Positions 1-64,000 of a stretch of 64,000 nucleotides of DNA are shown one piece after another. The translations under genes and the position numbers were made by a program. The notes below the pieces were generated by a model. It was not told the DNA's origin, searched no databases, and saw nothing but the letters and a program-made list of their open reading frames with translations. The first letter of the stretch is position 1; each line of letters opens with the position of its first letter. The stretch comes from Glutamicibacter soli (GTDB taxonomy: Bacteria; Actinomycetota; Actinomycetes; Actinomycetales; Micrococcaceae): contig NZ_POAF01000002.1 in NCBI RefSeq assembly GCF_003309065.1, positions 372,001-436,000 on the forward strand, read 5' to 3'.

Positions 1-496
1 CGTAGCGCAGGGTCGCGCCGGTGCGGAAGGCGAGCTCCTGCCACGGGATCAGGTTCGCGTGATGCTCAAGTTCAGTAGTGAGAATCTCGTCGCCCGGGCC
101 GAGTCGGAACCGCGCGGCGGCTTCTCCCCCGCGTCCCAGCGAGGCGTTGGACATCGAGTAGCTGATCAGGTTCAGCGCTTCGGTGGCATTCGAGGTCCAG
201 ACCAGTTCGTTGGTCTTGGCGCCAATGAACTTCGCCACGGTTTCGCGGCCCTGTTCGAAAAGGTCGGTAGCCTCCACGGCAAGGGTGTGCGCACCGCGGT
301 GCACCGCCGCGTTGGCGTTTTCGTAGTAGTGCTGTTCAGCCTCGTAAACGCAGCGCGGCTTCTGGCTCGTGGCGCCTGAGTCGAGGTACACGATATCGGC
401 ACCGTTGACCTGGTGCTCAAGGATCTCGAAGTCCGCCTTGATGCGTGCCACCTCGTTGGCGGTAAGCGCCTCGGCCGTTCCAGTCTGACCAGTCAT
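1..496 (-). CDS. sufS: Cysteine desulfurase (SufS-like), 3' part off the window
   Basis: The N-terminal 165 residues of a PLP-dependent class V aminotransferase are present; the C-terminal part, including the PLP lysine and active-site cysteine, lies beyond position 1. Visible SufS features are the stretch VYLDSGATSQKP near residue 37, NAAVHRGAHTLAVEAT, and TSNATEALNLISYS, followed by LTTELEHHANLIPW where the PLP-stacking histidine sits. The family takes sulfur from L-cysteine for Fe-S cluster assembly, or forms selenocysteine-lyase-like relatives. I chose ATG 496; a GTG 9 bases upstream lies only 3 bases after GGAGGA, so the ATG (spacing 12) is not certain. No other suf gene is visible, so an isolated SufS/CsdA-type paralogue is possible. 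Confidence 0.85.
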   Translation of the reverse strand, partial: MTGQTGTAEALTANEVARIKADFEILEHQVNGADIVYLDSGATSQKPRCVYEAEQHYYENANAAVHRGAHTLAVEATDLFEQGRETVAKFIGAKTNELVWTSNATEALNLISYSMSNASLGRGGEAAARFRLGPGDEILTTELEHHANLIPWQELAFRTGATLRY

Positions 497-748
497 GGTG
501 TGCACGGGTCCTCCGAATTCTCGTCATGAATCGCCGCGCACTCCGCCGTCAGATCCGGCTGCAATGCGATTAGGCAATAGGTACATTAGGTAATTATTCC
601 ACTCCGGACCCCGTTGCACACCTAAGTTAGTCCTTAGTAAGTTTCGCCTCAAAGACGTGCCAGTTGAAGTCTCGAAGGGCCCTAGCCATAACGAAGGCGG
701 AATCCGCGCCAGTCGCCCGAGAGACCCGAATTTGCCCGAATTCCGGAG

Positions 749-1765
749 CTACCTCGCGCCGTGCTTGCGCTGATACATCATGCGATCCGCCGTGGACAAG
801 CAGTCCGCGAGGCTGGCCAGTCCCGGCTCCGCCGCGGCGAAACCGCAGGATGCCGCGATGCCGGCGGACTCCAGCGCCGCGTCGAAGGTCTCGAAGAATG
901 TTGCGGCTTGTGACGGAACAACCCCGTTGGCCAGGATCGTGAACTCGTCCCCGCCATATCGGGCTACATGGCAGGCGGTCGTGCCTGCTTCCCTCAAGGT
1001 CCGGGCGGCACGCACGATCAGGTCATCGCCTGCAGCGTGCCCCAGGGTGTCATTAACCTGCTTCAGTCCGTCGAGGTCGACAATGGCGACTGCCACGGCA
1101 TCGCCGAAGCTCTCCAGCCGCTCTTGGGCATCGGCAACGATGGCGTCCCATCCACGGCGGTTGAGCAGGCCGGTCAACGCGTCCGTGTTCGCCAGCGCCT
1201 CGGACATCTCGATCCGTCGCCGTTCCCGGTCGATGCCTCGCGCCAGCTCCAGCTGCGTGGACAGCAGATCGCTGAGCAGGTTCAACAGCTGCTCGTCGAG
1301 CTGCTCGTCATCGGACAGCGGTTCGGGCCGGACTCCGCACAGCACGCCGAACATCTCGCCGCGGTCGTCGCTGATGGTATAGCCCGCATAGGCCCCCACA
1401 TATTCGGAGGCGCCGAGGTCCGAGTAATCCGGGTCGGCGCGGGAATCGCGCACCACATGAGCGGCACCGGATGCCATGCGGCTGCAGAACGACTCGTTCC
1501 AGTCGATTCGCGCCCCGGTACTCAGCAGTTGTTCTTGATGGACATGCACGTGGACCTGCTCCCCGTGCACCACGCGCGACACCGACCAGTCGGCCAGCGG
1601 GGTATGCGCGTTGAGGTAGGCGACGACTCGCTCCGAGGACTCGCTGAAGGCCTGGGCGCCGTTCAGCGGCAAGCCGTTCTCGCCCCGCGGCAGCCCACCG
1701 TTGTTCCGACGCTCGAGCTGCAGAGACTGGTCTTGAGGGGTGTGGTGTGAGGGCACCGGTATCAC
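749..1765 (-). CDS. GGDEF-domain protein, probable diguanylate cyclase
   Basis: 338 residues from a GTG start. Residues about 40-165 look like a GAF/sensor domain. Residues about 180-335 form a GGDEF domain with NTDALTGLLNRRGWD at its start and the intact active-site signature ARYGGDEFTIL, so synthesis of c-di-GMP from two GTP is expected. The product-inhibition I-site (RxxD five residues before GGDEF) is absent: the corresponding residues are TTAC. There is no membrane segment or signal peptide, so it should be cytosolic. It stands alone between sufS and pth with intergenic gaps on both sides. The exact start is uncertain because no strong ribosome binding site precedes it; a second in-frame GTG lies at codon 4. 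Confidence 0.8.
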   Translation of the reverse strand: MIPVPSHHTPQDQSLQLERRNNGGLPRGENGLPLNGAQAFSESSERVVAYLNAHTPLADWSVSRVVHGEQVHVHVHQEQLLSTGARIDWNESFCSRMASGAAHVVRDSRADPDYSDLGASEYVGAYAGYTISDDRGEMFGVLCGVRPEPLSDDEQLDEQLLNLLSDLLSTQLELARGIDRERRRIEMSEALANTDALTGLLNRRGWDAIVADAQERLESFGDAVAVAIVDLDGLKQVNDTLGHAAGDDLIVRAARTLREAGTTACHVARYGGDEFTILANGVVPSQAATFFETFDAALESAGIAASCGFAAAEPGLASLADCLSTADRMMYQRKHGAR

Positions 1766-1905
1766 TCGCTTTGCTTGATAACTTCCTGCTGGTCAGCGAA
1801 GACTAATATGCTCAAAAACAATAACAGGGAAACGGAGAAGAATTCTCCTCATTCACGGCATGTGCCCCCGCCGCGCTGAATTACGCTGGGCTGCAGCGGA
1901 TATGG

Positions 1906-1931
1906 AAAACTCCGGACCGGTTGGTCCGGAG
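1906..1931 (-). terminator. Rho-independent terminator of pth
   Basis: Nine-bp perfect stem (CTCCGGACC/GGTCCGGAG) with a 4-base loop, followed on the minus strand by TTTTCC, 16 bases after the pth stop codon. Confidence 0.8.
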
Positions 1932-1946
1932 CATTCCCGAAAGTTT

Positions 1947-2528
1947 TCAGGCCGTATGGAACTTGCCCTGGGCTGCTTCCAGCCCCTGCGACATCAACAA
2001 CTCCACCGCGTCGGCCGCGTTGTCGATCAAGAATGGCAGCACCTGCTTTTCGGACTTCGAGAAGTCCTGCAGGACCCAGTCGGCGGTGTCCATGCGTCCG
2101 GGCGGGCGGCCCACCCCGGTGCGCACGCGCAAGTAGTCCTTGGAGCCCATGGCCTTGGAGATGTCGCGCAGGCCGTTGTGGCCTCCTTCTCCCCCGCCGC
2201 GCTTGAGCTTGATGGTATCGAACGGAATATCGATCTCATCGTGAACCACGATCAGGTTCTCAATCCCGATGCCGAAGAACTTCGCCAGATTGCCCACGGG
2301 GCCGCCGGAGAGGTTCATGTAGGTCATCGGCTTGGCCAGGACCACGCGAGGACCGCCCACGCCCATGCGGCCCTGGACGATCTGGGCGCGCGATGCGTGG
2401 GTCTTGAATTTCGAGCCGGCGCGGTTGGCCAGCTCGTCGAGCACCATCTGCCCGATATTGTGCCTATTGCCAGCGTAGCCGGGCCCGGGATTCCCGAGCC
2501 CGGCTACGAGCCAAGTGTCATTGCTCAT
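1947..2528 (-). CDS. pth: Peptidyl-tRNA hydrolase
   Basis: 193 residues, the usual length for bacterial Pth. The N-terminus carries WLVAGLGNPGPGYAGNRHNIG, containing the conserved asparagine and the catalytic histidine of the family; KPMTYMNLSG and the HDEIDIPF / GGGEGGHNGLRDI motifs follow in canonical order. The enzyme cleaves the ester bond of prematurely released peptidyl-tRNA and recycles tRNA in the cytosol. It follows rplY by 30 bases on the same strand, a common translation-related pairing in actinobacteria, and is closed by a hairpin terminator. The ATG at 2528 fits the family N-terminus, although the Shine-Dalgarno sequence is weak, which suggests coupling to rplY. Confidence 0.96.
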   Translation of the reverse strand: MSNDTWLVAGLGNPGPGYAGNRHNIGQMVLDELANRAGSKFKTHASRAQIVQGRMGVGGPRVVLAKPMTYMNLSGGPVGNLAKFFGIGIENLIVVHDEIDIPFDTIKLKRGGGEGGHNGLRDISKAMGSKDYLRVRTGVGRPPGRMDTADWVLQDFSKSEKQVLPFLIDNAADAVELLMSQGLEAAQGKFHTA

Positions 2529-2558
2529 GATGCTTAGCTAAATGCCTTATCGCAATGC

Positions 2559-2843
2559 TTAGGCAGCGACCAGCAGGTCCAGGTGATCAACGGTGCGGTT
2601 CAGCGCGTGGATCTGGATGTCCTTGATGGTGGTCTTCACTTCGGTGCCCTCGATGTTCAGGACCAGCTCAACGCTGCGGTCGCGAACGGCCAGGGTGGTG
2701 GCCTGTGCTGGCAGCAGAACGTGCTGTGGCTCGGAGCCTGCACCGTAAACGACTGCTGGGATCTGGCCTGCACGGCGGGCCTGGCGGGCAGCGCCCTTGC
2801 CGAAATCGGTGCGTACAACGGCGTCAAGGTTGACAGATGCCAT
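2559..2843 (-). CDS. rplY: 50S ribosomal protein L25, short form
   Basis: 94 residues beginning MASVNLDAVVRTDFGKGAAR, with the RRAGQIPAVVYG motif of L25 and a TIKDIQIHALNRTVDHLDL end that forms the 5S-rRNA-binding beta barrel. ATG 2843 is chosen because AAGGAG lies 7 bases upstream; a longer open frame upstream is unrelated in composition. L25 binds 5S rRNA in the large subunit. Many actinobacterial L25 proteins are about 200 residues and carry a C-terminal Ctc/TL5 domain; this one stops after the core domain, as in E. coli. It is transcribed with pth. Confidence 0.93.
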   Translation of the reverse strand: MASVNLDAVVRTDFGKGAARQARRAGQIPAVVYGAGSEPQHVLLPAQATTLAVRDRSVELVLNIEGTEVKTTIKDIQIHALNRTVDHLDLLVAA

Positions 2844-3124
2844 GATGATTCTCCTTAGGAAATGATTGCTTCGTTTAGGCCCTTGCGTGGACTCGGGAAG
2901 CAACCAACATCTAGGAGATGAAAGAGCTTTTCCGGCCTTGTCGATAACGGTCACACCATCGCTGGTGGTTCCCTCGCCTGGGCACAGTGAATAATTCTAG
3001 CAGTCGGGGGCGCGTGTACGAAAATCTGTCGCCCAGAACACTGTCGGTTGCGGAGCTTGCAGGTAGCGTTGAGTCAGTTCTCCGCAACCAGCTGCAGCCG
3101 CCCTACGGTGCTGGAAGGAATCCC

Positions 3125-3556
3125 ATGGCCACCAAGCAGCCCGCAATGTCCCCTTCCGATCTTCCGGTCGCCCCGGTGCTGGACAGGGCAACCGGTCCCC
3201 GGCGCGCCGAGGCAGATGAGCTGCTTGCGCTGTTCAAGGAGATCTCCGGCGCCGAGCCGGTGGTCTGGGCAGGGCGAATCCTGGGTTTCGGCCAGTACGA
3301 GTACCGCTACGACTCGGGGCACGGAGGCATCGCCCCGCTGCTGGCATTCGCACCGGGGCCGAGCAACCACACCATCTATCTGGTTTCCGGCTTCGCCGAA
3401 CGTTGGCCGGAGCTGCTGGAGAAGTTCGGCAAGCATCGAAGCAGCAAAGCTTGCCTTTATCTGACCCGGCTTTCGTCGGTGGATCAGGGGATCCTGCGCG
3501 AATTGATCGAGAAATCGTTGCAGGAAACGCTGTCCGATGACTCGACCCTGGGCTGA
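3125..3556 (+). CDS. DUF1801 domain protein
   Basis: 143 residues. The core reads ADELLALFKEISGAEPVVWA, then FGQYEYRYDSGHGG, then NHTIYLVSGFAERWPELLEKFGKH, and ends with a SSKACLYLTRL strand-helix, which matches the DUF1801 (YdhG-like) fold. The molecular role of the family is not established. ATG 3125 is preferred over an open frame starting 46 codons upstream because GGAAGGAA precedes it at normal spacing and similarity to the family begins only here. No signal peptide or membrane segment is seen. It is convergent with prs, and the two share the hairpin at 3596-3632. Confidence 0.8.
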   Translation: MATKQPAMSPSDLPVAPVLDRATGPRRAEADELLALFKEISGAEPVVWAGRILGFGQYEYRYDSGHGGIAPLLAFAPGPSNHTIYLVSGFAERWPELLEKFGKHRSSKACLYLTRLSSVDQGILRELIEKSLQETLSDDSTLG

Positions 3557-3595
3557 GACCAGCGCTCCATGAGTCTGTTAGCTCGGTTTTAACGG

Positions 3596-3632
3596 CTTTC
3601 GGCCGGCACCCCCGAAGGGTGCCGGCCGAAAG
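3596..3632. terminator. Bidirectional terminator between the DUF1801 gene and prs
   Basis: Sixteen-bp perfect stem starting CTTTCGGCCGGCACCC with a 5-base loop, placed between convergent stop codons. Upstream TTTT/AA runs are weak, as is usual in high-GC genomes. Confidence 0.8.
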
Positions 3633-3650
3633 CTTGCGAAACGAGGGCTG

Positions 3651-4631
3651 CTAGGCGCGGCCGTCGAAGAGGTTCGTGACCGAACCGTCGTGGAAGACCT
3701 CGGAGATCGCGCGAGCGAGCAGCGGGGCGATCGACAGAACGGTAAGGTTCTCGAAGCGCTTCTCTTCAGGGATCGGCAGGGTGTTGGTGACAACAACCTC
3801 GGTGGCCCCGCACTCGGCCAGGCGCTGCGCGGCTGGATCCGAGAAGACTGCGTGGGTTGCGGCGATGATGACGTCCTTGGCGCCGGCTTCCTTCAGCACG
3901 CGCACTGCGCCTGCGATGGTTCCGCCGGTGTCGATCATGTCGTCGATCAGGATCGCGGTGCGGCCCTTGACCTGGCCCACCACGGTCTTCGACTCGGCCT
4001 GGTTCGGCACGGTCAAGTCACGCGACTTGTGCACGAACGCCAGCGGGGCACCGCCCAGGCGCTCTGCCCACTGCTCGGCGACGCGCACGCGGCCGGTATC
4101 AGGGGAAACCACGGTCACGTTGGCCACATCGACCTTGGACTTGATGTAGTCGGCCAGCAGCGGGAAGGCGAACAGGTGGTCCACCGGGCCGTCGAAGAAG
4201 CCCTGGATCTGCGCGGTGTGCAGGTCGCAGGAGATCACGCGGTCGGCGCCTGCGGTCTTGAACAAATCGGCAACCAGACGTGCCGAAATCGGCTCACGGC
4301 CGCGGCCCTTCTTGTCCTGGCGGGCGTACGGGTAGAACGGCGCCACGACGGTGATGCGGCGGGCGGAAGCGCGCTTCATCGAATCGATCATGATCAACTG
4401 TTCCATCAGCCAGTTGTTCAACGGGGCCGGGTAGGACTGCAGCAGGAACACATCCTTACCGCGGACCGATTCGTCCGAACGCACGTAGATCTCGCCATTG
4501 GCGAAGTCATAGGCATTTAGTGGCAGCTTCTCGATATCGAGGGCCTTGGCCACCTCGTCAGCTAGTTCCGGGTGCGCACGTCCGCTGGCAAGCACCAGCT
4601 CTTTGTTGACGTTATGGCGGATTTCACTCAT
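3651..4631 (-). CDS. prs: Ribose-phosphate pyrophosphokinase
   Basis: 326 residues, full length. It converts ribose-5-phosphate and ATP to PRPP, the precursor of purines, pyrimidines, histidine, tryptophan, NAD and, in actinobacteria, decaprenyl-phosphoryl-arabinose. Seen: the flexible-loop region APFYPYARQDKKGRGREPIS, the divalent-cation site CDLHTAQIQGFF, and the PRPP-binding loop ILIDDMIDTGGTI. It lies 69 bases downstream of glmU on the same strand, a conserved actinobacterial pair that links UDP-GlcNAc and PRPP supply. The ATG at 4631 gives the expected N-terminus (MSEIRHNVNKELVLASGRAH). Confidence 0.97.
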   Translation of the reverse strand: MSEIRHNVNKELVLASGRAHPELADEVAKALDIEKLPLNAYDFANGEIYVRSDESVRGKDVFLLQSYPAPLNNWLMEQLIMIDSMKRASARRITVVAPFYPYARQDKKGRGREPISARLVADLFKTAGADRVISCDLHTAQIQGFFDGPVDHLFAFPLLADYIKSKVDVANVTVVSPDTGRVRVAEQWAERLGGAPLAFVHKSRDLTVPNQAESKTVVGQVKGRTAILIDDMIDTGGTIAGAVRVLKEAGAKDVIIAATHAVFSDPAAQRLAECGATEVVVTNTLPIPEEKRFENLTVLSIAPLLARAISEVFHDGSVTNLFDGRA

Positions 4632-4700
4632 TGTTATGCTTTCTCGCTCGCTTCGCTATCACGTATGAGGTGTACTGAGGAAATAAAATCCGTCGCGGAA

Positions 4701-6152
4701 CTACTCGGAGGCCGAGGTGTTCAGCGAGGACTTGAACGCGGCGTCTGCCGAAGAGGTACCCGGACGCTTTTCCAACGTCCATCCCTCGGTGTTGCGCTGC
4801 GGGGCCACGGACAGCGCCAGGGCACCGGCCGGGACATTCTTGCGGACGACTGCACCGGCACCGGTGTAGGCGCCGTCCCCGATTTCAACCGGGGCGACGA
4901 ACACGGTATTCGAGCTGGTGCGCACGTGCGAACCGATCTTGGTCCGGTGCTTCTTTTCGCCGTCGTAGTTGGCGGTGATGTTGCCACAACCGATGTTGGT
5001 GAACTCACCGATTTCAGCATCCCCGGCGTAGCCAAGGTGCGAGAGCTTGGAGCCGCGACCAATGGTCACGTTCTTGGTTTCGTAGAAGGCGCCGATCTTG
5101 CCGTCGGCCCCCAGGTCGGTGCCCGGACGCAGGTAGGCGAATGGACCCACGGACGCGCCGTCGGCGATACGCGAGTCGGTCGCGTCGCTGCGCTTGACTG
5201 TTGCGCCCTGGCCAACCACGACGTTGGTCAAGGTGGTGTCCGGGCCGACCGTCGCATTAGCGCCGATGATGGTTTCGCCGTGCAGCTGGGTTCCCGGCTT
5301 GAGGGTGGCATCCTGGCCGATCATGACCTCGGCGTCGATCCAGGTGGTGGCAGGGTCAACGATGGTGACACCCTGGCGCATCCAGAATTCGTTCTTGCGC
5401 TGGTTGTAGATGCGGGCGAGGTTGGAGACCTGCACGCGGTCGTTGGCGCCCTCGATCTGCCAGCGGTCCTCGATCTGAGAGGAGGCCACGCGGCCGCCGT
5501 GGGAGCGGGCGATGGCCAGCACGTCGGTCAGGTACATTTCGCCCTGCGCGTTGTCGGTGGTGACTTCGGTCAGTGCCGAACGCAACATCTGCGCGTCGAA
5601 GGCGTAGATGCCGGAGTTGATTTCCTTGACTGCCAGTTCTTCAGGCGAGGCGTCCTTCTGCTCGCGGATGCCGGAGACGTCCCCGTTCGCGTCGCGCAGG
5701 ATGCGGCCGTAGCCGGAAGGATCGTCCAGCTCGGTGGTCAGCACGGTTACCGAGTTGCCGTTGGACTCATGGGTGGCGACCAGTTCCTGCAGCACCTCGC
5801 TGGTGAGCAATGGCACATCGCCGTAGGTCACCACGACGGTGCCCTCAAGTTGCGGGTCGATGGCTTCGAGGCCCTGCTGCACTGCGCGGCCGGTGCCCGG
5901 CACGTCGTCCTGGTCCGCGATGGTGATGTTCGGGAACTGGTTCAGGATGTGCTCGGCGACCAGATCGCGCTGGTGGCGGACAACCGCAACGAGGTTCAGG
6001 GGTTCGAGCGCAGAGGCCGCATGCAACGCATGGGAAACCATGGAGCGACCTGCGATTTCATGCATGATTTTCGGCTTCGCCGATTTCATTCGGGTGCCTG
6101 CGCCGGCGGCGAGGACGATAACGGCTACTGGTGCGTTGACCTGATCGCTCAA
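4701..6152 (-). CDS. glmU: Bifunctional N-acetylglucosamine-1-phosphate uridyltransferase / glucosamine-1-phosphate acetyltransferase
   Basis: 483 residues with both halves intact. The N-terminal uridyltransferase has VIVLAAGAGTRMKSAKPKIM; the C-terminal left-handed beta-helix (about residues 260-450) shows hexapeptide repeats and the acetyl-transfer region ITANYDGEKKHRTKIGSHV. It acetylates glucosamine-1-P and couples it to UTP to give UDP-GlcNAc for peptidoglycan. The start is TTG 6152, supported by AGGAG 8 bases upstream. The last 35 residues are an Ala/Ser-rich tail. It precedes prs and follows tRNA-Gln on the same strand. Confidence 0.97.
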   Translation of the reverse strand: MSDQVNAPVAVIVLAAGAGTRMKSAKPKIMHEIAGRSMVSHALHAASALEPLNLVAVVRHQRDLVAEHILNQFPNITIADQDDVPGTGRAVQQGLEAIDPQLEGTVVVTYGDVPLLTSEVLQELVATHESNGNSVTVLTTELDDPSGYGRILRDANGDVSGIREQKDASPEELAVKEINSGIYAFDAQMLRSALTEVTTDNAQGEMYLTDVLAIARSHGGRVASSQIEDRWQIEGANDRVQVSNLARIYNQRKNEFWMRQGVTIVDPATTWIDAEVMIGQDATLKPGTQLHGETIIGANATVGPDTTLTNVVVGQGATVKRSDATDSRIADGASVGPFAYLRPGTDLGADGKIGAFYETKNVTIGRGSKLSHLGYAGDAEIGEFTNIGCGNITANYDGEKKHRTKIGSHVRTSSNTVFVAPVEIGDGAYTGAGAVVRKNVPAGALALSVAPQRNTEGWTLEKRPGTSSADAAFKSSLNTSASE

Positions 6153-6287
6153 GTTGCTTTTCTCCTGCGGGTCGCTTCGGGGTTTTGGGCAGTGAAGAAA
6201 AACCCCTGATCCAGTCTATCGCGCAGATTGGGGGCAACCGAACTTTGATACCAAGAAAGCGCCGCGGCGGCGGCGCTTGGAAAGTTG

Positions 6288-6359
6288 TTCCGCCCCTAGG
6301 ATTCGAACCTAGAATGCACAGCTCCAAAGGCTGGCGTGTTGCCATTACACCAGGGCGGA
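6288..6359 (-). tRNA. tRNA-Gln (anticodon TTG)
   Basis: Read on the minus strand, 72 nt: acceptor TCCGCCC pairs with GGGCGGA, with discriminator A; anticodon loop CTTTGGA gives anticodon TTG (reads CAA); the T arm is CTAGG-TTCGAAT-CCTAG. CCA is not encoded. It sits directly upstream of glmU, a position often seen in actinobacteria. Confidence 0.95.
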
Positions 6360-6561
6360 AAATGTGGTCAGCAGGTAAACCAGCCAAGCACGCTATGTAT
6401 TCTGCCATGTCCTGCGGTGCTGTGTGAAATCGCAAAACACCGTATTGAGACTCACTTTTATTCTCTGCTTTATTCCACACGTGGTGCGGATGCAACTTTG
6501 GAATGTGGCTGTTCCCCCACAGTTTGGCGTCTCGATTTGCCCCGGAAAGTAAACTGGAGAC

Positions 6562-8352
6562 GTGGCACATTTACTCGGGGGCGAAGCCCTGCATCTGGAA
6601 TATCCAACCCACGTCGTTTTTGACTCGGTGACCATCGGCATTTCCGACGGCGACCGCATCGGACTCGTTGGACGCAACGGCGAAGGAAAGTCCTCGCTGC
6701 TTGGCATGCTCTCGGGCAAGATCGAGCCTAATTCAGGACGCGTGACCCAGCGCAACGGCCTGCGCGTGGGAGTCCTGGACCAGAGCGACACCCTGGACTC
6801 GGACTCGACCATCCATTACGCCGTGGTGGGCGACATGGCCGACCATGAATGGGCCGGCGACGCCCGTACCCGCGACATCATCTCCGGCCTGGTCGCAGAC
6901 CTGGACTGGGAAGCAACAGTGGGCACGCTCTCCGGCGGCCAGCGCCGCCGCGTGGCTTTGGCAGCCCTGCTGGTGCAGGACTGGGACGTTGTGATCCTCG
7001 ACGAGCCGACCAACCACCTGGACGTCGAAGGCATCTCCTGGCTGGCCGAGCACATCAACAACCGCTGGTCCAAGAACTCCGGCGGGCTGATGGTCGTCAC
7101 CCACGACCGCTGGTTCCTCGACGCGGTCTGCACCACCACCTGGGAGGTGCATGACGGCATCGTCGAGCCCTTCGAAGGCGGCTACGCTGCCTACGTGCTG
7201 CAGCGTGTGGAACGCGACCGCATCGCAGCGGTCACCGAATCCAAGCGCCAGAACATGATGAAGAAGGAACTGGCCTGGCTGCGCCGCGGCGCACCGGCCC
7301 GTACCTCCAAGCCGAAGTTCCGCGTCGAGGCCGCCAACCAGCTCATCGCCGACGTACCGCCGGTGCGCAACCCGCTGGAACTCAAGCGCATGGCCACCAG
7401 CCGGTTGGGCAAGGACGTCATCGACCTGCTGGACACCTCGGTATCCTTCGGCCCGAAGCAGATCCTCAAGCCCTTCACCTGGCGCATCGGCCCCGGCGAG
7501 CGCACCGGCCTGCTGGGCGCCAATGGCGCGGGCAAGTCGACCCTGCTGGGCCTGATCGCCGGCACCGTGGAGCCCTCCAGCGGCAAGATCAAGCGCGGCA
7601 AGACCGTGAAGCTGGCAGTGCTGGACCAGCAGTTCCGCGAGCTGGACCAGATCGGCGAGGACCTGGTCCGCGAGGTGCTCGGCCGCTTCCGCACCACCTT
7701 CAACGTGGACGGCAAGGACCTGACCCCTGCCCAGCTGCTTGAACGCCTGGGATTCTCCTCCGCGCATCTGTCCACCAAGGTCCGCGAGCTCTCCGGCGGC
7801 CAGCGCCGCCGACTGCAGCTGCTGATGATCCTTATGGACGAGCCGAATGTCATGATCCTCGATGAGCCGACCAACGACGTCGACACCGACATGCTCGCCG
7901 CATTGGAAGACCTGCTGGACTCCTGGCCGGGCACGCTGATCGTGGTTTCCCACGACCGCTATCTGCTGGAGCGCGTCACCGACCAGCAGTACGCGATCCT
8001 GGACGGGAACTTCCGTCATGTTCCGGGCGGCGTGGACGAATACCTGGCACTGCGCAGCGCCCAGGGTACCGGGTCGGGCTCCAACCCGACCCAGTCATCC
8101 GGCACCGAGCAGGCCAAGCCCGCAGGCCCCAGCGGCGCCGAGCTGCGCGCCGCACAGAAGGAACTGAACGCCAACGAGCGCAAGGTCGGCCAGCTGCAGG
8201 AGAAGATCGCCAAGATCCATGAGAAGATGGCCGGCCATGACCAGTCTGATTACGAGGGGCTGGGCAAACTCACCGCAGAGATCAACGAGCTGCAGGACCA
8301 GGTTGACCAGCTGGAAGAACGCTGGCTGGAACTCTCCGAAATCGTCGGCTGA
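6562..8352 (+). CDS. ABC-F family ATPase (ribosome-associated type)
   Basis: 596 residues with two ABC cassettes and no membrane domain. First cassette: Walker A GRNGEGKSS (about residues 39-47), signature LSGGQRRR, Walker B VVILDEPTNHLD. Second cassette: Walker A GANGAGKST, LSGGQRRRLQ, and VMILDEPTNDVD, where the usual NHLD is replaced by NDVD. A linker of about 80 residues separates them, and a C-terminal coiled coil of about 80 residues (AAQKELNANERKVGQLQEKI) follows a Gly/Ser-rich spacer, as in Uup-like members. ABC-F proteins act on the ribosome, either clearing the E/P site or protecting from antibiotics; no substrate can be read from the sequence. The start is GTG with GGAG close upstream. 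Confidence 0.92.
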   Translation: MAHLLGGEALHLEYPTHVVFDSVTIGISDGDRIGLVGRNGEGKSSLLGMLSGKIEPNSGRVTQRNGLRVGVLDQSDTLDSDSTIHYAVVGDMADHEWAGDARTRDIISGLVADLDWEATVGTLSGGQRRRVALAALLVQDWDVVILDEPTNHLDVEGISWLAEHINNRWSKNSGGLMVVTHDRWFLDAVCTTTWEVHDGIVEPFEGGYAAYVLQRVERDRIAAVTESKRQNMMKKELAWLRRGAPARTSKPKFRVEAANQLIADVPPVRNPLELKRMATSRLGKDVIDLLDTSVSFGPKQILKPFTWRIGPGERTGLLGANGAGKSTLLGLIAGTVEPSSGKIKRGKTVKLAVLDQQFRELDQIGEDLVREVLGRFRTTFNVDGKDLTPAQLLERLGFSSAHLSTKVRELSGGQRRRLQLLMILMDEPNVMILDEPTNDVDTDMLAALEDLLDSWPGTLIVVSHDRYLLERVTDQQYAILDGNFRHVPGGVDEYLALRSAQGTGSGSNPTQSSGTEQAKPAGPSGAELRAAQKELNANERKVGQLQEKIAKIHEKMAGHDQSDYEGLGKLTAEINELQDQVDQLEERWLELSEIVG

Positions 8353-8752
8353 TCCCGAAGCCAGCTTGATCAATACTTGCCGGGCCTAGCTCGGGCAGCG
8401 ATGGCTACTCCGAACGCGAAAAGTTGAGAACCATTGTGAGGCTCGACAACCGTTCGATGGTAGCCATCGCTTTGCTTTTGCTTCGCGGCAAGCTTGCAGA
8501 AGGCGGATTCTCAACATGTCTTGCCCGCCTACCAACTTCATGAAATCCGATTGGTAGTTTGTCGCAGCCTTCTGGTTCACCTCCGTGTAAAAGCAGCAGG
8601 CGCTCTTCGAGACACAGATCCGACAACGTTGTATTTCCTTCCAGTTGCGGTCTAGCGTCATTCTTGTTCATTGCATTGCGGGGATCGACTATCCCGCCCT
8701 GACCGTCACGCAAATTCCTGAGAGCTACAGTGCAGTGCATTAGGTTTGAAGC
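8353..8752. other. Intergenic region without a recognisable gene
   Basis: About 400 bases of lower-GC sequence between the ABC-F gene and the next small open frame. Open frames exist on the minus strand, but their translations are Ser/Arg-rich shadows without domain character or ribosome binding sites. I see no hairpin terminator with a U run, no tRNA and no copy of the island palindrome here. It marks the left edge of the accessory island. Confidence 0.5.
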
Positions 8753-9049
8753 GTGAGAATCAAATCAAGTGTTCGAGAATTTTTGGGCCTGGATTCCGTG
8801 CCTCTCCATGACGGGTACTCGCAGAGCGGCAGGGGTATCCAGATGCCGGTTTGCGATGCCTGCGGCGCGCTGGTCGCGTACGAATCCCAGTTGGCCCATA
8901 CCGATTGGCATGGGGGAAACGACCCATTGAGCTGGAACTTGATCCCTCGAAGCATTCCTCTGCGGCAAGGCCGATCCCGTCAGTTTCGATTGGCTTTTCG
9001 ACTCTCGGATCCCGTTTGTGCAATCGACCTGCCAACCATGATGTGTTGA
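8753..9049 (+). CDS. Small Cys/His protein, hypothetical, possibly degraded
   Basis: 98-residue frame from a GTG. The middle reads PVCDACGALVAYESQLAHTD followed by WHGG, a CxxCGALV...HxxWH pattern that resembles tiny zinc-finger-like proteins common in Arthrobacter genomes and their phages (from memory, not searched). Those are usually about 50-60 residues and end soon after the WH motif; the 50 residues after it here look out of frame or random, so this may be a frameshifted remnant. No good ribosome binding site precedes the GTG; an internal ATG (MPVCDAC) is an alternative start. Confidence 0.35.
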   Translation: MRIKSSVREFLGLDSVPLHDGYSQSGRGIQMPVCDACGALVAYESQLAHTDWHGGNDPLSWNLIPRSIPLRQGRSRQFRLAFRLSDPVCAIDLPTMMC

Positions 9050-9147
9050 AAATGCTGCCGACTGGTTTCCATCCCGAGGCATGATCTGTGAGCCGCACCG
9101 CAAGATTCGCGGAACCAGTGGCCCCATCGACCAGTTAGTCTTTCAAG

Positions 9148-9684
9148 ATGGACCCGTTGATTCAGCCTGTCATAGATGCTTGCGGCTATCGTCTTCGCCC
9201 GTTTAACGCAGGGGACGCACCGTTGATTCAAGATGCTTCCTCTGATCCGCTGATTCCACTGATCACAACAGTTCCCTGCAACGGTACTCGGAAAGAAATC
9301 AGCGAGTTCATCGATCGGCAGCACCACCGACTCGTTGAACGATCAGGCTACTCTTTTGCCATCGCGGATGCAGACTCGGATCAGGCGCTGGGCCAGATCG
9401 GACTATGGCTGAAAAACTCCAATCATGGCCGAGCCAGCATCGGCTATTGGGTTGGTCCGTCGCACCGCAACCGAGGAATTACCTCTGCTGCCTTGGAATC
9501 GATCTCTCGATGGGGGCTCGGGCAGCCAGATATTCATCGTTTGGAACTTTATGTCGAGCCCTGGAACGAAGGCTCATGGAAGACAGCCGAGCACTGCGGC
9601 TACATGCGAGAAGGTCTGCTGCGCAGTTGGGAAGAAATTGGTGGAGAACGTAAGGACATGTACATGTATTCACGGCTTGGCTGA
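9148..9684 (+). CDS. GNAT N-acetyltransferase, RimJ/RimL type
   Basis: 178 residues. It starts with YRLRPFNAGDAPLIQDASSD, the typical first strand-helix of the GNAT_3 group, and carries the acetyl-CoA pyrophosphate loop as GPSHRNRGITSAALESISRW, then the HRLELYVEPWNEGSWKTAEHCGY region that packs beside the cofactor and the expected end (EGLLRSWEEIGGERKDMYMY). It should transfer an acetyl group from acetyl-CoA to an amine; ribosomal-protein N-termini and antibiotics are known substrates of relatives, and the substrate here is unknown. Its ribosome binding site is weak. First well-supported gene of the accessory island. Confidence 0.85.
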   Translation: MDPLIQPVIDACGYRLRPFNAGDAPLIQDASSDPLIPLITTVPCNGTRKEISEFIDRQHHRLVERSGYSFAIADADSDQALGQIGLWLKNSNHGRASIGYWVGPSHRNRGITSAALESISRWGLGQPDIHRLELYVEPWNEGSWKTAEHCGYMREGLLRSWEEIGGERKDMYMYSRLG

Positions 9685-9864
9685 ATCCGGCACTCGATTC
9701 GACAGTCAGGAGGCTTCTGTCTTTGATCGCCAAAGCGTGGGACGCCGCCTCTGCCGGGAAGCAGACGAAATACCCCGAATTTATTCCCCTCGATCGTTCC
9801 GGCCCGCCAGCCGTCTGACGGGCTAAGCAGCTCACCCCTAGCAAGCGGACTTGAAGGACAACCT

Positions 9865-10989
9865 ATGGGATCCATGGACGAACTCATCAACACAACCGTG
9901 ATTGCGCAATTGCGCACTTCGCTGCAAGACGTTGCACCCGGAAGCGGACTGGACCATCTCCATGATTCAGCGGGACGCATCGCAGGCATGCGTCTGCGGG
10001 ACCGAGTTGATATCGTCCGGAACGCCTTGCTGAAAGACCTTCCCGCGGACTTCTCCAGCACCAGGACAATCATCCACGAGGCGCTCAGCGACCCCTTGCT
10101 CACAGGATGGATGATCTGGCCAGTTTCCGAGCTCATCACCGCCAAGGCACTTGATTCCGGAACTATCGAAGACTTCGATGCGGCCATGGAAACCCTTGCC
10201 CTGCTGACCGACAGACTGACCTGCGAATTCGCGATCCGCGCGATGATTATCGACCGGCCAGAACGGGCGCTCCAGCACGCGCAAGACTGGACACAGCACG
10301 AGAACGAACACGTTCGCCGTCTGGCCACCGAAGGGACTCGTGTGTACCTTCCTTGGGCAAAACGTGTCCCCTGGCTCGTTGCCAACCCCAGGGAGACCCG
10401 CGCTATTCTCGACGCCAGCTACCGGGATCCCGCGGAATACGTTCGCCGATCGGTCGCGAACCACCTCAATGACCTCAGCCGGGTTGATCCGGGAGCCCTC
10501 ATCGAGACGGCCACCGCATGGGCTGGCAACGCCGACGAAAACACCGCGTGGGTGCTTCGGCACGGATTGCGAACACTGGCCAAGCAGGGCCACCCCGAAG
10601 CGTTGTCCCTCCTCGGTTTTTCCGGTGACGATCTTTCGATCTCCGCGCCGCTGCTTGCCAGCGACCGCATCCTCTGGAACGGTGAGATCGCATTCAGCAC
10701 ACAGGTCACGAACCATGGTGGCACTGAAGCCAACGTTGCCATCGATTACAGCGTCGGCTTCCTGAGGGCGAATGGCTCCCATGGGGCCAAGACATTCAAA
10801 CTTGCCACACGGAAAATCGGGCCAGGCGAGACTGTCACCCTGGGCAAAACCCATTCGTTCAGGCCCATTACGACACGCAAGTACTACCCCGGAGTGCACA
10901 CTGTGACGGCTCAAGCAAATGGCAAGAAATCCGAGCAAACTGACTTCACGCTTGAAGCAGAATCGGTCGAAATCAGCCGAGCGAAATAG
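9865..10989 (+). CDS. AlkC-like DNA alkylation repair protein (HEAT-like repeats plus Ig-like domain)
   Basis: 374 residues. Residues about 85-265 are helical HEAT-like repeats with EHVRRLATEGTRVYLPWA, YVRRSVANHLNDLSRVDPG and WVLRHGLRTLAKQGHPEAL, the pattern of the AlkC/AlkD DNA-glycosylase superfamily. Residues about 270-374 form a beta-rich domain (VTNHGGTEANVAIDYSVGF, then KIGPGETVTL, then YYPGVHTVTAQANG) that fits the C-terminal Ig-like domain characteristic of AlkC. Such enzymes excise 3-methyladenine-type lesions without base flipping. Function is inferred from fold pattern; I could not verify catalytic acids. Convergent with the kinase gene at 11226. Confidence 0.75.
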   Translation: MGSMDELINTTVIAQLRTSLQDVAPGSGLDHLHDSAGRIAGMRLRDRVDIVRNALLKDLPADFSSTRTIIHEALSDPLLTGWMIWPVSELITAKALDSGTIEDFDAAMETLALLTDRLTCEFAIRAMIIDRPERALQHAQDWTQHENEHVRRLATEGTRVYLPWAKRVPWLVANPRETRAILDASYRDPAEYVRRSVANHLNDLSRVDPGALIETATAWAGNADENTAWVLRHGLRTLAKQGHPEALSLLGFSGDDLSISAPLLASDRILWNGEIAFSTQVTNHGGTEANVAIDYSVGFLRANGSHGAKTFKLATRKIGPGETVTLGKTHSFRPITTRKYYPGVHTVTAQANGKKSEQTDFTLEAESVEISRAK

Positions 10990-11174
10990 TCAATGGCCAA
11001 TGCATTTCCAGCAAATAAGCTACGACATGTTTGTACTGGATCCCATCCCAAACCCACCAACTTTGATATCCGCATAAGGCACCTTCACCGGGCATTTTTG
11101 TGGGCGGGGTATACGGGAATCTGAAATCTTTGGAAACCCGGAGATTCGAAAATATGCCAAGCCAACAAGACTTA

Positions 11175-11204
11175 TGTCCCGAATGAGGACCGGCTTACGG
11201 GACA
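11175..11204. repeat. Island palindrome, copy 1 (best-preserved arms)
   Basis: 30 bp with perfect 7-bp arms TGTCCCG / CGGGACA around a 16-bp centre containing CGGCTTA. It lies 21 bases beyond the stop codon of the kinase gene. Same length, arms and right-half sequence as copy 7 at 18749. Confidence 0.8.
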
Positions 11205-11225
11205 CCTATAGGTGAAAGGTTCCTT

Positions 11226-11720
11226 CTAGCGGGTGGGACGCTGCAAAATACGTTCTACGATTTGCTCGGGAGTTTCATCAGCAACAATTCGCATCTCTGA
11301 AACGAACGGAAGAGGCTGCCATCCGTGGTACCAACCGCGCATATCTTTATCGCTGAATTCAGAGGCTTGCGGCCTCGTCGAATGTCGATTGACAGTTTCT
11401 TCGAAAGCGAGATCGAATGAATAAAATCGGGCATCATCAGTATGCGCGGCCACTCGCTCTAACATACCGCCGTATCTGGAGGCGTTAAAGATCCCCTCTA
11501 GGATTACGTTGTGTCCACGGTTTAAGCAATGTATTGCTGCGATTTCGAGTAGGTCTGCGTGAGCTAAGCTTTCCTGCTCTCGCTCATGGTAAATAACTTT
11601 GCGGAAGTGGTCTTGTTGAAGCACCGCTGTAAGTTTGCCGAGCCTGGTTTGCAACATGCGCGCGATCGTGCTTTTTCCTGAGCCTGAATTTCCGCGAATC
11701 ACTACCAACATTGACGACAC
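11226..11720 (-). CDS. Small P-loop kinase, zeta-toxin/AAA-like
   Basis: 164 residues. Walker A is GNSGSGKST near the N-terminus, and HNVILEGIFNASRYGGMLER supplies the Walker-B-like strand; RFYSFDLAFEETVNRHSTRP and a lid with DKDMRGWYHGW follow. This is the layout of small nucleotide or sugar kinases and of zeta-toxin-like phosphotransferases. I chose the GTG at 11720, since AAGGA lies 6 bases upstream; the ATG two codons earlier touches the Shine-Dalgarno sequence. It is not adjacent to a recognisable antitoxin, so a toxin role is not supported. It is flanked by island palindromes on both sides (11175 and 12070). Confidence 0.75.
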   Translation of the reverse strand: MSSMLVVIRGNSGSGKSTIARMLQTRLGKLTAVLQQDHFRKVIYHEREQESLAHADLLEIAAIHCLNRGHNVILEGIFNASRYGGMLERVAAHTDDARFYSFDLAFEETVNRHSTRPQASEFSDKDMRGWYHGWQPLPFVSEMRIVADETPEQIVERILQRPTR

Positions 11721-11899
11721 ACGCATTCCTTACGATCTAAACATGAACCTGCTCCGCAGCGCTGGACGCAGGCGGTCTCAGTCTAGCTCTGGAGTAGAGA
11801 ACGGCGTCCCACAAAGCGTTCCTCTGCGAACACTGAACCGTGGAGCCTGCCCTCCGCCGAGGTCCAGTAAATACGTCCAGGGAAGTGCAAGTAGACTGA

Positions 11900-11992
11900 C
11901 TAGTCTCGATTTTTCTTCTTCGCGAAGAAGCCCGCGCCAATCAATCCGATTGTCACGATTACGCCGATCATGATGAAGTCGGCACTTTCCAT
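11900..11992 (-). CDS. 30-residue single-pass membrane peptide
   Basis: Minus-strand frame from ATG 11992 to TAG 11900: residues 1-7 MESADFI, then a hydrophobic run MIGVIVTIGLIGAGFF, then a basic AKKKNRD tail. One membrane helix with an acidic N-terminus and a positive C-terminus predicts N-out/C-in topology. AAGGGGG stands 7 bases before the ATG, a strong ribosome binding site, which is the main reason to call it real. It lies between the P-loop kinase and the repeat at 12070. Size and composition resemble type I toxin peptides and other small membrane proteins, but no function can be assigned. Confidence 0.6.
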   Translation of the reverse strand: MESADFIMIGVIVTIGLIGAGFFAKKKNRD

Positions 11993-12069
11993 TTCGTTAC
12001 CCCCTTCGGTTCTCGGACTTCTTGTACTCCAGCTTTGCACAGGGCGGCCATATCAAGGTGAAGCCCCGC

Positions 12070-12170
12070 TGTCCCACTATGCGTTCCGCTTGCGGTCACC
12101 CAATCTCAGTGGAGACGACTTTGGAAAACGACATCAGTGGAGACGACTTTGGAAAACGACAATTGCTCAG
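12070..12170. repeat. Composite repeat A (island palindrome copy 2 plus ACGACTT boxes)
   Basis: Begins with a palindrome copy (12070-12099: TGTCCC arm intact, right arm degraded to GGTCAC, centre GTTCCGCTTGCGG), then CTCAGTG and two ACGACTTTGGAAAACGACA boxes, ending in CTCAG. The same order and nearly the same spacing recur at 15307-15402. Its last bases include the stop codon of the next gene. Confidence 0.75.
12106..12161. repeat. Perfect 28-bp tandem duplication
   Basis: Two identical 28-bp units, 12106-12133 and 12134-12161, each starting TCAGTGGAGACGACTTTGG and ending in AAAACGACA, with no spacer. Confidence 0.95.
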
Positions 12171-12688
12171 CCGGAAATTGCATCAGCCTCTGCAACGGCA
12201 GCTAAAGTTGTATCTTCTACACTCAGCATCACAGTGCTGTCCCGACGGTTGAAGAGGTGCGTAGTGATCGTCCGGCCGTTGGCCTCCCAAATGCAGGGTG
12301 GCGTCTCTTCGTTCTCCCACGGATGTTCTGGTTTTCCAAAGAGTTCGGTGAGTTGGATACGTAGTTCGTTGAATCCGCTTTGAACTGCAGGTGCACCGGA
12401 TTCTTGAGTGCTGTAGAGGTGGATTGTCACGCCTAGGAACTCACAGTTATACGTGTCCCATGAACCAAGCACTTGTCCACCGACGCCGATATCCAGCTCA
12501 TTCATCTGGTGGGGTGATTCTTCGTTCTCTAGCTCGTACCGGCTCCCTGATATGAATCCAAGGTGCGCGAAAAGATTTTCGCGTTCTTCATCAGACCGTG
12601 GCCAAGGCTCGTCGACTAATTTCCTGACGAGCTTCACGACGGTGCCAGGAGTGGGATTCAATTCCAACAAAGGGTCAGTCTCGGACAT
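12167..12688 (-). CDS. Hypothetical acidic cytosolic protein (DUF6301-like, tentative)
   Basis: 173 residues, strongly acidic, no signal or membrane segment. The first third is helical (PGTVVKLVRKLVDEPWPRSD), followed by a beta-rich section with LDIGVGGQVLGSWDTYNCEF, GVTIHLYS, and FNELRIQLTELFGKPEHPW, and ending TITTHLFNRRDSTVMLSVED. The alternating helix and two-stranded pattern with a late LFGKP-W motif reminds me of DUF6301/immunity-type small proteins, but I cannot confirm the family. It lies between palindromes at 12070 and 12732, so it forms one unit of the island array. Confidence 0.6.
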   Translation of the reverse strand: MSETDPLLELNPTPGTVVKLVRKLVDEPWPRSDEERENLFAHLGFISGSRYELENEESPHQMNELDIGVGGQVLGSWDTYNCEFLGVTIHLYSTQESGAPAVQSGFNELRIQLTELFGKPEHPWENEETPPCIWEANGRTITTHLFNRRDSTVMLSVEDTTLAAVAEADAISG

Positions 12689-12731
12689 AGTGTGAGCTTA
12701 CCTCGCAAGAATTGAGACACGGCCGTTAGAG

Positions 12732-12761
12732 GCTCCCCCCTACGGACCGTCTTGCGGGACA
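12732..12761. repeat. Island palindrome, copy 3 (left arm degraded)
   Basis: 30 bp; right arm GGGACA and CTTGC intact, left arm GCTCCC in place of TGTCCC. It starts 44 bases upstream of the 12167-12688 gene. GAGACAC at 12714-12720 beside it also occurs in the copy at 13342. Confidence 0.6.
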
Positions 12762-12821
12762 CGGATAAATTTTCATCGAACTGGCGGTAGCCGGCAGCAT
12801 GTCATCGAAGTTGAAAAGTTT

Positions 12822-13205
12822 TTAGGTTGAAGCTCCGTAGGGAACTACGACGATCTGCACCGAATCTTCGTAGATGATTTTGCCCGGATCGTCGCTGATG
12901 AGTCGCACAGCTTGCACGTCATGCCGTTTAAGAAGTTCCAAATATGGCTCGACCCGTTCTAGCAGATGCGTAGCAGTGCCCTTGAACCAAGCTGCTGCGC
13001 GAGGGTTCACCTGAGGGTCGTAGATATCGGGAATCGATTTGGTCGGATCTGGGTAGGCCGCATTGAACCAGTCATTTCCAGATCTCCAGGTAACCCATTC
13101 TGCATCGCTCAGTTGGCCTTTGTGGGCGAGTACATTGGCAAGACCGAAAACCCTTGGGTATATTGCTCGATGATTTGGAACGCTCGATTGGTACCGGATA
13201 TACAT
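12822..13205 (-). CDS. Hypothetical protein, 127 residues
   Basis: Soluble protein starting MYIRYQSSVPNHRAIYPRVF and containing GLANVLAHKGQLSDAEWVTW, NDWFNAAYPDP and a C-terminal strand EDSVQIVVVPYG. The combination of a mixed N-terminal strand, a WxxWRxxNDWF helix and a hydrophobic C-terminal strand looks like a genuine folded domain, and I have the impression of similar uncharacterised actinobacterial proteins, but no named family can be given. The ORF is intact. It is the next single-gene unit of the island, lying between the palindromes at 12732 and 13342. No ribosome binding site of note was found. Confidence 0.55.
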   Translation of the reverse strand: MYIRYQSSVPNHRAIYPRVFGLANVLAHKGQLSDAEWVTWRSGNDWFNAAYPDPTKSIPDIYDPQVNPRAAAWFKGTATHLLERVEPYLELLKRHDVQAVRLISDDPGKIIYEDSVQIVVVPYGAST

Positions 13206-13341
13206 TTGTTACCGTGGCTCCTTACAATCGCTCACTTTTTCAATTTAGATCGTCCAAGTCAACCATATCGAGCAGCCAAAGCCTTTTTGCAGAGTCTACC
13301 CATGTGAATATTGCGTTAAGAGGCAATAGCCTCAGATCTAC

Positions 13342-13363
13342 TGTCCCGTAGAACGTTGAGACA
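13342..13363. repeat. Island palindrome, shortened copy 4
   Basis: 22 bp: arms TGTCCC and GAGACA (one mismatch) around GTAGAACGTT. The left half matches the family; the right half is 8 bp closer than in the 30-bp copies. Located 25 bases before the gene at 13388. Confidence 0.5.
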
Positions 13364-13387
13364 CATTGGGGAAGAGGGGAATTGAAG

Positions 13388-13714
13388 ATGAGGGAATCCA
13401 AGAAGATGAATCTCGTATTCGAGCGGCTCGAATCGATTCAGTCAATGATGTTTCCCCCGACCCTGTTTGACGGAAAAATTGAGCGCGAACTGAACCTATC
13501 TGATGAATTTGTTGATTCTCGTGTCATTGCCTTCGGGCTCGTTGACGAACTACTCGCCATGGTGGCTGCCAGTCGAACGACGCACGCGGATGTGGTCGCC
13601 CATGGGATGGCAATCGAGTCCGGAACCTACGAGAACGAATACACGAAACTGTCGAAATCGGAATTTGGTCGAGTCGTGATTTATTTGATCGAGTCAGCCA
13701 TACACCTGAGATAG
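13388..13714 (+). CDS. Hypothetical protein, 108 residues
   Basis: Helix-rich, acidic protein. The start is placed at ATG 13388, 7 bases after GAGGGGA; a TTG two codons earlier is less likely. Sequence blocks are FERLESIQSMMFPPTLFDG, ELNLSDEFVDSRVIAFGLVD and EFGRVVIYLIESAIHLR. No motif, signal peptide or membrane helix is evident. It is the only plus-strand gene in this part of the island, and is bracketed by palindromes at 13342 and 13857. I do not recognise the family. Confidence 0.55.
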   Translation: MRESKKMNLVFERLESIQSMMFPPTLFDGKIERELNLSDEFVDSRVIAFGLVDELLAMVAASRTTHADVVAHGMAIESGTYENEYTKLSKSEFGRVVIYLIESAIHLR

Positions 13715-13856
13715 CAGTCGAAAGGTGTTATGCCTACTGCAGATGACTGAGCTTCATGCTTGTTCCGCGCCTATGCGTTGCATCTTCAACTGTCCGGTCG
13801 CAGGGTGTGCGGTCAGCGGCATCGAAGTTGATGGGTTTGCCAGCACCGCAAGACTC

Positions 13857-13886
13857 TGTCCCGTTCAAGGTTGGCCTTGCCGGCGC
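13857..13886. repeat. Island palindrome, copy 5 (right arm degraded)
   Basis: 30 bp: TGTCCCG left arm intact, AAGGTTGGCCTTGC centre matching the family, right arm CCGGCGC. A still weaker TGTCCG...TGCGGTCA match lies about 67 bases upstream. Confidence 0.55.
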
Positions 13887-13993
13887 GATTCGCAGACGAA
13901 GTCGATGACGTGTGGCTATGAGTCGCAGTTCCCAATGTCGGCTTTAGGCGTCAGGTGCGGCTCCAACTAGCCAGTTGGATCTTGCCGCTGGGA

Positions 13994-14983
13994 TTAGCGG
14001 AATGCCCGGCTGATCGCACTGCCAGTCTGGAACAGTGTGATCCACGCGAGGAATTTCTGGATGGGTCGCAACGGCAATGCGACGAGACTCCGCCAACCAT
14101 TGCGTCGAGACCATGACTTAGTGATCTGAACCTGGGTGCCACCGGTCGTGTTCACCAAGGTAAACTCCATCAGAACCGAACTACTTCGGGAAACGTCGGG
14201 ATGCGCGAAGTTCCACGCGATCCTTTCCGGCCGGTGCGCGGAGACGAGTTCAATGCTGCGGCGGCGATACTGCGGCTTTATGTTCACCGGCTTCCCGTCT
14301 GGGTGACTTGCGGGTGCGAGACCCTGCCAGACCCCACCGAGCGTCGCTTCCTGTCCGGTGTGTTCAATGGAGCCGATGCTGGGTTCCCACTCGGGAACGA
14401 GTATCGGATCTGCGAGGAATTCCCAGACCTCTTCCATCGGGGCGGGAACGAATGTCTCCATCGAGCCCGAGGCCCGCCCTTTCACCTTTGCAGCGACAGG
14501 CTTGGTATTCTCAGCTGGTGAGTCGATCTGGTCGAGTTGATTGAGCAGAGCTTCGGGCGTCGTTCCCAGCCGGTCAAGGATCTCTGCGATCAAACCGCTG
14601 GGCTCTGCGACCAGCTCTCGCAATACAGCCGCGGCATCGCCCGTCTTGTTTTTACCACTTGATTTGGTGATGAGGTCAAGAGCGCGAGGACTCCACGCAT
14701 ACCCGTCCGTCTCGTGGAACACGATCCGTCCTGCCTCCGGGAATGAGGCCTCGATGCCGAGCGAAGCAAGTTGCGCTTCGTGTTGTTCCTCGACCGCTCG
14801 ACGGGCGGCATCAAGGTCAATGCCCATGCTGCGAAGTGCGCGTCCGGCGGATTGGTCATTAATAACAAGGGCGAGGAACAGATGCCCAATGCCTGCTTCC
14901 CGAAGGCCAACCCGAGAGGCTTCCTCCATGGCGGCAAGCGAGAGAGATTGACTTGTCTGAGCAGCGCGAACGAGCTTATTCAT
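13994..14983 (-). CDS. Clp N-domain and SRPBCC fusion protein
   Basis: 329 residues. Residues about 10-150 hold two Clp_N-type helical repeats (AAMEEASRVGLREAGIGHLF and a second around YAWSPRALDLITKSSG), the substrate or adaptor-binding module of ClpC/ClpA, without any AAA+ domain. After a short linker, residues about 170-329 form an SRPBCC/polyketide-cyclase-like fold (GSMETFVPAPMEEVWEFLAD, WEPSIGSIEHTG, MEFTLVNTTGGTQVQITKSW). Possible roles are ligand binding or control of Clp proteolysis; this is inference. Its start overlaps the upstream HTH gene by 4 bases (ATGA), so the two are translationally coupled. Confidence 0.8.
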   Translation of the reverse strand: MNKLVRAAQTSQSLSLAAMEEASRVGLREAGIGHLFLALVINDQSAGRALRSMGIDLDAARRAVEEQHEAQLASLGIEASFPEAGRIVFHETDGYAWSPRALDLITKSSGKNKTGDAAAVLRELVAEPSGLIAEILDRLGTTPEALLNQLDQIDSPAENTKPVAAKVKGRASGSMETFVPAPMEEVWEFLADPILVPEWEPSIGSIEHTGQEATLGGVWQGLAPASHPDGKPVNIKPQYRRRSIELVSAHRPERIAWNFAHPDVSRSSSVLMEFTLVNTTGGTQVQITKSWSRRNGWRSLVALPLRPIQKFLAWITLFQTGSAISRAFR

Positions 14984-15225
14984 GCGTTCCTCCTGAGAGT
15001 CGGTATCGTGGGGTCAATTCGTTTGGAGTGCTTCTTGTGAGCGGCTTGCCGTGTCACCCCGAGCGCGTCAGCAATGTCCTGCCAACTCATGCCCGAACGC
15101 AGCGCGGCCTCGACTTGCAGAAGCTCCAGGGTGTCCGCGAGCAAGCGCAACGACGACACCGCCCGCAGCCCCGCTCTCGGGTCGCTGGTGTCGGCTGCCA
15201 CTGCCGCGATTTGTGAAGACTCCAT
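14980..15225 (-). CDS. Small HTH regulator coupled to the Clp_N protein
   Basis: 81 residues. Residues about 44-68 form a helix-turn-helix, GMSWQDIADALGVTRQAAHK followed by KHSKR, similar to sigma-70 region-4/MarR-like HTHs. The N-terminal half is a short helical segment (GLRAVSSLRLLADTLELLQ). Small HTH proteins of this type are commonly found directly before a Clp N-domain gene in actinobacteria, and here the genes overlap by 4 bases, which supports a regulator with its partner. The composite repeat at 15307 begins 81 bases upstream and may overlap its promoter. Confidence 0.8.
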   Translation of the reverse strand: MESSQIAAVAADTSDPRAGLRAVSSLRLLADTLELLQVEAALRSGMSWQDIADALGVTRQAAHKKHSKRIDPTIPTLRRNA

Positions 15226-15306
15226 ACTGTCAACCTACGTTGCTGAAGATCCTCCTGTCAACCAAAGTTGCTAACGACCCCGCGGCTTGCACCTGTCCAG
15301 CCTCAC

Positions 15307-15402
15307 TGTCCCCGTAGAAGGTTCCGCTTGCGGGCGGTGCGGCTCAGTGCTGAGGACTGTGGACAGAAGTGCTGACGACTTCGGAAACTGACACTTAGTC
15401 AG
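15307..15402. repeat. Composite repeat B (island palindrome copy 6 plus ACGACTT box)
   Basis: TGTCCC arm, centre GAAGGTTCCGCTTGCGG, right arm degraded to GGGCGG, then CTCAGTG, a degenerate box (AGGACTGTGGACAGA), and a good box GACGACTTCGGAAACTGACA, ending AGTCAG. Collinear with composite repeat A at 12070-12170 but diverged. Confidence 0.7.
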
Positions 15403-15403
15403 G

Positions 15404-15589
15404 GTGGGTGTTCCCGTATGGGGGGGGTATGTAGTTGGAAATCCAAACCCCCTTGTTCAATTCATTGCCACCAACACGGGATTCTTCTACCTCTTGTCAT
15501 TAGCTTTGCTCTTTGGGAGCGTACTTACTACCCTTTGCTTTCTCCATATCTCGAAGCGTTCCCTGCACTCTCTCGTCGACGCGCGCTAA
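15404..15589 (+). CDS. Possible small membrane protein
   Basis: 61-residue frame from GTG with one clear hydrophobic segment (FFYLLSLALLFGSVLTTLCF) and a basic end. There is no proper ribosome binding site before the GTG and no other start codon before the hydrophobic segment, so this could be chance or a remnant of a larger gene. The rest of 15226-15823 holds only the composite repeat and nothing else I can support. Confidence 0.25.
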   Translation: MGVPVWGGYVVGNPNPLVQFIATNTGFFYLLSLALLFGSVLTTLCFLHISKRSLHSLVDAR

Positions 15590-15823
15590 TTTCCCGCCGC
15601 CTCGGCCGCAGGGCCATTTGTGCAACCGAGGTTGAAGCCTGTCCAACCGTCTACGAAGCTACTCGGTGGGGTTCCTTGCTGGCATACGACTAACAGTGAC
15701 AAATAAAAAAACGACGCACAGGCTGTGGGAGACATTTCTATTCAGAGCAGCTGCTACAGTCTGAGCCAGAACCGTCCTCACCAGGAATTCAACTTTCGAC
15801 CTCCGAAATCGACAGGACTAGCT

Positions 15824-16033
15824 ATGGATTCTCATCAGCGAAAACCCATCAAGTGGTGGCCGTTTGGGCTTTTTCTGCTTGCCTTCGCAGCTGCAAACGT
15901 AGTCCTGATACTGGTCGAGGCTCCCACTTGGGCAAGGCTAATTCCCGTCTGGATCCTGTTGGCCGTTTCGGTAACTGCCCTGACTCTGTTTTTCATTCGA
16001 CGCAGTCGCAATGACAAAGACTCGGGCCGCTAG
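15824..16033 (+). CDS. Small two-helix membrane protein, hypothetical
   Basis: 69 residues from ATG 15824, with AGGA 6 bases upstream. Charged N-terminus MDSHQRKPIKWW, first membrane segment PFGLFLLAFAAANVVLILV, short loop EAPTWARL, second segment IPVWILLAVSVTALTLFFI, then a basic tail RRSRNDKDSGR. This gives a hairpin with both ends in the cytosol. An upstream in-frame extension of 33 codons lacks hydrophobicity or a ribosome binding site and was left out. Function unknown; no domain name can be assigned. Confidence 0.65.
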   Translation: MDSHQRKPIKWWPFGLFLLAFAAANVVLILVEAPTWARLIPVWILLAVSVTALTLFFIRRSRNDKDSGR

Positions 16034-16102
16034 AACCTGTACACGCGCGCGATGGGAATTGAGCACCATGGCAGGGGCTTCAATGCGGGGACAGGTTCAC
16101 CC

Positions 16103-16133
16103 CATCCCTTAACGGCGTTCCCGCTTAGCGTTC
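16103..16133. repeat. Possible ninth, strongly degraded island palindrome
   Basis: CATCCC left arm followed by GGCGTTCCCGCTTAGCG, matching the centre of composite repeats A and B with an extra base; right arm lost. Tentative. Confidence 0.3.
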
Positions 16134-16209
16134 CTCTTATGGACATGAAATCGAACTTTAGAGGTCACCCAGCATCTAAATCTGCCGAATTGGGACAGGG
16201 CTACGAGAT

Positions 16210-16446
16210 CTACCGAGGAAAATCGGTTTCTTCTAAATCGTAGGATTCTCGAAGAGCAATGGACATGAATTCCCAGCCCTGGATGATCGGCAGCAGATCT
16301 GAAGAATCGCGATTCAGCCTACGGAGCTCGCGCTCCTCCCACTGCAACAGCAAGACGTTACGCTCTGCGTAGGAAACTAGCTCAACTACTTTTTCTCTAT
16401 CCAAATGGGGCGGGCTAGGAGGCTCAGGCTGCTGGTCAGTATTCAT
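16210..16446 (-). CDS. Hypothetical protein, 78 residues
   Basis: Short soluble protein: a Pro-rich N-terminus (MNTDQQPEPPSPPHLD), a helix REKVVELVSYAERNVLLLQW with EERELRRLNRD, and an aromatic C-terminal half (IIQGWEFMSIALRESYD). The amphipathic helix pattern is plausible for a real protein, but there is no recognised motif and the ribosome binding site is weak. It lies between the 2-helix membrane protein and the palindrome at 16554. Confidence 0.45.
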   Translation of the reverse strand: MNTDQQPEPPSPPHLDREKVVELVSYAERNVLLLQWEERELRRLNRDSSDLLPIIQGWEFMSIALRESYDLEETDFPR

Positions 16447-16553
16447 AGTTGCCCTTCAATTTTCATGCCGGTAACCGGGTTTCTTTCGACCCAAGCCTCG
16501 GTCGTACCCACAAGGCTACAGCCATTCATGTCCATGCCGTACAAGCACAGTTC

Positions 16554-16583
16554 TCGCCCCATAGAGGGTTGGACTGCGGGACA
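16554..16583. repeat. Island palindrome, copy at 16554 (left arm degraded)
   Basis: 30 bp: right arm GGGACA intact, left arm TCGCCC, centre ATAGAGGGTTGGACTGC aligns without gaps to the copy at 18749. It lies 57 bases beyond the stop codon of the DUF4240 gene. Confidence 0.65.
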
Positions 16584-16639
16584 CGGAAACCGCTATCGGA
16601 CCGGTGAATCAACTGCCCTCCCAGAGCTGTCAACTGCAG

Positions 16640-17983
16640 TCACAATCCTTCAAGCGCACGGATATGCGGGAATCGGGCTTCGAGCCCTCCAATGTACTCA
16701 TCCCAGGGCATCCCAGCCGGGGCCTGCCCTGCCATCGATGCCGAGGGCTGGTCGCGATATTGCTCCTCGATTGAGGTTCCGGTCATCTCCATGAAGATCT
16801 CCTCGGGGATGTATCGAATCTCTTCCGCGTCCATCACCACGGCCGAGTCCTTGAGTTGCCCGTTGCCCAGCAGCGTCGGATCCGCGAGACAGGAGTGGTA
16901 AAAGTCCCGACCCTGCGCCACGACCCAAGTGCGCACGTCGGTGAATTCATCGTCGCCGCATCCACCTAGCAGCAAGTACGCCACACCCCACAGCTCCCAG
17001 GAGTACAAGGCATGGGTCTTGAGGGCGAACAGCCGGTCGAAGGCCACGATCTCTTGCTGGGTGGATTGCCGTAGTTCTTCGCGCAGTGCCTCGGACAGAC
17101 CCTCAGCATCCCCGTCACAGGATTCCCGTGCCCGGCCGATGATGTGCCAGAACCTCTGCTCGGTGATTTCTTCGAGTACAACCGCGGTGGCTTCGATATC
17201 GGCGTCCTGAGCGGAAGAGTCCCCTTCGACAACAGGTCCGCAGTAGCCCTCAAATAGATCCCCAGAGCTTCCCTCAGGGTCTAGGTCGGCAGCCAGTCTT
17301 TCATCAAGACGGACCCGATCAGCCCAATCATCAGGTCGATCGGGCCAAATTTTGTACAACCACAGAAGGTTCCTGCCGTAGCCCCTCACGACGATGCGTT
17401 GGGCTTGAATGTCCCAGAAAGTTTCGGGATCCGGAATTTCGATGTTCTCGAGGACCAGGAGGTTCAGTTCTCCTTGGTCGGAGAAGTGGGCGAGATTGCG
17501 CACCCTCGAAACCTCTGAGAACTCCAGACGTTCAATGCGGCCAAAGGCTCCAGCTCCGGCAAAATCGACCTCTGGACACCTCACTATCCCAACGCGGTCA
17601 GCTTCAAAGTATGGCATGAACCAGGAATCACAGGCCGAGATTCGAGGCCTGACTAACTCAAGCACGCCAGGGGCGTCTTTGTTAGTGAGCTTCCTGTCCA
17701 GCGTCGATAGTGCATCCTGCGTCGCGTTGAAAATCCAGATGTCGTTGATCTGGGGCTGTCGGAGCACCGGGACCCAACATTCATGCCACCGAAAACCAAC
17801 GGCTGTCACCGGGGACCAGTCGTATCCAGCCGGAAGGCTCGTTACCTTTGCGTAAAACACACCCACAGACCACAGCGGTCTTAGCTCGGCCAAGTTCTTT
17901 AAGTCGATGGCGCTGTATCTGTTGTAAATCAGATTCCCGTGGTCAACGGTACTGAGGTAGGAGGCCAGCGTTGATGTTCTCAT
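16640..17983 (-). CDS. DUF4240 domain protein with a large N-terminal region
   Basis: 447 residues. Residues about 290-385 match DUF4240: EQRFWHIIGRARESCDGDAE, then LREELRQSTQQEIVAFDRLF, then WELWGVAYLLLGGCGDDEF and TDVRTWVVAQGRDFYHSCL. The DUF4240 role is unknown; these proteins are often found in polymorphic-toxin or immunity-like settings. The N-terminal 270 residues are unrelated to anything I recognise, but contain a leucine-rich stretch (GRIERLEFSEVSRVRNLAHF, LNLLVLENIEIPD) suggesting repeated strand-turn units. No membrane segment. Standard DUF4240 proteins are about 130-180 residues, so this is a fusion or an extended form. Confidence 0.7.
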   Translation of the reverse strand: MRTSTLASYLSTVDHGNLIYNRYSAIDLKNLAELRPLWSVGVFYAKVTSLPAGYDWSPVTAVGFRWHECWVPVLRQPQINDIWIFNATQDALSTLDRKLTNKDAPGVLELVRPRISACDSWFMPYFEADRVGIVRCPEVDFAGAGAFGRIERLEFSEVSRVRNLAHFSDQGELNLLVLENIEIPDPETFWDIQAQRIVVRGYGRNLLWLYKIWPDRPDDWADRVRLDERLAADLDPEGSSGDLFEGYCGPVVEGDSSAQDADIEATAVVLEEITEQRFWHIIGRARESCDGDAEGLSEALREELRQSTQQEIVAFDRLFALKTHALYSWELWGVAYLLLGGCGDDEFTDVRTWVVAQGRDFYHSCLADPTLLGNGQLKDSAVVMDAEEIRYIPEEIFMEMTGTSIEEQYRDQPSASMAGQAPAGMPWDEYIGGLEARFPHIRALEGL

Positions 17984-18163
17984 TCGGTGGTGTCCTCACG
18001 CGTTCAGGGTCAACTGTCGTTCTAATGTAGACCATGAATAGCGGGTGGGCACCCGAATTTGGCCCTTGGCGCGTAGCCGCAATTGTCCGGTCATCGCCAA
18101 GTCGTGGCTGGGCTCTGCGAATCCGCGGTTGCTCGTTCATATTCGTCCTGCAGAGGGTTCGTC

Positions 18164-18694
18164 TTATGAAACTGATGCTAGCCGCCGGACAAGAATAAGC
18201 GTCGGTCCCGCCCAGTCGAGGTTGTGGTGCTCTTCCAGAGGATAAAAATCGGTAGCTCGGTAAAATGCCCGAGTTTCGGCGTATGACTCGCTATCGAAGG
18301 ACGGACCGACAGTGTGAACGGAGAGCAATGCGCACCCGTCGTTGGCAAGGTCAGCTGCCACCCTATCGATAAGTGCCCGTCCGGCTCCTTTACCTCTAGC
18401 TTCGGGGGACAAAGCGACGAGGTGTAATTCTGCGGACTCGGGGAAGTGTCGACGGATAAGGGCCACGCCAATCGTGGTTCCGGATTGGCGAGCGACGATA
18501 CTCAGATAATCGTCGTTTCCTGCATCTACAACGTACTGTTCGATCGCTTCCGGATCTCCGAACCATTCCGGCAATGCTTTCAAGATGCGGCGGACTGCCT
18601 CGGGGTCTTGCATATATTCAAGCTGAAATGCCAAGCGGTTTATCTTCTCATCCTTATCAATTCTTTGCCACGATGCGAAGTGAACGGCAGGCAC
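18164..18694 (-). CDS. GNAT N-acetyltransferase
   Basis: 176 residues. The cofactor-binding core is VALSPEARGKGAGRALIDRV, an intact R/Q-x-x-G-x-G/A loop, preceded by the strand AELHLVAL and followed by CALLSVHTVGPSF and RAFYRATDFYPLEEH, the usual C-terminal aromatic helix of the superfamily. It should use acetyl-CoA to acylate a small amine; no substrate can be deduced. The palindrome at 18749 lies 55 bases upstream of its start, and the array ends there. Unlike the gene at 9148, it belongs to the shorter Acetyltransf_1 type. Confidence 0.8.
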   Translation of the reverse strand: MPAVHFASWQRIDKDEKINRLAFQLEYMQDPEAVRRILKALPEWFGDPEAIEQYVVDAGNDDYLSIVARQSGTTIGVALIRRHFPESAELHLVALSPEARGKGAGRALIDRVAADLANDGCALLSVHTVGPSFDSESYAETRAFYRATDFYPLEEHHNLDWAGPTLILVRRLASVS

Positions 18695-18748
18695 CTCAAT
18701 CAGGTGTTTTTAGTCCAAAGCGTCGCTCTACGAATAGGCAACTCACGT

Positions 18749-18778
18749 TGTCCCACAGAAGGTTCGGCTTATGGGACA
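18749..18778. repeat. Island palindrome, copy 7 (closest to consensus)
   Basis: 30 bp: perfect arms TGTCCC / GGGACA, centre AGAAGGTTCGGCTTAT. It marks the right edge of the island, between the GNAT gene (18694) and the SDR gene (stop at 18801). Confidence 0.85.
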
Positions 18779-18800
18779 CCAAAAACGACCGCTTTCGCTG

Positions 18801-19481
18801 CTACAACGACACAACGCCGCGCACCCGGTGCCCGATCGCCATCGATTCACCGCTGAGCCCCGCGGCCCGCGGCGAGAGCAGGAAAGCGATCACCTCGGCG
18901 ACCTGCGTCGGCGTAGTATCGCCGAAACCGCCAGGCGCTACCGAGGTCGCCGGATGCTCGCTGACGATTCCCGGGCTTACGGTATTGATGCCGATCCCTG
19001 TCCCCACATGCTCATCGGCCAGGTGCTTCGCAATGGTGATCAGCGCCCCGTTGCGCACCGAACCTGCGATATTTCCGGTCACCAGTGCGTTCTGGCCGGA
19101 GACCCCGACAATCCGTCCGGAGCCGGCTGCCCGCATATGCGGCAGCACCGCGTTGGCCATGCGCAAGAACCCCAGAGCCTTTCCCTGCACCGCTTCCATG
19201 ACACGGGCCGGGTCGGAGTTCCCGGCCGGATCCAGTGTCCTGGCGCTGGGTGCGGCGGCATGCACTAAGCCGTCGATCCGTCCATGCATGTCCATCACCT
19301 GCTGGATGCCAGCCTGCACCGAGTGCTCATCGCTTGCATCCAGCTGCAGGTCCGTGCTGGCAGAACGTGCGGCGCTGATGGCGATCGCTCCCTCGGCCCG
19401 CAGGCAGCGGACCACCGCGGAGCCGATCAGCCCAGTCCCGCCGACAACCAGCACAATTTTTCCATCAAGTTCCAAGTCCAT
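18801..19481 (-). CDS. Short-chain dehydrogenase/reductase-like protein lacking the YxxxK motif
   Basis: 226 residues. The Rossmann nucleotide site is present (VLVVGGTGLIGSAVVRCL), as are the structural LVHAAAPSARTLD (NNAG equivalent) and IVGVSGQNA, which could hold the catalytic serine. The YxxxK motif that should follow is replaced: GSVRNGALITIAKHLADEH aligns the catalytic Tyr with Gly and Lys with Asn. The C-terminus (NTVSPGIV, FLLSPRAAGLSGESM) is SDR-typical. It may bind NAD(P) or an NAD-like ligand without reductase activity, or have a different chemistry. ATG 19481 was chosen; an ATG 7 codons upstream is possible. It is divergent from the PIG-L gene. Confidence 0.8.
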   Translation of the reverse strand: MDLELDGKIVLVVGGTGLIGSAVVRCLRAEGAIAISAARSASTDLQLDASDEHSVQAGIQQVMDMHGRIDGLVHAAAPSARTLDPAGNSDPARVMEAVQGKALGFLRMANAVLPHMRAAGSGRIVGVSGQNALVTGNIAGSVRNGALITIAKHLADEHVGTGIGINTVSPGIVSEHPATSVAPGGFGDTTPTQVAEVIAFLLSPRAAGLSGESMAIGHRVRGVVSL

Positions 19482-19541
19482 GCCGTTTAGCGTATCCGCC
19501 ATTGCTGGTATTGCGCAGCCCTTTGGGGAAGAATCGAGCCC

Positions 19542-20267
19542 ATGGATACCACGCGAATCGACGAACCCGAGTTGGAAGTCTTCGACGAGAACTGGCAGCG
19601 GGCGCTGGTGCTCATGGCGCACCCCGACGACCCCGAGTACGGGACCGCACTGGCGGTGAGCCGCTGGACCCGGCAGGGCAAAGAGGTAGCCTACGTCTTG
19701 GCGACCGCCGGCGAAGCAGGAATCGAGACCATGGCCCCGGCGCAGGCCGGACCGCTGCGCGAAATAGAGCAGCGGCGGGCCATAACCCACGTCGGAGTTC
19801 AGGAGCTTGAATTCCTGGGTCTGCCCGACGGCAGGTTGGAATACGGCATCGAGCTGCGCCGCGCCTTTGCCGCAGCGATCCGACGCCACCGCCCCGATGT
19901 GGTCATCACACTGAACTTTGAACGCACCTTCGGCGGCGTCTACCGGAACTCAGCAGACCACCAGGCCGTGGGCCGAGCCGTTCTCGATGCGGTCTCCGAC
20001 GCAGCCAACTCCTGGATCTTCCCCGAACTCACCGATCCACCGCATACCGAAGTGCAGATGATCGCTGTTTTCGCCGACGGGGCGCCGACGCATTGCGTCC
20101 AGATCGAACAGCAGGACATCGATGCCGCCATCGCCGCATTAAGCGAACACCGCGAATACCTCGCGGCCTTGAGCCCTGACTCGATCGAGGACCAGGCGCG
20201 GGCACAAGTTGAGATGGTGCTGGGAGAACACCTCCCGGCAAGGGTGGGCTTCCGTGTCTACCGCTGA
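19542..20267 (+). CDS. PIG-L family deacetylase
   Basis: 241 residues. The zinc-binding signature AHPDDPEYGTA appears at about residue 26, and SADHQAVGRAVLDAV supplies the third metal histidine further on. The family removes N-acetyl groups from sugars; in actinobacteria members act in mycothiol synthesis (MshB), in mycothiol conjugate hydrolysis (Mca), or on other GlcNAc conjugates. At 241 residues it is shorter than MshB/Mca, so the substrate is open. The downstream aminotransferase starts 14 bases before its stop, indicating translational coupling. Confidence 0.85.
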   Translation: MDTTRIDEPELEVFDENWQRALVLMAHPDDPEYGTALAVSRWTRQGKEVAYVLATAGEAGIETMAPAQAGPLREIEQRRAITHVGVQELEFLGLPDGRLEYGIELRRAFAAAIRRHRPDVVITLNFERTFGGVYRNSADHQAVGRAVLDAVSDAANSWIFPELTDPPHTEVQMIAVFADGAPTHCVQIEQQDIDAAIAALSEHREYLAALSPDSIEDQARAQVEMVLGEHLPARVGFRVYR

Positions 20268-21423
20268 GTGGGATGGGCTGACCGAAGAGCAGCTGCGCGC
20301 CAACGGATCGCTGAAGTGGACCGCCCATGAGCACGCCATCGGGGCGTGGGTGGCGGAGATGGGTTACCCGTTGGCCACCCCCATCCGCCGAGCGCTGCGC
20401 GACTACGCCGAGTCGGAACTCTTCGGCTACCCGCCTCCGGCGCTCGATGCGCAGTTGGCGGCAGCGGCCAGCGACTACTACGGCAGGAACTTCGGCTGGA
20501 CGCCCGATCCTGATTTCATCGCGCCAATTGCCGATGTGCTGGCCGGGCTTGGTGCCGTGCTGGACATCTTCCTGGAACCGCATGCCGCGGTCGTGGTTCC
20601 AACCCCGGCCTACATGCCGTTCCTGACCTATCCGGCGCTCAAGAACCGCCGAATTATCCAGGTGCCGATGCTGCGCGGCGACTCCGGATGGCAGATGGAT
20701 CTGTCCGGCATCCGCGAAGCGCTGCAGAACGGCGGCGGTCTGGTGCTGTTGTGCACTCCGCACAATCCCATCGGCAAGGTCTACACGCGGCAGGAACTGC
20801 AGTCGCTGTCGGAAGTCGTCCAGGAGCAGGGAGCCAGGGTCTTCTCGGATGAGATCCATTCCTCGCTGGTTTTCGAGGGGGCCCATGCGCCCTATGCCTC
20901 GCTGTCGCCGGAAACTGCTGCGCACGCCATCACGGCAACCTCGGCGACCAAGGCATTCAACATGCCGGGCCTCAAGTGCGCGCAACTGGTCTTTTCCAAC
21001 CCGGCCGATCTGGACCTCTGGCGGGACAAGGGATTCTTCATCGGTCATGGAGCCTCCACGCCTGGCAAACTGGCTACCATCGCGGCGTACAACAGCGGGG
21101 AACCGTGGCGCCAGCAGGTCTTGGGTTATCTTCGGGACAACCGGGATCTGCTCACCGAGCTGTTGGAAGAGCATCTGCCCGGGGTGTTCTGGCTCCCGCC
21201 GGAGGGGACCTATCTGAGCTGGCTGGATGCCAGGGCGTTGGGGCACGGCGAACGAACGGCCGAGTTCTTCCTCAGCCAGGCCCGCGTGGCACTGGTCGAG
21301 GGCGCCCAATGCGGCGAAGGGTCCGAGGGGTTCGTTCGCATGAACTTCGCGCTCCCCCGCCCGATCCTGGTCGAAGCCGTCAAGCGCATGGGACAGGCCG
21401 CATCGAAGGCGGATGGATTGTGA
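20254..21423 (+). CDS. PLP-dependent aminotransferase, MalY/PatB type (cystathionine beta-lyase-like)
   Basis: 389 residues from GTG 20254. Fold type I features are HNPIGKVYTRQEL, FSDEIHSSLVFEGAHAPYAS (PLP-binding Asp and Tyr region) and the Schiff-base lysine in TSATKAFNMPGLKCAQ. The PatB/MalY group is recognised by the DEIHSSLVF and TSATKAFN segments; members cleave cystathionine or act as aminotransferases. The GTG is preferred since the N-terminal 15 residues of the longer frame lie inside the preceding gene and AGGG precedes the GTG. Its TGA stop overlaps the start of the next gene, so 19542-21989 is a three-gene operon. Confidence 0.85.
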   Translation: MSTAEWDGLTEEQLRANGSLKWTAHEHAIGAWVAEMGYPLATPIRRALRDYAESELFGYPPPALDAQLAAAASDYYGRNFGWTPDPDFIAPIADVLAGLGAVLDIFLEPHAAVVVPTPAYMPFLTYPALKNRRIIQVPMLRGDSGWQMDLSGIREALQNGGGLVLLCTPHNPIGKVYTRQELQSLSEVVQEQGARVFSDEIHSSLVFEGAHAPYASLSPETAAHAITATSATKAFNMPGLKCAQLVFSNPADLDLWRDKGFFIGHGASTPGKLATIAAYNSGEPWRQQVLGYLRDNRDLLTELLEEHLPGVFWLPPEGTYLSWLDARALGHGERTAEFFLSQARVALVEGAQCGEGSEGFVRMNFALPRPILVEAVKRMGQAASKADGL

Positions 21424-21989
21424 GCAAGGAACAGTCGAAATCAAAAATCCGGCGGAAGCTGGCCCATTCGCTCGACGGGCAGATTCCAGTGAGGCTCACA
21501 CGCAGTGTTGCGCCGGACGAACGCGAGGAAGGAATCGTCCGCAAGCTGGGCGAGGACTGGGTCCTGCTCGTGAAATTGCGCGACAGGGCGTACTTCAACG
21601 GATACATGATCCTGCGGATTGCAGACCTCGAAAGGGTGAAGCTCACGCGCAAATTCATGCCGTTCATTGAATCGCAGGCACCGGCAGCACCTCAGCTGAA
21701 CCTCAACGACATCGATCTGGGATCTGCCGGGAGCATCTACGCTACGGCTTCTGCCGCCGCGCCGCTGATCCTGCTCTACGAGGAAGTGCGTGCCCCGGAC
21801 CAATTGTGGATTGGCACGGTTGTCGAATTGCGCCGGAAATCAGCGTGGATCCACATGATCAATCCGAACACACGCTGGTACGACAACGTCGTTAATGTCC
21901 GGTTCAAGCATCTGACACGTATTGACCTGCACAGCGACTACGACAGGGCGCTGCTCTACGTGGCCGGTCCCGAGCCGGAGGCCAGCTAA
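21420..21989 (+). CDS. Hypothetical protein, 189 residues, third gene of the PIG-L operon
   Basis: Starts at GTG 21420, overlapping the stop codon of the aminotransferase. The sequence is basic at the N-terminus (VSKEQSKSKIRRKLAHSLDG), then beta-rich with EGIVRKLGEDWVLLVKLRDR, GYMILRIADLERVKL, WIGTVVELRRKSAWIHMI and VRFKHLTRIDLHSDYDRALL. The two similar RLTR/IDL strand-turn segments suggest a duplicated small beta barrel of the SH3-like kind. No catalytic motif, signal peptide or membrane helix is visible. I do not recognise the family; the role is presumably tied to its operon partners, though this is unproven. Confidence 0.65.
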   Translation: MSKEQSKSKIRRKLAHSLDGQIPVRLTRSVAPDEREEGIVRKLGEDWVLLVKLRDRAYFNGYMILRIADLERVKLTRKFMPFIESQAPAAPQLNLNDIDLGSAGSIYATASAAAPLILLYEEVRAPDQLWIGTVVELRRKSAWIHMINPNTRWYDNVVNVRFKHLTRIDLHSDYDRALLYVAGPEPEAS

Positions 21990-22033
21990 TCTCAGGCGGT
22001 GCTTCCGACCCCTCCACGCAACAGGTGTCCTGG

Positions 22034-23404
22034 CTAGGGTTTGCCGGTAATCAAGTCCGCCATGCGGGCGATCGGCGAGGTGGTGCTGCGCCCGTCTAGC
22101 TCGCTGCGGTCAGCCTTGCCGTACGCTGCGTACAGCCCCTTGGTGGCGATCCAGCGCAGCGGTTCCGGCTCCCACTGGCGCACACGGTGGTTGACCCACG
22201 GCAGCGCGGTCAGCTCTGTGCAGTCGCCCAGCACCAGGTCGCGCAGGGTGCGCCCGGAGAGATTGGTCGTGGCCACGCCGGTGCCCACGTAGCCTCCGGC
22301 CCAGCCCAGGCCGGTGGCCGGATCCAGTCCCACGGTGGCCGCCCAGTCGCGCGGCACCCCGAGGACACCTGACCAGGCATGGTCGACGCGGGCGGAGGCG
22401 GTCTGCGGGAACATCCGGTGCAGCACCTCGGTCAGCCCGTCGACGGTGACCTGCGGCGTCTGGCCGTCGGTGTCCGTGCGCGAGCCGAACTTGTACGGCA
22501 CCCCGCGCCCGCCGATGGCGATGCGGTCATCCGCGGTGCGCTGGGCATACATGTAGACGTGGGCGAAGTCGCCGAGCACCTCGCCCTGGCTCCAGTTCAA
22601 CTCATCCCAGATGCCCTGGCTCAGCGGCTCGGTGGCGATCATCGAGGAGTTCATGGGCAGCCACAGGCGCTTATGGCCCTTGATGCCGGAGGTGAATCCC
22701 TCGGTGGCGCGCAGGATGAATTCAGCATTGAGCGTTCCGCCCTCGAATTCCAGCTGGCGCGGGCGGATGGTGGTGACGTGGGTGTTTTCGTAGATGGTGA
22801 CGCCGAGCTGCTCAACCACCTCGGCCAGGGCCTTGACCAGCTTCGCCGGGTGGATGCGCGCTGCATGCGGGTGCCACAGCGCCGCCCGGGTTCCGGCGAC
22901 ATTGATTTTCGCGGAGGCCTCGGAAGCTTCAAGGAGCTTGGTGTCCGTGTGCGCCCACTGGGCTTCGGCTTTCGCGTGCGAGCGCAGGCGGTGTTCCTGA
23001 GCCGGGGTGTAGGCGACCTCGAATTCGCCGCCCTGCTGGATATCCGCGTCGATGCCTTCGACTTCGCAGACGGCGATGACCTCTGCGACGGTGCGGTTCA
23101 TGGCGTCCTGGAAGGCCTCGGCCGCGCTGCGGCCGTGGCTCTTCACATAGCGTTCGCGGCCGCCGGTGACGGTGTTGGTCAGCCAGCCGCCGTTGCGCCC
23201 CGAGGCGCCGTAGCCTACATGGCGCGATTCGACCACGGTGATTTTCAGCCCCGGCTGCGCCTTGGCCAGGTAGTAGGCGGTCCACAGTCCGGTGAATCCG
23301 GCGCCCACGATGGCCACGTCGGCGGTGTGGTGGCCGGTGAGGGTCGGACGGGCTTCGGGCAGACCGATGTGCTCCCACCAATGGGACACGTGTCCGTTGA
23401 TCAT
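22034..23404 (-). CDS. FAD-dependent amine/amino-acid oxidoreductase (DAO family)
   Basis: 456 residues. The dinucleotide-binding motif is VAIVGAGFTGLWTAYYLAK (about residues 29-48), and VESRHVGYGASGRNGGWL follows, the classical second FAD segment of DAO-family oxidases such as gamma-glutamylputrescine oxidase (PuuB) and glycine oxidases. The C-terminus (GLGWAGGYVGTGVATTNLSG) closes the flavin site. It should oxidise a secondary or primary amine to an imine with O2; the exact substrate is unknown. It lies alone on the minus strand; a putrescine pathway is suggested only by the distant gabD at 32862. Confidence 0.85.
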   Translation of the reverse strand: MINGHVSHWWEHIGLPEARPTLTGHHTADVAIVGAGFTGLWTAYYLAKAQPGLKITVVESRHVGYGASGRNGGWLTNTVTGGRERYVKSHGRSAAEAFQDAMNRTVAEVIAVCEVEGIDADIQQGGEFEVAYTPAQEHRLRSHAKAEAQWAHTDTKLLEASEASAKINVAGTRAALWHPHAARIHPAKLVKALAEVVEQLGVTIYENTHVTTIRPRQLEFEGGTLNAEFILRATEGFTSGIKGHKRLWLPMNSSMIATEPLSQGIWDELNWSQGEVLGDFAHVYMYAQRTADDRIAIGGRGVPYKFGSRTDTDGQTPQVTVDGLTEVLHRMFPQTASARVDHAWSGVLGVPRDWAATVGLDPATGLGWAGGYVGTGVATTNLSGRTLRDLVLGDCTELTALPWVNHRVRQWEPEPLRWIATKGLYAAYGKADRSELDGRSTTSPIARMADLITGKP

Positions 23405-23518
23405 GAGAATCCTTCACTGCCGCATCGCAAAATGAACGTGCTTCACTTTGTGGGTTCAGGATTCACCCTATGATCCAGGCAACAGCCTGACAAGAGCTTG
23501 GGGCAAAATAACCGGAGG

Positions 23519-24451
23519 TTACTCGGAGAGCTCGACCTTCGCGCCGGGCGCCGGAGCGCTGACAGCCAGCGTGGCTACTCCCACTTCATCGCCCAGCTGG
23601 GCTCGCACCTGCTCGGCATGCTCGGCATCGCGCACCAGCAGAGCCAGGGTCGGGCCGGAGCCGGAGACCATGGCCCGCAGCGCGCCGGCGCCTTCGGCCA
23701 AGTCGCGCACGGTGCCCAGCTCCGGGGCCAGGGCCAGGGAGGCCTGGGTCAGGTCGTTGACGAGCACCTGCGACAGGGCCTGGGCGTCCGAGTGCATCAA
23801 TGCCTCGATGACATCCGGGTCCACTTCCTGGGGTACCGCGATCTCCTGCCCGCTGCGCAACCGGTCGAGCATGGCGTAGACGCGCGGGGTAGACAGCCCG
23901 TAGCTGGCGGGGATCAGCACCCACTGGGTCTTGGCGCGGGTCAGCAGCGGGGCGAGCTTGTCCCCCACCCCCAAGCCGATGGCCGCGCCGCCCATCAACG
24001 CGAAAGGCACGTCCGCGCCCAGCCGGGCTCCGAGGCGCCCAAGCTCCTCGCGGTCCAGGCCCGTCTGCCACAGCTCGTTGCAGGCCACCAGGGTTGCCGC
24101 AGCATCCGCGGAACCGCCGCCCATGCCGCCGGCAATGGGCACCCGCTTGGTGATATGCAGGTTCGCGCCGAGGGTGCAGCCGGTGTGCTCGCGCAGCAGC
24201 TGCGCGGCCTTGTACACCAGGTTGTGCTCGCCCAGCGGGAAGTTCTCCGGGTCTGAAACCACCGCGGAACCAGGTTCAAGGCTCAGCTGCAGTTCGTTAT
24301 CCTCGCGCAGCGTCGCTTCGATCTGCTCCAGCAGCGACACCGCGACATATAGGCTGGCGACCTCGTGGTAGCCGTCTTCGCGGGGCGGGCCGACACGGAA
24401 ATAGACATTGATCTTGCCCGGCGCAGTGGCAATAACTCGCTGTTTGGCCAT
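23519..24451 (-). CDS. ispE: 4-diphosphocytidyl-2-C-methyl-D-erythritol kinase
   Basis: 310 residues. GHMP kinase signature: ATP-binding loop PIAGGMGGGSADAAATLVAC, N-terminal APGKINVYFRVGPPREDGYH with the substrate-binding lysine, and the C-terminal VSGSGPTLALLV glycine loop. It phosphorylates CDP-methylerythritol in the non-mevalonate isoprenoid pathway. It begins 2 bases after the rsmA stop codon, the conserved actinobacterial rsmA-ispE pair. No other isoprenoid gene lies in the window. Length and all motifs are complete. Confidence 0.96.
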   Translation of the reverse strand: MAKQRVIATAPGKINVYFRVGPPREDGYHEVASLYVAVSLLEQIEATLREDNELQLSLEPGSAVVSDPENFPLGEHNLVYKAAQLLREHTGCTLGANLHITKRVPIAGGMGGGSADAAATLVACNELWQTGLDREELGRLGARLGADVPFALMGGAAIGLGVGDKLAPLLTRAKTQWVLIPASYGLSTPRVYAMLDRLRSGQEIAVPQEVDPDVIEALMHSDAQALSQVLVNDLTQASLALAPELGTVRDLAEGAGALRAMVSGSGPTLALLVRDAEHAEQVRAQLGDEVGVATLAVSAPAPGAKVELSE

Positions 24452-24453
24452 GC

Positions 24454-25335
24454 CTAGGACTCTGGCTTCGGTTCGGCCGGGACCTGCTCGGCGGCGCGGG
24501 CGATTGCGATGAACCCGTCGATATCCAGCTTCTCGCCGCGTTCCTTCGGGTCGATGCCCGCCAACGTGAGGATCTGCTCGGCGCGCATGCCGGACCCTGC
24601 CCAGCCGGAGAGCGCTGCGCGCAGGGTCTTGCGGCGTTGGGCGAAAGCGGCGTCGATGATCGCGAAGACCTGCTTGCGGTCCGGCGCATCGCTGCGGTCC
24701 TTGTCGCGGGTGAACCCGACCAGGCCTGAATGGATCTTGGGGGCCGGCCAGAAGACGTTCATGCCGATGACCCCGGCCTTGCGCATGGTTCCGTACCAGG
24801 CGCCCTTGACCGACGGCACGCCGTAGATCTTGCTGCCCGGGCTCGCGCTCATGCGGTCGGCCACCTCGTCCTGGACCATCACCAGGCCGTGGCGGATCGA
24901 GGGGAAGTGCTCCAGCAGGTGCAGCACCACGGGGACCGCGACGTTGTAGGGGAGGTTTGCCACCAGCGCGGTGGGATCCCCTGGAAGCTCGGTGACCTTC
25001 ATGGCATCCGAGAGGATCACCGTCAGGTCCTTTTCACGGCCCGGACGGAACTCGGCCATGGTCTGCGGAAGGCGCTTGGCCAGCGGCGGATCGATCTCCA
25101 CGGCGACCACCTTGTCGGCGGCGTCCATGATGCCCAGGGTCAGCGAACCGAGCCCCGGCCCGACCTCCAGCACGGTTTCCTCCGGGGAGACGTGGGCGGC
25201 CGCCACGATGCGACGGATGGTGTTCCCATCGATCACGAAGTTCTGGCCCAGGGTCTTGGTGGGCCGGATCCCCAGCTCATCAGCCAGGCGACGGATTTCG
25301 GTGGCCCCAAGCAGCGGCAAAGATTCCTTAGACAT
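24454..25335 (-). CDS. rsmA: 16S rRNA (adenine1518-N6/adenine1519-N6)-dimethyltransferase
   Basis: 293 residues. SAM-binding motif I is [14 protein letters not shown], and the target-adenine catalytic motif is [26 protein letters not shown] marks the N-terminus of the KsgA family. The C-terminal helical domain contains [14 protein letters not shown]. It dimethylates two adenines in the 3'-terminal helix of 16S rRNA during small-subunit maturation. ATG 25335 is used; a GTG one codon earlier is also in frame. It is separated from the upstream rpf gene by a strong terminator, so its promoter must be short or overlap that hairpin. Confidence 0.96.
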
Positions 25336-25377
25336 CACGTTCTCAATTCTAGTTCAGCCTGAGTCGGGCGCGGAAAA

Positions 25378-25416
25378 AGCGCAACGCGCCGGTTCGCTGA
25401 ACCGGCGCGTTGCGCT
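25378..25416 (-). terminator. Rho-independent terminator of the rpf gene
   Basis: Eighteen-bp stem starting AGCGCAACGCGCCGGTTC with a 3-base loop; on the minus strand it is followed by a TTTTT run. It lies 24 bases after the rpf stop codon. Confidence 0.88.
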
Positions 25417-25439
25417 CAATGAAGTGTCCGGGGCGGTGC

Positions 25440-26618
25440 TTAGCGCAGGCCCAGCTTGGACGAGCAGGCTGGCCAGTGGCCCCAGCCGCCGCTGGCACGC
25501 AGCTTCTCGGCTGCGGCAACCTGCTCGGCAGGAGTTGCCTGGTGCGGCAGCGGCGCGTACTTGGTGCCGCCCACTGCACGCCACGAGGAAGCCGAGAACT
25601 GCAGGCCGCCGTAGTAGCCGTTGCCGGTGTTGATCGACCAGTTGCCGCCGGACTCGCACTTGGCCAGGGCCGCCCAGGTCGAGGAGACGCTGCCGGACGG
25701 GGCCTTGGTGGACTTGGAAGAGGATTCCTTCTTCTCTTCTTTCTTTTCTTCCTTGGTGCCGACCTTGACAACCTCGGCAACAGGCTTCTTGGTGACCTTG
25801 GCCTTCAGGACTTCTTCCTCGCCCTTCTTGCCGTTGCGGGTCTCCTGGCGCAGGGTCAGCTCGCGCTCGCCCTTTTCGCCCTTGGTTTCCACCTTGGTCT
25901 TGCCCTTGGCCAGGTTCTTGTCCTTGACCTTCTCGGTCTCGAAGGCGATGTCGCGGGTCTCATCCCAGGTCTTGATGCTGACCTTGATGACCTCGATCTG
26001 CTGGCCGTCGGCGATCTTGGTGCTGGTCTCGACGTCTTTCTCGGTGTCCTTCTTAACCTTGACGTTGACCTCGTCGTCGTTGCCCAGGGAGACGTTTTCC
26101 TCGGCGAGCAGTTCCTTGACGGTCTGCGCGGTGGTCGAAACCTCGGTCTTCTTCTTGTCCACCTGCAGGGTGACTGCCTTCGGGGTGATGATCTCGATGT
26201 CGCTGGCGACTGCGGCCAGGTTCTGCGATTCATCCATGGAGATCTCGGCGCCCGTTTCCAGGTCGAGCTCCTCGACCAGATCGGCGACGGTCATGCCGGT
26301 GGTGTGCACCACGCGTTCTGTGCCGTCCAGGTTGACCTGGACCGACTTGTTGCGCTTGATCTCGATGTTCTGTGCGTCGACCACCGGGGCGTCGGTTGCC
26401 ACGGAGATCTCGTCGCGCTCATCCAGGGTGATGTCCTGCTGCTCGAGCACGGAGGCTACGGTGGCGGCGCGGGTGGTAACCACCTTGCTCTCGCCATCGA
26501 CGGAGATGGTGATTGATTTCTGGCCGGCGATATAGAAAACGGTTCCGGCAATCACCAGGGCCACGGCGAGCGCCTGGACCAGGTATTTAGCCCAGCGGTT
26601 CTTGAGCAAGTGAGTCAC
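25440..26618 (-). CDS. rpfB: Resuscitation-promoting factor (DUF348-DUF348-DUF348-G5-Rpf)
   Basis: 392 residues from a GTG start. Residues about 13-31 are a signal/membrane anchor (YLVQALAVALVIAGTVFYI). Three DUF348 repeats of about 45 residues each follow (TISVDGESKVVTTRAATVAS is the first), then a G5 domain (ISIKTWDETRDIAFETEKVK region), a Lys/Glu/Ser-rich linker, and a C-terminal Rpf lytic-transglycosylase-like domain with WAALAKCESGGNWSINTGNG, containing the catalytic Glu, and YYGGLQFSASSWRAVGG. It cleaves peptidoglycan outside the cell and promotes growth from dormancy. This is the RpfB architecture. It is upstream of rsmA-ispE as in mycobacteria, although a terminator separates them. 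A GGCGGC-TTG-GCCGCC hairpin (26685-26699) lies in its leader. Confidence 0.92.
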   Translation of the reverse strand: MTHLLKNRWAKYLVQALAVALVIAGTVFYIAGQKSITISVDGESKVVTTRAATVASVLEQQDITLDERDEISVATDAPVVDAQNIEIKRNKSVQVNLDGTERVVHTTGMTVADLVEELDLETGAEISMDESQNLAAVASDIEIITPKAVTLQVDKKKTEVSTTAQTVKELLAEENVSLGNDDEVNVKVKKDTEKDVETSTKIADGQQIEVIKVSIKTWDETRDIAFETEKVKDKNLAKGKTKVETKGEKGERELTLRQETRNGKKGEEEVLKAKVTKKPVAEVVKVGTKEEKKEEKKESSSKSTKAPSGSVSSTWAALAKCESGGNWSINTGNGYYGGLQFSASSWRAVGGTKYAPLPHQATPAEQVAAAEKLRASGGWGHWPACSSKLGLR

Positions 26619-26873
26619 GGTAGTGAGATCCCCATCGTTTGTAGGCCGGGCTCCGGAAGGTGCCCCGGAAATGCTGTTCGGCCCGGCGGCTTGGCCGCCT
26701 GTCTATCATTCAGTTTCTGCGCCGTGTTTCCCAAGCTGTGGAACCAGGATCAGGCTGCGCGTCAACCAGCCGCCCTGTAATTGGGCGCCGTCGTGCAACA
26801 CATCTGCATCTACCGTAACCGAATTGTTATATTTCAAGCAACAGTCATATGGCCATCAACACATTCGACGGGT

Positions 26874-27845
26874 CTAGAATGCCCCGTACACCTCGCGGGT
26901 ATTCACCTCCAGCTGCGCGCAGAATTCCGCCAGCTGGGCGCCGCGGGTTTCGGCCATGAAACGCACCGTGTACGGGATCATGTAGCTGGCGTTGGGACGC
27001 CCCCGGAAGGGGTGCGGGGTGAGGAACGGCGCGTCAGTTTCCACCAGCAGCAACTCGGGTTTGGCAAGGCTCAATGCCTCGCGCAGCTCGTGCGAGTTCT
27101 TGAAGGTGACGGCCCCGGCGAAGGACATGTACCAGCCGTTCTCGTTGCAGATCCGCGCCAGCTCGGCGCCGCCGGAGAAGCAGTGGAAGACCACACGCTC
27201 GGGCAGGGTCGAATCCTTCAGGATCCGCACCACATCGTCGTGTGCGTCACGGTCGTGGATTTGCAGGGCCTTTTCCTGCTCAACGGCGATGCGCAGATGC
27301 TCGCGGAAAGAGTATTCCTGGGCGCCGTGTCCTTCTTCGCCGGTGCGGAAGTAGTCAAGTCCGGTCTCCCCGATGGCGCGCACCCGCCCGTCGGCGGCCA
27401 GCTGCTCGATCCGGGCGATTGCCCCATCCAGGGCACCGTGTTCGGCCAGCCGCGCCGCATCGTTGGGATGGATGGCCACGGCGGCCAGCACGTTGGGGAA
27501 ATCGTTGGCCGCCTTGACGGCGTATTCGGAGGACTCGACGTCGCAGCCGACCTGGATCAGGCCCTTGACCCCCACGGCCGCCGCGGCGGCCAGCGCGTCG
27601 GCGGCTTCGACCCGGACCTCTCCGTCCAGGAAGTCCAGGTGCGTGTGGTTGTCCACCACCGCCACCGGCAGCGGGTCCGGCGCTTCGGGATACCGCAGGT
27701 TGCGCTTCGATCCGCCCTTTTCATTGGTCCCGGAGCGGCCCCGCTCCCCGTCCGCGGCCGCAGCCTGCTGGGCGTCGGGGCGGTAGGCCGTGGGGATGCC
27801 GGCGTAGATATCGCCGGAGTTCGTCGCTTCGTTCTTTGCTGGCAC
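26874..27845 (-). CDS. tatD: TatD family metal-dependent DNase
   Basis: 323 residues from GTG 27845, with AGGA 6 bases upstream. Metal ligands are in order: NHTHLDFLDG (HxH), GETGLDY (Glu), IHDRDAHDD, HCFSGG, and VETDAPFLTPHPFRG (Asp). The catalytic core starts at about residue 58; the preceding 55 residues are an Ala/Gly/Arg-rich extension (AYRPDAQQAAAADGERGR) typical of Arthrobacter-like relatives. TatD proteins are 3'-5' exonucleases that act on damaged DNA and RNA. A much longer open frame upstream is a shadow that overlaps the moxR gene on the other strand. Located upstream of rpf on the same strand. Confidence 0.9.
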   Translation of the reverse strand: MPAKNEATNSGDIYAGIPTAYRPDAQQAAAADGERGRSGTNEKGGSKRNLRYPEAPDPLPVAVVDNHTHLDFLDGEVRVEAADALAAAAAVGVKGLIQVGCDVESSEYAVKAANDFPNVLAAVAIHPNDAARLAEHGALDGAIARIEQLAADGRVRAIGETGLDYFRTGEEGHGAQEYSFREHLRIAVEQEKALQIHDRDAHDDVVRILKDSTLPERVVFHCFSGGAELARICNENGWYMSFAGAVTFKNSHELREALSLAKPELLLVETDAPFLTPHPFRGRPNASYMIPYTVRFMAETRGAQLAEFCAQLEVNTREVYGAF

Positions 27846-28059
27846 CGCTGGTCCTTCACATCCGCTGGTCTTCCGGGCGCTGGGCCCACCAGTCATTCTC
27901 TCACCCCGCCCGCGCGCAGGTGAAGCCGACGGGGCTGGATTCGGGCAATTAGAGTCTGTTACTGGATAAAAGAACCCCATACGATATGTGCAACAGCTAT
28001 CAGGATTCGACTGTCCGCAACGACCTTGCGGACAGGCTGAACCCGTCAGGAGGATGCGC

Positions 28060-29022
28060 ATGAGCGCAAACCCAACGTTGCCTTCGCTCGACTCGTCGTT
28101 CAGGCACAATTGCCAGCGCGTCCTCGAAGCGGTGCAAACCGTCATCACCGGCAAACCCGAAGCGGTCACCAACGCCCTGGTGGTGCTGCTGGCCCAAGGC
28201 CACCTGCTGGTGGAGGACGTGCCGGGGGTCGGCAAGACCATGCTGGCCAAGTCCCTGGCGCGCAGCGTGGACGGTTCGGTGCACCGCATCCAGTTCACCC
28301 CGGACCTGCTGCCCAGCGACGTCACCGGCGTCTCCGTGTATTCCCCGCAGACCCACGAGTTCACCTTCCACCCGGGCCCCATCTTCGCGAACATCGTCAT
28401 TGCCGACGAGATCAACCGCGCCAACGCCAAAACCCAGTCCGCGCTGCTCGAATGCATGGAGGAGCAGCAGGTGACCGTGGATTCCATCACCCACCCGTTG
28501 CAGCGCCCGTTCATGGTGGTCGCCACCCAGAACCCCATCGACTCCGAAGGCACCTTCGCCCTGCCCGAGGCCCAGCGCGACAGGTTCATGGGCAGGATTT
28601 CCATGGGCTACCCGCGGCGGGACGACGAGCTGGCGATGCTCGGCAGCCACCACCGGGACGAGCCGCTGCAGTCGCTGGCTCCGGTGCTGCAGCTGGAGGA
28701 GCTGGTCCGGATGATCGAGCAGGTCAAGCTCGTCACGGTCACCGACCGGCTGAGCGCCTACGTGGTGGATCTGGGGCGAGCCTCGCGCGAGCACCCGCAG
28801 GTGCAGCTGGGCGCTTCGCCGCGCGCGCTGCTGCAGTGGGTGCGCGCCGCCAAGTCCCACGCCGCGATCTCCGGGCGGGACCACGTGCTGCCCGAGGACG
28901 TGCGCGCGGTGGCGGAAATGGTGCTCAGCCACCGGCTGATCCTCACCCGCCGGGCCTTGGCCGACGGGGTGGAACCGGCGGCCGTCGTGCAGGAACTGCT
29001 GGCCAGCACGCCGGTCAGCTAG
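28060..29022 (+). CDS. MoxR-type AAA+ ATPase
   Basis: 320 residues. Start ATG 28060 has AGGAGG 6 bases upstream. Walker A is EDVPGVGKTMLAKSLA, Walker B IVIADEINRANAKTQSALLE, sensor 1 FMVVATQNPIDSEGTFALPE, and the sensor 2 arginine region LGASPRALLQWVRAAKSHA. MoxR ATPases act as chaperones that help activate metalloenzymes or envelope complexes. First gene of the conserved moxR-DUF58-transglutaminase operon (28060-32794), whose members usually co-occur. The intergenic spacer to the DUF58 gene is only 11 bases. Divergent from tatD. Confidence 0.92.
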   Translation: MSANPTLPSLDSSFRHNCQRVLEAVQTVITGKPEAVTNALVVLLAQGHLLVEDVPGVGKTMLAKSLARSVDGSVHRIQFTPDLLPSDVTGVSVYSPQTHEFTFHPGPIFANIVIADEINRANAKTQSALLECMEEQQVTVDSITHPLQRPFMVVATQNPIDSEGTFALPEAQRDRFMGRISMGYPRRDDELAMLGSHHRDEPLQSLAPVLQLEELVRMIEQVKLVTVTDRLSAYVVDLGRASREHPQVQLGASPRALLQWVRAAKSHAAISGRDHVLPEDVRAVAEMVLSHRLILTRRALADGVEPAAVVQELLASTPVS

Positions 29023-29033
29023 GCGGTGAGCCC

Positions 29034-30359
29034 ATGGACAAGCCCCAGCGCTTCGACTCGCGTAACGCCCTGTCCTGGACGCGCTCCGAGCCGGGCCCCG
29101 AAGCCCTGCGCCGGTGGCATCTGGACCTGTTCACCCCGCGCGGCTGGTACACCCTGGGGGCCGGGGCGGGGCTGATCGCCCTGGCCTATGTCCTGGGGCG
29201 CCACGAGCTCATGGCCCTGGGCGTCGGGCTGGCCGCGCTGGCAATTGCCAGCTGGCTGCTCGTCCTGCGCGCCCGGCGCACCACCAGCCTGCGCCGCAGG
29301 CTGCACTCCCCCGCGGCCACCGTGGCGGAGCCCGCGCTGGTCACCCTCGAATGCCCCGACGAGGTGCGCATCCGCGAAACCCTGCCCGAAGAATTCGGCC
29401 CCGGACCCGAGCTGGAGGGCCCCGGCGCGGTCGACTACGAGCTGGTGTTCCGCTCGCGCGGCGTCCACCTGCTGGGCCCGGCCCGGCAGGTGATCTCCGA
29501 TCCGCTGGGATTGATCCGCGGCATGGTGTCCATCGGGCAGCCGCAGCCGGTGCCGGTGCGCGCCCAGATCCACCCGCTGGCGCGTTTCGCCTCGCTGGGT
29601 GAACGCATGCTCACCGGCGACGCCCGGTTCTCCCGCAGCACCACCGCCGACTACTACGACGTGGCCACGCGCGACTACCAGCAGGGAGATTCGATCCGTC
29701 AGGTGCACTGGAAGGCCACCGCGCGCCACGGGAAACTCATGGTGCGCCAGGAGAACCACGTGGCCACCGCCCAGGCGCTGATGGTGCTTGACCGCACCGC
29801 GGAGCATTGGCAATCCGGCGGCGCTGACCTGCGGATCGGCATCCCGCAGGGTCTGGGCCCGGAACTGTCCAGCAGCCGCCGCTTCGAGAACGCGCTGTCG
29901 CTGGCCTGCAGCATCGGCCAGCGCTACGCGGACAGCGGCTACCAGCTGTTGTTCCGGGACCTGGACGGCAGCCCGCTGGTGGGCGGGGAATCCCTGCGGC
30001 TTTCCGAGCATGCCGCCCGCTCGAGCTTCGAGGACTTCCACCTGGCCAGCGCCGAACTCGGTCCGCTGCCCGCCGCACCGGGGCAGCACCAGGCCCAGGA
30101 CCTGATCGGAGCGAATCTGCACCGCGAGCTGCTCTCGATGCGCGAAGAACCGGTGATCATGATTCTCGGCCAGGTGAGCCTCGACCAGGCCGCCGCTTTG
30201 GCGGCCCTGTCCCGCACGGTGCGCCACGTGGAGCTGTTCCTGCTGGCCGCCCATCCCGAACGCTACGCGCAGGTCCAGCAGCTGATGGCCCGCACCGGAT
30301 GGAACATCCACCTGCTGCACGGCAACGGTTCCCTGGACGACGCGCGAGGTGTCTCATGA
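29034..30359 (+). CDS. DUF58 domain protein
   Basis: 441 residues. Two membrane helices near the N-terminus, about residues 38-57 and 59-76 (YTLGAGAGLIALAYVLGRHE, ALGVGLAALAIASWLLVLRA), then a soluble part with the DUF58 signature YDVATRDYQQGDSIRQVHWK (about residue 210) and ATARHGKLMVRQE. It resembles the von Willebrand A-like fold often paired with MoxR ATPases. Its stop overlaps the next start by 4 bases (ATGA). The MoxR protein probably remodels a complex that includes this membrane protein; the target is not known. Confidence 0.85.
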   Translation: MDKPQRFDSRNALSWTRSEPGPEALRRWHLDLFTPRGWYTLGAGAGLIALAYVLGRHELMALGVGLAALAIASWLLVLRARRTTSLRRRLHSPAATVAEPALVTLECPDEVRIRETLPEEFGPGPELEGPGAVDYELVFRSRGVHLLGPARQVISDPLGLIRGMVSIGQPQPVPVRAQIHPLARFASLGERMLTGDARFSRSTTADYYDVATRDYQQGDSIRQVHWKATARHGKLMVRQENHVATAQALMVLDRTAEHWQSGGADLRIGIPQGLGPELSSSRRFENALSLACSIGQRYADSGYQLLFRDLDGSPLVGGESLRLSEHAARSSFEDFHLASAELGPLPAAPGQHQAQDLIGANLHRELLSMREEPVIMILGQVSLDQAAALAALSRTVRHVELFLLAAHPERYAQVQQLMARTGWNIHLLHGNGSLDDARGVS

Positions 30360-32794
30360 GCGCAACCCTGCACGACTCCCCCGCCCTCCCGGCCCCGGAC
30401 CCCGAATCCCGGCGGCCGGCGCCCGCCGCGCCGATGACCCACAACCTGCTGGCCCGCACCGCGGCAGCGCTCTGCCTGGCCGTGGCGGTGCTCGCCGGAT
30501 TCGCCTCGCTGACCGGCGTGGTGGAAGGCCGGGCGTGGTTCCCGGCGCTGGTGCTGCCGGTGCTGGCCATCCACCTCAGCGCAGGGGTGCTGCGCGGAAT
30601 CACCGGGCTGCGCTGGGTCGCCTACCCGGTCGCCATGCTGGTGGCGCTGGTCGCCCTGGTCCAGCACGAAGCCATGCTGTCCACCGGGTACACGCTCACC
30701 GGATTCCAGTGGTTCAACGCGGTGCTCTCCGAGGCGGCCTTGCAGCTGTCCACCCAGGTGCCGCCGGTGGCCTACTCGCGCTACGTGGCCTTCGCCATCC
30801 TGGTCTGCGCGGTGGCGATCAGCCTGCTCATCGAGCTGCTGGCAAGCTTCCGCAAGGTCGCGCTGCTGGTGATCGCCCCGTTGTGCTTCGCCCCGGTGGT
30901 CGCCTCGCTGTTCAAGCAGGAAGGCGCCGGCATCTGGAACCTGGCGCTGCTGCTCGCGGCGGTGCTGGGCTACACGGCCCTGCTGCCCTACCTGTTCCGC
31001 GGCGGCCAGCCGCCGGCCCATCCGAAATTCCCTGCCCCGCGGCAGCTCGGATTCCTCGGGGCCACCGCGCTGGTCTGCATTGCGGCGATGCTGGCTGCCG
31101 GATTCTGGATGCCGGGCTTTCGCAAGGGCATGTTCCCGGAAGGCATCCGCCCCTCCGGAGACCTGTTGGCCAGCAACGTCGATCCGCTGCTGACCCTGGG
31201 CCGGGACCTGCGCGCCAACAACGGCAGCACCGTGCTCAGCTACTACACCAGCTCGGACAAGGCCCCGTACCTGCGCACCTCGGTCATCGAGGACCTGTCG
31301 CAGGCCCGCTGGGAACCCAACGAGGCGCTGCCCAAGGACACCTACTTCGGCAACACCGCCATGCAGGAGGACTTCACCACCTTCAACGCCAACGAACAGG
31401 TGGCAAGGCTTGAATGGGCCAACGGCATCTCCTCCCCGGTGCTGCCGCTGCCGAACCGCAGCTACTTCGTGGAGGGCATCGTCGGCAACTGGAACTGGGT
31501 CCCCGAATCCTCGGTGGCCCGGCTCAGCGGCGATGCGGTAGCGGCGACCGGGGATGTTTCGGTGGCGTACTCGGAATTGGACCTCAGCCCGCAGATGGCC
31601 CGCAATCTGGGCTTCTTCGGCGGGGTGCCGCAGGACGAGCCCGGCGAGGTCTACCGCCAGCTGCCCGAGGACCCGGAAAATACGCTGCGCACCTCCCTGG
31701 ACGGCGCCCTGGACGAGGCCTACACGGATGCCGACTCGACCGGCAGCGACTTCGAGAAGGCCGTGGCGATCCAGGATTTCCTGCGCTCGCGCAAGTTCGT
31801 GTACTCGGAGCGCACCCCGCTGCGCGAAGGCTACGACGGCGCGAACAAGCGTGTGGTCGAAGCCTTCCTTGAACGCCGGCAGGGATACTGCGTGCACTTC
31901 GCCTCCGCCATGGCCCTGATGGCCAGGGAGGCGGGGATCCCCTCGCGGATCGCGGTGGGCTACGCGCCGGGCAAGGCCAACGGCAAGACCGTTCAGGTCG
32001 GCAAGGACACCGCCGAAAGCGAGCTGGAGTCGAGGCTGGAGCCGGGCACCAAGCTGACCGGGTATTCGGTCACCGGCCAGCAGTCGCATTCCTGGCCCGA
32101 GCTCTACCTCCAGGGGCTGGGCTGGGTGCCCTTCGAGCCGACCCCTGGCCAGGGCCAGCCGCCGAGCTACGCCCCGCAGGAAACCAGCACCGCCGGGCCT
32201 GCGGAATTCGTCGACGAGGAGGTCCCCACGGACCGCGCCACCCAGCGCCCCGCGGAATCGCCCGAGGCCAGCGCCCCGGCCGCCGCGCCGCAGGCGGCTC
32301 CGGGAGAACCCGCTAACGGCTGGTGGGCGCTGGCGCTGCTGGCCGTCGTGGTCGGCGGGGCGCTCTCGCTGGCCCCGCTGCGGCGCCGGCACCTGGCCAG
32401 GCAGCGCCAGATGCTGATCGCCGCCGGCGGCGAACCCGCGGCCGAGGCGCTGTGGGTGGAGTTGCAGGCCATCGGCGCCGATGCCGGACGGCGGGCCGGG
32501 GAGCAGGAATCGGTCAGCGACTACACCCGCAGGCTCGGGGACGATTTCATCGGGCTCGATGCCGAACTGCGGCGGCTGGAAACTGCCATCCAGGCCAGCT
32601 TCTACGCCTCCCGGCATCCGGAACCCGGTGCCGCGAAGCAGCTGGTTTCCGACCTGCAGTCGGTGCGCGCGCAGTTGCACCTGTCCCTGCCGCTGCGCGC
32701 CCGGCTGGCCGCAGCGCTCTTCCCCGCGTCCCTGCGGACGGCGAGGCTGCGGCGGCTTGACGATTCCCGGGCCGCCCGGAGCACGGCGAGCTAG
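30356..32794 (+). CDS. DUF3488 and transglutaminase-like membrane protein
   Basis: 812 residues. The N-terminal 240 residues contain several membrane helices (LCLAVAVLAGFASLTGVVEG, LVLPVLAIHLSAGVLRGITG, YVAFAILVCAVAISLLIELL and others), matching DUF3488. The extracellular part has a transglutaminase-like core with cysteine in RRQGYCVHFASAMALMAREA and the His segment QQSHSWPELYLQGLGWVPFE, where Cys-His-Glu replaces the common Cys-His-Asp order. Residues about 665-690 are another membrane helix (WWALALLAVVVGGALSLAPL), followed by a cytosolic helical tail. Last gene of the moxR operon; a hairpin follows at 32810. Likely peptidoglycan- or protein-modifying, but no substrate is established. Confidence 0.87.
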   Translation: MSATLHDSPALPAPDPESRRPAPAAPMTHNLLARTAAALCLAVAVLAGFASLTGVVEGRAWFPALVLPVLAIHLSAGVLRGITGLRWVAYPVAMLVALVALVQHEAMLSTGYTLTGFQWFNAVLSEAALQLSTQVPPVAYSRYVAFAILVCAVAISLLIELLASFRKVALLVIAPLCFAPVVASLFKQEGAGIWNLALLLAAVLGYTALLPYLFRGGQPPAHPKFPAPRQLGFLGATALVCIAAMLAAGFWMPGFRKGMFPEGIRPSGDLLASNVDPLLTLGRDLRANNGSTVLSYYTSSDKAPYLRTSVIEDLSQARWEPNEALPKDTYFGNTAMQEDFTTFNANEQVARLEWANGISSPVLPLPNRSYFVEGIVGNWNWVPESSVARLSGDAVAATGDVSVAYSELDLSPQMARNLGFFGGVPQDEPGEVYRQLPEDPENTLRTSLDGALDEAYTDADSTGSDFEKAVAIQDFLRSRKFVYSERTPLREGYDGANKRVVEAFLERRQGYCVHFASAMALMAREAGIPSRIAVGYAPGKANGKTVQVGKDTAESELESRLEPGTKLTGYSVTGQQSHSWPELYLQGLGWVPFEPTPGQGQPPSYAPQETSTAGPAEFVDEEVPTDRATQRPAESPEASAPAAAPQAAPGEPANGWWALALLAVVVGGALSLAPLRRRHLARQRQMLIAAGGEPAAEALWVELQAIGADAGRRAGEQESVSDYTRRLGDDFIGLDAELRRLETAIQASFYASRHPEPGAAKQLVSDLQSVRAQLHLSLPLRARLAAALFPASLRTARLRRLDDSRAARSTAS

Positions 32795-32809
32795 GACGGT
32801 TTAAAGCAG

Positions 32810-32844
32810 CCGACGGGCGGCCCCGCAAGGGGACCGCCCGTCGG
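32810..32844. terminator. Hairpin between the moxR operon and gabD
   Basis: Stem CCGACGGGCGG pairs with CCGCCCGTCGG, extended by CCCC-GGGG with a single bulged A; loop GCAA. Lies between convergent stop codons at 32794 and 32862. Confidence 0.82.
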
Positions 32845-32861
32845 CGTTCTACCGGTGCCGC

Positions 32862-34346
32862 CTACTTGGCCGCGTACGGATCAGCGATGCCGATGTACTG
32901 CACGGTGGTGTACTCGGCCAGGCCCTCGGCGCCGCCTTCGCGGCCGAGGCCCGACTGCTTCACGCCGCCGAACGGCGCCGCGGCGTTGGAGATGACGCCG
33001 GCGTTGAAGCCGACCAGGCCGAACTCGATCTGCTCTGCCACGCGGAACAGGCGGTTGAAGTCCTTGGAGTAGATGTAGGACGCCAGGCCGTACTCCGAAG
33101 CGTTGGCCAGCTTGATGGCGTGCTCCTCGGAGGTGAAGGTGGTCACCGGTGCCACCGGGCCGAAGATTTCCTGGCCCAGGATCTCGGCATCGTTGGCTAC
33201 GTTGGCCAGCACGGTCGGCTGGTAGAAGTAGCCCGGGCCCTCGACCGGCGCGCCGCCGACGATGGCGGTGGCGCCGTTGGAAACGGCTGCCTCAACCAGT
33301 GCGTGGACCTCGTCGCGGGCCTTTTCCTCGACCAGCGGGCCGACGGTGGAGTCGGCCTCGGTGCCGCGCCCCGGCTTCAGCGCCTTCATGGCGGCGGCGA
33401 ACTTGGCGGTGAATTCCTCGGCCACGTCCTGGTGCACCAGGAAGCGGTTGGCAGCGGTGCAGGCCTCGCCCATGTTGCGCATCTTGGCGGCCATGGCGCC
33501 CTCGACTGCAGCGTCCAGGTCGGCGTCCTCGAAGACGATGAACGGCGCGTTGCCGCCCAGTTCCATCGAGGTGCGCAGCACCTTGTCCGCGGCGTCCTTC
33601 ATCAGCTGCTTGCCCACCGGGGTGGAGCCGGTGAAGGACACCTTGCGCAGGCGGTCGTCCTGCATCAGCGGGCCGGAGATCTTCGAGGCCGAAGCGCCGG
33701 AGACCACGTTCAGCACGCCTGCCGGCAGGCCGGCTTCCATCATGGTGGCGGCGAACAGCTGGCTGGTCAGCGGGGTCAGCTTGGCTGGCTTGAGCACCAT
33801 GGTGCAGCCTGCGGCAACTGCCGGGCCGACCTTGCGGGTGGCCATGGCCAGCGGGAAGTTCCATGGGGTGATCAGCAGGCACGGGCCGACAGGCTTGTGC
33901 TGGACCAGGACCTTGTTCTTGCCCTCAGGGGTGGTGATGTAGCGGCCGTAGTGGCGCACGGTCTCTTCGGAGAACCAGCGCAGGAACTCGGCGCCGTAGG
34001 TGACCTCGCCGTAGGCCTCGGCCAGCGGCTTGCCCATTTCCAGGCTCATCAGCAGCGCGAAGTCGTCCTTGCGCTCGGTGACCAGGTCGAAGGCGCGGCG
34101 CAGGATCTCGGCGCGTTCGCGTGGAGCGGTCAGGGCCCATTCGGCCTGTACTGCATCGGCGGCGTCAAGGGCGGCCATGGCGTCTTCGCTGGTGGCGCTG
34201 GCCAAGGTCAGCAGCTTCTGTCCGGTGGCCGGGTCGAGCACGTCAAAGGTGCCGCCATCCGAGGCATCGCGCCATTCGCCGTTGATCAAAAGGCCGGTTG
34301 GCACCTTGGCGAGCAACTCGGCTTCGCGCTGAGCAGTAATCGACAT
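32862..34346 (-). CDS. gabD: Succinate-semialdehyde dehydrogenase [NADP+]
   Basis: 494 residues from ATG 34346 (AGGAG 8 bases upstream; the GTG two codons earlier is too close to it). Rossmann segment PWNFPLAMATRKVGPAVAAG, cofactor loop FTGSTPVGKQLM, general-base Glu in TSMELGGNAPFIVFEDADLD, and catalytic Cys in GEACTAANRFLV. These match GabD, which oxidises succinic semialdehyde to succinate in the GABA shunt and putrescine breakdown. Length matches the family. It has no local GabT or GABA permease partner; a link to the FAD amine oxidase at 22034 is possible but the genes are 9 kb apart. Confidence 0.92.
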   Translation of the reverse strand: MSITAQREAELLAKVPTGLLINGEWRDASDGGTFDVLDPATGQKLLTLASATSEDAMAALDAADAVQAEWALTAPRERAEILRRAFDLVTERKDDFALLMSLEMGKPLAEAYGEVTYGAEFLRWFSEETVRHYGRYITTPEGKNKVLVQHKPVGPCLLITPWNFPLAMATRKVGPAVAAGCTMVLKPAKLTPLTSQLFAATMMEAGLPAGVLNVVSGASASKISGPLMQDDRLRKVSFTGSTPVGKQLMKDAADKVLRTSMELGGNAPFIVFEDADLDAAVEGAMAAKMRNMGEACTAANRFLVHQDVAEEFTAKFAAAMKALKPGRGTEADSTVGPLVEEKARDEVHALVEAAVSNGATAIVGGAPVEGPGYFYQPTVLANVANDAEILGQEIFGPVAPVTTFTSEEHAIKLANASEYGLASYIYSKDFNRLFRVAEQIEFGLVGFNAGVISNAAAPFGGVKQSGLGREGGAEGLAEYTTVQYIGIADPYAAK

Positions 34347-34482
34347 ACGCACATCTCCTGAAACTCTAAATGAAGCTAATCTTCGTTGATCCCAACGCTA
34401 TTCTCGGCACGCTGGCGCTGTAAATCGCCCGTTGCACTACGAAAGCGCAGATTCATTGTGCATTCAGCCTACGCCAAGACGC

Positions 34483-35343
34483 CTATATTTCACTTTCCTT
34501 ACGTTCAGCCAAGACTGCCTCGTAAAGGTCTCGTTTTTTCACGCCGTGCTGCTCCGCCACGTCCGCGACTGCCTGCTTCATCCGGGTCCCGCCGTCGACC
34601 AGTTCCGCGACCTTGGGCAGCAGGTCCTCCATGGAGGCCGCTTCCGGTTCAGGAGCCCCCGACACCACCACCACGATTTCACCGCGAAGCCCTTCCAACG
34701 CCCAACGGTGCAGTTCACTCAGGCTGTCGCGGCGGACTTCCTCGAACTTCTTGGTCAGCTCGCGGGCCACGGCCGCCTGCCGGTCGCCGCCGAAGGCCTC
34801 GATCGCCGCTTCCAGGAAATCCGCGACGCGATGCGGGGCTTCGAAGAACACCATGGTGCGTTCCTCGTGCAGCAGCGCGTCCAGGCGCTTGCGGCGTTCG
34901 CCGGCCTTGCGCGGCAAGAAGCCCTCGAAGGTGAAGCGGCCGGTCGGCAAGCCCGACAAGGCCAGCGCGGTGAGCACCGCTGACGGGCCGGGCACCGCGG
35001 TGACGCGGATTCCCTCGTCCAGGGCGGCGGCCACCAACGGGTAGCCGGGATCCGAGACAGCGGGCATGCCGGCGTCCGAGACCACCAGGATGGTGGATCC
35101 GGTTTTGGCCAGCTCCAGCACCTCGGAGAGCTTGTGGGCCTCGTTGTGCTCATGCAAGCTCATGACCCGGGCGTTGATCTTCAGCCCCAGCGCGTTGGCC
35201 AGGTGGTGGAAGTTCCTGGTGTCTTCCGCAGCGATGATATCTGCGCTCACCATGATTTCCTTCAGGCGCGGTGACGCGTCGGACAAATTGCCAATGGGGG
35301 TGGCTCCCAGGACGATGACGCCCTCATTCTCTGAGTTCTGCAC
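34483..35343 (-). CDS. rsmI: 16S rRNA (cytidine1402-2'-O)-methyltransferase
   Basis: 286 residues, the family length. Tetrapyrrole-methylase fold: VIVLGATPIGNLSDASPR at the start, IIAAEDTRNFHHLANALG, VVSDAGMPAVSDPGYPL, VPGPSAVLTALALSGLPTGR and GLRGEIVVVVSG. It methylates C1402 in the decoding region of 16S rRNA, with RsmH. The GTG at 35343 is used because upstream in-frame starts would run into the divergent pmt gene; it has no clear Shine-Dalgarno, so a leaderless message is likely. Paired divergently with pmt. Confidence 0.93.
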   Translation of the reverse strand: MQNSENEGVIVLGATPIGNLSDASPRLKEIMVSADIIAAEDTRNFHHLANALGLKINARVMSLHEHNEAHKLSEVLELAKTGSTILVVSDAGMPAVSDPGYPLVAAALDEGIRVTAVPGPSAVLTALALSGLPTGRFTFEGFLPRKAGERRKRLDALLHEERTMVFFEAPHRVADFLEAAIEAFGGDRQAAVARELTKKFEEVRRDSLSELHRWALEGLRGEIVVVVSGAPEPEAASMEDLLPKVAELVDGGTRMKQAVADVAEQHGVKKRDLYEAVLAERKESEI

Positions 35344-35410
35344 ATTCTTTAGCCTACGCGAAGTAGGAAAAGCGCACATTCTCCCAAGCGCGCCGGTAGC
35401 ATGACTCTTG

Positions 35411-37021
35411 ATGAGCCCCACTGCCTTGCAAACCCCGGACACCGGTCACGTGCGATCAGCGCGCCAAGCCTTCACCTTGGAGAGCCTGAAACTGCGGTTG
35501 CTGACCGCGACGGCTCCCCGGGGGCCGCTGATGTGGATCATTCCGCTGGCGGTCACGCTCATCGCAGGGCTGCTGCGCTTCATCAACCTCTCGCACCCCC
35601 ACATGCTTATCTTCGACGAGACCTACTACGTCAAGGACGCGTACTCGATGCTGCAAAGCGGCTACGAGCGCGAGTGGGAAGAAGACATCAACGAGCAGTT
35701 CATCGCCGGCGATCCGCGGCTGACCAACGAGCCATCCTTCGTGGTGCACCCGCCGCTGGGCAAATGGCTGATCGGCCTGGGCATGCTGCTCTTCGGGGAC
35801 TTCAACGGCATGGGCTGGCGCTTCTCCGCCGCGCTGTTCGGCACCCTGGCGGTCCTGCTGGTCACGCTCAGCGCCCGGCAGCTGTTCGGCTCGCACTACC
35901 TGGCAGGCATCGCCGGGCTGCTCATGGCAGTCGACGGGCACTCGATTGTCATGTCGCGCACCGCGCTGTTGGACATCTTCCTGATGTTCTTCATCAGCGC
36001 CGCGTTCTACGCGCTGCTCAAGGACCGCGCCCACGGCAGGCTGTCGCTGGCGAAAAAACTCGCGGTGCCCGCCGGCAACCGGCCCGACGACTTCCTGCTG
36101 ACCCGCGGCCCCATGCTCTGGTGGCGGCCGTGGCGGCTGGCCGCCGCGGTGATGCTCGGCTGCGCGGTCGGCGTGAAATGGTCGGCGCTCTCCTTCGTCG
36201 CGGTGTTCTGCGTGATGGCCGTGCTGTGGGACTTCTCCGCACGGCGCACCGCCGGCATCCACAAGTGGTTCAGCTCCGCGCTGGCGCGCGACGGCATCTA
36301 CGCCTTCGCGACCATGATGCCGGTGGTCCTGCTGACCTACCTGTCCACCTGGGCCGGCTGGTTCGCCACCAACGGCGGGCGCTACCGGCACTGGGCCGAG
36401 GAGCATCCGGGCGAGGGAATCAGCTGGCTGCCGGCGCCGCTGCGCTCGCTGTGGGAATACCACCAGGCCGGCTACACCTTCCACACGGGCCTGGGATCCC
36501 CTCACGGCTGGCAGTCCTCCCCATGGACCTGGCCCTTCGCCGGACGCCCGGTGATGTTCTATTTCGAAGGCTACGACCAGGGCGTCAACGGGTGCGACGT
36601 CTCGCGCTGCACCGAAGTCATCACCGACCTGCCGAACCCGGTGATGTGGTGGGCCTGCTCGCTGAGCATGCTGCTGCTGATCCTATGGTGGATCGGCGCC
36701 CGCGACTGGCGGGCCGGGGCCATCCTCTCGGCCGGCGCCGCCGGCTTCCTGCCCTGGCTGATGTACCCCGAGCGCACCATGTATTTCTTCTACACCCTGC
36801 CGATGGTTCCGGCCATGGTCCTCGCGCTGACGTATATGATAGGGAAGTTCATTTCCAGCGATCCTCGCCGGGGCGCGGCTACACGCCCCCGGGTTGCCGC
36901 GGTCTCCGTGTTCCTGGCAGTTCTGCTGCTGGTTTCCGCCCTGTTCTGGCCGATCTGGAGCGGCGAGCTGATCGATGATGAGTACTGGCGTGCGCTGCGC
37001 TGGATCCCCAACTGGGGATAG
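35411..37021 (+). CDS. pmt: Dolichyl-phosphate-mannose-protein mannosyltransferase
   Basis: 536 residues. Motifs of GT39 family members: the first loop has MLIFDETYYVKDAYSMLQSG with the essential Asp/Glu, then multiple membrane helices (AGIAGLLMAVDGHSIVMSRT region, LLDIFLMFFISAAFYALLKD, LRLAAAVMLGCAVGVKWSAL), and late segments MPMVPAMVLALTYMIG and VSVFLAVLLLVSALFWPIW. It uses polyprenyl-phosphate-mannose to mannosylate secreted proteins at Ser/Thr, as in mycobacteria. ATG 35411 is chosen over a TTG one codon upstream. The divergent rsmI-pmt arrangement is conserved in actinobacteria. Confidence 0.9.
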   Translation: MSPTALQTPDTGHVRSARQAFTLESLKLRLLTATAPRGPLMWIIPLAVTLIAGLLRFINLSHPHMLIFDETYYVKDAYSMLQSGYEREWEEDINEQFIAGDPRLTNEPSFVVHPPLGKWLIGLGMLLFGDFNGMGWRFSAALFGTLAVLLVTLSARQLFGSHYLAGIAGLLMAVDGHSIVMSRTALLDIFLMFFISAAFYALLKDRAHGRLSLAKKLAVPAGNRPDDFLLTRGPMLWWRPWRLAAAVMLGCAVGVKWSALSFVAVFCVMAVLWDFSARRTAGIHKWFSSALARDGIYAFATMMPVVLLTYLSTWAGWFATNGGRYRHWAEEHPGEGISWLPAPLRSLWEYHQAGYTFHTGLGSPHGWQSSPWTWPFAGRPVMFYFEGYDQGVNGCDVSRCTEVITDLPNPVMWWACSLSMLLLILWWIGARDWRAGAILSAGAAGFLPWLMYPERTMYFFYTLPMVPAMVLALTYMIGKFISSDPRRGAATRPRVAAVSVFLAVLLLVSALFWPIWSGELIDDEYWRALRWIPNWG

Positions 37022-37111
37022 TCCCCCGCTGCCGCCGCGCCCCACGCACCACCTAATGGCGCGGTTTTCCTATGGAACGCGTCACCAACGATGTCAAAGG
37101 AATCATCTTCC

Positions 37112-38953
37112 ATGCAAGAAGTGCACGTCGAGCAGCTGACGGATCTGGCGCCCGAAGTGAACGCCACCAACCTGCTCCTGGACCGCGTCGCGGCCTCCGG
37201 CGGGCAGGCCCTGTTCATGGTCCAGCGCTCGGGCACCTGGCATGAAGTGACCGCCGCCGAATTCCTGGCCGACGTCAAGCGCCTGGCCATGAAACTGGTC
37301 TCCGACGGCCTGCAGCCCGGCGGGAAGGTCGCCATCATCTCGCGCACCCGCTACGAGTGGGCGCTGGCAGAGGAAGCCATCTGGTTCGCCGGCGGCGTCT
37401 GCGTGCCGATCTACGAAACCTCCAGCCCCTTCCAGATTGAATGGATCCTGCGTGATTCCGGGGCGCGTGTGGTGTTCGCAGAGGACCACGAGCTGCGCTC
37501 GCATGTGCGCCAGGCCGCAGCCCAGCTGGGCGAACCGGTCATCACCCACATGTTCGAAGGCTCCGACGGGTCGAACAAGGAGCTGATCCCCTCGGTGGGG
37601 CTGCACAAGCTGCTGGTCGACCAGCACGAGGTCGATGAGCAGCTCATCGAGCAGCGCCGCGCGTCGATGAAGCTGTCAGATACCGCGACGATGGTCTATA
37701 CCTCCGGCACCACCGGACGCCCCAAGGGCTGCAACATGACCCACGCGAACTTCGCGCTGGTGGCGCACAACCTGGCGGCGCACATGGAAGACATCCTGGG
37801 CGAGCGCCGCCGCACGCTGATGTTCCTGCCGCTGGCCCATGTGCTGGCCCGCGCCGTCCAGCAGACCTGCATCCACGGCGGGACCGTCATCGCGCATTCG
37901 AATTCCACCGCCACCCTGGCCCAGGACATGGCAGCGATCAAGCCGGGCTTCCTGCTGGCAGTCCCGCGCGTGTTCGAGAAGATCCGCACCACCGCGCTGT
38001 CCACGGCCGAGGCGAGCGGCAAGGGCGAGTTGTTCCTGAAAGCCGAGCAGACCGCCATCGAGGTCTCCCGGATCCGCGATGCCAAGGCCCGCGGGCAGAA
38101 GGCCCGCATGCCGCTGGGGCTGCGCGCCCGCTATGCGCTGTTCAGCAAGGTCCTCTACCCGAAGCTGCGCGCGGTCTTCGGGGGCGAGTGCGGCTACGCG
38201 ATCTCCGGGGCCAGCGCGTTGAATGAGGAACTGGCGCACTTCTTCCGCGGGGCAGGCATCCAGCTGGTCGAAGGTTACGGCCTGACCGAGACCACCGCCC
38301 CGGCCACCGTCAACCAGGCCACCCGCACCCGGGTCGGCACCGTGGGCCGCCCGATCCCGGGCACCAGCGTCCGGATCGCCGAGGACGGGGAAATTCTGAT
38401 CAAGGGCATCGGCGTCTTCGCCGGCTACCACCAGAACCCCGCAGCCACCGCCGAGGCCTTCGACGCCGACGGCTATTTCAAGACCGGCGACACCGGCGTG
38501 CTGGACGAGGCCGGCTACCTGAAGGTCACCGGCCGCAAGAAGGAACTAATCGTCACCGCGGGCGGCAAAAACGTCTCCCCCGGCCCGCTGGAGGAAATGG
38601 TCCGCGCCGGGCGCATCGTGGCGCAGTGCGTGCTGGTCGGCGAGAACCGCCCGTTCATCGCCGCCATGGTGTCCCTGGATCCGGAGGAGCTGGTGCTGTG
38701 GGCCAAGGCCAAGGGGCTCGGTTCCATGTCGCTGGCCGAGGCCGCGGCCAACCCGCAGGTGATCCAGGAAGTGCAAAGCTACCTCGACCTCGCGAACTCC
38801 ACCGTCTCCAAGGCCGAGTCCATCCGCAAGTTCGTGGTGCTTCCGGTGGAGTTCACCGAGGAATCGGGGCACCTGACCAGCACGTTGAAGCTCAAGCGCC
38901 AGGACGTGCTGCGCGATTTCGCGCAGCACGCCGATGAGCTCTACCAGCGCTAG
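37112..38953 (+). CDS. AMP-forming acyl-CoA synthetase, long-chain (FadD15-like)
   Basis: 613 residues. ATP/AMP signature MVYTSGTTGRPKGCNMTHAN, A5 motif VEGYGLTETTAPATVNQATR, and late motif YFKTGDTGVLDEAGYLKVTG followed by RKKELIVTAGGKNVSP, in which a lysine beyond the window of this motif performs adenylation. Typical long-chain fatty acyl-CoA ligases have this layout. The start is set at ATG 37112 since AAAGGA lies 10 bases upstream; an ATG 7 codons earlier is possible. Activates fatty acids for beta-oxidation or lipid synthesis; substrate chain length is inferred from family resemblance only. Confidence 0.88.
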   Translation: MQEVHVEQLTDLAPEVNATNLLLDRVAASGGQALFMVQRSGTWHEVTAAEFLADVKRLAMKLVSDGLQPGGKVAIISRTRYEWALAEEAIWFAGGVCVPIYETSSPFQIEWILRDSGARVVFAEDHELRSHVRQAAAQLGEPVITHMFEGSDGSNKELIPSVGLHKLLVDQHEVDEQLIEQRRASMKLSDTATMVYTSGTTGRPKGCNMTHANFALVAHNLAAHMEDILGERRRTLMFLPLAHVLARAVQQTCIHGGTVIAHSNSTATLAQDMAAIKPGFLLAVPRVFEKIRTTALSTAEASGKGELFLKAEQTAIEVSRIRDAKARGQKARMPLGLRARYALFSKVLYPKLRAVFGGECGYAISGASALNEELAHFFRGAGIQLVEGYGLTETTAPATVNQATRTRVGTVGRPIPGTSVRIAEDGEILIKGIGVFAGYHQNPAATAEAFDADGYFKTGDTGVLDEAGYLKVTGRKKELIVTAGGKNVSPGPLEEMVRAGRIVAQCVLVGENRPFIAAMVSLDPEELVLWAKAKGLGSMSLAEAAANPQVIQEVQSYLDLANSTVSKAESIRKFVVLPVEFTEESGHLTSTLKLKRQDVLRDFAQHADELYQR

Positions 38954-38977
38954 GAATCGCTGTCCCGCAAAAGCAGT

Positions 38978-39014
38978 GAGGCTGGCCCACCACGATGCGT
39001 GGTGGGCCAGCCTC
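38978..39014. terminator. Hairpin between the acyl-CoA synthetase and DUF1461 genes
   Basis: Perfect 17-bp stem, left arm GAGGCTGGCCCACCACG, with 3-base loop ATG, between convergent stop codons at 38953 and 39039. No strong U tract. Confidence 0.85.
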
Positions 39015-39038
39015 CGTGCTTTGCAGCCTGCGTGCGGC

Positions 39039-40460
39039 CTAGTTGCCCAGTCCGAAGGCGCGGGCTTCCTGGCGCAGGCGCGCCGCTTCGCGGCGGCGTC
39101 CGGTGGGCCAGCAGGAGATCAGCACAATGACCACCGTCAGCAGGATCAGTCCGGCGACGGCCGCGGCCGAATCGATCCAGAACTGCTCCGGGTACAGGCG
39201 GATCAGGGTGTCGCTGAGCTTGAAGGTCCAGGTTCCCTCGGAGAAGAACAGCGCGTGGAAGTCGCTGAAGAATGACTGCCATCCCATGAACGCCATGGCG
39301 AGAAGCGCAGCGATCAGCACCAGGGTGGCGATGGCTCCGGAGAACAGCGCGCGGCGCACGCCGCCGGCGTAGCGCTTGGCCAGGTACCAGATGCCGATGA
39401 CCATCAGCACGGCCAGGCAGGCGCCCAGCACGTAGGCGAATCCGATCAGGTTCTTCACGTCCACCATGTGCTGGACTTCCCCGGCGGTGAACATGGCCGA
39501 GCCGGTGGGCAGCACCAGCCCCGAGAGGAACTCCGGGCCGGCGAAGTTGTTCAGGTAGTCGACCCCGTAGCTGCCGTAGGTCAGCCGTTCGGCGGCGCTG
39601 AACCCGTAGATGTCGTCGGGGAATCCAGGGCGCCCGTAGGACAAGGCCAGGAATCCGGGGGTCGCCACCAGGCGGATGGCGGCGATCAAGGTCAGGATCG
39701 GGAAGATCACCGCAACCAGGATCTGCGCCAGGCGGGCCATTGCGGGCTTGGAGTTCAAGGCGCGCTCACGGGCCACGCGACGCTTCATGGCGGCTTCCGA
39801 GGGCTCCTCTTCGGGGCCCGAGCTGCCGAAAACGCGGGAGCGGGCCTGGGCCACGGCAGCAGCGGTGGAGGCGTTGGATTCGTTCTGGGGTGCCACGGAC
39901 ACCGGCGGGACCACGGCGTCCGCCGCCGTGGCGGGGGCTGGGGCGGCCTGCGCTTTCGCAGCCTTTTCCGCCGCGATTTCGTGGGGCAGCTTGATCGCCC
40001 GGATGACGTCCTCCACCGGGGTTTCCGCCTTCGCGGAGGCCGCCGGAGCAGCTGCGGCGGCCGGCGCGGCCTTCACCGCTGGCTGCACGGTGGTCTTGGC
40101 CGCGGGCTTTGCTGGCGCCGCCGCTGCGGCCGGCTTGGCGGCAGCGGGTTTGGATTCCGCTGGCTTGGCCGCAGCTGCAGGTTTCGCCGGAGCAGGCTTC
40201 TGCGCCGGCTGCTCGGCTGGCTTGGCCGGTTCAGGCTTGGCGGCTTCCGGCTTGGCAGCGGGAGCGTCGCCCTTGATCACGGCCTTGGCAGCGGCCCGGC
40301 GTTCGGCCGCGGCCTTGGCCGCCGCGTCCGCCTGGGCCTTGTTCTTGTGCTCTTCCAGGCGAGCGGCCAGCTCTTCGGCCTTCTGGCTCAGCGAGGCCTT
40401 GGGCATCTGCGTGGTTCCGGGATCCGGGGCCCCTACGGGGTCCTTCGCAGCCTCAGCCAT
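39039..40460 (-). CDS. TIGR01906/DUF1461 integral membrane protein with a long Ala/Lys/Pro tail
   Basis: 473 residues from ATG 40460 (AGGAGG 7 bases upstream). Residues about 1-240 are low-complexity and strongly Ala/Lys/Pro/Glu (blocks such as AKPEAAKPEPAKPAEQPAQK). The DUF1461 part starts at about residue 245: membrane helix ILVAVIFPILTLIAAIRLVA, then YGRPGFPDDIYGFSAAERLT, HMVDVKNLIGFAYVLGACLA, further helices, and a charged end. DUF1461 has no known function. The tail is cytosolic by charge. A similar low-complexity region occurs in the DUF5719 gene at 42012, and both contain AKPEAAKPEPA. Confidence 0.78.
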   Translation of the reverse strand: MAEAAKDPVGAPDPGTTQMPKASLSQKAEELAARLEEHKNKAQADAAAKAAAERRAAAKAVIKGDAPAAKPEAAKPEPAKPAEQPAQKPAPAKPAAAAKPAESKPAAAKPAAAAAPAKPAAKTTVQPAVKAAPAAAAAPAASAKAETPVEDVIRAIKLPHEIAAEKAAKAQAAPAPATAADAVVPPVSVAPQNESNASTAAAVAQARSRVFGSSGPEEEPSEAAMKRRVARERALNSKPAMARLAQILVAVIFPILTLIAAIRLVATPGFLALSYGRPGFPDDIYGFSAAERLTYGSYGVDYLNNFAGPEFLSGLVLPTGSAMFTAGEVQHMVDVKNLIGFAYVLGACLAVLMVIGIWYLAKRYAGGVRRALFSGAIATLVLIAALLAMAFMGWQSFFSDFHALFFSEGTWTFKLSDTLIRLYPEQFWIDSAAAVAGLILLTVVIVLISCWPTGRRREAARLRQEARAFGLGN

Positions 40461-40737
40461 GAGGAGTCCTCCTGCAATTTGCGCGATCAAGTGATGTTTG
40501 GGGTGGCGTGCGGGCGTGGTGACAGGCCTCGCGCCTTTAGCATATCCAGCAGAAACTCGCATCCAGCGCATAGCCACACCTGATTTGGCCACCGGGTGCA
40601 CCACATGCGCAGTTCCGCGAGGACGCCTATCGTGCCGTGGAAACGCGAAAGCCGCCGCCCGGTTCCCCGCACGGGGTCCGTTGGCAGCGGCGGGCGCCCG
40701 CTACGGGGCGGCGCGTGGCGTGGTGCGTGGTGCGGCG

Positions 40738-41121
40738 CTACTGGTTGTCCGGGGCATCCGGCAGCATGGCCAGCCGCACGCGGGCATCGAAGCGCGGGCC
40801 GCGCGATTCGGCGGCATCCGGCTCGGCGATGGCTGCATGGCGCGGGGCGCGATCCCTTGGCCGGGGTTCACGGACGGCTTCGACCAGCGCGTTCAATTCG
40901 TCCTCGGGCTCGATGACATCCGGGATGGTGCCGCGGATCAGGCTCCACCCGCTGGGCACTGTCAACCGGTTGGCATGCCTCGCGCACAGGTCGTAGCAGT
41001 GGGGTTCCGGATAGGTCGCCAGCGGCCCCAACACCGCGGTCGAATCCGCATAAACGTAGGTGAGGGTTGCGCGGGCCGTTTCACGGCAGGCTGGGCGAGA
41101 GCAAATACGAAGACCATCCAC
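40738..41121 (-). CDS. DUF3499 protein
   Basis: 127 residues from GTG 41121. It starts VDGLRICSRPACRETARATL and contains YVYADSTAVLGPLATYPEPH with CYDLCARHANRL; the CSRPAC pair and the CxxxCxxH segment could bind a metal ion. Family role unknown. DUF3499 genes are conserved beside the zincin-like gene that follows divergently here (start 41189) and the whiB2/manA region, as in mycobacteria (Rv3258c/Rv3259). GGAGG precedes the GTG by only 2 bases, so the exact start is uncertain. Confidence 0.8.
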   Translation of the reverse strand: MDGLRICSRPACRETARATLTYVYADSTAVLGPLATYPEPHCYDLCARHANRLTVPSGWSLIRGTIPDVIEPEDELNALVEAVREPRPRDRAPRHAAIAEPDAAESRGPRFDARVRLAMLPDAPDNQ

Positions 41122-41188
41122 GCCCTCCAGTCTACTCGCGTCGGCGACGGTTGACCGGCAATTGGGTTCCCGGGGGTAGTCTGGAGGC

Positions 41189-41647
41189 ATGAACGCCAAA
41201 CTGCCGGATGAACCCAGCGGGCCACGCCGCAACCGGCATGGCAGGGGCCGGCGCGGGCCGTTGGTTCCCATGCACCTGCCGGCGTACCGCAACCGTCCCG
41301 AGCGCTTCGACGACGCGGTCATGGCCAGCGCCCAGCGCCTGGCCGAACGCTGGGAATCGCGGATGCTGAAAATCGATTTCCTCATTGAGCCGGTGCCCTC
41401 CGATACCCTGCTCTCCCAAGCCGAAGGCGCCGGCGAACGGGTGCCGCTGTCCTGCTCTCGCACGGCGACCGCGCATGACCGCGCCCAGATCACGATTTTC
41501 CGGCTGCCGCTGGAGCAGTTGGCCGCAAGCCCGGTGGAATTGGTGGATCTGGTGCACCAGTGCGTGGTGCACGAGGTATCCGAGCTATGGATGATCCCGG
41601 TGAGCGAAGTCGATCCCGACTACTTCCCCGAAGACCCGGATTTCTGA
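41189..41647 (+). CDS. Metallopeptidase-family (zincin-like) protein with degenerate active site
   Basis: 152 residues. The N-terminus is Arg-rich (RRNRHGRGRRGPLVPMHLPA), then ERFDDAVMASAQRLAERWES, ITIFRLPLEQLAASPVELVD, and the would-be zinc helix LVHQCVVHEVSELWMIPVSE followed by DPDYFPEDPDF. The expected HExxH is HEVSE here: the second His is replaced by Glu. Proteins of this group in actinobacteria often deviate from HExxH, so proteolytic activity is doubtful. Genomic pairing with DUF3499 is the strongest evidence that it is a functional gene (cf. Rv3259). Confidence 0.78.
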   Translation: MNAKLPDEPSGPRRNRHGRGRRGPLVPMHLPAYRNRPERFDDAVMASAQRLAERWESRMLKIDFLIEPVPSDTLLSQAEGAGERVPLSCSRTATAHDRAQITIFRLPLEQLAASPVELVDLVHQCVVHEVSELWMIPVSEVDPDYFPEDPDF

Positions 41648-41712
41648 CGCACCCAAGCCTTGGCGCGCGCCGGCGCGGAACTTACACTTGATGAACCGAT
41701 GAAAGGTTCGTC

Positions 41713-41916
41713 ATGGACAAGCTGGCTTTTTCGATTCCCGCTGATGACGGGTCGCAACCCGCCCAGGACGTGCAGCTGGTCCTCGAAGCATCACCGGGCG
41801 ACAGGATGCCCAGGTGCGCGGACACCGGCCAGCCCGGAAGCCTGGCATTGCTTGAGCCCCCGCACTTCGAATGCCTGGTTGTGGACGCGGCCGAATGCGA
41901 CGGCGACGGCGATTAG
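41713..41916 (+). CDS. Small acidic hypothetical protein, 67 residues
   Basis: ATG 41713 with GAAAGG 6 bases upstream. It begins MDKLAFSIPADDGSQPAQDV, contains ASPGDRMPRCADTGQPGSLA and a single pair of cysteines far apart (about residues 35 and 54), and ends in a very acidic tail (AAECDGDGD). Net charge is strongly negative. It sits between the zincin-like gene and a 21-bp hairpin in the place where relatives sometimes have a small Trm112-like gene, but the sequence is not Trm112. Codon use looks like the neighbouring genes. Function unknown. Confidence 0.6.
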   Translation: MDKLAFSIPADDGSQPAQDVQLVLEASPGDRMPRCADTGQPGSLALLEPPHFECLVVDAAECDGDGD

Positions 41917-41953
41917 CCCCGCTTCCCCGCCCTGCGGCGGGCGGCCTCCCGAG

Positions 41954-41999
41954 GCAGCACAGGGCCTGGAACCGTTGCCGGTTCCAGGCCCTGTGCTGC
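41954..41999. terminator. Perfect 21-bp hairpin between convergent genes
   Basis: Left arm GCAGCACAGGGCCTGGAACCG pairs without mismatch with the right arm; 4-base loop TTGC. Lies between stops at 41916 and 42012. Confidence 0.88.
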
Positions 42000-42011
42000 A
42001 GGAGGGGAATC

Positions 42012-44456
42012 TCATCCCCCGACGTTGACCACGATGCCTTCGCGCCCGGCGTTCGCCGCCGGCATGGAGGCCCAGCCGATGGACTGCTCGGATCCCAGGA
42101 TCACCTGGCCGATATAGGCGTTGGCGTCCGAGGAGAAGATCACCGCTTGGGCGTCTTCGCTGGTTTCGCGCGGATCGAAGACCGTGCTCGTCCCGGCCTT
42201 GATGTTCAGCTTCTGCGTCTTCTGCAGCTTGCCGTCCTTGGCGACGACCACCGCGTCAATCGAGGAATCGGCGTCAGTCGCGGCAATCACGAACTTCCCG
42301 GTGCCGTTGGCGGACAACGGCATGACCTGGTTGCCTGCCAGCGGGTTGGAGCTGACCGCCCATGCGGTGTCCGAGGCGTCCTTCGGGTCGGCGCCGCGCA
42401 CCATCTTCACGGAGGCAGTGACCGGGGCGTCGGCCTCGACCACCAGGGTGTAGTAGCCGCCGGCCAGCTGGTCCAGGTTCTGGACCGAGGTCGCGTTGGA
42501 GGACGCGGCCAGGTTCCGCTCGAAGCTTGCCGCCACCTCGCCGCCGGCGCCCAGCACCTTCACCTTGTAGCCGGCGCCCTGAGCGCCCGCCGCGGCGACG
42601 TGCAGCTGCGGAACCAGGGACTTGTTGTCCTTGGACAGCTTGGCGGAGTTGTTCTTGTTGTCGATCCACACCCCCGGAATCACCTGGGTGTTGGAAGCCG
42701 AGGCGTTCCCGGCGACCAGGTCCACACCCGAAGGCGTGAGTCCGCGCAGCGCTGCCTGCTGGACATATCCGGTCACCTTGCCGCCGGTGCTGGTCACGGT
42801 GGCGGCCACCGCCGAAAGGTCCTGGGCGTAGCCGCCAAGCACGATGGCCCGCTGCTCGCCCGGGGCGATCACCACATTCTGCAGCGTCGAGGTGTCGATC
42901 GGCCCCTCGGGGCCGCGCAGGTCCACTGCCACCTGGGCCGAGGTGCTGGTCGGGTTGGCCAGGTGCAGCACCGAGGTGGACCCGGTGGTGGTCTGCAGCC
43001 CGGTGAAGCGCCAGGTCGATGCAGGCACCTGGCAGCTCGCCGCGGCCAGGCCGGCGAGGTCGCCGTCCTTGGCCTGGTAGCTGCGCAGGGTGCTGCCGAT
43101 GGAGGGCAGCTGGCCCAGCGGCTGCACCTCGAAGAGCTGCTTGCCGTCGGCGTTGTTCACGGTGCTGACCTTGGCCGAGCGTCCGGTCAGGCCCTGATCG
43201 TCAGCGCTGCGCGACTCGGAAGCCTCTGCGTCGTCGATGCGTTCGGTCAGGGTCTGCCGGGAACTGCCGCCCAGGGCGGAGAAGGTGGAGCCCGGGATGC
43301 GCTTGGCCAGGTCGGAGACCACGACGCTGCGCAGGTTGCTGGAGATTTCCTTGGCGCCCGGCGCGAACTGCGGATCGGTCCCGTCCACGCCCTTGAGCAG
43401 CTGCGGGGTCGAGGCGCAGACGCTCAACGCGTCGCCGGCCGGCAGGCTGGTCACCGCGGCCGGAAGGGTGGTGGTGTCAGGGCTCGGGGCCAGCAGCGAG
43501 CCCGCCGCGACCAGTCCGCCCGAGGCGAGCACCGCGGCCAGGCTCAGCAGCACCGCGCCGGTCTTCCGGCGGGTCGGTGAATGCTCGGCATCCCGCGCGG
43601 CGGCCGCGCGGGCGCGTTCGAGCTTCTCGCGGCGGCGTGCGGCCTTGGGGCTTTCCTGCGGCTTCTGTGCCGCCGCCGGTGCTTCCGACGTGTCGGCCTG
43701 TTCTGCGGATGTTGTGGAGCCCTTGGTTTTCTTGGACGCCGTCGGCGCTGCCTCGGCGGCCTTGGCCTCGGCCGCTTTCCCGGCCTCGGGTGCTGGCTTG
43801 TTCGGGGACGCCGGTTGTACCGCGGCAGCAGCAGCGGCGGCAGAAGCGGTCGAAGGCGCGGGCGAAGTGCCGTTTTTCTCCGGTGCGCTGGCTGCGGCAT
43901 CGGCCGAAGGCTCCGGGAGCGAGCCGGCGTCGGCCTTGCCCTGTGCGGGGACCTCTGTTGCGGGCCTCTGGGCGGCGTCATCAACGGACGGCGCCGCAGA
44001 AGACTTCACTGCCGGGGCAGGGGCCGCAGGTTCTGCCGGTGCGTCGGGAATCTTGGCTTCGGCAGGTCCTGGATCGGCGGCCGGAACAGCCGGTTCGGGC
44101 TTGGCCGCTTCGGGCTTGGCCGGTTCCGTTGGCGCGGGTTCGATCTTCTTCGATTTCGCGACCTTGGCCTGTGCCTTGGCATCGGCCTTGGCTTGGATCT
44201 GCGCTTCTTTCTCGCGCACCTTGGCCAGCTTGGCATCGACCTTGGCCTTGGCCTTGGCGGCCTTCAGCTCGGCTTTGGTGACGGCGGCCGATACCGGGGC
44301 CGCGGCAGGCACCGCGGAGGGAACCGCCTGGGGCTGCGCCGGTTGCGGCTGCGCGGATTGCGTGGACGCGGATCCAGTCTGAGTTTCGGGCTGGCCCGCA
44401 GGCACCTGGGGTTCGGCGGAGGAACCCTGGGTGTTCTCGTTGTTCTGCTCGCTCAC
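42012..44456 (-). CDS. DUF5719 secreted/membrane-anchored protein with long Ala/Lys tail
   Basis: 814 residues. The first 285 or so residues are low-complexity: Lys/Ala coiled stretch (KAELKAAKAKAKVDAKLAKV), then Pro/Ala-rich (AKPEAAKPEPAVPAADPGPA). A membrane helix follows near residue 305 (TGAVLLSLAAVLASGGLVAA), and the remaining ~490 residues are extracellular and Thr/Ser/Gly-rich, as in DUF5719. The cell-surface role is unknown. Its ATG overlaps the stop of the upstream giant GT2 by 4 bases, so both are co-translated; whiB2 is the next gene upstream. Confidence 0.82.
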   Translation of the reverse strand: MSEQNNENTQGSSAEPQVPAGQPETQTGSASTQSAQPQPAQPQAVPSAVPAAAPVSAAVTKAELKAAKAKAKVDAKLAKVREKEAQIQAKADAKAQAKVAKSKKIEPAPTEPAKPEAAKPEPAVPAADPGPAEAKIPDAPAEPAAPAPAVKSSAAPSVDDAAQRPATEVPAQGKADAGSLPEPSADAAASAPEKNGTSPAPSTASAAAAAAAVQPASPNKPAPEAGKAAEAKAAEAAPTASKKTKGSTTSAEQADTSEAPAAAQKPQESPKAARRREKLERARAAAARDAEHSPTRRKTGAVLLSLAAVLASGGLVAAGSLLAPSPDTTTLPAAVTSLPAGDALSVCASTPQLLKGVDGTDPQFAPGAKEISSNLRSVVVSDLAKRIPGSTFSALGGSSRQTLTERIDDAEASESRSADDQGLTGRSAKVSTVNNADGKQLFEVQPLGQLPSIGSTLRSYQAKDGDLAGLAAASCQVPASTWRFTGLQTTTGSTSVLHLANPTSTSAQVAVDLRGPEGPIDTSTLQNVVIAPGEQRAIVLGGYAQDLSAVAATVTSTGGKVTGYVQQAALRGLTPSGVDLVAGNASASNTQVIPGVWIDNKNNSAKLSKDNKSLVPQLHVAAAGAQGAGYKVKVLGAGGEVAASFERNLAASSNATSVQNLDQLAGGYYTLVVEADAPVTASVKMVRGADPKDASDTAWAVSSNPLAGNQVMPLSANGTGKFVIAATDADSSIDAVVVAKDGKLQKTQKLNIKAGTSTVFDPRETSEDAQAVIFSSDANAYIGQVILGSEQSIGWASMPAANAGREGIVVNVGG

Positions 44457-47400
44457 TGGTTCTTCTCCTGCTCCGGCTCATCGTCCGAAATGCGGTCGCT
44501 GAGCTTCGGGGTCAAGTTTTCACGAATCTGGCTGGCCTGGGCGCGTGCCTCGCGGCGGCTGCGCGGACGGCCGGCCTCTTGAACCTGGCTGGCTCCGGGC
44601 TGCGCGGCGGCGAGCACCTGCTCGCCGTCGGCGACTTCCTGGGGATCGCGTTGGGTTTCGCGGATCCGGTAGGAGTCGTTTCGGTAGTTCGCCAGGCGGC
44701 GGGTGCTCGGCACCGGGATCGCCAGCAGGACGGTGATCAGCAGGACCAGGCCGCTGAGGACCAGCATCGGCACGGCCAGCGGTTCGCGGTGGCTGAGCGC
44801 CAGGGTTCCGCCGGAGGCCGGGACCTCGTAGGCCTGGGCCCAGCGGGTCTGCGAATCCTCCGGGTAGGACACCATGCGCAGCGCCTGCCCGTCGATCGAA
44901 GCGCGCAGCTTCGGGTCGGCGGCGGTGGCCAGCACCAGGGTCCGGCCGGAATCGGAGGCGGGAATCTGGACGTTCTGGATCTTGGCCCGGTTGCTCGGCA
45001 GCACCGTGACGGTGCCGTCTTCCGCGACCAGCCGTGCGAAGCCCGCGCCCCGGGCGGCCTCGGTGGTGGAATAGTCCACCCGCCACAGCCAACCGCTGTC
45101 GGTCTGGCCCACGGAGGCAAGGCCCGTGGCGGAGTCCAGCAGGCGGACGGTCGAGGAGACCGCTTCGCCGGTTTCGTTCAGCACCACGTAGCCGACACCC
45201 AAATCGCGCAGCTGCTCGCGGGCGTCCAGCCCGGATTCGGACAGCAGCATGGCCACCGCTTCACGCTGCACGGCATCCACGGCGGGCTTTTCGTTGCGTT
45301 CAGGGTCCAGCAGCGAACCGGTCAGCGTGGATACCTGCGAATAGCGGCTGAGCGTATCCAGGCTTTCGCCGTTGCCGGAGACCACGATGCTGTCGATTTC
45401 CCCGGACGACCGGGGCGTGAGCACCAGGGTGCGTTCGTGGAAATCGGAGCGGCCCGCGTCGGAGGCGGTGGCAGGGATGGTGCGTTCCTGCGAGGAGCCG
45501 ACCTGCTGGGGCGCGTTCAGCGCGGTGAGCATGCCATCCGGGTTGGCCGGATTCAGCTGGGCCCCGAGCAGCACCGCACCGCTGGCGAGGATCGCCACGG
45601 TGGACAGCGCCGCCATGAAGCCCAGCACCGGGCGTCCGCCGGGCAGCCGCAGGGCGCGCGGAAGGTCTTCGCGGCGCAGCGCGGCGCTGGCATTGGCCGC
45701 GGCCGCCAGCAGCGCGAAGGACGCCATGGAGACGAACGGGCCGGTGTAGGCGCTGACGGTGGTGTGCGAATCCAGCCCCACGGGGATGAATCCGACGGCC
45801 CATCCGGCGGCCAGCGACAGGGCCGCGCCCCACAGCAGGCGGCGCGAATTGCGGCGCATGGTGGCGCTCGCGCTGGCAGAGCTGCTCAGCGTGCCGAAAA
45901 CCGCCAGCAGCACCAGCGGGGCGCCGACCAGCAGCGCGGCGACCAGGGCCCACGGGCCCTCGGGCAGGAAACCCCAGCCCACCGGGGTGGCCGCGGCGTC
46001 GAAGGATTCGGGGAAGCCCAGCGCCATCTGCCACAGCGAGGCCGGGGAGAACGCGCTAAGCGCTCCCGGCTCGGTGAACAGCAGACGCGGGGTGCCCAGC
46101 GCGGAGATCAATAGCGGCAGGTTCCAGATCAGTGCGGGAACCGGGATCCACCACAGGGTGCGCGAGCGGTGCGGGGAAACCAAGGCCAGCACGTAGACCA
46201 GCACCGTTGCGGTCAGGAAGAAGGCCATGGAGCCGGCGGAGATGACCCACAGGATCAGCGCGGCGCAGGCCGAAGCGGTCCACGCCGAGGTGGTGCGCTG
46301 CTTGGCATCGCGCACGCCCTGGCCTTCGGGGGCCACCTGGGAATCCATGGCGCGCAGCACCGCGAGGAAGAGCAGCGGCAGCATCAGGTGCACCAGCACC
46401 GAGCCGACCCGGCCCGAGGCCAGGGAGGAGACCAGCGACGGGGACAAGGCCCAGAGCAGCGCGGCGATGAAGCGCACGGCGCGCGAACGGCTCAGCGCTC
46501 CCACACCCCACCAGGCGGACAGCGCCGCCAGCGGCATGGCGGCGAAGTACAGGTAGACCGAGGCCTGGTTCGCGTGGTCCAGGGTCAGCAGGGAGAAGAA
46601 CCAGAACAGCGAATCGCTGTTGTCCGGGGCGGCGCTCAGGCCGGTGGCGGTGTTCTGCCACCAAGAGGACGCGTTGGCGCCGATCTCGCCCAGGGTCTGG
46701 GAGAACGGCCGGGCCGCGCCCCCGGACAGCGCGCCCGCGCCAAAGAGCGTACGCCAGGCCACCAGCGAGGCGGCGGCGGCGAGCAGCAGCGCGAAGACCA
46801 GGGAGAGCACCGCGGTGGTGCGCGGCGGCCGGGCGATGGAGACGAAATCCGAGAAGTTGTCGCCGCTGGGTTCCAGCGTGCCCTCGGAGCCGCTGCCGTC
46901 GCCAAAGACCTGCGAGTCCTCGCGGCCGGTGTTCAGGTTGCGGCGGTATTCGCGCACTTCCGAACCCGACACCATCAGCTTGCGCACCTGGCGGCGCGGC
47001 ACGGTGCGGATCTGCTTGATGTTGCGGCGCGAGGCGCCGAGCTTCACCGGGGAGAACAGCCCGCGCAGGGTCGAGCCCAGGTGGCTGAAGCCGTGGCCCG
47101 GGTCCTTGGCCAGCAGCGAGACCAGGAAATGGCCGATGCCGCCGAGCAGGATGCCGATCCAGACGAACGGCAGGCCGGGGCCGGAGGCGTACTTCAGCCG
47201 CTGGAAGACCTCGGCGCGCTTGGCTTCGCGCGGGCCAGCCAGGGTTTCGACGATCTCCACCTGGTGGTAGATCTTCGCTTCGGGCACCACGATCACGCGG
47301 TGGCCGGCCAGCCGGTTGCGCCAGCAGATGTCGACGTCGTCGCCGCGGCCCGGCAGCGCCAGGTCGAAGCCGCCAAGCTGCTCGAAGATGTCGCGCCGGA

Positions 47401-47986
47401 TGAACATGCCGGCGGAGGACACGGCGAAGTAGTCGCTGCGTCCGTCGTACTGCCCCTGGTCGACTTCGTCGGTGTCGATCATGGTCAGCCGCTGGGCCTT
47501 GCGGTCGACGCTCAGGCCCACCTCCACCAGGTGGCGGGGGTTGTCGATGTCCAGCAGCTTGCAGCCGGCAATGGTGACCGACTCGGAGGCTTCAACCGTG
47601 CGGGTCAGAAATTCAAGCGCGTCGGGAGCCGGCATCGAGTCGTCGTGGATGATCCACAGCCATTCGTCGCGGTCCTCGCGCGCCTGCGGCAGCTCGGCGA
47701 CCGCGGTGTCCAGGGACAGGCCGAGCGATCCTTCATCCGCGACGACCAAGGCCGCGTTCGACGGCAGGTTCGCCTTCAGGACTTCCAAGGAGCCGTCGGT
47801 GGACGATGCGTCAACACCGATGAAACGTTCAATGGGCCGGGACTGGTTTCGCAGCGCGGCTAAAGTGCGTGGTAAAAAGTCAGCGCCATCGTGCGTAGCA
47901 ACGATGGCGGTGACATGAATTGGCGGGCGAATTAGATTGCTCGTTTCCGTAGACGGCGGCGTTCGCGCTCCGAGAGCCCTCCCCAA
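44453..47986 (-). CDS. Giant glycosyltransferase family 2 membrane protein
   Basis: 1177 residues. Residues about 25-260 are a GT-A domain: VTAIVATHDGADFLPRTLAA, WLWIIHDDSMPAPDALEFL (metal-binding DD), and GRGDDVDICWRNRLAGHRVI with the catalytic acid motif. Then more than ten membrane helices in residues about 265-820 (for example LPFVWIGILLGGIGHFLVSL, TTAVLSLVFALLLAAAASLV), a large extracellular region, and a final helix VPMLVLSGLVLLITVLLAIP near residue 1100. It probably adds sugars to an envelope polymer. The start is unclear: TTG 47986 lies inside whiB2, 55 bases before that gene's end; no ATG or GTG fits nearer the domain. Confidence 0.85.
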   Translation of the reverse strand: MGRALGARTPPSTETSNLIRPPIHVTAIVATHDGADFLPRTLAALRNQSRPIERFIGVDASSTDGSLEVLKANLPSNAALVVADEGSLGLSLDTAVAELPQAREDRDEWLWIIHDDSMPAPDALEFLTRTVEASESVTIAGCKLLDIDNPRHLVEVGLSVDRKAQRLTMIDTDEVDQGQYDGRSDYFAVSSAGMFIRRDIFEQLGGFDLALPGRGDDVDICWRNRLAGHRVIVVPEAKIYHQVEIVETLAGPREAKRAEVFQRLKYASGPGLPFVWIGILLGGIGHFLVSLLAKDPGHGFSHLGSTLRGLFSPVKLGASRRNIKQIRTVPRRQVRKLMVSGSEVREYRRNLNTGREDSQVFGDGSGSEGTLEPSGDNFSDFVSIARPPRTTAVLSLVFALLLAAAASLVAWRTLFGAGALSGGAARPFSQTLGEIGANASSWWQNTATGLSAAPDNSDSLFWFFSLLTLDHANQASVYLYFAAMPLAALSAWWGVGALSRSRAVRFIAALLWALSPSLVSSLASGRVGSVLVHLMLPLLFLAVLRAMDSQVAPEGQGVRDAKQRTTSAWTASACAALILWVISAGSMAFFLTATVLVYVLALVSPHRSRTLWWIPVPALIWNLPLLISALGTPRLLFTEPGALSAFSPASLWQMALGFPESFDAAATPVGWGFLPEGPWALVAALLVGAPLVLLAVFGTLSSSASASATMRRNSRRLLWGAALSLAAGWAVGFIPVGLDSHTTVSAYTGPFVSMASFALLAAAANASAALRREDLPRALRLPGGRPVLGFMAALSTVAILASGAVLLGAQLNPANPDGMLTALNAPQQVGSSQERTIPATASDAGRSDFHERTLVLTPRSSGEIDSIVVSGNGESLDTLSRYSQVSTLTGSLLDPERNEKPAVDAVQREAVAMLLSESGLDAREQLRDLGVGYVVLNETGEAVSSTVRLLDSATGLASVGQTDSGWLWRVDYSTTEAARGAGFARLVAEDGTVTVLPSNRAKIQNVQIPASDSGRTLVLATAADPKLRASIDGQALRMVSYPEDSQTRWAQAYEVPASGGTLALSHREPLAVPMLVLSGLVLLITVLLAIPVPSTRRLANYRNDSYRIRETQRDPQEVADGEQVLAAAQPGASQVQEAGRPRSRREARAQASQIRENLTPKLSDRISDDEPEQEKNQ

Positions 47987-48456
47987 ATGCCGAAGCGCTC
48001 ATCATTGCTCAACGCGTATTCCAAACATTCCGAACGTACAACACATGCCCCGCAAACTCTTTTAGCATCGCGGGTCGAGCCGCCCTTTTCAGGGAAGAAC
48101 GCCTCAGGATCGGTCTGCGCGCACAGGGCGCGGGCCTGCCAGCCGAGTTCGCCTTCATCCACTTCCCCGCCGACGCCCAGCCATACGGCCTTGATCGCTT
48201 CGCGGGTTTCGTCGTCTTCATCCAGTTCCGGGGCCCACGAACCTGCCGAGGGAATCTCCTCGACGGTTCCAGCGGTCTCGTGGTCCTTCAGGAAGTTGTC
48301 AGCGGCTGACTCCAGGTCCGCCGCGACAGCAAGGCGTGCGAACTCTCCGGCTTGCGGATCGACAAACCAATCCGACGGTGCGTCTTCGAGCCCGTATTGG
48401 GCGGACGCAACAGCCGAGGTCGAAAATTCGGAGTACCCCTGCTCCAGCTTCGCCAT
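47932..48456 (-). CDS. whiB2: WhiB-family Fe-S transcription factor, WhiB2/WhmD type
   Basis: 174 residues. The C-terminal ~90 residues carry four [4Fe-4S] cysteines: RALCAQTDPEAFFPEKGGST then VCGACVVRSECLEYALSND, followed by GIWGGLSERERRRLRKR, the GVWGG turn and basic DNA-contacting tail. The N-terminal ~85 residues are an acidic extension (PELDEDDETREAIKAVWLG) absent from short WhiB2 proteins. WhiB2 homologues control septation and cell division. Placed next to GT2, DUF5719 and, on the other strand, TIGR03089, resembling its mycobacterial neighbourhood. The start is ATG 48456. Confidence 0.9.
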   Translation of the reverse strand: MAKLEQGYSEFSTSAVASAQYGLEDAPSDWFVDPQAGEFARLAVAADLESAADNFLKDHETAGTVEEIPSAGSWAPELDEDDETREAIKAVWLGVGGEVDEGELGWQARALCAQTDPEAFFPEKGGSTRDAKRVCGACVVRSECLEYALSNDERFGIWGGLSERERRRLRKRAI

Positions 48457-48743
48457 GGTGATGTTGACCTTTCACGTTGGTTTGAGAAGATCGGGGCATC
48501 CTAGCGCCCGATCCATTCGGCTTCATTTATTCCATCGAAATATCGAAAATGATGGTGCGAGCCGAACTCACCATCTAATTACATCTTTGTAACTAAGCCT
48601 GAGTCAAGCGGGGAAGGTATTCTAAGAACACTTCCCAGCAAACTCTCGGCACAACACGCCGTCTAAACGGGCAGATCAACCGGGCGAGTCGCAACTTGCC
48701 TGAATTCCCGGCGAATTCTCAGTTAAGAAGATTAAAGGTACAG

Positions 48744-49469
48744 GTGAGTTTCAACTTGATTTCCGGCACTTTCGTGGAAAACCTCCTGGCGCCCCACCGG
48801 GCTTCGGCTTCGCCGTGGCTCACCTGGTACGGAGCCAGCGGAGAACGTATTGAATTATCGGGACGGGTGTTCGACAACTGGGTGGCGAAAAGCGCGAACC
48901 TGCTGGCCGACTCCTTCGACCTCGAAGAAGACCAGGTGGTCGTGGTCGACCTGCCGACGCATTGGAAGTCGCTGGTGCTGGCCTTGGCCTCGCTGCACCA
49001 TGGGGCGACCCTGGTAGCCCCCTCACATGAGCGCGCTGCCGAAGCCGTCCTGTGGGTCACCGCCACCCCGACCGACCCAGGCATTCCCGCGTCCTGCGAA
49101 ATCCTGGCCGTCGACCCCGCAGCGCTCGCACTATCCTTCGGCGGCGATTTGGGACCGGTGGCCGAGGACTTCAACGCTTCGGTCCGCTCCTTTGGAGACC
49201 AGTTCTTCCCGTCCTCCGTATCCGGCGCGGCGACCGCGATTGCCGGCGACGAACACCGCATCGATCTGGAGACCCTGTTCGCCACCTCGGCCGAAGCCAA
49301 GGGAACCATCCTGGTGCGGGCCGGCCTGCCGGTTCTGGAATTCCTTCCCTACGCCATTGCGCAGTGGGCCGCCGGGGACGCCCTGGTGTTGCTGGAGGAC
49401 GGGGTGGAAGCGACCGAGCGGCTGCGCGAAGGCGAGCGCATCACCGCCGACTACTCTCCCGAGGCCTGA
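48744..49469 (+). CDS. TIGR03089 family protein
   Basis: 241 residues from GTG 48744 (AAAGG 5 bases upstream). Segments APHRASASPWLTWYGASGER, NWVAKSANLLADSFDLEED and VVVVDLPTHWKSLVLALASL recall the N-terminal part of AMP-binding acyl ligases, but there is no SGTTG motif or adenylation site. The family is small, actinobacterial and of unknown function (cf. Rv3268 beside the LCP gene in mycobacteria). An upstream in-frame start 16 codons earlier has no ribosome binding site. It lies divergent from whiB2, with 287 bases between them, and convergent with GtrA. Confidence 0.82.
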   Translation: MSFNLISGTFVENLLAPHRASASPWLTWYGASGERIELSGRVFDNWVAKSANLLADSFDLEEDQVVVVDLPTHWKSLVLALASLHHGATLVAPSHERAAEAVLWVTATPTDPGIPASCEILAVDPAALALSFGGDLGPVAEDFNASVRSFGDQFFPSSVSGAATAIAGDEHRIDLETLFATSAEAKGTILVRAGLPVLEFLPYAIAQWAAGDALVLLEDGVEATERLREGERITADYSPEA

Positions 49470-49478
49470 TCCAGCCAG

Positions 49479-50072
49479 CTAGTTGACCACGGTGGGAACG
49501 CTCCCGGTGTCCGCGGGATCCGAATCCCCGGACCTCGCGGCGCCGGTTGCCGGCTTCGCGCCGCCCGGCGCCTGGTGCGTGGATGGTGCCAGCAGGTCGT
49601 GGTCGTGGGCGAACTGCTCTTCCTGGTCCATTTCGGCTCCGAAGACCCAGAAGCGGTATGCGAAGAAGCGGAAGATGGTGCCGAGCACCAGGCCCACCAC
49701 CGAACCAGCGATGAACAGGCTCGTCGGGTCGGTCAGGCCGATCCAGTATTTGGTCACCCAGACGCAGGCAGCCGCGATGCCCAGGCCGATCGCGTTCATG
49801 ATCAGGAACATCACCAGCTCGCGCACCACATTGGCCTGGCGGCGGTGGCGGAAGGTCCAGAAGCGGTTCGCCAGCCAGGAGAACAGCGTGGCCACCACGC
49901 CGGCAATGATCTTCGCCTTCACCTGGGAATCGCTCATGGGGCCGTGGAGCAGCCAGACGTAAATGCCGGAGTCGATGATGAACGCGACGCCGCCGACCAC
50001 ACCGAACTTGGCCACCTCGCGCCAGAGCAGCGAAATGAGTCCGGTGATTTTCAGTCTGATGCGCTCGAACAT
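49479..50072 (-). CDS. GtrA-like membrane protein
   Basis: 197 residues from ATG 50072 (GGAGG a few bases upstream). Four predicted membrane helices: FGVVGGVAFIIDSGIYVWLL, VKAKIIAGVVATLFSWLANR, VMFLIMNAIGLGIAAACVWV and LFIAGSVVGLVLGTIFRFFA, with the family RFWTFRHRR and FRFFAYRFWVF motifs. GtrA proteins are thought to flip or aid use of polyprenyl-linked sugars. The last ~50 residues are a Gly/Ala/Ser/Pro-rich cytosolic tail. Adjacent purK and the cell-envelope genes match the mycobacterial Rv3277 neighbourhood. Confidence 0.86.
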   Translation of the reverse strand: MFERIRLKITGLISLLWREVAKFGVVGGVAFIIDSGIYVWLLHGPMSDSQVKAKIIAGVVATLFSWLANRFWTFRHRRQANVVRELVMFLIMNAIGLGIAAACVWVTKYWIGLTDPTSLFIAGSVVGLVLGTIFRFFAYRFWVFGAEMDQEEQFAHDHDLLAPSTHQAPGGAKPATGAARSGDSDPADTGSVPTVVN

Positions 50073-50306
50073 TTTCCTCCAGCCAGCCCTGCACCGCGTC
50101 GCAGCCAGCGTCCTCGCGGCACTGGCTGCTCGGTGTCCCGGGGGCGATCTGCCCCGCAGGTTATGTATTAACCGTCGCCCTCGGCGGCAAGCGCAGAGAC
50201 GACATCCCGCCATTTTAGCGAGAATTCCTGATAGTTGGCCGGACAAAGCGAGTCATCCGGCTTCCCCCATTCAAGGCATCCACCGCTGGTTCGCTAATCT
50301 AGTAGG

Positions 50307-51467
50307 GTGAGCTTTCCAAAAATTGGTGTAATTGGTGGCGGGCAGCTAGCCCGAATGATGGCCCCTGAGGCCCTGAACCTTGGTTTTGAACTTCATGTCC
50401 TGGCCGAAGGCCCGGACGTCTCGGCCGCACGCAGCGTCCCGGATGCACCGGTGGGCGACTACAAGGACCTGCAGACCCTGCGCGAATTCGCCCAGGGCAA
50501 GGACGTGGTGACCTTCGACCACGAGCACGTTCCCAACGAGTTCCTCACCACCTTGATCAACGAGGGCGTCGACATCCAGCCGCGACCGGCGGCGCTGATC
50601 CATGCCCAGGACAAGCTGGTCATGCGCGAAGCCATTGAAAAGCTCGGACTGCCCAACCCGGCCTGGGCCAAGGTCGACTCGGTCGACGAGCTGGTCGCCT
50701 TCGGCGACAAGATCGGCTGGCCAATCGTGCTGAAGACCCCGCGCGGCGGCTACGACGGCAAGGGTGTGCGCATCCTGGATGACGCCGGCGAGGCCCGCGA
50801 TTCGGCCGACTGGTTCGAGAACGGCCCGCTGCTGGCCGAGGACAAGGTCGATTTCTCCCGCGAGCTGTCCGCCATGGTGGCCCGCACCCCGTCGGGACAG
50901 GCCAAGGCCTGGCCCGTGGTCCACACCATCCAGGTCGACGGCGTCTGCGACGAAGTCATCGCCCCGGCCCAGGACATTTCCGAGCACACCGCCCGCACCG
51001 CGGCCAACGCAGCGCTGCGCATCGCCGAGGAATTCGGCGTCACCGGCGTGATGGCCGCCGAGTTGTTCGAGACCCCCGGCGTCGGCGCCGGCTTCGTGAT
51101 CAACGAGCTGGCCATGCGGCCGCACAACACCGGCCACTGGACCATGAACGGTTCGGTCACCAGCCAGTTCGAGCAGCACCTGCGCGCGGTGCTCGACCTG
51201 CCGCTGGGCGAAACCCGTGAATTGGGTGTCACCGTCATGAAGAACTACCTGGGCGGCGCCAACCAGGACCTGTACTCGGCGTTCGCCGCGGCCCTGGCCG
51301 CCGCGCCCGAGGTCAAGGTGCATGCCTACGGCAAGTCGGTGCGCCCGGGCCGCAAGATCGGCCACGTGAACGTGGTGGCAAACGCCGGGCAAAGCGTAGA
51401 TGAACTTCGCCAGCGCGCCGACCTCGTTGCCGCGTTGATCCGCGACGGCGTGCCCGCCACCGCCTAG
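50307..51467 (+). CDS. purK: N5-carboxyaminoimidazole ribonucleotide synthase
   Basis: 386 residues from GTG 50307. ATP-grasp enzyme: KIGVIGGGQLARMMAPEALN at the start, the ATP-site lysine in PIVLKTPRGGYDGKGVRILD, and late NELAMRPHNTGHWTMNGSVT that binds the Mg-ATP and substrate. It makes N5-CAIR from AIR, bicarbonate and ATP in purine synthesis. Followed by purE 76 bases downstream, with a hairpin between. Divergent from gtrA. The sequence is complete and canonical. Confidence 0.96.
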   Translation: MSFPKIGVIGGGQLARMMAPEALNLGFELHVLAEGPDVSAARSVPDAPVGDYKDLQTLREFAQGKDVVTFDHEHVPNEFLTTLINEGVDIQPRPAALIHAQDKLVMREAIEKLGLPNPAWAKVDSVDELVAFGDKIGWPIVLKTPRGGYDGKGVRILDDAGEARDSADWFENGPLLAEDKVDFSRELSAMVARTPSGQAKAWPVVHTIQVDGVCDEVIAPAQDISEHTARTAANAALRIAEEFGVTGVMAAELFETPGVGAGFVINELAMRPHNTGHWTMNGSVTSQFEQHLRAVLDLPLGETRELGVTVMKNYLGGANQDLYSAFAAALAAAPEVKVHAYGKSVRPGRKIGHVNVVANAGQSVDELRQRADLVAALIRDGVPATA

Positions 51468-51481
51468 CCTGTTACCTAGAG

Positions 51482-51512
51482 CGCTGCCGCTCCCCCTGCG
51501 GGGGCGGCAGCG
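51482..51512 (+). terminator. Hairpin between purK and purE
   Basis: Stem CGCTGCCGC pairs with GCGGCAGCG, extended by T-CCCC/GGGG-G pairing, then TTT. It could partly terminate or process the purK-purE message; no PurR-like site is seen. Confidence 0.6.
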
Positions 51513-51543
51513 TTTGACCACCTGACCCAAGGAAAATTTCGTT

Positions 51544-52074
51544 ATGACTGAAGCACCTCTTGTCGGCCTCGTAATGGGCTCGGATTCGGACTGGCCGGTC
51601 ATGCGCCTGGCCGCCCAGGCCCTGGCCGAATTCGGCATTCCCTTCGAAGCGGACGTCGTCTCGGCCCACCGCATGCCGACCGAAATGATCGATTACGGCA
51701 AGCAGGCCCACGAACGCGGCCTGCGCGTGATCATCGCCGGAGCCGGCGGCGCCGCCCACCTTCCGGGCATGCTTGCATCAGTTACACCGCTTCCTGTCAT
51801 CGGAGTACCAGTTCCGCTGGCTAAGCTGGATGGAATGGACTCCCTGCTGTCCATCGTGCAGATGCCGGCGGGGGTCCCCGTGGCAACTGTTTCGATCGGC
51901 GGAGCCCGCAATGCCGGACTGCTCGCAGTGCGCATGCTTGCGTCGGGAACCGACAAGCTGGCCGAGTCGTTACAGGTAAAGTTGCTTCAGTTCGCTGAAT
52001 CTCTGCGCGATTCCGCCCATGCCAAGGGCGCATCGCTGCGTGAAGAAGTCGCGAACGAGAATTTCGCCTCCTAG
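51544..52074 (+). CDS. purE: N5-carboxyaminoimidazole ribonucleotide mutase
   Basis: 176 residues. Class I PurE motifs: [32 protein letters not shown] with the catalytic histidine, and [19 protein letters not shown]; the C-terminal part contains [20 protein letters not shown]. It converts N5-CAIR to CAIR, the step after PurK. Ends 18 bases before the LCP gene, so the three may be co-transcribed. The last 20 residues are more variable and charged, which is normal for the family. Confidence 0.96.
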
Positions 52075-52092
52075 GGAAAGTCATATAAGTAC

Positions 52093-53715
52093 ATGGGTTC
52101 TGCCAGTCACCGCGCTCCAAATCCGTTGCGCAATCCGGAGAGCATCAGCTCGCCGCAGCGCAGCAAACGCGCCCTGATCCTGGTCATTCTGACCATTTTC
52201 TTCCCGGGCAGCGCCCAGCTGATTGCGGGCAACCGCAAGCTGGGACGCATTGCAGTGTCTGTCACCATGCTGTGCTGGCTGGCCGTCATCGGCCTGGCGG
52301 CCCTGTACTTCATCAACAGGTCGGTCATCCTCGGATGGGTGGCCCACCCGAACTTCCAGATGGTGCTGGTTATCGTGCTGGGCACCCTGGCGGTGCTCTG
52401 GTTGATCATGTTCATCAACACCCTGGTGATCATCAAGCCGAAGATCCTCGCCCCGGGCATGCGCGTGATCGTAACGGTCTTCACCCTGGCGGCAGTGGTC
52501 GCCACCAGCGGCCTGTTCATCTACGGCGCGTCGCTGGTCAACACCGGACGCCAGACCATTGAAAAGGTCTTCGAAGCTGGACCGGCCTTCGAGCCGGTGA
52601 ACGGACGATACAACATCGCGGTGTTCGGCGCCGACTCCGGCGACAACCGCGAGGGCGTGCGCACCGACTCGGTCGCCCTGCTGTCCGTCGACGCGAAGAC
52701 CGGCAAGACCCTGCTGATCTCCATGCCGCGCAACTTCCAGGGCGCCCGCTTCGCGGACGACTCGCCCATGAAGAAGGCCTGGCCCGACGGCTACAACTGC
52801 GGCAACGAATGCCTGTTCAACGCCATCTACCGCGACGCCGAGGACAACCACGCCGATTTGTTCCCCGATTCGGTGAAGAACGTCGGCGCCCAGGCGGCCA
52901 TGGATGCCCTGGAGGGCACCACCGGCCTCGCGGTCCAGGGCTACGTCATGGTCGACATGGCCGGCTTCTCCCAGTTCGTCGACGCGCTAGGCGGGGTCAC
53001 CATCGATTCGGGCGGCTGGGTGCCGTACAACGGCAAGAAGTGGGAAGGCACCAACCTGCGCACCCACTGGTTCGCCCCGGGAGTCCAGACGTTCAACGGC
53101 AAGCAGGCGCTCTGGTTCGCCCGCTCGCGCGACTTCACCGACGACTACCACCGCATCAAGCGCCAGCAGTGCCTGCAGCAGGCGATCATCAAGCAGTTCA
53201 CCCCGCAGACCATCCTGACCAACTTCACCAGCATCATGTCCGCCGGCGAGCAGCTGGTGGAAACCAATATTCCCGCCAGCCAGCTGGGCTCCTTCGTATC
53301 GCTGGCCGAGAAGGTGTCCTCCACCCCGTTCGCCCGACTGACCCTGGGCGCCCCGGACTTCCCGCGCTCATTCTCCACCTACCCGAAGTTCGACCAAATC
53401 CAGGAGCGCATCCAGTCGATCATCGACAAGCAGAACGCCCCGAAGAAGGAAAAAAAGAAGACCGAGGAGTCCGCGAAGACCGAAGAGTCCAAGAAGACCA
53501 CCGAGGCCTCGCAGGCTCCGGAGCAGTCCGAGGCTCCCGAGGATGCAACCGACGTGAACAACGCCCCGAAGCTCTCCAACGGAGAGCAGGAGGAGTTCAC
53601 GCAGCCCGACGGCAGCCCGATCACCGAGGAATACCTGGTGCAGCTGGAGCTGATGGGGTACACGACCCGCATCGCCCAGATTGCCGCGAACAACGACGAA
53701 TGCTCGGTGCCGTAA
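52093..53715 (+). CDS. LytR-CpsA-Psr (LCP) family phosphotransferase
   Basis: 540 residues. After a charged N-terminus, four membrane helices (RALILVILTIFFPGSAQLIA, VTMLCWLAVIGLAALYFINR, MVLVIVLGTLAVLWLIMFIN, VIVTVFTLAAVVATSGLFIY). The extracellular catalytic domain has the LCP polyprenyl-phosphate site: NIAVFGADSGDNREGVRTDS, LLISMPRNFQGARF and ALWFARSRDFTDDYHRIKRQ with the conserved arginines. It transfers teichoic-acid or other glycopolymers from lipid carrier to peptidoglycan. The C-terminal ~70 residues are a Lys/Glu/Thr tail (KKEKKKTEESAKTEESKKTT). Confidence 0.92.
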   Translation: MGSASHRAPNPLRNPESISSPQRSKRALILVILTIFFPGSAQLIAGNRKLGRIAVSVTMLCWLAVIGLAALYFINRSVILGWVAHPNFQMVLVIVLGTLAVLWLIMFINTLVIIKPKILAPGMRVIVTVFTLAAVVATSGLFIYGASLVNTGRQTIEKVFEAGPAFEPVNGRYNIAVFGADSGDNREGVRTDSVALLSVDAKTGKTLLISMPRNFQGARFADDSPMKKAWPDGYNCGNECLFNAIYRDAEDNHADLFPDSVKNVGAQAAMDALEGTTGLAVQGYVMVDMAGFSQFVDALGGVTIDSGGWVPYNGKKWEGTNLRTHWFAPGVQTFNGKQALWFARSRDFTDDYHRIKRQQCLQQAIIKQFTPQTILTNFTSIMSAGEQLVETNIPASQLGSFVSLAEKVSSTPFARLTLGAPDFPRSFSTYPKFDQIQERIQSIIDKQNAPKKEKKKTEESAKTEESKKTTEASQAPEQSEAPEDATDVNNAPKLSNGEQEEFTQPDGSPITEEYLVQLELMGYTTRIAQIAANNDECSVP

Positions 53716-53780
53716 ACGGTTAAGACCCCCCGACCGACTGGCAATCCACATCCGTTTGTGAAAGGCGAAGGCTACAAGAC

Positions 53781-54989
53781 GTGTTCGAACTGAACAACAC
53801 GATTAGGGACTACCACTGGGGATCTGACAGCCAGATCACCGACTTGTTGGGGCTGGAAAATACGACAAGCCCGCAGGCCGAGCTCTGGCTCGGCGCCCAC
53901 CCGGGATGCCCGAGCCGGGTGGCCGGCACCGGGCAGGGGCTGGACGCGCTCATCGCACACGACCCCGCGGCCATGCTGGGCGCGGATGTCGCCGAGCGCT
54001 TCGGCCGGCTCCCGTTTTTGTTCAAGGTGCTTTCGGCGGCCCAGCCGCTGTCCATCCAGGTGCATCCGACCCTGCAGCAGGCCAAGACCCGCTACGCCCT
54101 GGAAAACGCCGCAGGCAAGGCGCTGGATGCCGCCGACCGGAACTACCGGGACGACAACCACAAGCCGGAAATGCTCTACGCGCTGACCGATTTCACCGCG
54201 CTGTCCGGATTCCGCCGGCCCGAGGAAATCCTCGCTGATCTGGAGCTGCTGGGCCCGGCCCTGGCCGATGAGGCACGCACCGCCGTCGCCCAGCTGTCCG
54301 GCCTGCTGCGCGGCGAGGATCCGCTGGCCGCGGCGCTGGAGTTCGTGCTGGCCCGCCCGGGCGGGGTCGCCCCGGTGGTGCAGCAGATCTGCGCAGCCAT
54401 CCAGGCCAGCCCGGAACTTCGCGAACGCGAGCATTTCGCGCAGCTGGTGGAGATCAACGAGATCTACCCGGGAGATGCCGGGGTGCTGGTGGCGCTGCTG
54501 CTGAACCTGGTTGTCCTCGAACCCGGCCAGGCCATCAGCCTGGCCGCCGGCAACGTGCACGCCTACCTGCGCGGGCTGGGCATCGAGGTCATGGCCAACT
54601 CGGACAACGTGCTGCGCGGCGGCCTGACCAGCAAGCACATCGACGTCCCGGAGCTGTTGGACGTGAGCATCGCCCAGCCTTCGGCTCCCCCGCTGCTCAC
54701 CCCGCAGGCGCTGGGCGCCTCCAGCCGGCTGTACCAGCCGGAATTCGACGAGTTCCAGCTCCAGGTGATCAGCGGTGCCGGGGACCCGCTCCCGCAGCCG
54801 CTGGACCTGCACGGGGCCGGCATCCTGCTGTGCACCCAGGGCGAGTTCAGCGTGCGCGGAACGCAGGGCGAACAGCTGCTGCGCCGGGGCGACTCGGTCT
54901 TCCTGTCCGCCGCGGAGCTTCCCGCCACCGCCACCTGCCTGACTCCGGGCACCGGATGGCTGTTCGCGGCCAGCGCGCAGCGCTGCTAG
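53781..54989 (+). CDS. manA: Mannose-6-phosphate isomerase
   Basis: 402 residues from GTG 53781. Type I PMI zinc ligands: PFLFKVLSAAQPLSIQVHPT (QxH), ALTDFTALSGFR, and in the last third AAGNVHAYLRGLGIEVMANS. Converts fructose-6-P and mannose-6-P, feeding GDP-mannose for mannosylation (compare pmt at 35411) and other glycans. No phosphomannomutase (manB) gene, its usual neighbour, is found in the window. Followed by a strong hairpin terminator and convergent with glpX. Confidence 0.93.
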   Translation: MFELNNTIRDYHWGSDSQITDLLGLENTTSPQAELWLGAHPGCPSRVAGTGQGLDALIAHDPAAMLGADVAERFGRLPFLFKVLSAAQPLSIQVHPTLQQAKTRYALENAAGKALDAADRNYRDDNHKPEMLYALTDFTALSGFRRPEEILADLELLGPALADEARTAVAQLSGLLRGEDPLAAALEFVLARPGGVAPVVQQICAAIQASPELREREHFAQLVEINEIYPGDAGVLVALLLNLVVLEPGQAISLAAGNVHAYLRGLGIEVMANSDNVLRGGLTSKHIDVPELLDVSIAQPSAPPLLTPQALGASSRLYQPEFDEFQLQVISGAGDPLPQPLDLHGAGILLCTQGEFSVRGTQGEQLLRRGDSVFLSAAELPATATCLTPGTGWLFAASAQRC

Positions 54990-55016
54990 GCAGGCACCCG
55001 CCGCCACGCCATTAAA

Positions 55017-55060
55017 CGCATCGAGCCGCAGACTTCCACGGAAGTCTGCGGCTCGATGCG
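55017..55060. terminator. Bidirectional hairpin between manA and glpX
   Basis: About 20-bp perfect stem, left arm CGCATCGAGCCGCAGACTTC, with a CACG-like loop, between convergent stops at 54989 and 55094. Confidence 0.87.
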
Positions 55061-55093
55061 ATTCCGGCCAGCTGTTCTGCGACCGTCAGGGGC

Positions 55094-56128
55094 CTAGCGG
55101 GTGTAAGCGTCCCACTTGTCCTGCTTGTGCTCGCCTTCGACGAAGCGGATGGTGCCGGACTTGGCGCGCATCACGATCGACTGGGTGTGGATGCGGTTGT
55201 TCTTGTAGCGGACGCCGCGCAGCAGATCGCCATCGGTGATGCCGGTGGCTGCGAAGTAGCAGTTGTCGGAGGTGACCAGGTCGTTGGTGGTCAGCACGCG
55301 GCCCAGTTCGTGGCCCGCGTCGAGAGCCTTCTGCTTCTCTGCCTCGTCGGTTGGCCACAGACGGCCCTGGATCACGCCGCCCAGCGCCTTGATGGCGCAG
55401 GCGGTCACGATGCCCTCCGGGGTGCCGCCGATGCCCATCAGCGCATCCACGCCGGTGCCCTCGCGGGTCGCGGCGATGGCTCCGGCCACGTCGCCGTCCA
55501 GGATCAGTTTGGTGCGCGCGCCGGCTTCGCGGATTTCCTCGATCAGGTCCGCGTGGCGTGGGCGGTCCAGCACGGTCACGGTGACCTGGCTGATCTTCTT
55601 GCCCTTGGCCTTGGCGATCAGGTGCAGGTTCTGCTTCACCGGCAGACGCAGGTCAACCAGCTCGGCGGCTTCCGGGCCGGTCACCAGCTTCTCCATGTAG
55701 AAGACTGCCGACGGGTCGAACATGCTGCCGCGGTCGGCCACTGCCAGCACGGACAGGGCGTTGTTCAGGCCCAGGGCGGTCAGGCGGGTGCCGTCGATCG
55801 GGTCGACTGCCACATCGCACTCGGCGCCTGAGCCGTTGCCGACCTGTTCGCCATTGAAGAGCATGGGGGCTTCGTCTTTTTCGCCTTCGCCGATCACCAC
55901 GACGCCGTTGAAGTTCACGGTGGACAGCAGGCCGCGCATCGCATCCACTGCAGCACCGTCAGCGGCGTTCTTGTCACCGAATCCAACCCATGGCGAGGAG
56001 GCGATAGCCGCCGCCTCCGTGGCACGGACAAGTTCCAATGCCAGGTTACGGTCCGGCTCCGCGTCGGTTACCGACAGTCGCGAAGATAGGTGGGCGTAGT
56101 TGTTCTTTTCGGTCACGAAAGATCCCAT
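55094..56128 (-). CDS. glpX: Fructose-1,6-bisphosphatase class II
   Basis: 344 residues. Class II FBPase motifs: [40 protein letters not shown] with the metal-binding DPxDGT, and [20 protein letters not shown]. Dephosphorylates fructose-1,6-bisphosphate in gluconeogenesis. ATG 56128 gives the family N-terminus ([16 protein letters not shown] follows). The longer open frame upstream is unrelated. Divergent from DUF4245 (158 bases between starts); the glpX, DUF4245, carbonic anhydrase, fumC order is conserved in Micrococcaceae relatives as I remember it. Confidence 0.95.
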
Positions 56129-56285
56129 CACTGAGTCGTAGTCATTGCGCCTATGCAAACACTGCCATTCTATCCTCTTTGCTTTCTGCGACGCATGTTG
56201 TGTCGCAGCTATCCTGCGCACACTGCGACGTGGGCTTGGGCACTGTAGTTCGAAATCCACAGAAACTTCGGGGAGAATGGGTATC

Positions 56286-56957
56286 GTGCAGCCCGAGAAT
56301 ACTGAGAACAACACCCCAGCGACTGATGCCGGGACCGCTCCCGCGATCAGCGATGAGCCCACGCGCCGCGACCTGAACGACCCGAAGGCTACCTTTGCGG
56401 ATCTTCCGTACAAGCCGCAGCTGACGGAAAAGCAGTCCAAGCGTGCCAACCAGACGCTCAAGGGCATGATCATCTCGGTTGCGTTCTGCATCGCCGTGTT
56501 CATCCCCCTCTACCTGCTCAATCCGACCCCCAACGAGAAGGCCTTCGAGTCCACCGTGGACCTGCAGGCCACCGCGCAGGGCGCCTCGGAAATGGCCGGC
56601 ACCGAACTCTTCGCCCCGGAGCTTGCGGAGGACGAGTACGCGAACTTCGCCCGCTGGCAGGCAAACACCGCCCAGGGTGTGCCCTACTGGGAGTTCGGCG
56701 TAGTCATCGAGGACAGCAAATTCGTGTGGGTTCGCCAGGCCGTCGACTCGAACCCGACCTGGGTCGCCCTGATCACCGACTCCGCGGTGCCTGCCGGCAC
56801 CAAGCAGATCGACGGGGTGCAATGGGAAGTCCGCACCAAGGATGCCAAGACCTACCTCATCTCCGAGGAGAAGGACTCGACCTTCGTGCTGTCCAGCGAC
56901 ACCGGCGAGGCTGAACTTCTCGAGATGGCCCGGCTGGTCTCCGCGGACGCCAAGTAG
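56286..56957 (+). CDS. DUF4245 domain membrane-anchored protein
   Basis: 223 residues from GTG 56286, with GGGGAG 10 bases upstream; an ATG three codons earlier lies only 1 base after that Shine-Dalgarno. A cytosolic N-terminus ([20 protein letters not shown]), one membrane helix [20 protein letters not shown] near residue 62, then an extracellular domain with [20 protein letters not shown] and [20 protein letters not shown]. Role unknown; commonly found next to glpX. The domain is short and complete. Confidence 0.85.
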
Positions 56958-57029
56958 CTTCTTCACTTTTGACGTCGAGGCGCGTCATTTATTCGATATC
57001 CGAACACTGCACCGGATAGAATCCAAATC

Positions 57030-57665
57030 ATGCCTCAAGAAACCACACAGCATTCCATGACCCCGAACGAAGCGTGGGCGAAGCTCCGCGACGGCAACCT
57101 GCGGTTCGTCAATGACGAAACCGAGCACCCGAACCAGGACAGCGCCCGCCGCCAGTCGCTGGTCGCCGGCCAGGAGCCTTTCGCAGTGATTTTCGGCTGC
57201 TCCGACTCCCGACTTGCCGCGGAAATCATCTTCGACGTCGGACTGGGCGACATGTTTGTGGTTCGCACCGCCGGCCATGTGATCGATCTGGCCAGCATCG
57301 GCTCCCTCGAATTCGCGGTGGACGAGCTGAATGTCCCGCTGATCGTGATCCTGGGCCACAACTCCTGCGGCGCGGTCACCGGAGCCATCAACAGCCGCAA
57401 CAGCGGCGTCATGCCCAAGGGCTTCGTGCGCGACCTGGTGGAGCACATCGCCCCCTCGGTCCAGGCCGCCGAACGCCAGGGCATCACCGATGTCAACGGC
57501 ACCGTGGTGGAGCACGTCAAGCAGACCACCGACCGCCTGGTGGAGCTCTCCACCGTCCTGTCCAAGGCCATTTCCGAGGGCCGCACCGCGGTGGCAGGCG
57601 TGGCCTACCACCTGGACGACGGCAAGGCGCAGCTGGTTTCCAGCCTCGGCCTGGATGTCGCCTAG
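57030..57665 (+). CDS. Beta-class carbonic anhydrase
   Basis: 211 residues. Zinc ligands are in AVIFGCSDSRLAAEIIFDVG (CxDSR) and VILGHNSCGAVTGAINS (HxxC), with DMFVVRTAGHVID between them. It hydrates CO2 to bicarbonate, which is used by carboxylating enzymes such as PurK/PurE and anaplerosis. Complete and canonical; ATG 57030. The C-terminal helices (LVELSTVLSKAISEGRTAVA) support dimerisation. Confidence 0.93.
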   Translation: MPQETTQHSMTPNEAWAKLRDGNLRFVNDETEHPNQDSARRQSLVAGQEPFAVIFGCSDSRLAAEIIFDVGLGDMFVVRTAGHVIDLASIGSLEFAVDELNVPLIVILGHNSCGAVTGAINSRNSGVMPKGFVRDLVEHIAPSVQAAERQGITDVNGTVVEHVKQTTDRLVELSTVLSKAISEGRTAVAGVAYHLDDGKAQLVSSLGLDVA

Positions 57666-57795
57666 GCGCTCTGGCCACGAAGCCTAAACCATCTTCTGAC
57701 AGGGCTTATTCCCTGTTCCGGACATCGTCACTGTTGGTTGTGATGTTTTCGCCGAAACCTGTCTTTCGCTGGCGGTTCAGGCGTACGCTGACCCT

Positions 57796-59208
57796 ATGAT
57801 CAACAGTGACGATTTCCGTATCGAACATGACACCATGGGCGAAGTCCGGGTTCCGGCACAAGCCCTGTACCGCGCCCAGACCCAGCGCGCCGTGGAGAAC
57901 TTCCCGATTTCGGGCAAGACCTTGGAGCCGGCCCACATCAAGGCCCTGGCCCAGGTGAAGAAGGCGGCGGCGCACGCGAACCGCACGCTGGAGGTACTCG
58001 ACGCAGAGCGCGCCGAAGCGATCATTGAGGCGGCCGACCTGGTGGCCAGCGGGAAGTACGACGCCCACTTCCCCATCGACGTGTTCCAGACCGGCTCCGG
58101 CACCAGCTCTAACATGAACGCCAACGAGGTCATTGCCGAGCTGGCCACCCGCGCGCTGAAGGAGTCCGGCAGCGGCACCGAGGTCCACCCGAACGACCAC
58201 GTGAACGCCTCGCAGTCCTCCAACGACGTCTTCCCGACCTCGGTGCACGTGGCGGCGACCGCCGCGCTGATCAACGACTTGGTCCCCGCCCTGGAAACCC
58301 TCGCCTCCTCGCTGGAAGCCAAGTCCGCGCAGTTCGCCGACGTGGTCAAGTCCGGGCGCACCCACCTGATGGACGCCACCCCGGTCACCCTGGGCCAGGA
58401 ATTCAGCGGCTACGCGGCCCAGATGCGCTACGGCATCGAACGCATCCAGGCGGCCCTGCCGCGCGTGGCCGAGGTTCCGCTGGGCGGCACCGCCGTGGGC
58501 ACCGGCATCAACACCCCGGACGGCTTCCCGGAAAAGGTCATCGAGTTCCTGCGCGAAGACACCGGCCTGCCGATCACCGAGGCGCGCAACCACTTCGAGG
58601 CGCAGGCCAACCGCGACGGCCTGGTCGAGGCCTCGGCGGCGCTGCGATCCATCGCGATCTCCCAGATGAAGATCGCCAACGACCTGCGCTGGATGGGTTC
58701 GGGCCCGAACACCGGCCTGGGCGAAATCGCCATCCCCGACCTTCAGCCGGGTTCCTCGATCATGCCGGGCAAGGTCAACCCGGTGATCTCCGAAGCTGCC
58801 ATCCAGGTGGCCGCGCAGGTCATCGGCAACGACACCACCATCGCCTGGGCCGGTACCAACGGCGCCTTCGAGCTGAACGTGGGCATCCCGGTCATGGCCT
58901 CCAACCTGCTGGAGTCGATCCGCCTGCTGGCCAACGTCTCCACCGTCATGGCCGAAAAGATGATTGACGGGATCACCGCCAACGTGGAGCGCGCCCGCTT
59001 CCTGGCCGAGGCCTCCCCGTCCATCGTCACCCCGCTGAACAAGCTGATCGGCTACGAGAACGCGGCCAAAATCGCCAAGAAGGCGGTGGCCGACGGGCTC
59101 ACCGTCCGCGAGGCCACCGTGGCGCTGGGCTTCGTCGAGCGCGGCGAAGTCACCGAAGCGCAGCTGGATGCGCTGCTGGATGTTTCCACCATGGTGGGCA
59201 AGCACTAG
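57796..59208 (+). CDS. fumC: Fumarate hydratase, class II
   Basis: 470 residues. Signature [20 protein letters not shown]; active-site His in [40 protein letters not shown] contains further substrate contacts. Interconverts fumarate and malate in the TCA cycle; oxygen-stable, no Fe-S cluster. Follows carbonic anhydrase and glpX in the conserved central-metabolism cluster. Followed by a 15-bp hairpin terminator. All motifs complete. Confidence 0.97.
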
Positions 59209-59221
59209 CGGAACCACCTTC

Positions 59222-59255
59222 AAGCCCGGCGCAGGCACATGCCTGCGCCGGGCTT
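59222..59255 (+). terminator. Terminator of fumC
   Basis: Fifteen-bp perfect stem, left arm AAGCCCGGCGCAGGC, loop ACAT, 14 bases after the fumC stop. Confidence 0.85.
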
Positions 59256-59334
59256 CGCTCTGTTCCCCTCAGGGCACCAGTTGTGTGTCCTGCATGATTC
59301 GGTTCACTTCGCGGCCACATGCCACACTGGAAAA

Positions 59335-60654
59335 ATGAAGCATCCGCATCAGGGCCTGGACTGCACCCTGCTCAGTCCCTCCCGCGACCAGTGGACTGGG
59401 ATTCCGCTGCGCCTTTCGCGGCCGTTCGTTGGTCGCGTCGCGTGGCTGATCCTGGCATCCACGACGGTGGGTATCTACGCGGGATTCCGCCGCTGGGAGG
59501 ATTCCGGGCCGAGGGCCCGGGTTGGCGGTTACACGCTGCTTGATGTACTGGACATTGCCGGAATCTGCCTGATCGTCGCGTTCAGCGCCGTCGGCTGGCT
59601 CATCTATCGATTCAACCATGGGCTGGCGCCGTTGTTGCTTGGCCTGATGGCGATGACCCAGACGCTGGAATCGCGCGTCGAGGCACCGTTCTGGTGGCTG
59701 GGGGCGCTGTTTGCCTCCTTGTGGGCATTGCTTGATTCCGGGTTCATGCTCCGCCAGATGCTGCACCTGCGCGCACTGGTTCGCGACTTGAGCCCGGGAA
59801 CCGCGCTGAGCCTTACCGAAGACTCCCGCTACCAGCTGCGGTTCGGTGCCGGGGTGAATCTAATGCTCGCGATCGCCTGGTGGCTGCTGGCGGCAGTGCT
59901 CTGGTGGATCACACTGCGGATCTTCAACAGCATGCCCGGACCGGGTGCTGCCGATCCGGGGCGTTCTTGGTGGTCCGATTTCCTGGCCAGTGCTGCGGTG
60001 CTGGCTTCGGCGATGGGATGCTACCTGTTGCTGCGGTTTGCCCTGGGAGGAGTCGCCCGGTCCCTGACAGGCGTCCATGCTTGGCAGTTGCCCGCCGGCC
60101 CTGGCCCCGTCGCGGAGTTGTCGCCGGAGTCGGACATCGAAGCGGGAATGATCGATGTCGGGCGTGATACCGCCGAAGCGCGCTGCATTTGCCTCACCGA
60201 GCTCCTTCAGGTCTTCCCTGACGATGCCCTCGATATCCGCTCAAGCCCCGAAGTCAGCGCCAACAACCACTGCCCCATCCACGGGATCGACGCGCTCAAT
60301 GCGATGACCCCCGAGGAATTCCGGCGGGCGGCCAGCTCCACTTGGCTGTGGGACCCACTGTCCAAGGTCCCGTTCAGCTGCGACGACCCGGGCGCGATAC
60401 CGGTGGTGGTCGGCTTCTCTGGCGCGGCCTATACCGGCTACTACGGTACCGCTACGTCCCAGGGAACCATTGAGTTCCCGGAAACGCCGGACAGGGCTGT
60501 CGAACGCGGCCAAGGCGAAAAATCCAACGAACCGGAACCCGCCGCCGCGCCCTCGGTAGGGGCCGTGGACCGGGTTGATCTCCGTCCTGCAGGGATCTCC
60601 GGGCACGCGGTGCGCTACCGGCATGCGCGGGCGTGGTTCGTCCCCGAGACATAG
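59335..60654 (+). CDS. Hypothetical multi-pass membrane protein
   Basis: 439 residues from ATG 59335 (short GGAAAA spacer). About six membrane helices in the first 250 residues (VAWLILASTTVGIYAGFRRW, GICLIVAFSAVGWLIYRFNH, LLLGLMAMTQTLESRVEAPF, GALFASLWALLDSGFMLRQM, LMLAIAWWLLAAVLWWITLR, FLASAAVLASAMGCYLLLRF), followed by a cytosolic part with two Cys/His clusters (EARCICLTELLQVF and NNHCPIHGID) that could bind a metal. I do not recognise the family. Between a fumC terminator and an M19 dipeptidase gene. Confidence 0.6.
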   Translation: MKHPHQGLDCTLLSPSRDQWTGIPLRLSRPFVGRVAWLILASTTVGIYAGFRRWEDSGPRARVGGYTLLDVLDIAGICLIVAFSAVGWLIYRFNHGLAPLLLGLMAMTQTLESRVEAPFWWLGALFASLWALLDSGFMLRQMLHLRALVRDLSPGTALSLTEDSRYQLRFGAGVNLMLAIAWWLLAAVLWWITLRIFNSMPGPGAADPGRSWWSDFLASAAVLASAMGCYLLLRFALGGVARSLTGVHAWQLPAGPGPVAELSPESDIEAGMIDVGRDTAEARCICLTELLQVFPDDALDIRSSPEVSANNHCPIHGIDALNAMTPEEFRRAASSTWLWDPLSKVPFSCDDPGAIPVVVGFSGAAYTGYYGTATSQGTIEFPETPDRAVERGQGEKSNEPEPAAAPSVGAVDRVDLRPAGISGHAVRYRHARAWFVPET

Positions 60655-60692
60655 CCTCCGCAAGCCGGCGGAACGTTGCTACCCTCAACACT

Positions 60693-61883
60693 ATGAGCCG
60701 CACCACACGCACACTGTCCAGGCGACTGGCACTGGGCCTCGGGTCGTTCCTGGTCCTCGCCCTCGCCGCGTTTTTCATCTTCGCCCCGGGGATCGTCGAA
60801 CGCAGCCACAACGAGCTGGCGGACACTGCGCTGCCTCAGCTCGGCGACGAGGCGAAGGCCGTCCATGGCAAGCTGCAGATCGTGGACATGCACTCGGACA
60901 CACTCATGTGGGATCGCTCCCTGCTCAAGCGCGCCACCCGCGGCCACGTCGACCTGCCGAGGCTGCAGGAAGGCAATGTGGCCCTGCAGGTCTTCTCCTC
61001 CGTGTCCAAGTCCCCGGTGGGCCAGAACTACGAGTCGAACAGCGCGGATTCGGACAACATCACGCTTCTGAGCATCGCCCAACTGCAGCCTCCGAAGACC
61101 TGGTTCTCGCCGTTTGAACGATCGCGCTTCCACGCCACGAAGCTGCGCGAGGCCGCACAGCGCTCCGAGGGGGCGCTGCGCACCATCACCACGAAGGCCC
61201 AGCTGAAAGACCTGCTGGCCCAGCGCGCCCAGGGCGCCAATGTCACCGGGGCGCTGTTTTCGGTCGAGGGGCTGCAGAACCTGGAGGGAGATCTCAAGAA
61301 CCTGGACGTGCTCTTCGCCGACGGCATGCGCATGGCCGGGCTGACGCATTTCTTCGACAACGAAGTGGCCGGCTCGATGCACGGCGAGGCCAAGGGCGGG
61401 CTCACCGACCTGGGCCGCGAAGCGGTCACCCGCATGGAGCAGCTGGGGATCGTCATCGACCTCGCCCATGCCAGCAACCAGAGCATCGACGAGGTATTGG
61501 CCATGGCCACCCGGCCCGTGGTCTTCAGCCACGGCGGCGTGCAGGCCACCTGCCAGGTGAACCGCAACCTGAGCGATGCGCAGATCCGCGCCGTGGCCGC
61601 CACCGGCGGGGTCATCGGCATCGGCTACTGGGATGCCGCCGTCTGCCGGCTGGACGTGGATGCGGTGGTGGACGCCATCGAGCACGTGATCGCGGTGGGA
61701 GGCCTGGACAGCGCCGCGCTGGGCAGCGACTTCGACGGATCCACCGAGGTCGCCTGGGACACCCGCCAGCTTGCGTTGGTCACCCAAGAGCTGATGGATC
61801 GCGGCCGTTCCGCGGCGGAGATCCAGGCCATCATGGGCGGCAACACCCTGCGGGTGCTGGGCCAGGTGCTACCGGCCGGCTAG
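60693..61883 (+). CDS. Membrane dipeptidase (peptidase M19)
   Basis: 396 residues. Signal/anchor near the N-terminus (LALGLGSFLVLALAAFFIFA, residues about 11-30). Metal ligands: VDMHSDTLMWDRSLL (HxD), LFSVEGLQNLEG with the bridging glutamate, and VIDLAHASNQSIDEVLAMAT, VVFSHGGVQATCQVNRNLSD (His), plus DFDGSTEVAWDTRQ. It should hydrolyse dipeptides, possibly D-amino-acid-containing ones, at the outer face of the membrane. ATG 60693 chosen from the signal-like N-terminus. Neighbours give no pathway hint. Confidence 0.86.
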   Translation: MSRTTRTLSRRLALGLGSFLVLALAAFFIFAPGIVERSHNELADTALPQLGDEAKAVHGKLQIVDMHSDTLMWDRSLLKRATRGHVDLPRLQEGNVALQVFSSVSKSPVGQNYESNSADSDNITLLSIAQLQPPKTWFSPFERSRFHATKLREAAQRSEGALRTITTKAQLKDLLAQRAQGANVTGALFSVEGLQNLEGDLKNLDVLFADGMRMAGLTHFFDNEVAGSMHGEAKGGLTDLGREAVTRMEQLGIVIDLAHASNQSIDEVLAMATRPVVFSHGGVQATCQVNRNLSDAQIRAVAATGGVIGIGYWDAAVCRLDVDAVVDAIEHVIAVGGLDSAALGSDFDGSTEVAWDTRQLALVTQELMDRGRSAAEIQAIMGGNTLRVLGQVLPAG

Positions 61884-61899
61884 CCCGGCCCGTCCGCTG

Positions 61900-62466
61900 C
61901 TACAGGCTGATCCAGTAGCGGCGCAGGTCCTCGACGGCGCCGAAGGGCTCGGCGATTTCCTCCCGCGGCACGATGCGCTCTATTTCGCCGCCGCAGGCCT
62001 CGATGGTCTTGGCTGAGGCGATGTTCGAGCCATTGCAGGTGACCAGCACGCGTCGCAGGCCCAGCGCCCGGGCCTGCTCCAGCGCCCCGGCGAGCGCAAG
62101 CTTGGCCAGCCCTTGGCCTCGGGCTGCTGGGCGGATCCCGTATCCGATATGCCCGCCGATTTCCTGAAGGAAGTCGTTCACCAGGGCGTGGCGCAGGCTC
62201 ACCGCCCCGAGGTACTCTCCCCCGCGCTCAAGCCACAGCGTGCTTTGCGCGGCGAAGCCAACCGGTGGCACCGCGCCCGGCTCGCCCATCTCATTGAGCA
62301 GCTGCACCCACTGGGCGAACCCCTGCGGCGTGCGCAGGTCCCAGCCGAACTTCGACGCAAAGAAGACGCTGGCGCCGTCCTGGTCGGGGGTTCCCCATTC
62401 ATCCCAGCTCGCTAGCCAGGAGTCATGCAGGGCGGCGGTCGGCGGGCAGAGCTCGATACTTGTCAT
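61900..62466 (-). CDS. GNAT family acetyltransferase
   Basis: 188 residues. Acetyl-CoA loop IRPAARGQGLAKLALAGALE, the preceding strands GEYLGAVSLRHALVND and GGHIGYGI, and late VLVTCNGSNIASAKTIEACG (family motif C-terminal side). Substrate unknown; the group includes amino-acid and antibiotic acetyltransferases. It lies convergent with the dipeptidase (16-base gap) and divergent from the tetR gene, whose operator is 60 bases away. Confidence 0.83.
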   Translation of the reverse strand: MTSIELCPPTAALHDSWLASWDEWGTPDQDGASVFFASKFGWDLRTPQGFAQWVQLLNEMGEPGAVPPVGFAAQSTLWLERGGEYLGAVSLRHALVNDFLQEIGGHIGYGIRPAARGQGLAKLALAGALEQARALGLRRVLVTCNGSNIASAKTIEACGGEIERIVPREEIAEPFGAVEDLRRYWISL

Positions 62467-62527
62467 TCCCCGAGCCTATGTCGCAGATTAGGCAGCTGTC
62501 GAAGCCGATGTGCATCCGGTCACCTTA

Positions 62528-62564
62528 TTTGCACTATCAGCATTAAAGTGCAAAACTGCACTTT

Positions 62565-62581
<17 letters not shown>
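62528..62581. promoter_or_regulatory. Nested palindromic operator over the tetR start
   Basis: Inner palindrome: 9-bp perfect arms TAAAGTGCA (62544-62552) and TGCACTTTA (62557-62565), 4-base spacer. Outer palindrome: 10-bp perfect arms TTTGCACTAT (62528-62537) and ATAGTGCAAA (62572-62581). Four GTGCA boxes therefore share one dyad centre. The tetR ATG (62565) lies at the inner right arm's last base, and the outer right arm is inside the coding region, so binding would block its own expression. Confidence 0.75.

Positions 62582-64000
<1,419 letters not shown>

Follow-up and report, generated by a model that had tools for sequence, protein, structure and literature searches.

Integrons are usually thought of as a speciality of tyrosine recombinases, and in them exchange falls in the R box. 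Known res systems resolve cointegrates or dimers, or invert segments, and known serine recombinases require matching overlaps. In the dif modules of Acinetobacter plasmids the recombinases are of the tyrosine type and the 28-bp dif-like sites alternate in orientation. SCC is a single multi-gene element that occupies one chromosomal site. A literature search, preprints aside, found no published serine-recombinase cassette array. Here we analysed a window of 64,000 nucleotides from Glutamicibacter soli (contig NZ_POAF01000002.1, positions 372,001 to 436,000). We put at roughly 0.77 the probability that the array it contains, and others like it, are integron-like gene-cassette arrays, combining attI-like platforms with attC-like sites and served by a serine recombinase of the resolvase type. 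Such arrays would work like integrons but would not be integrons, the analogy being one of function and not homology.

Eleven 30-bp sites, some of them weak, lie between 11175 and 18778 of the window, in one orientation throughout. The R2 site model, built from 88 sites including six from the window and run with filters off, returned 12 rows at E<=1 in the window. Ten of these were array sites, all on the + strand (rows at 18749, 15311, 11175, 16119, 18145, 13857, 12070, 12734, 11806 and 13342), and the other two were 11175 read in reverse and one match at 24581. A matrix free of window sites (82 sites) gave seven matches, all + and all inside the island (11175, 12070, 13857, 15308, 16117, 18144 and 18749), whereas 30 Markov-simulated windows averaged 0.10 matches and none had more than 1. 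It misses 11805, 12732, 13342 and 16554. The last of these is also absent from the R2 list, its support coming from the consensus score and the start of cassette 9 homology. The first-pass annotation had described an array of 30-bp sites between single genes, which is real and larger than described, with eleven sites and a head module. Of its site positions, 16103 is best read at 16117 and 15307 better at 15308, its site at 13342 is weak (E=0.12), and it missed both site 18144 and the degenerate site at 11805-11834. It had not remarked on the co-orientation of all window sites.

Across 97 sites the arms are symmetrical, with G14 (97%) and C17 (98%) nearly invariant around a central dinucleotide that is TT in 57, AC in 31 and AT in 9. 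Being short, palindromic and intergenic, the sites could belong to a dispersed MITE- or REP-like family that lies between genes by chance. However, 8/8 matches of the site model in the whole genome fall inside the one array and on one strand (150 of 1588 first-look candidates scored), and the sites bound exchanged gene-sized blocks, not inserted pieces. We regard this origin as very improbable. A MITE family or IS ends, as proposed in the first-pass annotation, is not supported as the main explanation, though Tn402/Tn5053-like repeats do adjoin two sites. Its remark that it saw no copy outside the island agrees with the 8/8 matches, but a second, more diverged platform lies on the same contig (L143), where a weight matrix finds three sites.

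The array is headed by a 136-bp attI-like platform module (11069-11204, +). It consists of an imperfect inverted repeat (11069-11118), a spacer that contains an imperfect palindrome, and the first, attI-like crossover site (11175-11204, +), which has central dinucleotide AC and is found by consensus score and R2. Ten cassettes follow, all read on the + strand and delimited from site centre to site centre. Cassette 1 (11190-11818) has a 90.1% identical homolog over 629/629 bp in G010 (L055) and carries a P-loop kinase or zeta-toxin-like gene (11226-11726, -; Pfam AAA_33 and Zeta_toxin); its homology ends at the degenerate + site 11805-11834 (R2 E=0.056). Cassette 2 (11819-12084), with an 84.1% homolog in G014 (L058), holds a 30-aa ORF (11900-11992, -) and is followed by a + site with central TT at 12070-12099, found by R2 and the window-free matrix. 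Two tandem 28-bp terminal repeats (12106-12161, -) adjoin this site. Cassette 3 (12085-12746) matches the stretch after the attI-like site of G010 (L056) at 84.6% over positions 79-635 of its 662, and its gene (12167-12688, -) is DUF6301-like, below the Pfam cut-off. Beyond the AC site at 12732-12761 (+, R2), cassette 4 (12747-13356; gene 12822-13205, -) has partial homologs in G002 (81.6%), G009 (80.6%) and a recombinase-bearing array in G297 (74.5%). The weak + site at 13342-13371 retains its left half only (R2 E=0.12).

Cassette 5 (13357-13871) is without a homolog in the fetched loci, and its gene (13388-13714, +) has no Pfam match. A TT site at 13857-13886 (+) separates it from cassette 6 (13872-15322), also without a DNA homolog in the fetched loci, where Pfam recognises a Clp_N and SRPBCC gene (13994-14983, -) and a small HTH gene (14980-15225, -). 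The next TT site (15308-15337, +) has a further terminal repeat on its 3' side (15366-15393, -), and other loci have a similar segment, 71-74 bp long, after their sites. Cassette 7 (15323-16131), which matches other loci in this terminal segment only, contains an ORF without a Pfam match (15725-16033, +) and runs to a TT site at 16117-16146 (+); this site and those at 13857 and 15308 are found by both R2 and the window-free matrix. Cassette 8 (16132-16568), again without a homolog in the fetched loci, carries a gene with no Pfam match (16210-16446, -) and reaches the degenerate + site 16554-16583, where the homology of cassette 9 begins. Cassette 9 (16569-18158; DUF4240 gene by Pfam, 16640-17983, -) has a homolog over 1590/1590 bp at 94.7% in G014 (L059). 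The TT site at 18144-18173 (+), found by consensus score, R2 and the window-free matrix, leads to cassette 10 (18159-18763; Pfam GNAT acetyltransferase gene, 18164-18694, -), with homologs in G002 (78.0%) and G012 (70.6%), and the array closes at the R2 site 18749-18778 (+).

We take the repeats at 12106 and 15366 to be Tn402/Tn5053-like. An IS21-like label was rejected since Tn402/Tn5053-like ends fit better. A unit in G003 (L144) also seems to be flanked by Tn402-like ends, and no tni gene was seen by eye among its ORFs of at least 140 aa.

The array was compared with that of a close relative, G009, whose flanks are 91% and 96% identical to those of the window. Homology runs up to 11204, where the first site ends, and restarts at 18749, where the last one begins. 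Between the outer sites the window holds 7.5 kb and G009 5.9 kb, different apart from one common 80% cassette. Other loci contain homologs of six of the ten window cassettes; for two (cassettes 1 and 9) the match spans the whole length from centre to centre. Cassettes 98-99% identical are found at different loci and end at site centres. The proposal of a cassette array is thus borne out by content that differs between two close strains and by homologous cassettes that end at sites. By a rough count, cassette genes lie on the same strand in 30 cases and the opposite strand in 22 (n=52). PF00583 was found in 11 of the 46 cassette proteins scanned (from 52), some being copies of one cassette.

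Next, the position of exchange within the site was studied. Ten boundaries were chosen by hand among cassettes of 90% identity or more. There the inside site halves agree at 129/140 positions compared with 62/140 for the outside halves; pairs omitted include L148/L181, L054/L055 and the second ends of L009/L058 and L010/L055. Split by side, the counts are 81/84 inside versus 36/84 outside on one and 48/56 versus 26/56 on the other. The clearest case is a 98.8% identical cassette common to G002, whose platform has no adjoining recombinase, and G010, whose platform has one. Homology between cassette copies switches near positions 14-17 of the site. In a broader set of 20 boundaries, kept out of 55 by a filter on flank identity that partly builds in the flank contrast, one side of the cassette shows a clear in-site contrast and the other a weak one. 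Among first sites alone, in all 22 module pairs, the two halves diverge about equally. Integron-like exchange at the 3' end of the site was dropped because cassette pairs switch at the centre. The central dinucleotide is AC in 36/38 first sites and TT in 74/97 other sites, and one cassette common to G001 and G003 carries TT in one genome but AC in the other; given the need for matching overlaps, this weighs against a serine recombinase. Boundary lengths vary (30, 42 and 57 bp, read by eye).

A tyrosine recombinase acting across a short spacer would also be consistent with exchange near the centre, and would make the AC/TT overlap mismatches easier to envisage. An integron integrase, or XerC/XerD as in the Acinetobacter dif modules, might then move cassettes at a site of 12-6-12 or 11-8-11 layout, and the serine recombinase would be an unrelated plasmid resolvase. 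Phage_integrase genes occur in 18/18 genus genomes searched, and outside the genus tyrosine recombinase genes lie within 9 kb of two module loci, though not adjacent (about 9 kb downstream at L071, 4.6-8 kb upstream at L075). By contrast, the array-bearing genomes G000 (that of the window), G010, G014 and G016 have only two PF00589 matches each, as expected for putative XerC and XerD alone; those of G000 are on contigs C24 and C25, with none on C18. No listed PF00589 match in the genus lies 20 kb or less from a listed module. Only 2/11 window sites fold as single strands better than 95% of shuffles, with no common structure, and we found neither the GTTRRRY consensus in 88 aligned sites nor a dif consensus in the sites. 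The head module, moreover, adjoins a serine recombinase gene. The IntegronFinder authors report Actinobacteria to be without complete integrons (PMC9024848), which also speaks against a tyrosine enzyme. We therefore think it unlikely that a tyrosine recombinase moves these cassettes.

A module ending in the first site is conserved in thirteen loci, or 11 positions with two orthologous pairs merged, and is followed by differing sequence; some of these loci have further-upstream genes in common. In 36/39 fetched recombinase loci, most of them chosen for an adjoining module match, a full or partial module lies next to the beginning of a small serine recombinase gene, within 87 bp and mostly at 12-36 bp. 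When 15 recombinase loci were chosen without a visible module match (L166-L180), 12 did have the module and three had no recognisable one. Fifteen plasmids match the module; among the eight looked at, an annotated serine recombinase lies beside it in three and none in five. The phage collection gave no module match. A pattern scan of viral contigs yielded two candidate contigs. PF00239 (Resolvase) was found in 6/6 recombinase proteins and PF02796 (HTH_7) above cut-off in 5/6, the copy from the window's own genome scoring 23.3 against 23.8 bits. Their PDB matches were two DNA-invertase entries and gamma-delta resolvase. The earlier suggestion of serine-recombinase-type crossover sites is upheld by this adjacency and by the homology switch near the site centre.

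Downstream of the module, the 35 loci fetched by recombinase or module have 25 same-strand sites versus 0 on the opposite strand; upstream they have 0 and 2, respectively. Over all 64 modules, at threshold 19, there are 62 same-strand and 10 opposite-strand sites. A same-strand downstream site is detectable for only 14/35 modules, and many modules may thus be plain resolution sites. The module could even be an ordinary plasmid-resolvase res site throughout, with arrays that grew via Tn402/Tn5053-like 'res hunters' and homologous recombination and a resolvase that never moved cassettes. The 21/35 modules without a detectable same-strand downstream site fit this account, as do Tn402/Tn5053-like terminal repeats near sites in 6/15 finds, three of them in the window. 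The Tn402/Tn5053 transposon is described as tniABQ-res-tniR between 25-bp terminal repeats, and res hunters as exploiting target res sites and their resolvases (PMC7765201). However, 98-99% identical cassettes at different loci end at site centres, the imperfect 30-bp sites look too short for homologous recombination, and the downstream sites are co-oriented, 25 to 0. This account seems unlikely.

Under the preferred reading, cassette exchange by a serine recombinase, the 136-bp platform would be the analogue of attI, with a single 30-bp crossover site besides its accessory inverted repeats, and each cassette would comprise about one gene and one co-oriented 30-bp site, the analogue of attC. 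The putative enzyme, a small serine recombinase belonging to the resolvase/invertase class, would synapse two sites and exchange strands at their centre, where cassettes would enter or leave as putative circles. In other replicons, and at one further locus of this genome, the recombinase gene lies next to the same module. The window itself encodes no recombinase, as the first-pass annotation noted, but the same genome encodes a small serine recombinase at G000:C19, together with a module of its own. The first site there reads TGTCGC...GGATCC and that of the window TGTCCC...GACC, so that recombinase may not act on the window array. We infer that the window array is either served in trans or now an orphan.

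Module matches were found in 224/395 Micrococcaceae genomes, with weaker candidate matches in other Micrococcales families. A contig pattern scan of whole genomes gave seven stretches. Only two of them, L019 (A. citreus) and L020 (G. ardleyensis), proved to be real arrays. L016 and L017 seem to be chance matches, and a single similar sequence from three Cellulomonas genomes, taken for coding, accounts for L018, L021 and L022. The arrays probably represent a second, independently evolved kind of integron, widespread in Micrococcaceae and thus in a phylum nearly devoid of classical integrons. In it a small serine recombinase would capture cassettes via its own attI-like platform and attC-like sites and tolerate unmatched central dinucleotides, with an overlap that tends to go with the left half-site. 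If so, array-type gene capture evolved more than once, and such a system would account for part of the accessory-gene turnover in Micrococcaceae. Genome engineering would also gain new small recombinases and short sites from it, and it would raise the biochemical question of how a serine recombinase joins sites with differing overlaps.

Compared with known systems, SCC likewise has a serine recombinase that moves gene blocks, but Ccr models (442-558 aa) match the proteins here over the catalytic part only, far below cut-off. Acinetobacter plasmid dif modules share the single-gene modules between short recombinase sites, whereas the sites here are co-oriented and have an attI-like head module. 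The recombinases resemble small serine recombinases (Tn3/gamma-delta, Sin, Gin/Hin and plasmid resolvases) in their Resolvase and HTH_7 domains and length of about 190-210 aa. A divergent gene adjoining a site region with several inverted repeats, and a crossover site of about 30 bp with TGTC...GACA arms, are likewise features of res systems; here, however, the crossover site is repeated as a directional array separating exchangeable single genes. Integrons differ in using a tyrosine and not a serine recombinase, and no IntI-type gene adjoins the attI-like module. The site here is an inverted repeat round a central dinucleotide and not, as in attC, a conserved folded single strand; exchange appears to fall at the site centre and gene orientation is mixed. 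As in integrons, a fixed head site precedes co-oriented sites and cassettes that mostly hold a single gene, distant arrays have cassettes in common, acetyltransferases are frequent among the genes of the cassettes and boundary lengths are variable. Like integrons and CALINs, these arrays occur both with and without an adjoining recombinase.

The array of 30-bp TGTCCC...GGGACA palindromes described in the first-pass annotation was confirmed. With a profile of 88 related sites, of which the window contributed six, 10 sites were found between 11175 and 18778, every one on the + strand. An eleventh site at 16554 is degenerate and is supported by its consensus score and the homology of cassette 9, not by the profile. 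A weight matrix built without the window sites recovered seven, each in the island and on the + strand; 30 Markov-simulated windows gave 0.10 sites on average. In the whole 3.84-Mb genome (150 candidates scored), all eight profile matches at E<=1 fell in the window array. A profile search of nine genus genomes returned 6-36 matches in each of the six known or expected to hold arrays and 0-1 in the other three. Across the family, the site pattern with up to 2 mismatches occurred in 32 of 395 genomes and its reversed control in none. In each of two viral contigs (L072 and L073) the gapped site pattern has a single exact match, at a position common to both.

The first site, 11175, is unlike the others in sequence; a conserved 136-bp module (11069-11204) ends with it. 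In 13 fetched loci, or 11 positions once the orthologous pairs (window/G009 and G002/G012) are merged, a stretch begins with this module; a few of the 13 also have genes in common farther upstream. A sequence-only model detected it in 224 of 395 Micrococcaceae genomes, covering 23 of 32 genera, and at E<=1e-5 in 23 of 248 genomes drawn from the order; 12 of these 23 are outside the family and match more weakly. Further inverted CCCGTATA half-sites were read by eye upstream in the module, which looks like a res region with its last subsite as an attI-like crossover site. Another platform in the window's genome (L143, G000:C18:261636-261768) is more diverged and has three weaker sites. A palindrome near AAAACGACCGTTTT was found 24 times across all fetched loci. 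It lies 6-20 bp from six modules, before those of L053, L056, L058, L059, L071 and L074, and, at 18782, immediately beyond the site that closes the window's array; it is possibly an element boundary or target.

Most sites downstream of a module share its orientation. To guard against circularity, 35 modules were taken from loci fetched by recombinase or module, not by site. Downstream of these modules, the lowest threshold gave 25 same-strand and no opposite-strand sites; upstream it gave none and two, respectively. Only 14 of the 35 modules had a same-strand downstream site. For all 64 modules, many from loci fetched by site, the downstream counts at threshold 19 were 62 same-strand against 10 opposite-strand, and the upstream counts 0 and 2.

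Comparison of loci points to exchange of cassette content at the sites. The array's flanks align at 91% and 96% between the window and its close relative G009. The alignment breaks off with the final base of the first site (11204) and begins again with the opening base of the last site (18749); the content between differs save for one 80% cassette. Homologs of 6 of the 10 window cassettes were present in other fetched loci, in full for cassette 1 (629/629 bp, 90.1%) and cassette 9 (1590/1590 bp, 94.7%) and in part for cassettes 2, 3, 4 and 10. Cassettes 5, 6 and 8 had no DNA match in the fetched loci and cassette 7 matched by a terminal segment only. Ten boundaries were picked by hand from cassettes >=90% identical. 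There the inside half-site agreed at 129/140 positions and the outside half at 62/140, the latter being as high as it is because all sites have a common consensus. The two central bases agreed at all ten. In a wider set, filtered to 20 of 55 boundaries (central pair aside), the contrast within the site was clear for cassettes 3' of it (85-91% vs 42-71%) and weak for those 5' of it (63-91% vs 48-73%). The clearest case was a 98.8% cassette common to G002 and G010, where sequences past the ends are unrelated and the switch at both ends falls inside GNNC, positions 14-17. An AarF-like kinase cassette of the A. citreus chromosome recurs (78%) on a Pseudarthrobacter plasmid, where it adjoins a recombinase and module.

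The module was matched in part by 15 plasmid records. Eight were inspected. Three of them, from Kocuria, Pseudarthrobacter and Arthrobacter, have a small serine recombinase gene whose start is 14-16 bp from the module and which is oriented away from it; in the other five, whose gene tables are incomplete, no serine recombinase gene is annotated beside it. At E<=1e-45, 138 of the family's 395 genomes encode a relative of the plasmid protein. The module, whole or partial, was near the recombinase start in 36 of 39 fetched recombinase loci, most of them chosen for a nearby module match. Fifteen (L166-L180) were chosen with no such match seen, and 12 of these have the module (L178 its last part only); none was found near the recombinase start in L169, L173 and L180. 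The proteins comprise Resolvase and HTH_7 domains; in the PDB they match DNA-invertase and gamma-delta resolvase entries best. In a 35-protein tree, a single group of 30 held all 25 module-adjacent recombinases and was separate from the five other serine recombinases; the script used detected no module for five group members. The window's genome encodes a recombinase with its own module on another contig (L142, G000:C19:446150-446919), 84% identical to the pA40H2 protein. The first site beside it is of the TGTCGC...GGATCC type, another site class than the window's.

Two inverted arms around a central dinucleotide are the layout of a serine-recombinase crossover site. The 30-bp sites have this layout, with nearly invariant G14 and C17 either side of the dinucleotide, and the sequence switch between cassettes falls in this central region. 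Given this layout, the central switch and the res-like module, we therefore propose that the recombinase acts on circular cassettes, which it would insert at the platform or between cassettes and which would leave by the reverse reaction. First sites had central AC in 36 of 38 cases (AT in 2), and other sites TT in 74 of 97 (AT 12, AC 8, other 3). The dinucleotide tends to accompany the left half-site when first and later sites of fetched arrays are compared; in the pair L009/L144, one cassette is preceded by TT in one genome and by AC in the other. If a serine recombinase cuts to give 2-nt 3' overhangs, the top strand would keep the dinucleotide of the left half. Serine recombinases normally need matching overlaps, and the AC/TT mismatch of first and later sites counts against the proposed mechanism. 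In L010 the boundaries are 57 bp long (689-745, 4815-4871, 5695-5751 and 6640-6696) and consist of two overlapping sites 27 bp apart; the 42-bp and 30-bp boundary forms look like internal deletions of this longer form.

Tn402/Tn5053-like terminal repeats occur near some of the sites. For those in the window (12106-12161 and 15366-15393) the closest site centre is 35-63 bp away, and of the 15 found across the fetched loci 6 have a site no more than 120 bp away. Several other loci show a 71-74 bp segment, containing one such repeat, behind their sites. The repeats are either insertions of res-hunters or ends of transposons that carried arrays. In L169, which lacks the module, a Tn402-like end at 3072 is 92 bp from the recombinase gene start, and in L177, where only the module's first part was recognised, one at 2961 is close to it. 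Both positions would follow if such transposons are directed to res sites bound by a resolvase (PMC7765201). A complete one-cassette unit occupies 2034-3790 of L144 (genome G003), between genes read by eye as rpsL and rpoC. It consists of recombinase, module, one cassette, one site and a Tn402-like end; the cassette encodes an enzyme like formylglycine-generating enzyme and is 88.8% identical to one in an array of G001.

Movement of the cassettes by a tyrosine recombinase is an unlikely rival explanation, and two module-bearing loci hold such genes within about 9 kb of the module: L071 has a Phage_integrase protein downstream (18330-19151) and L075 two annotated integrases upstream (1-3449). 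By protein and site, the system is best read as a small serine recombinase system. The first genes after the module on plasmids L075, L076 and L081 are annotated as a TIR-domain protein, a type I restriction endonuclease and an effector-associated domain protein, possibly defence cargo. Among 46 cassette proteins, matches to PADLOC models were scattered and for the most part weak. We found no report of a small serine recombinase used in such arrays in the open-access literature, preprints aside, and it is on this basis that we consider the use novel. The array system would work like an integron yet lacks the defining features of one. Gene orientation in 52 roughly delimited cassettes was unbiased (30 to 22, binomial P=0.33), unlike in integrons.
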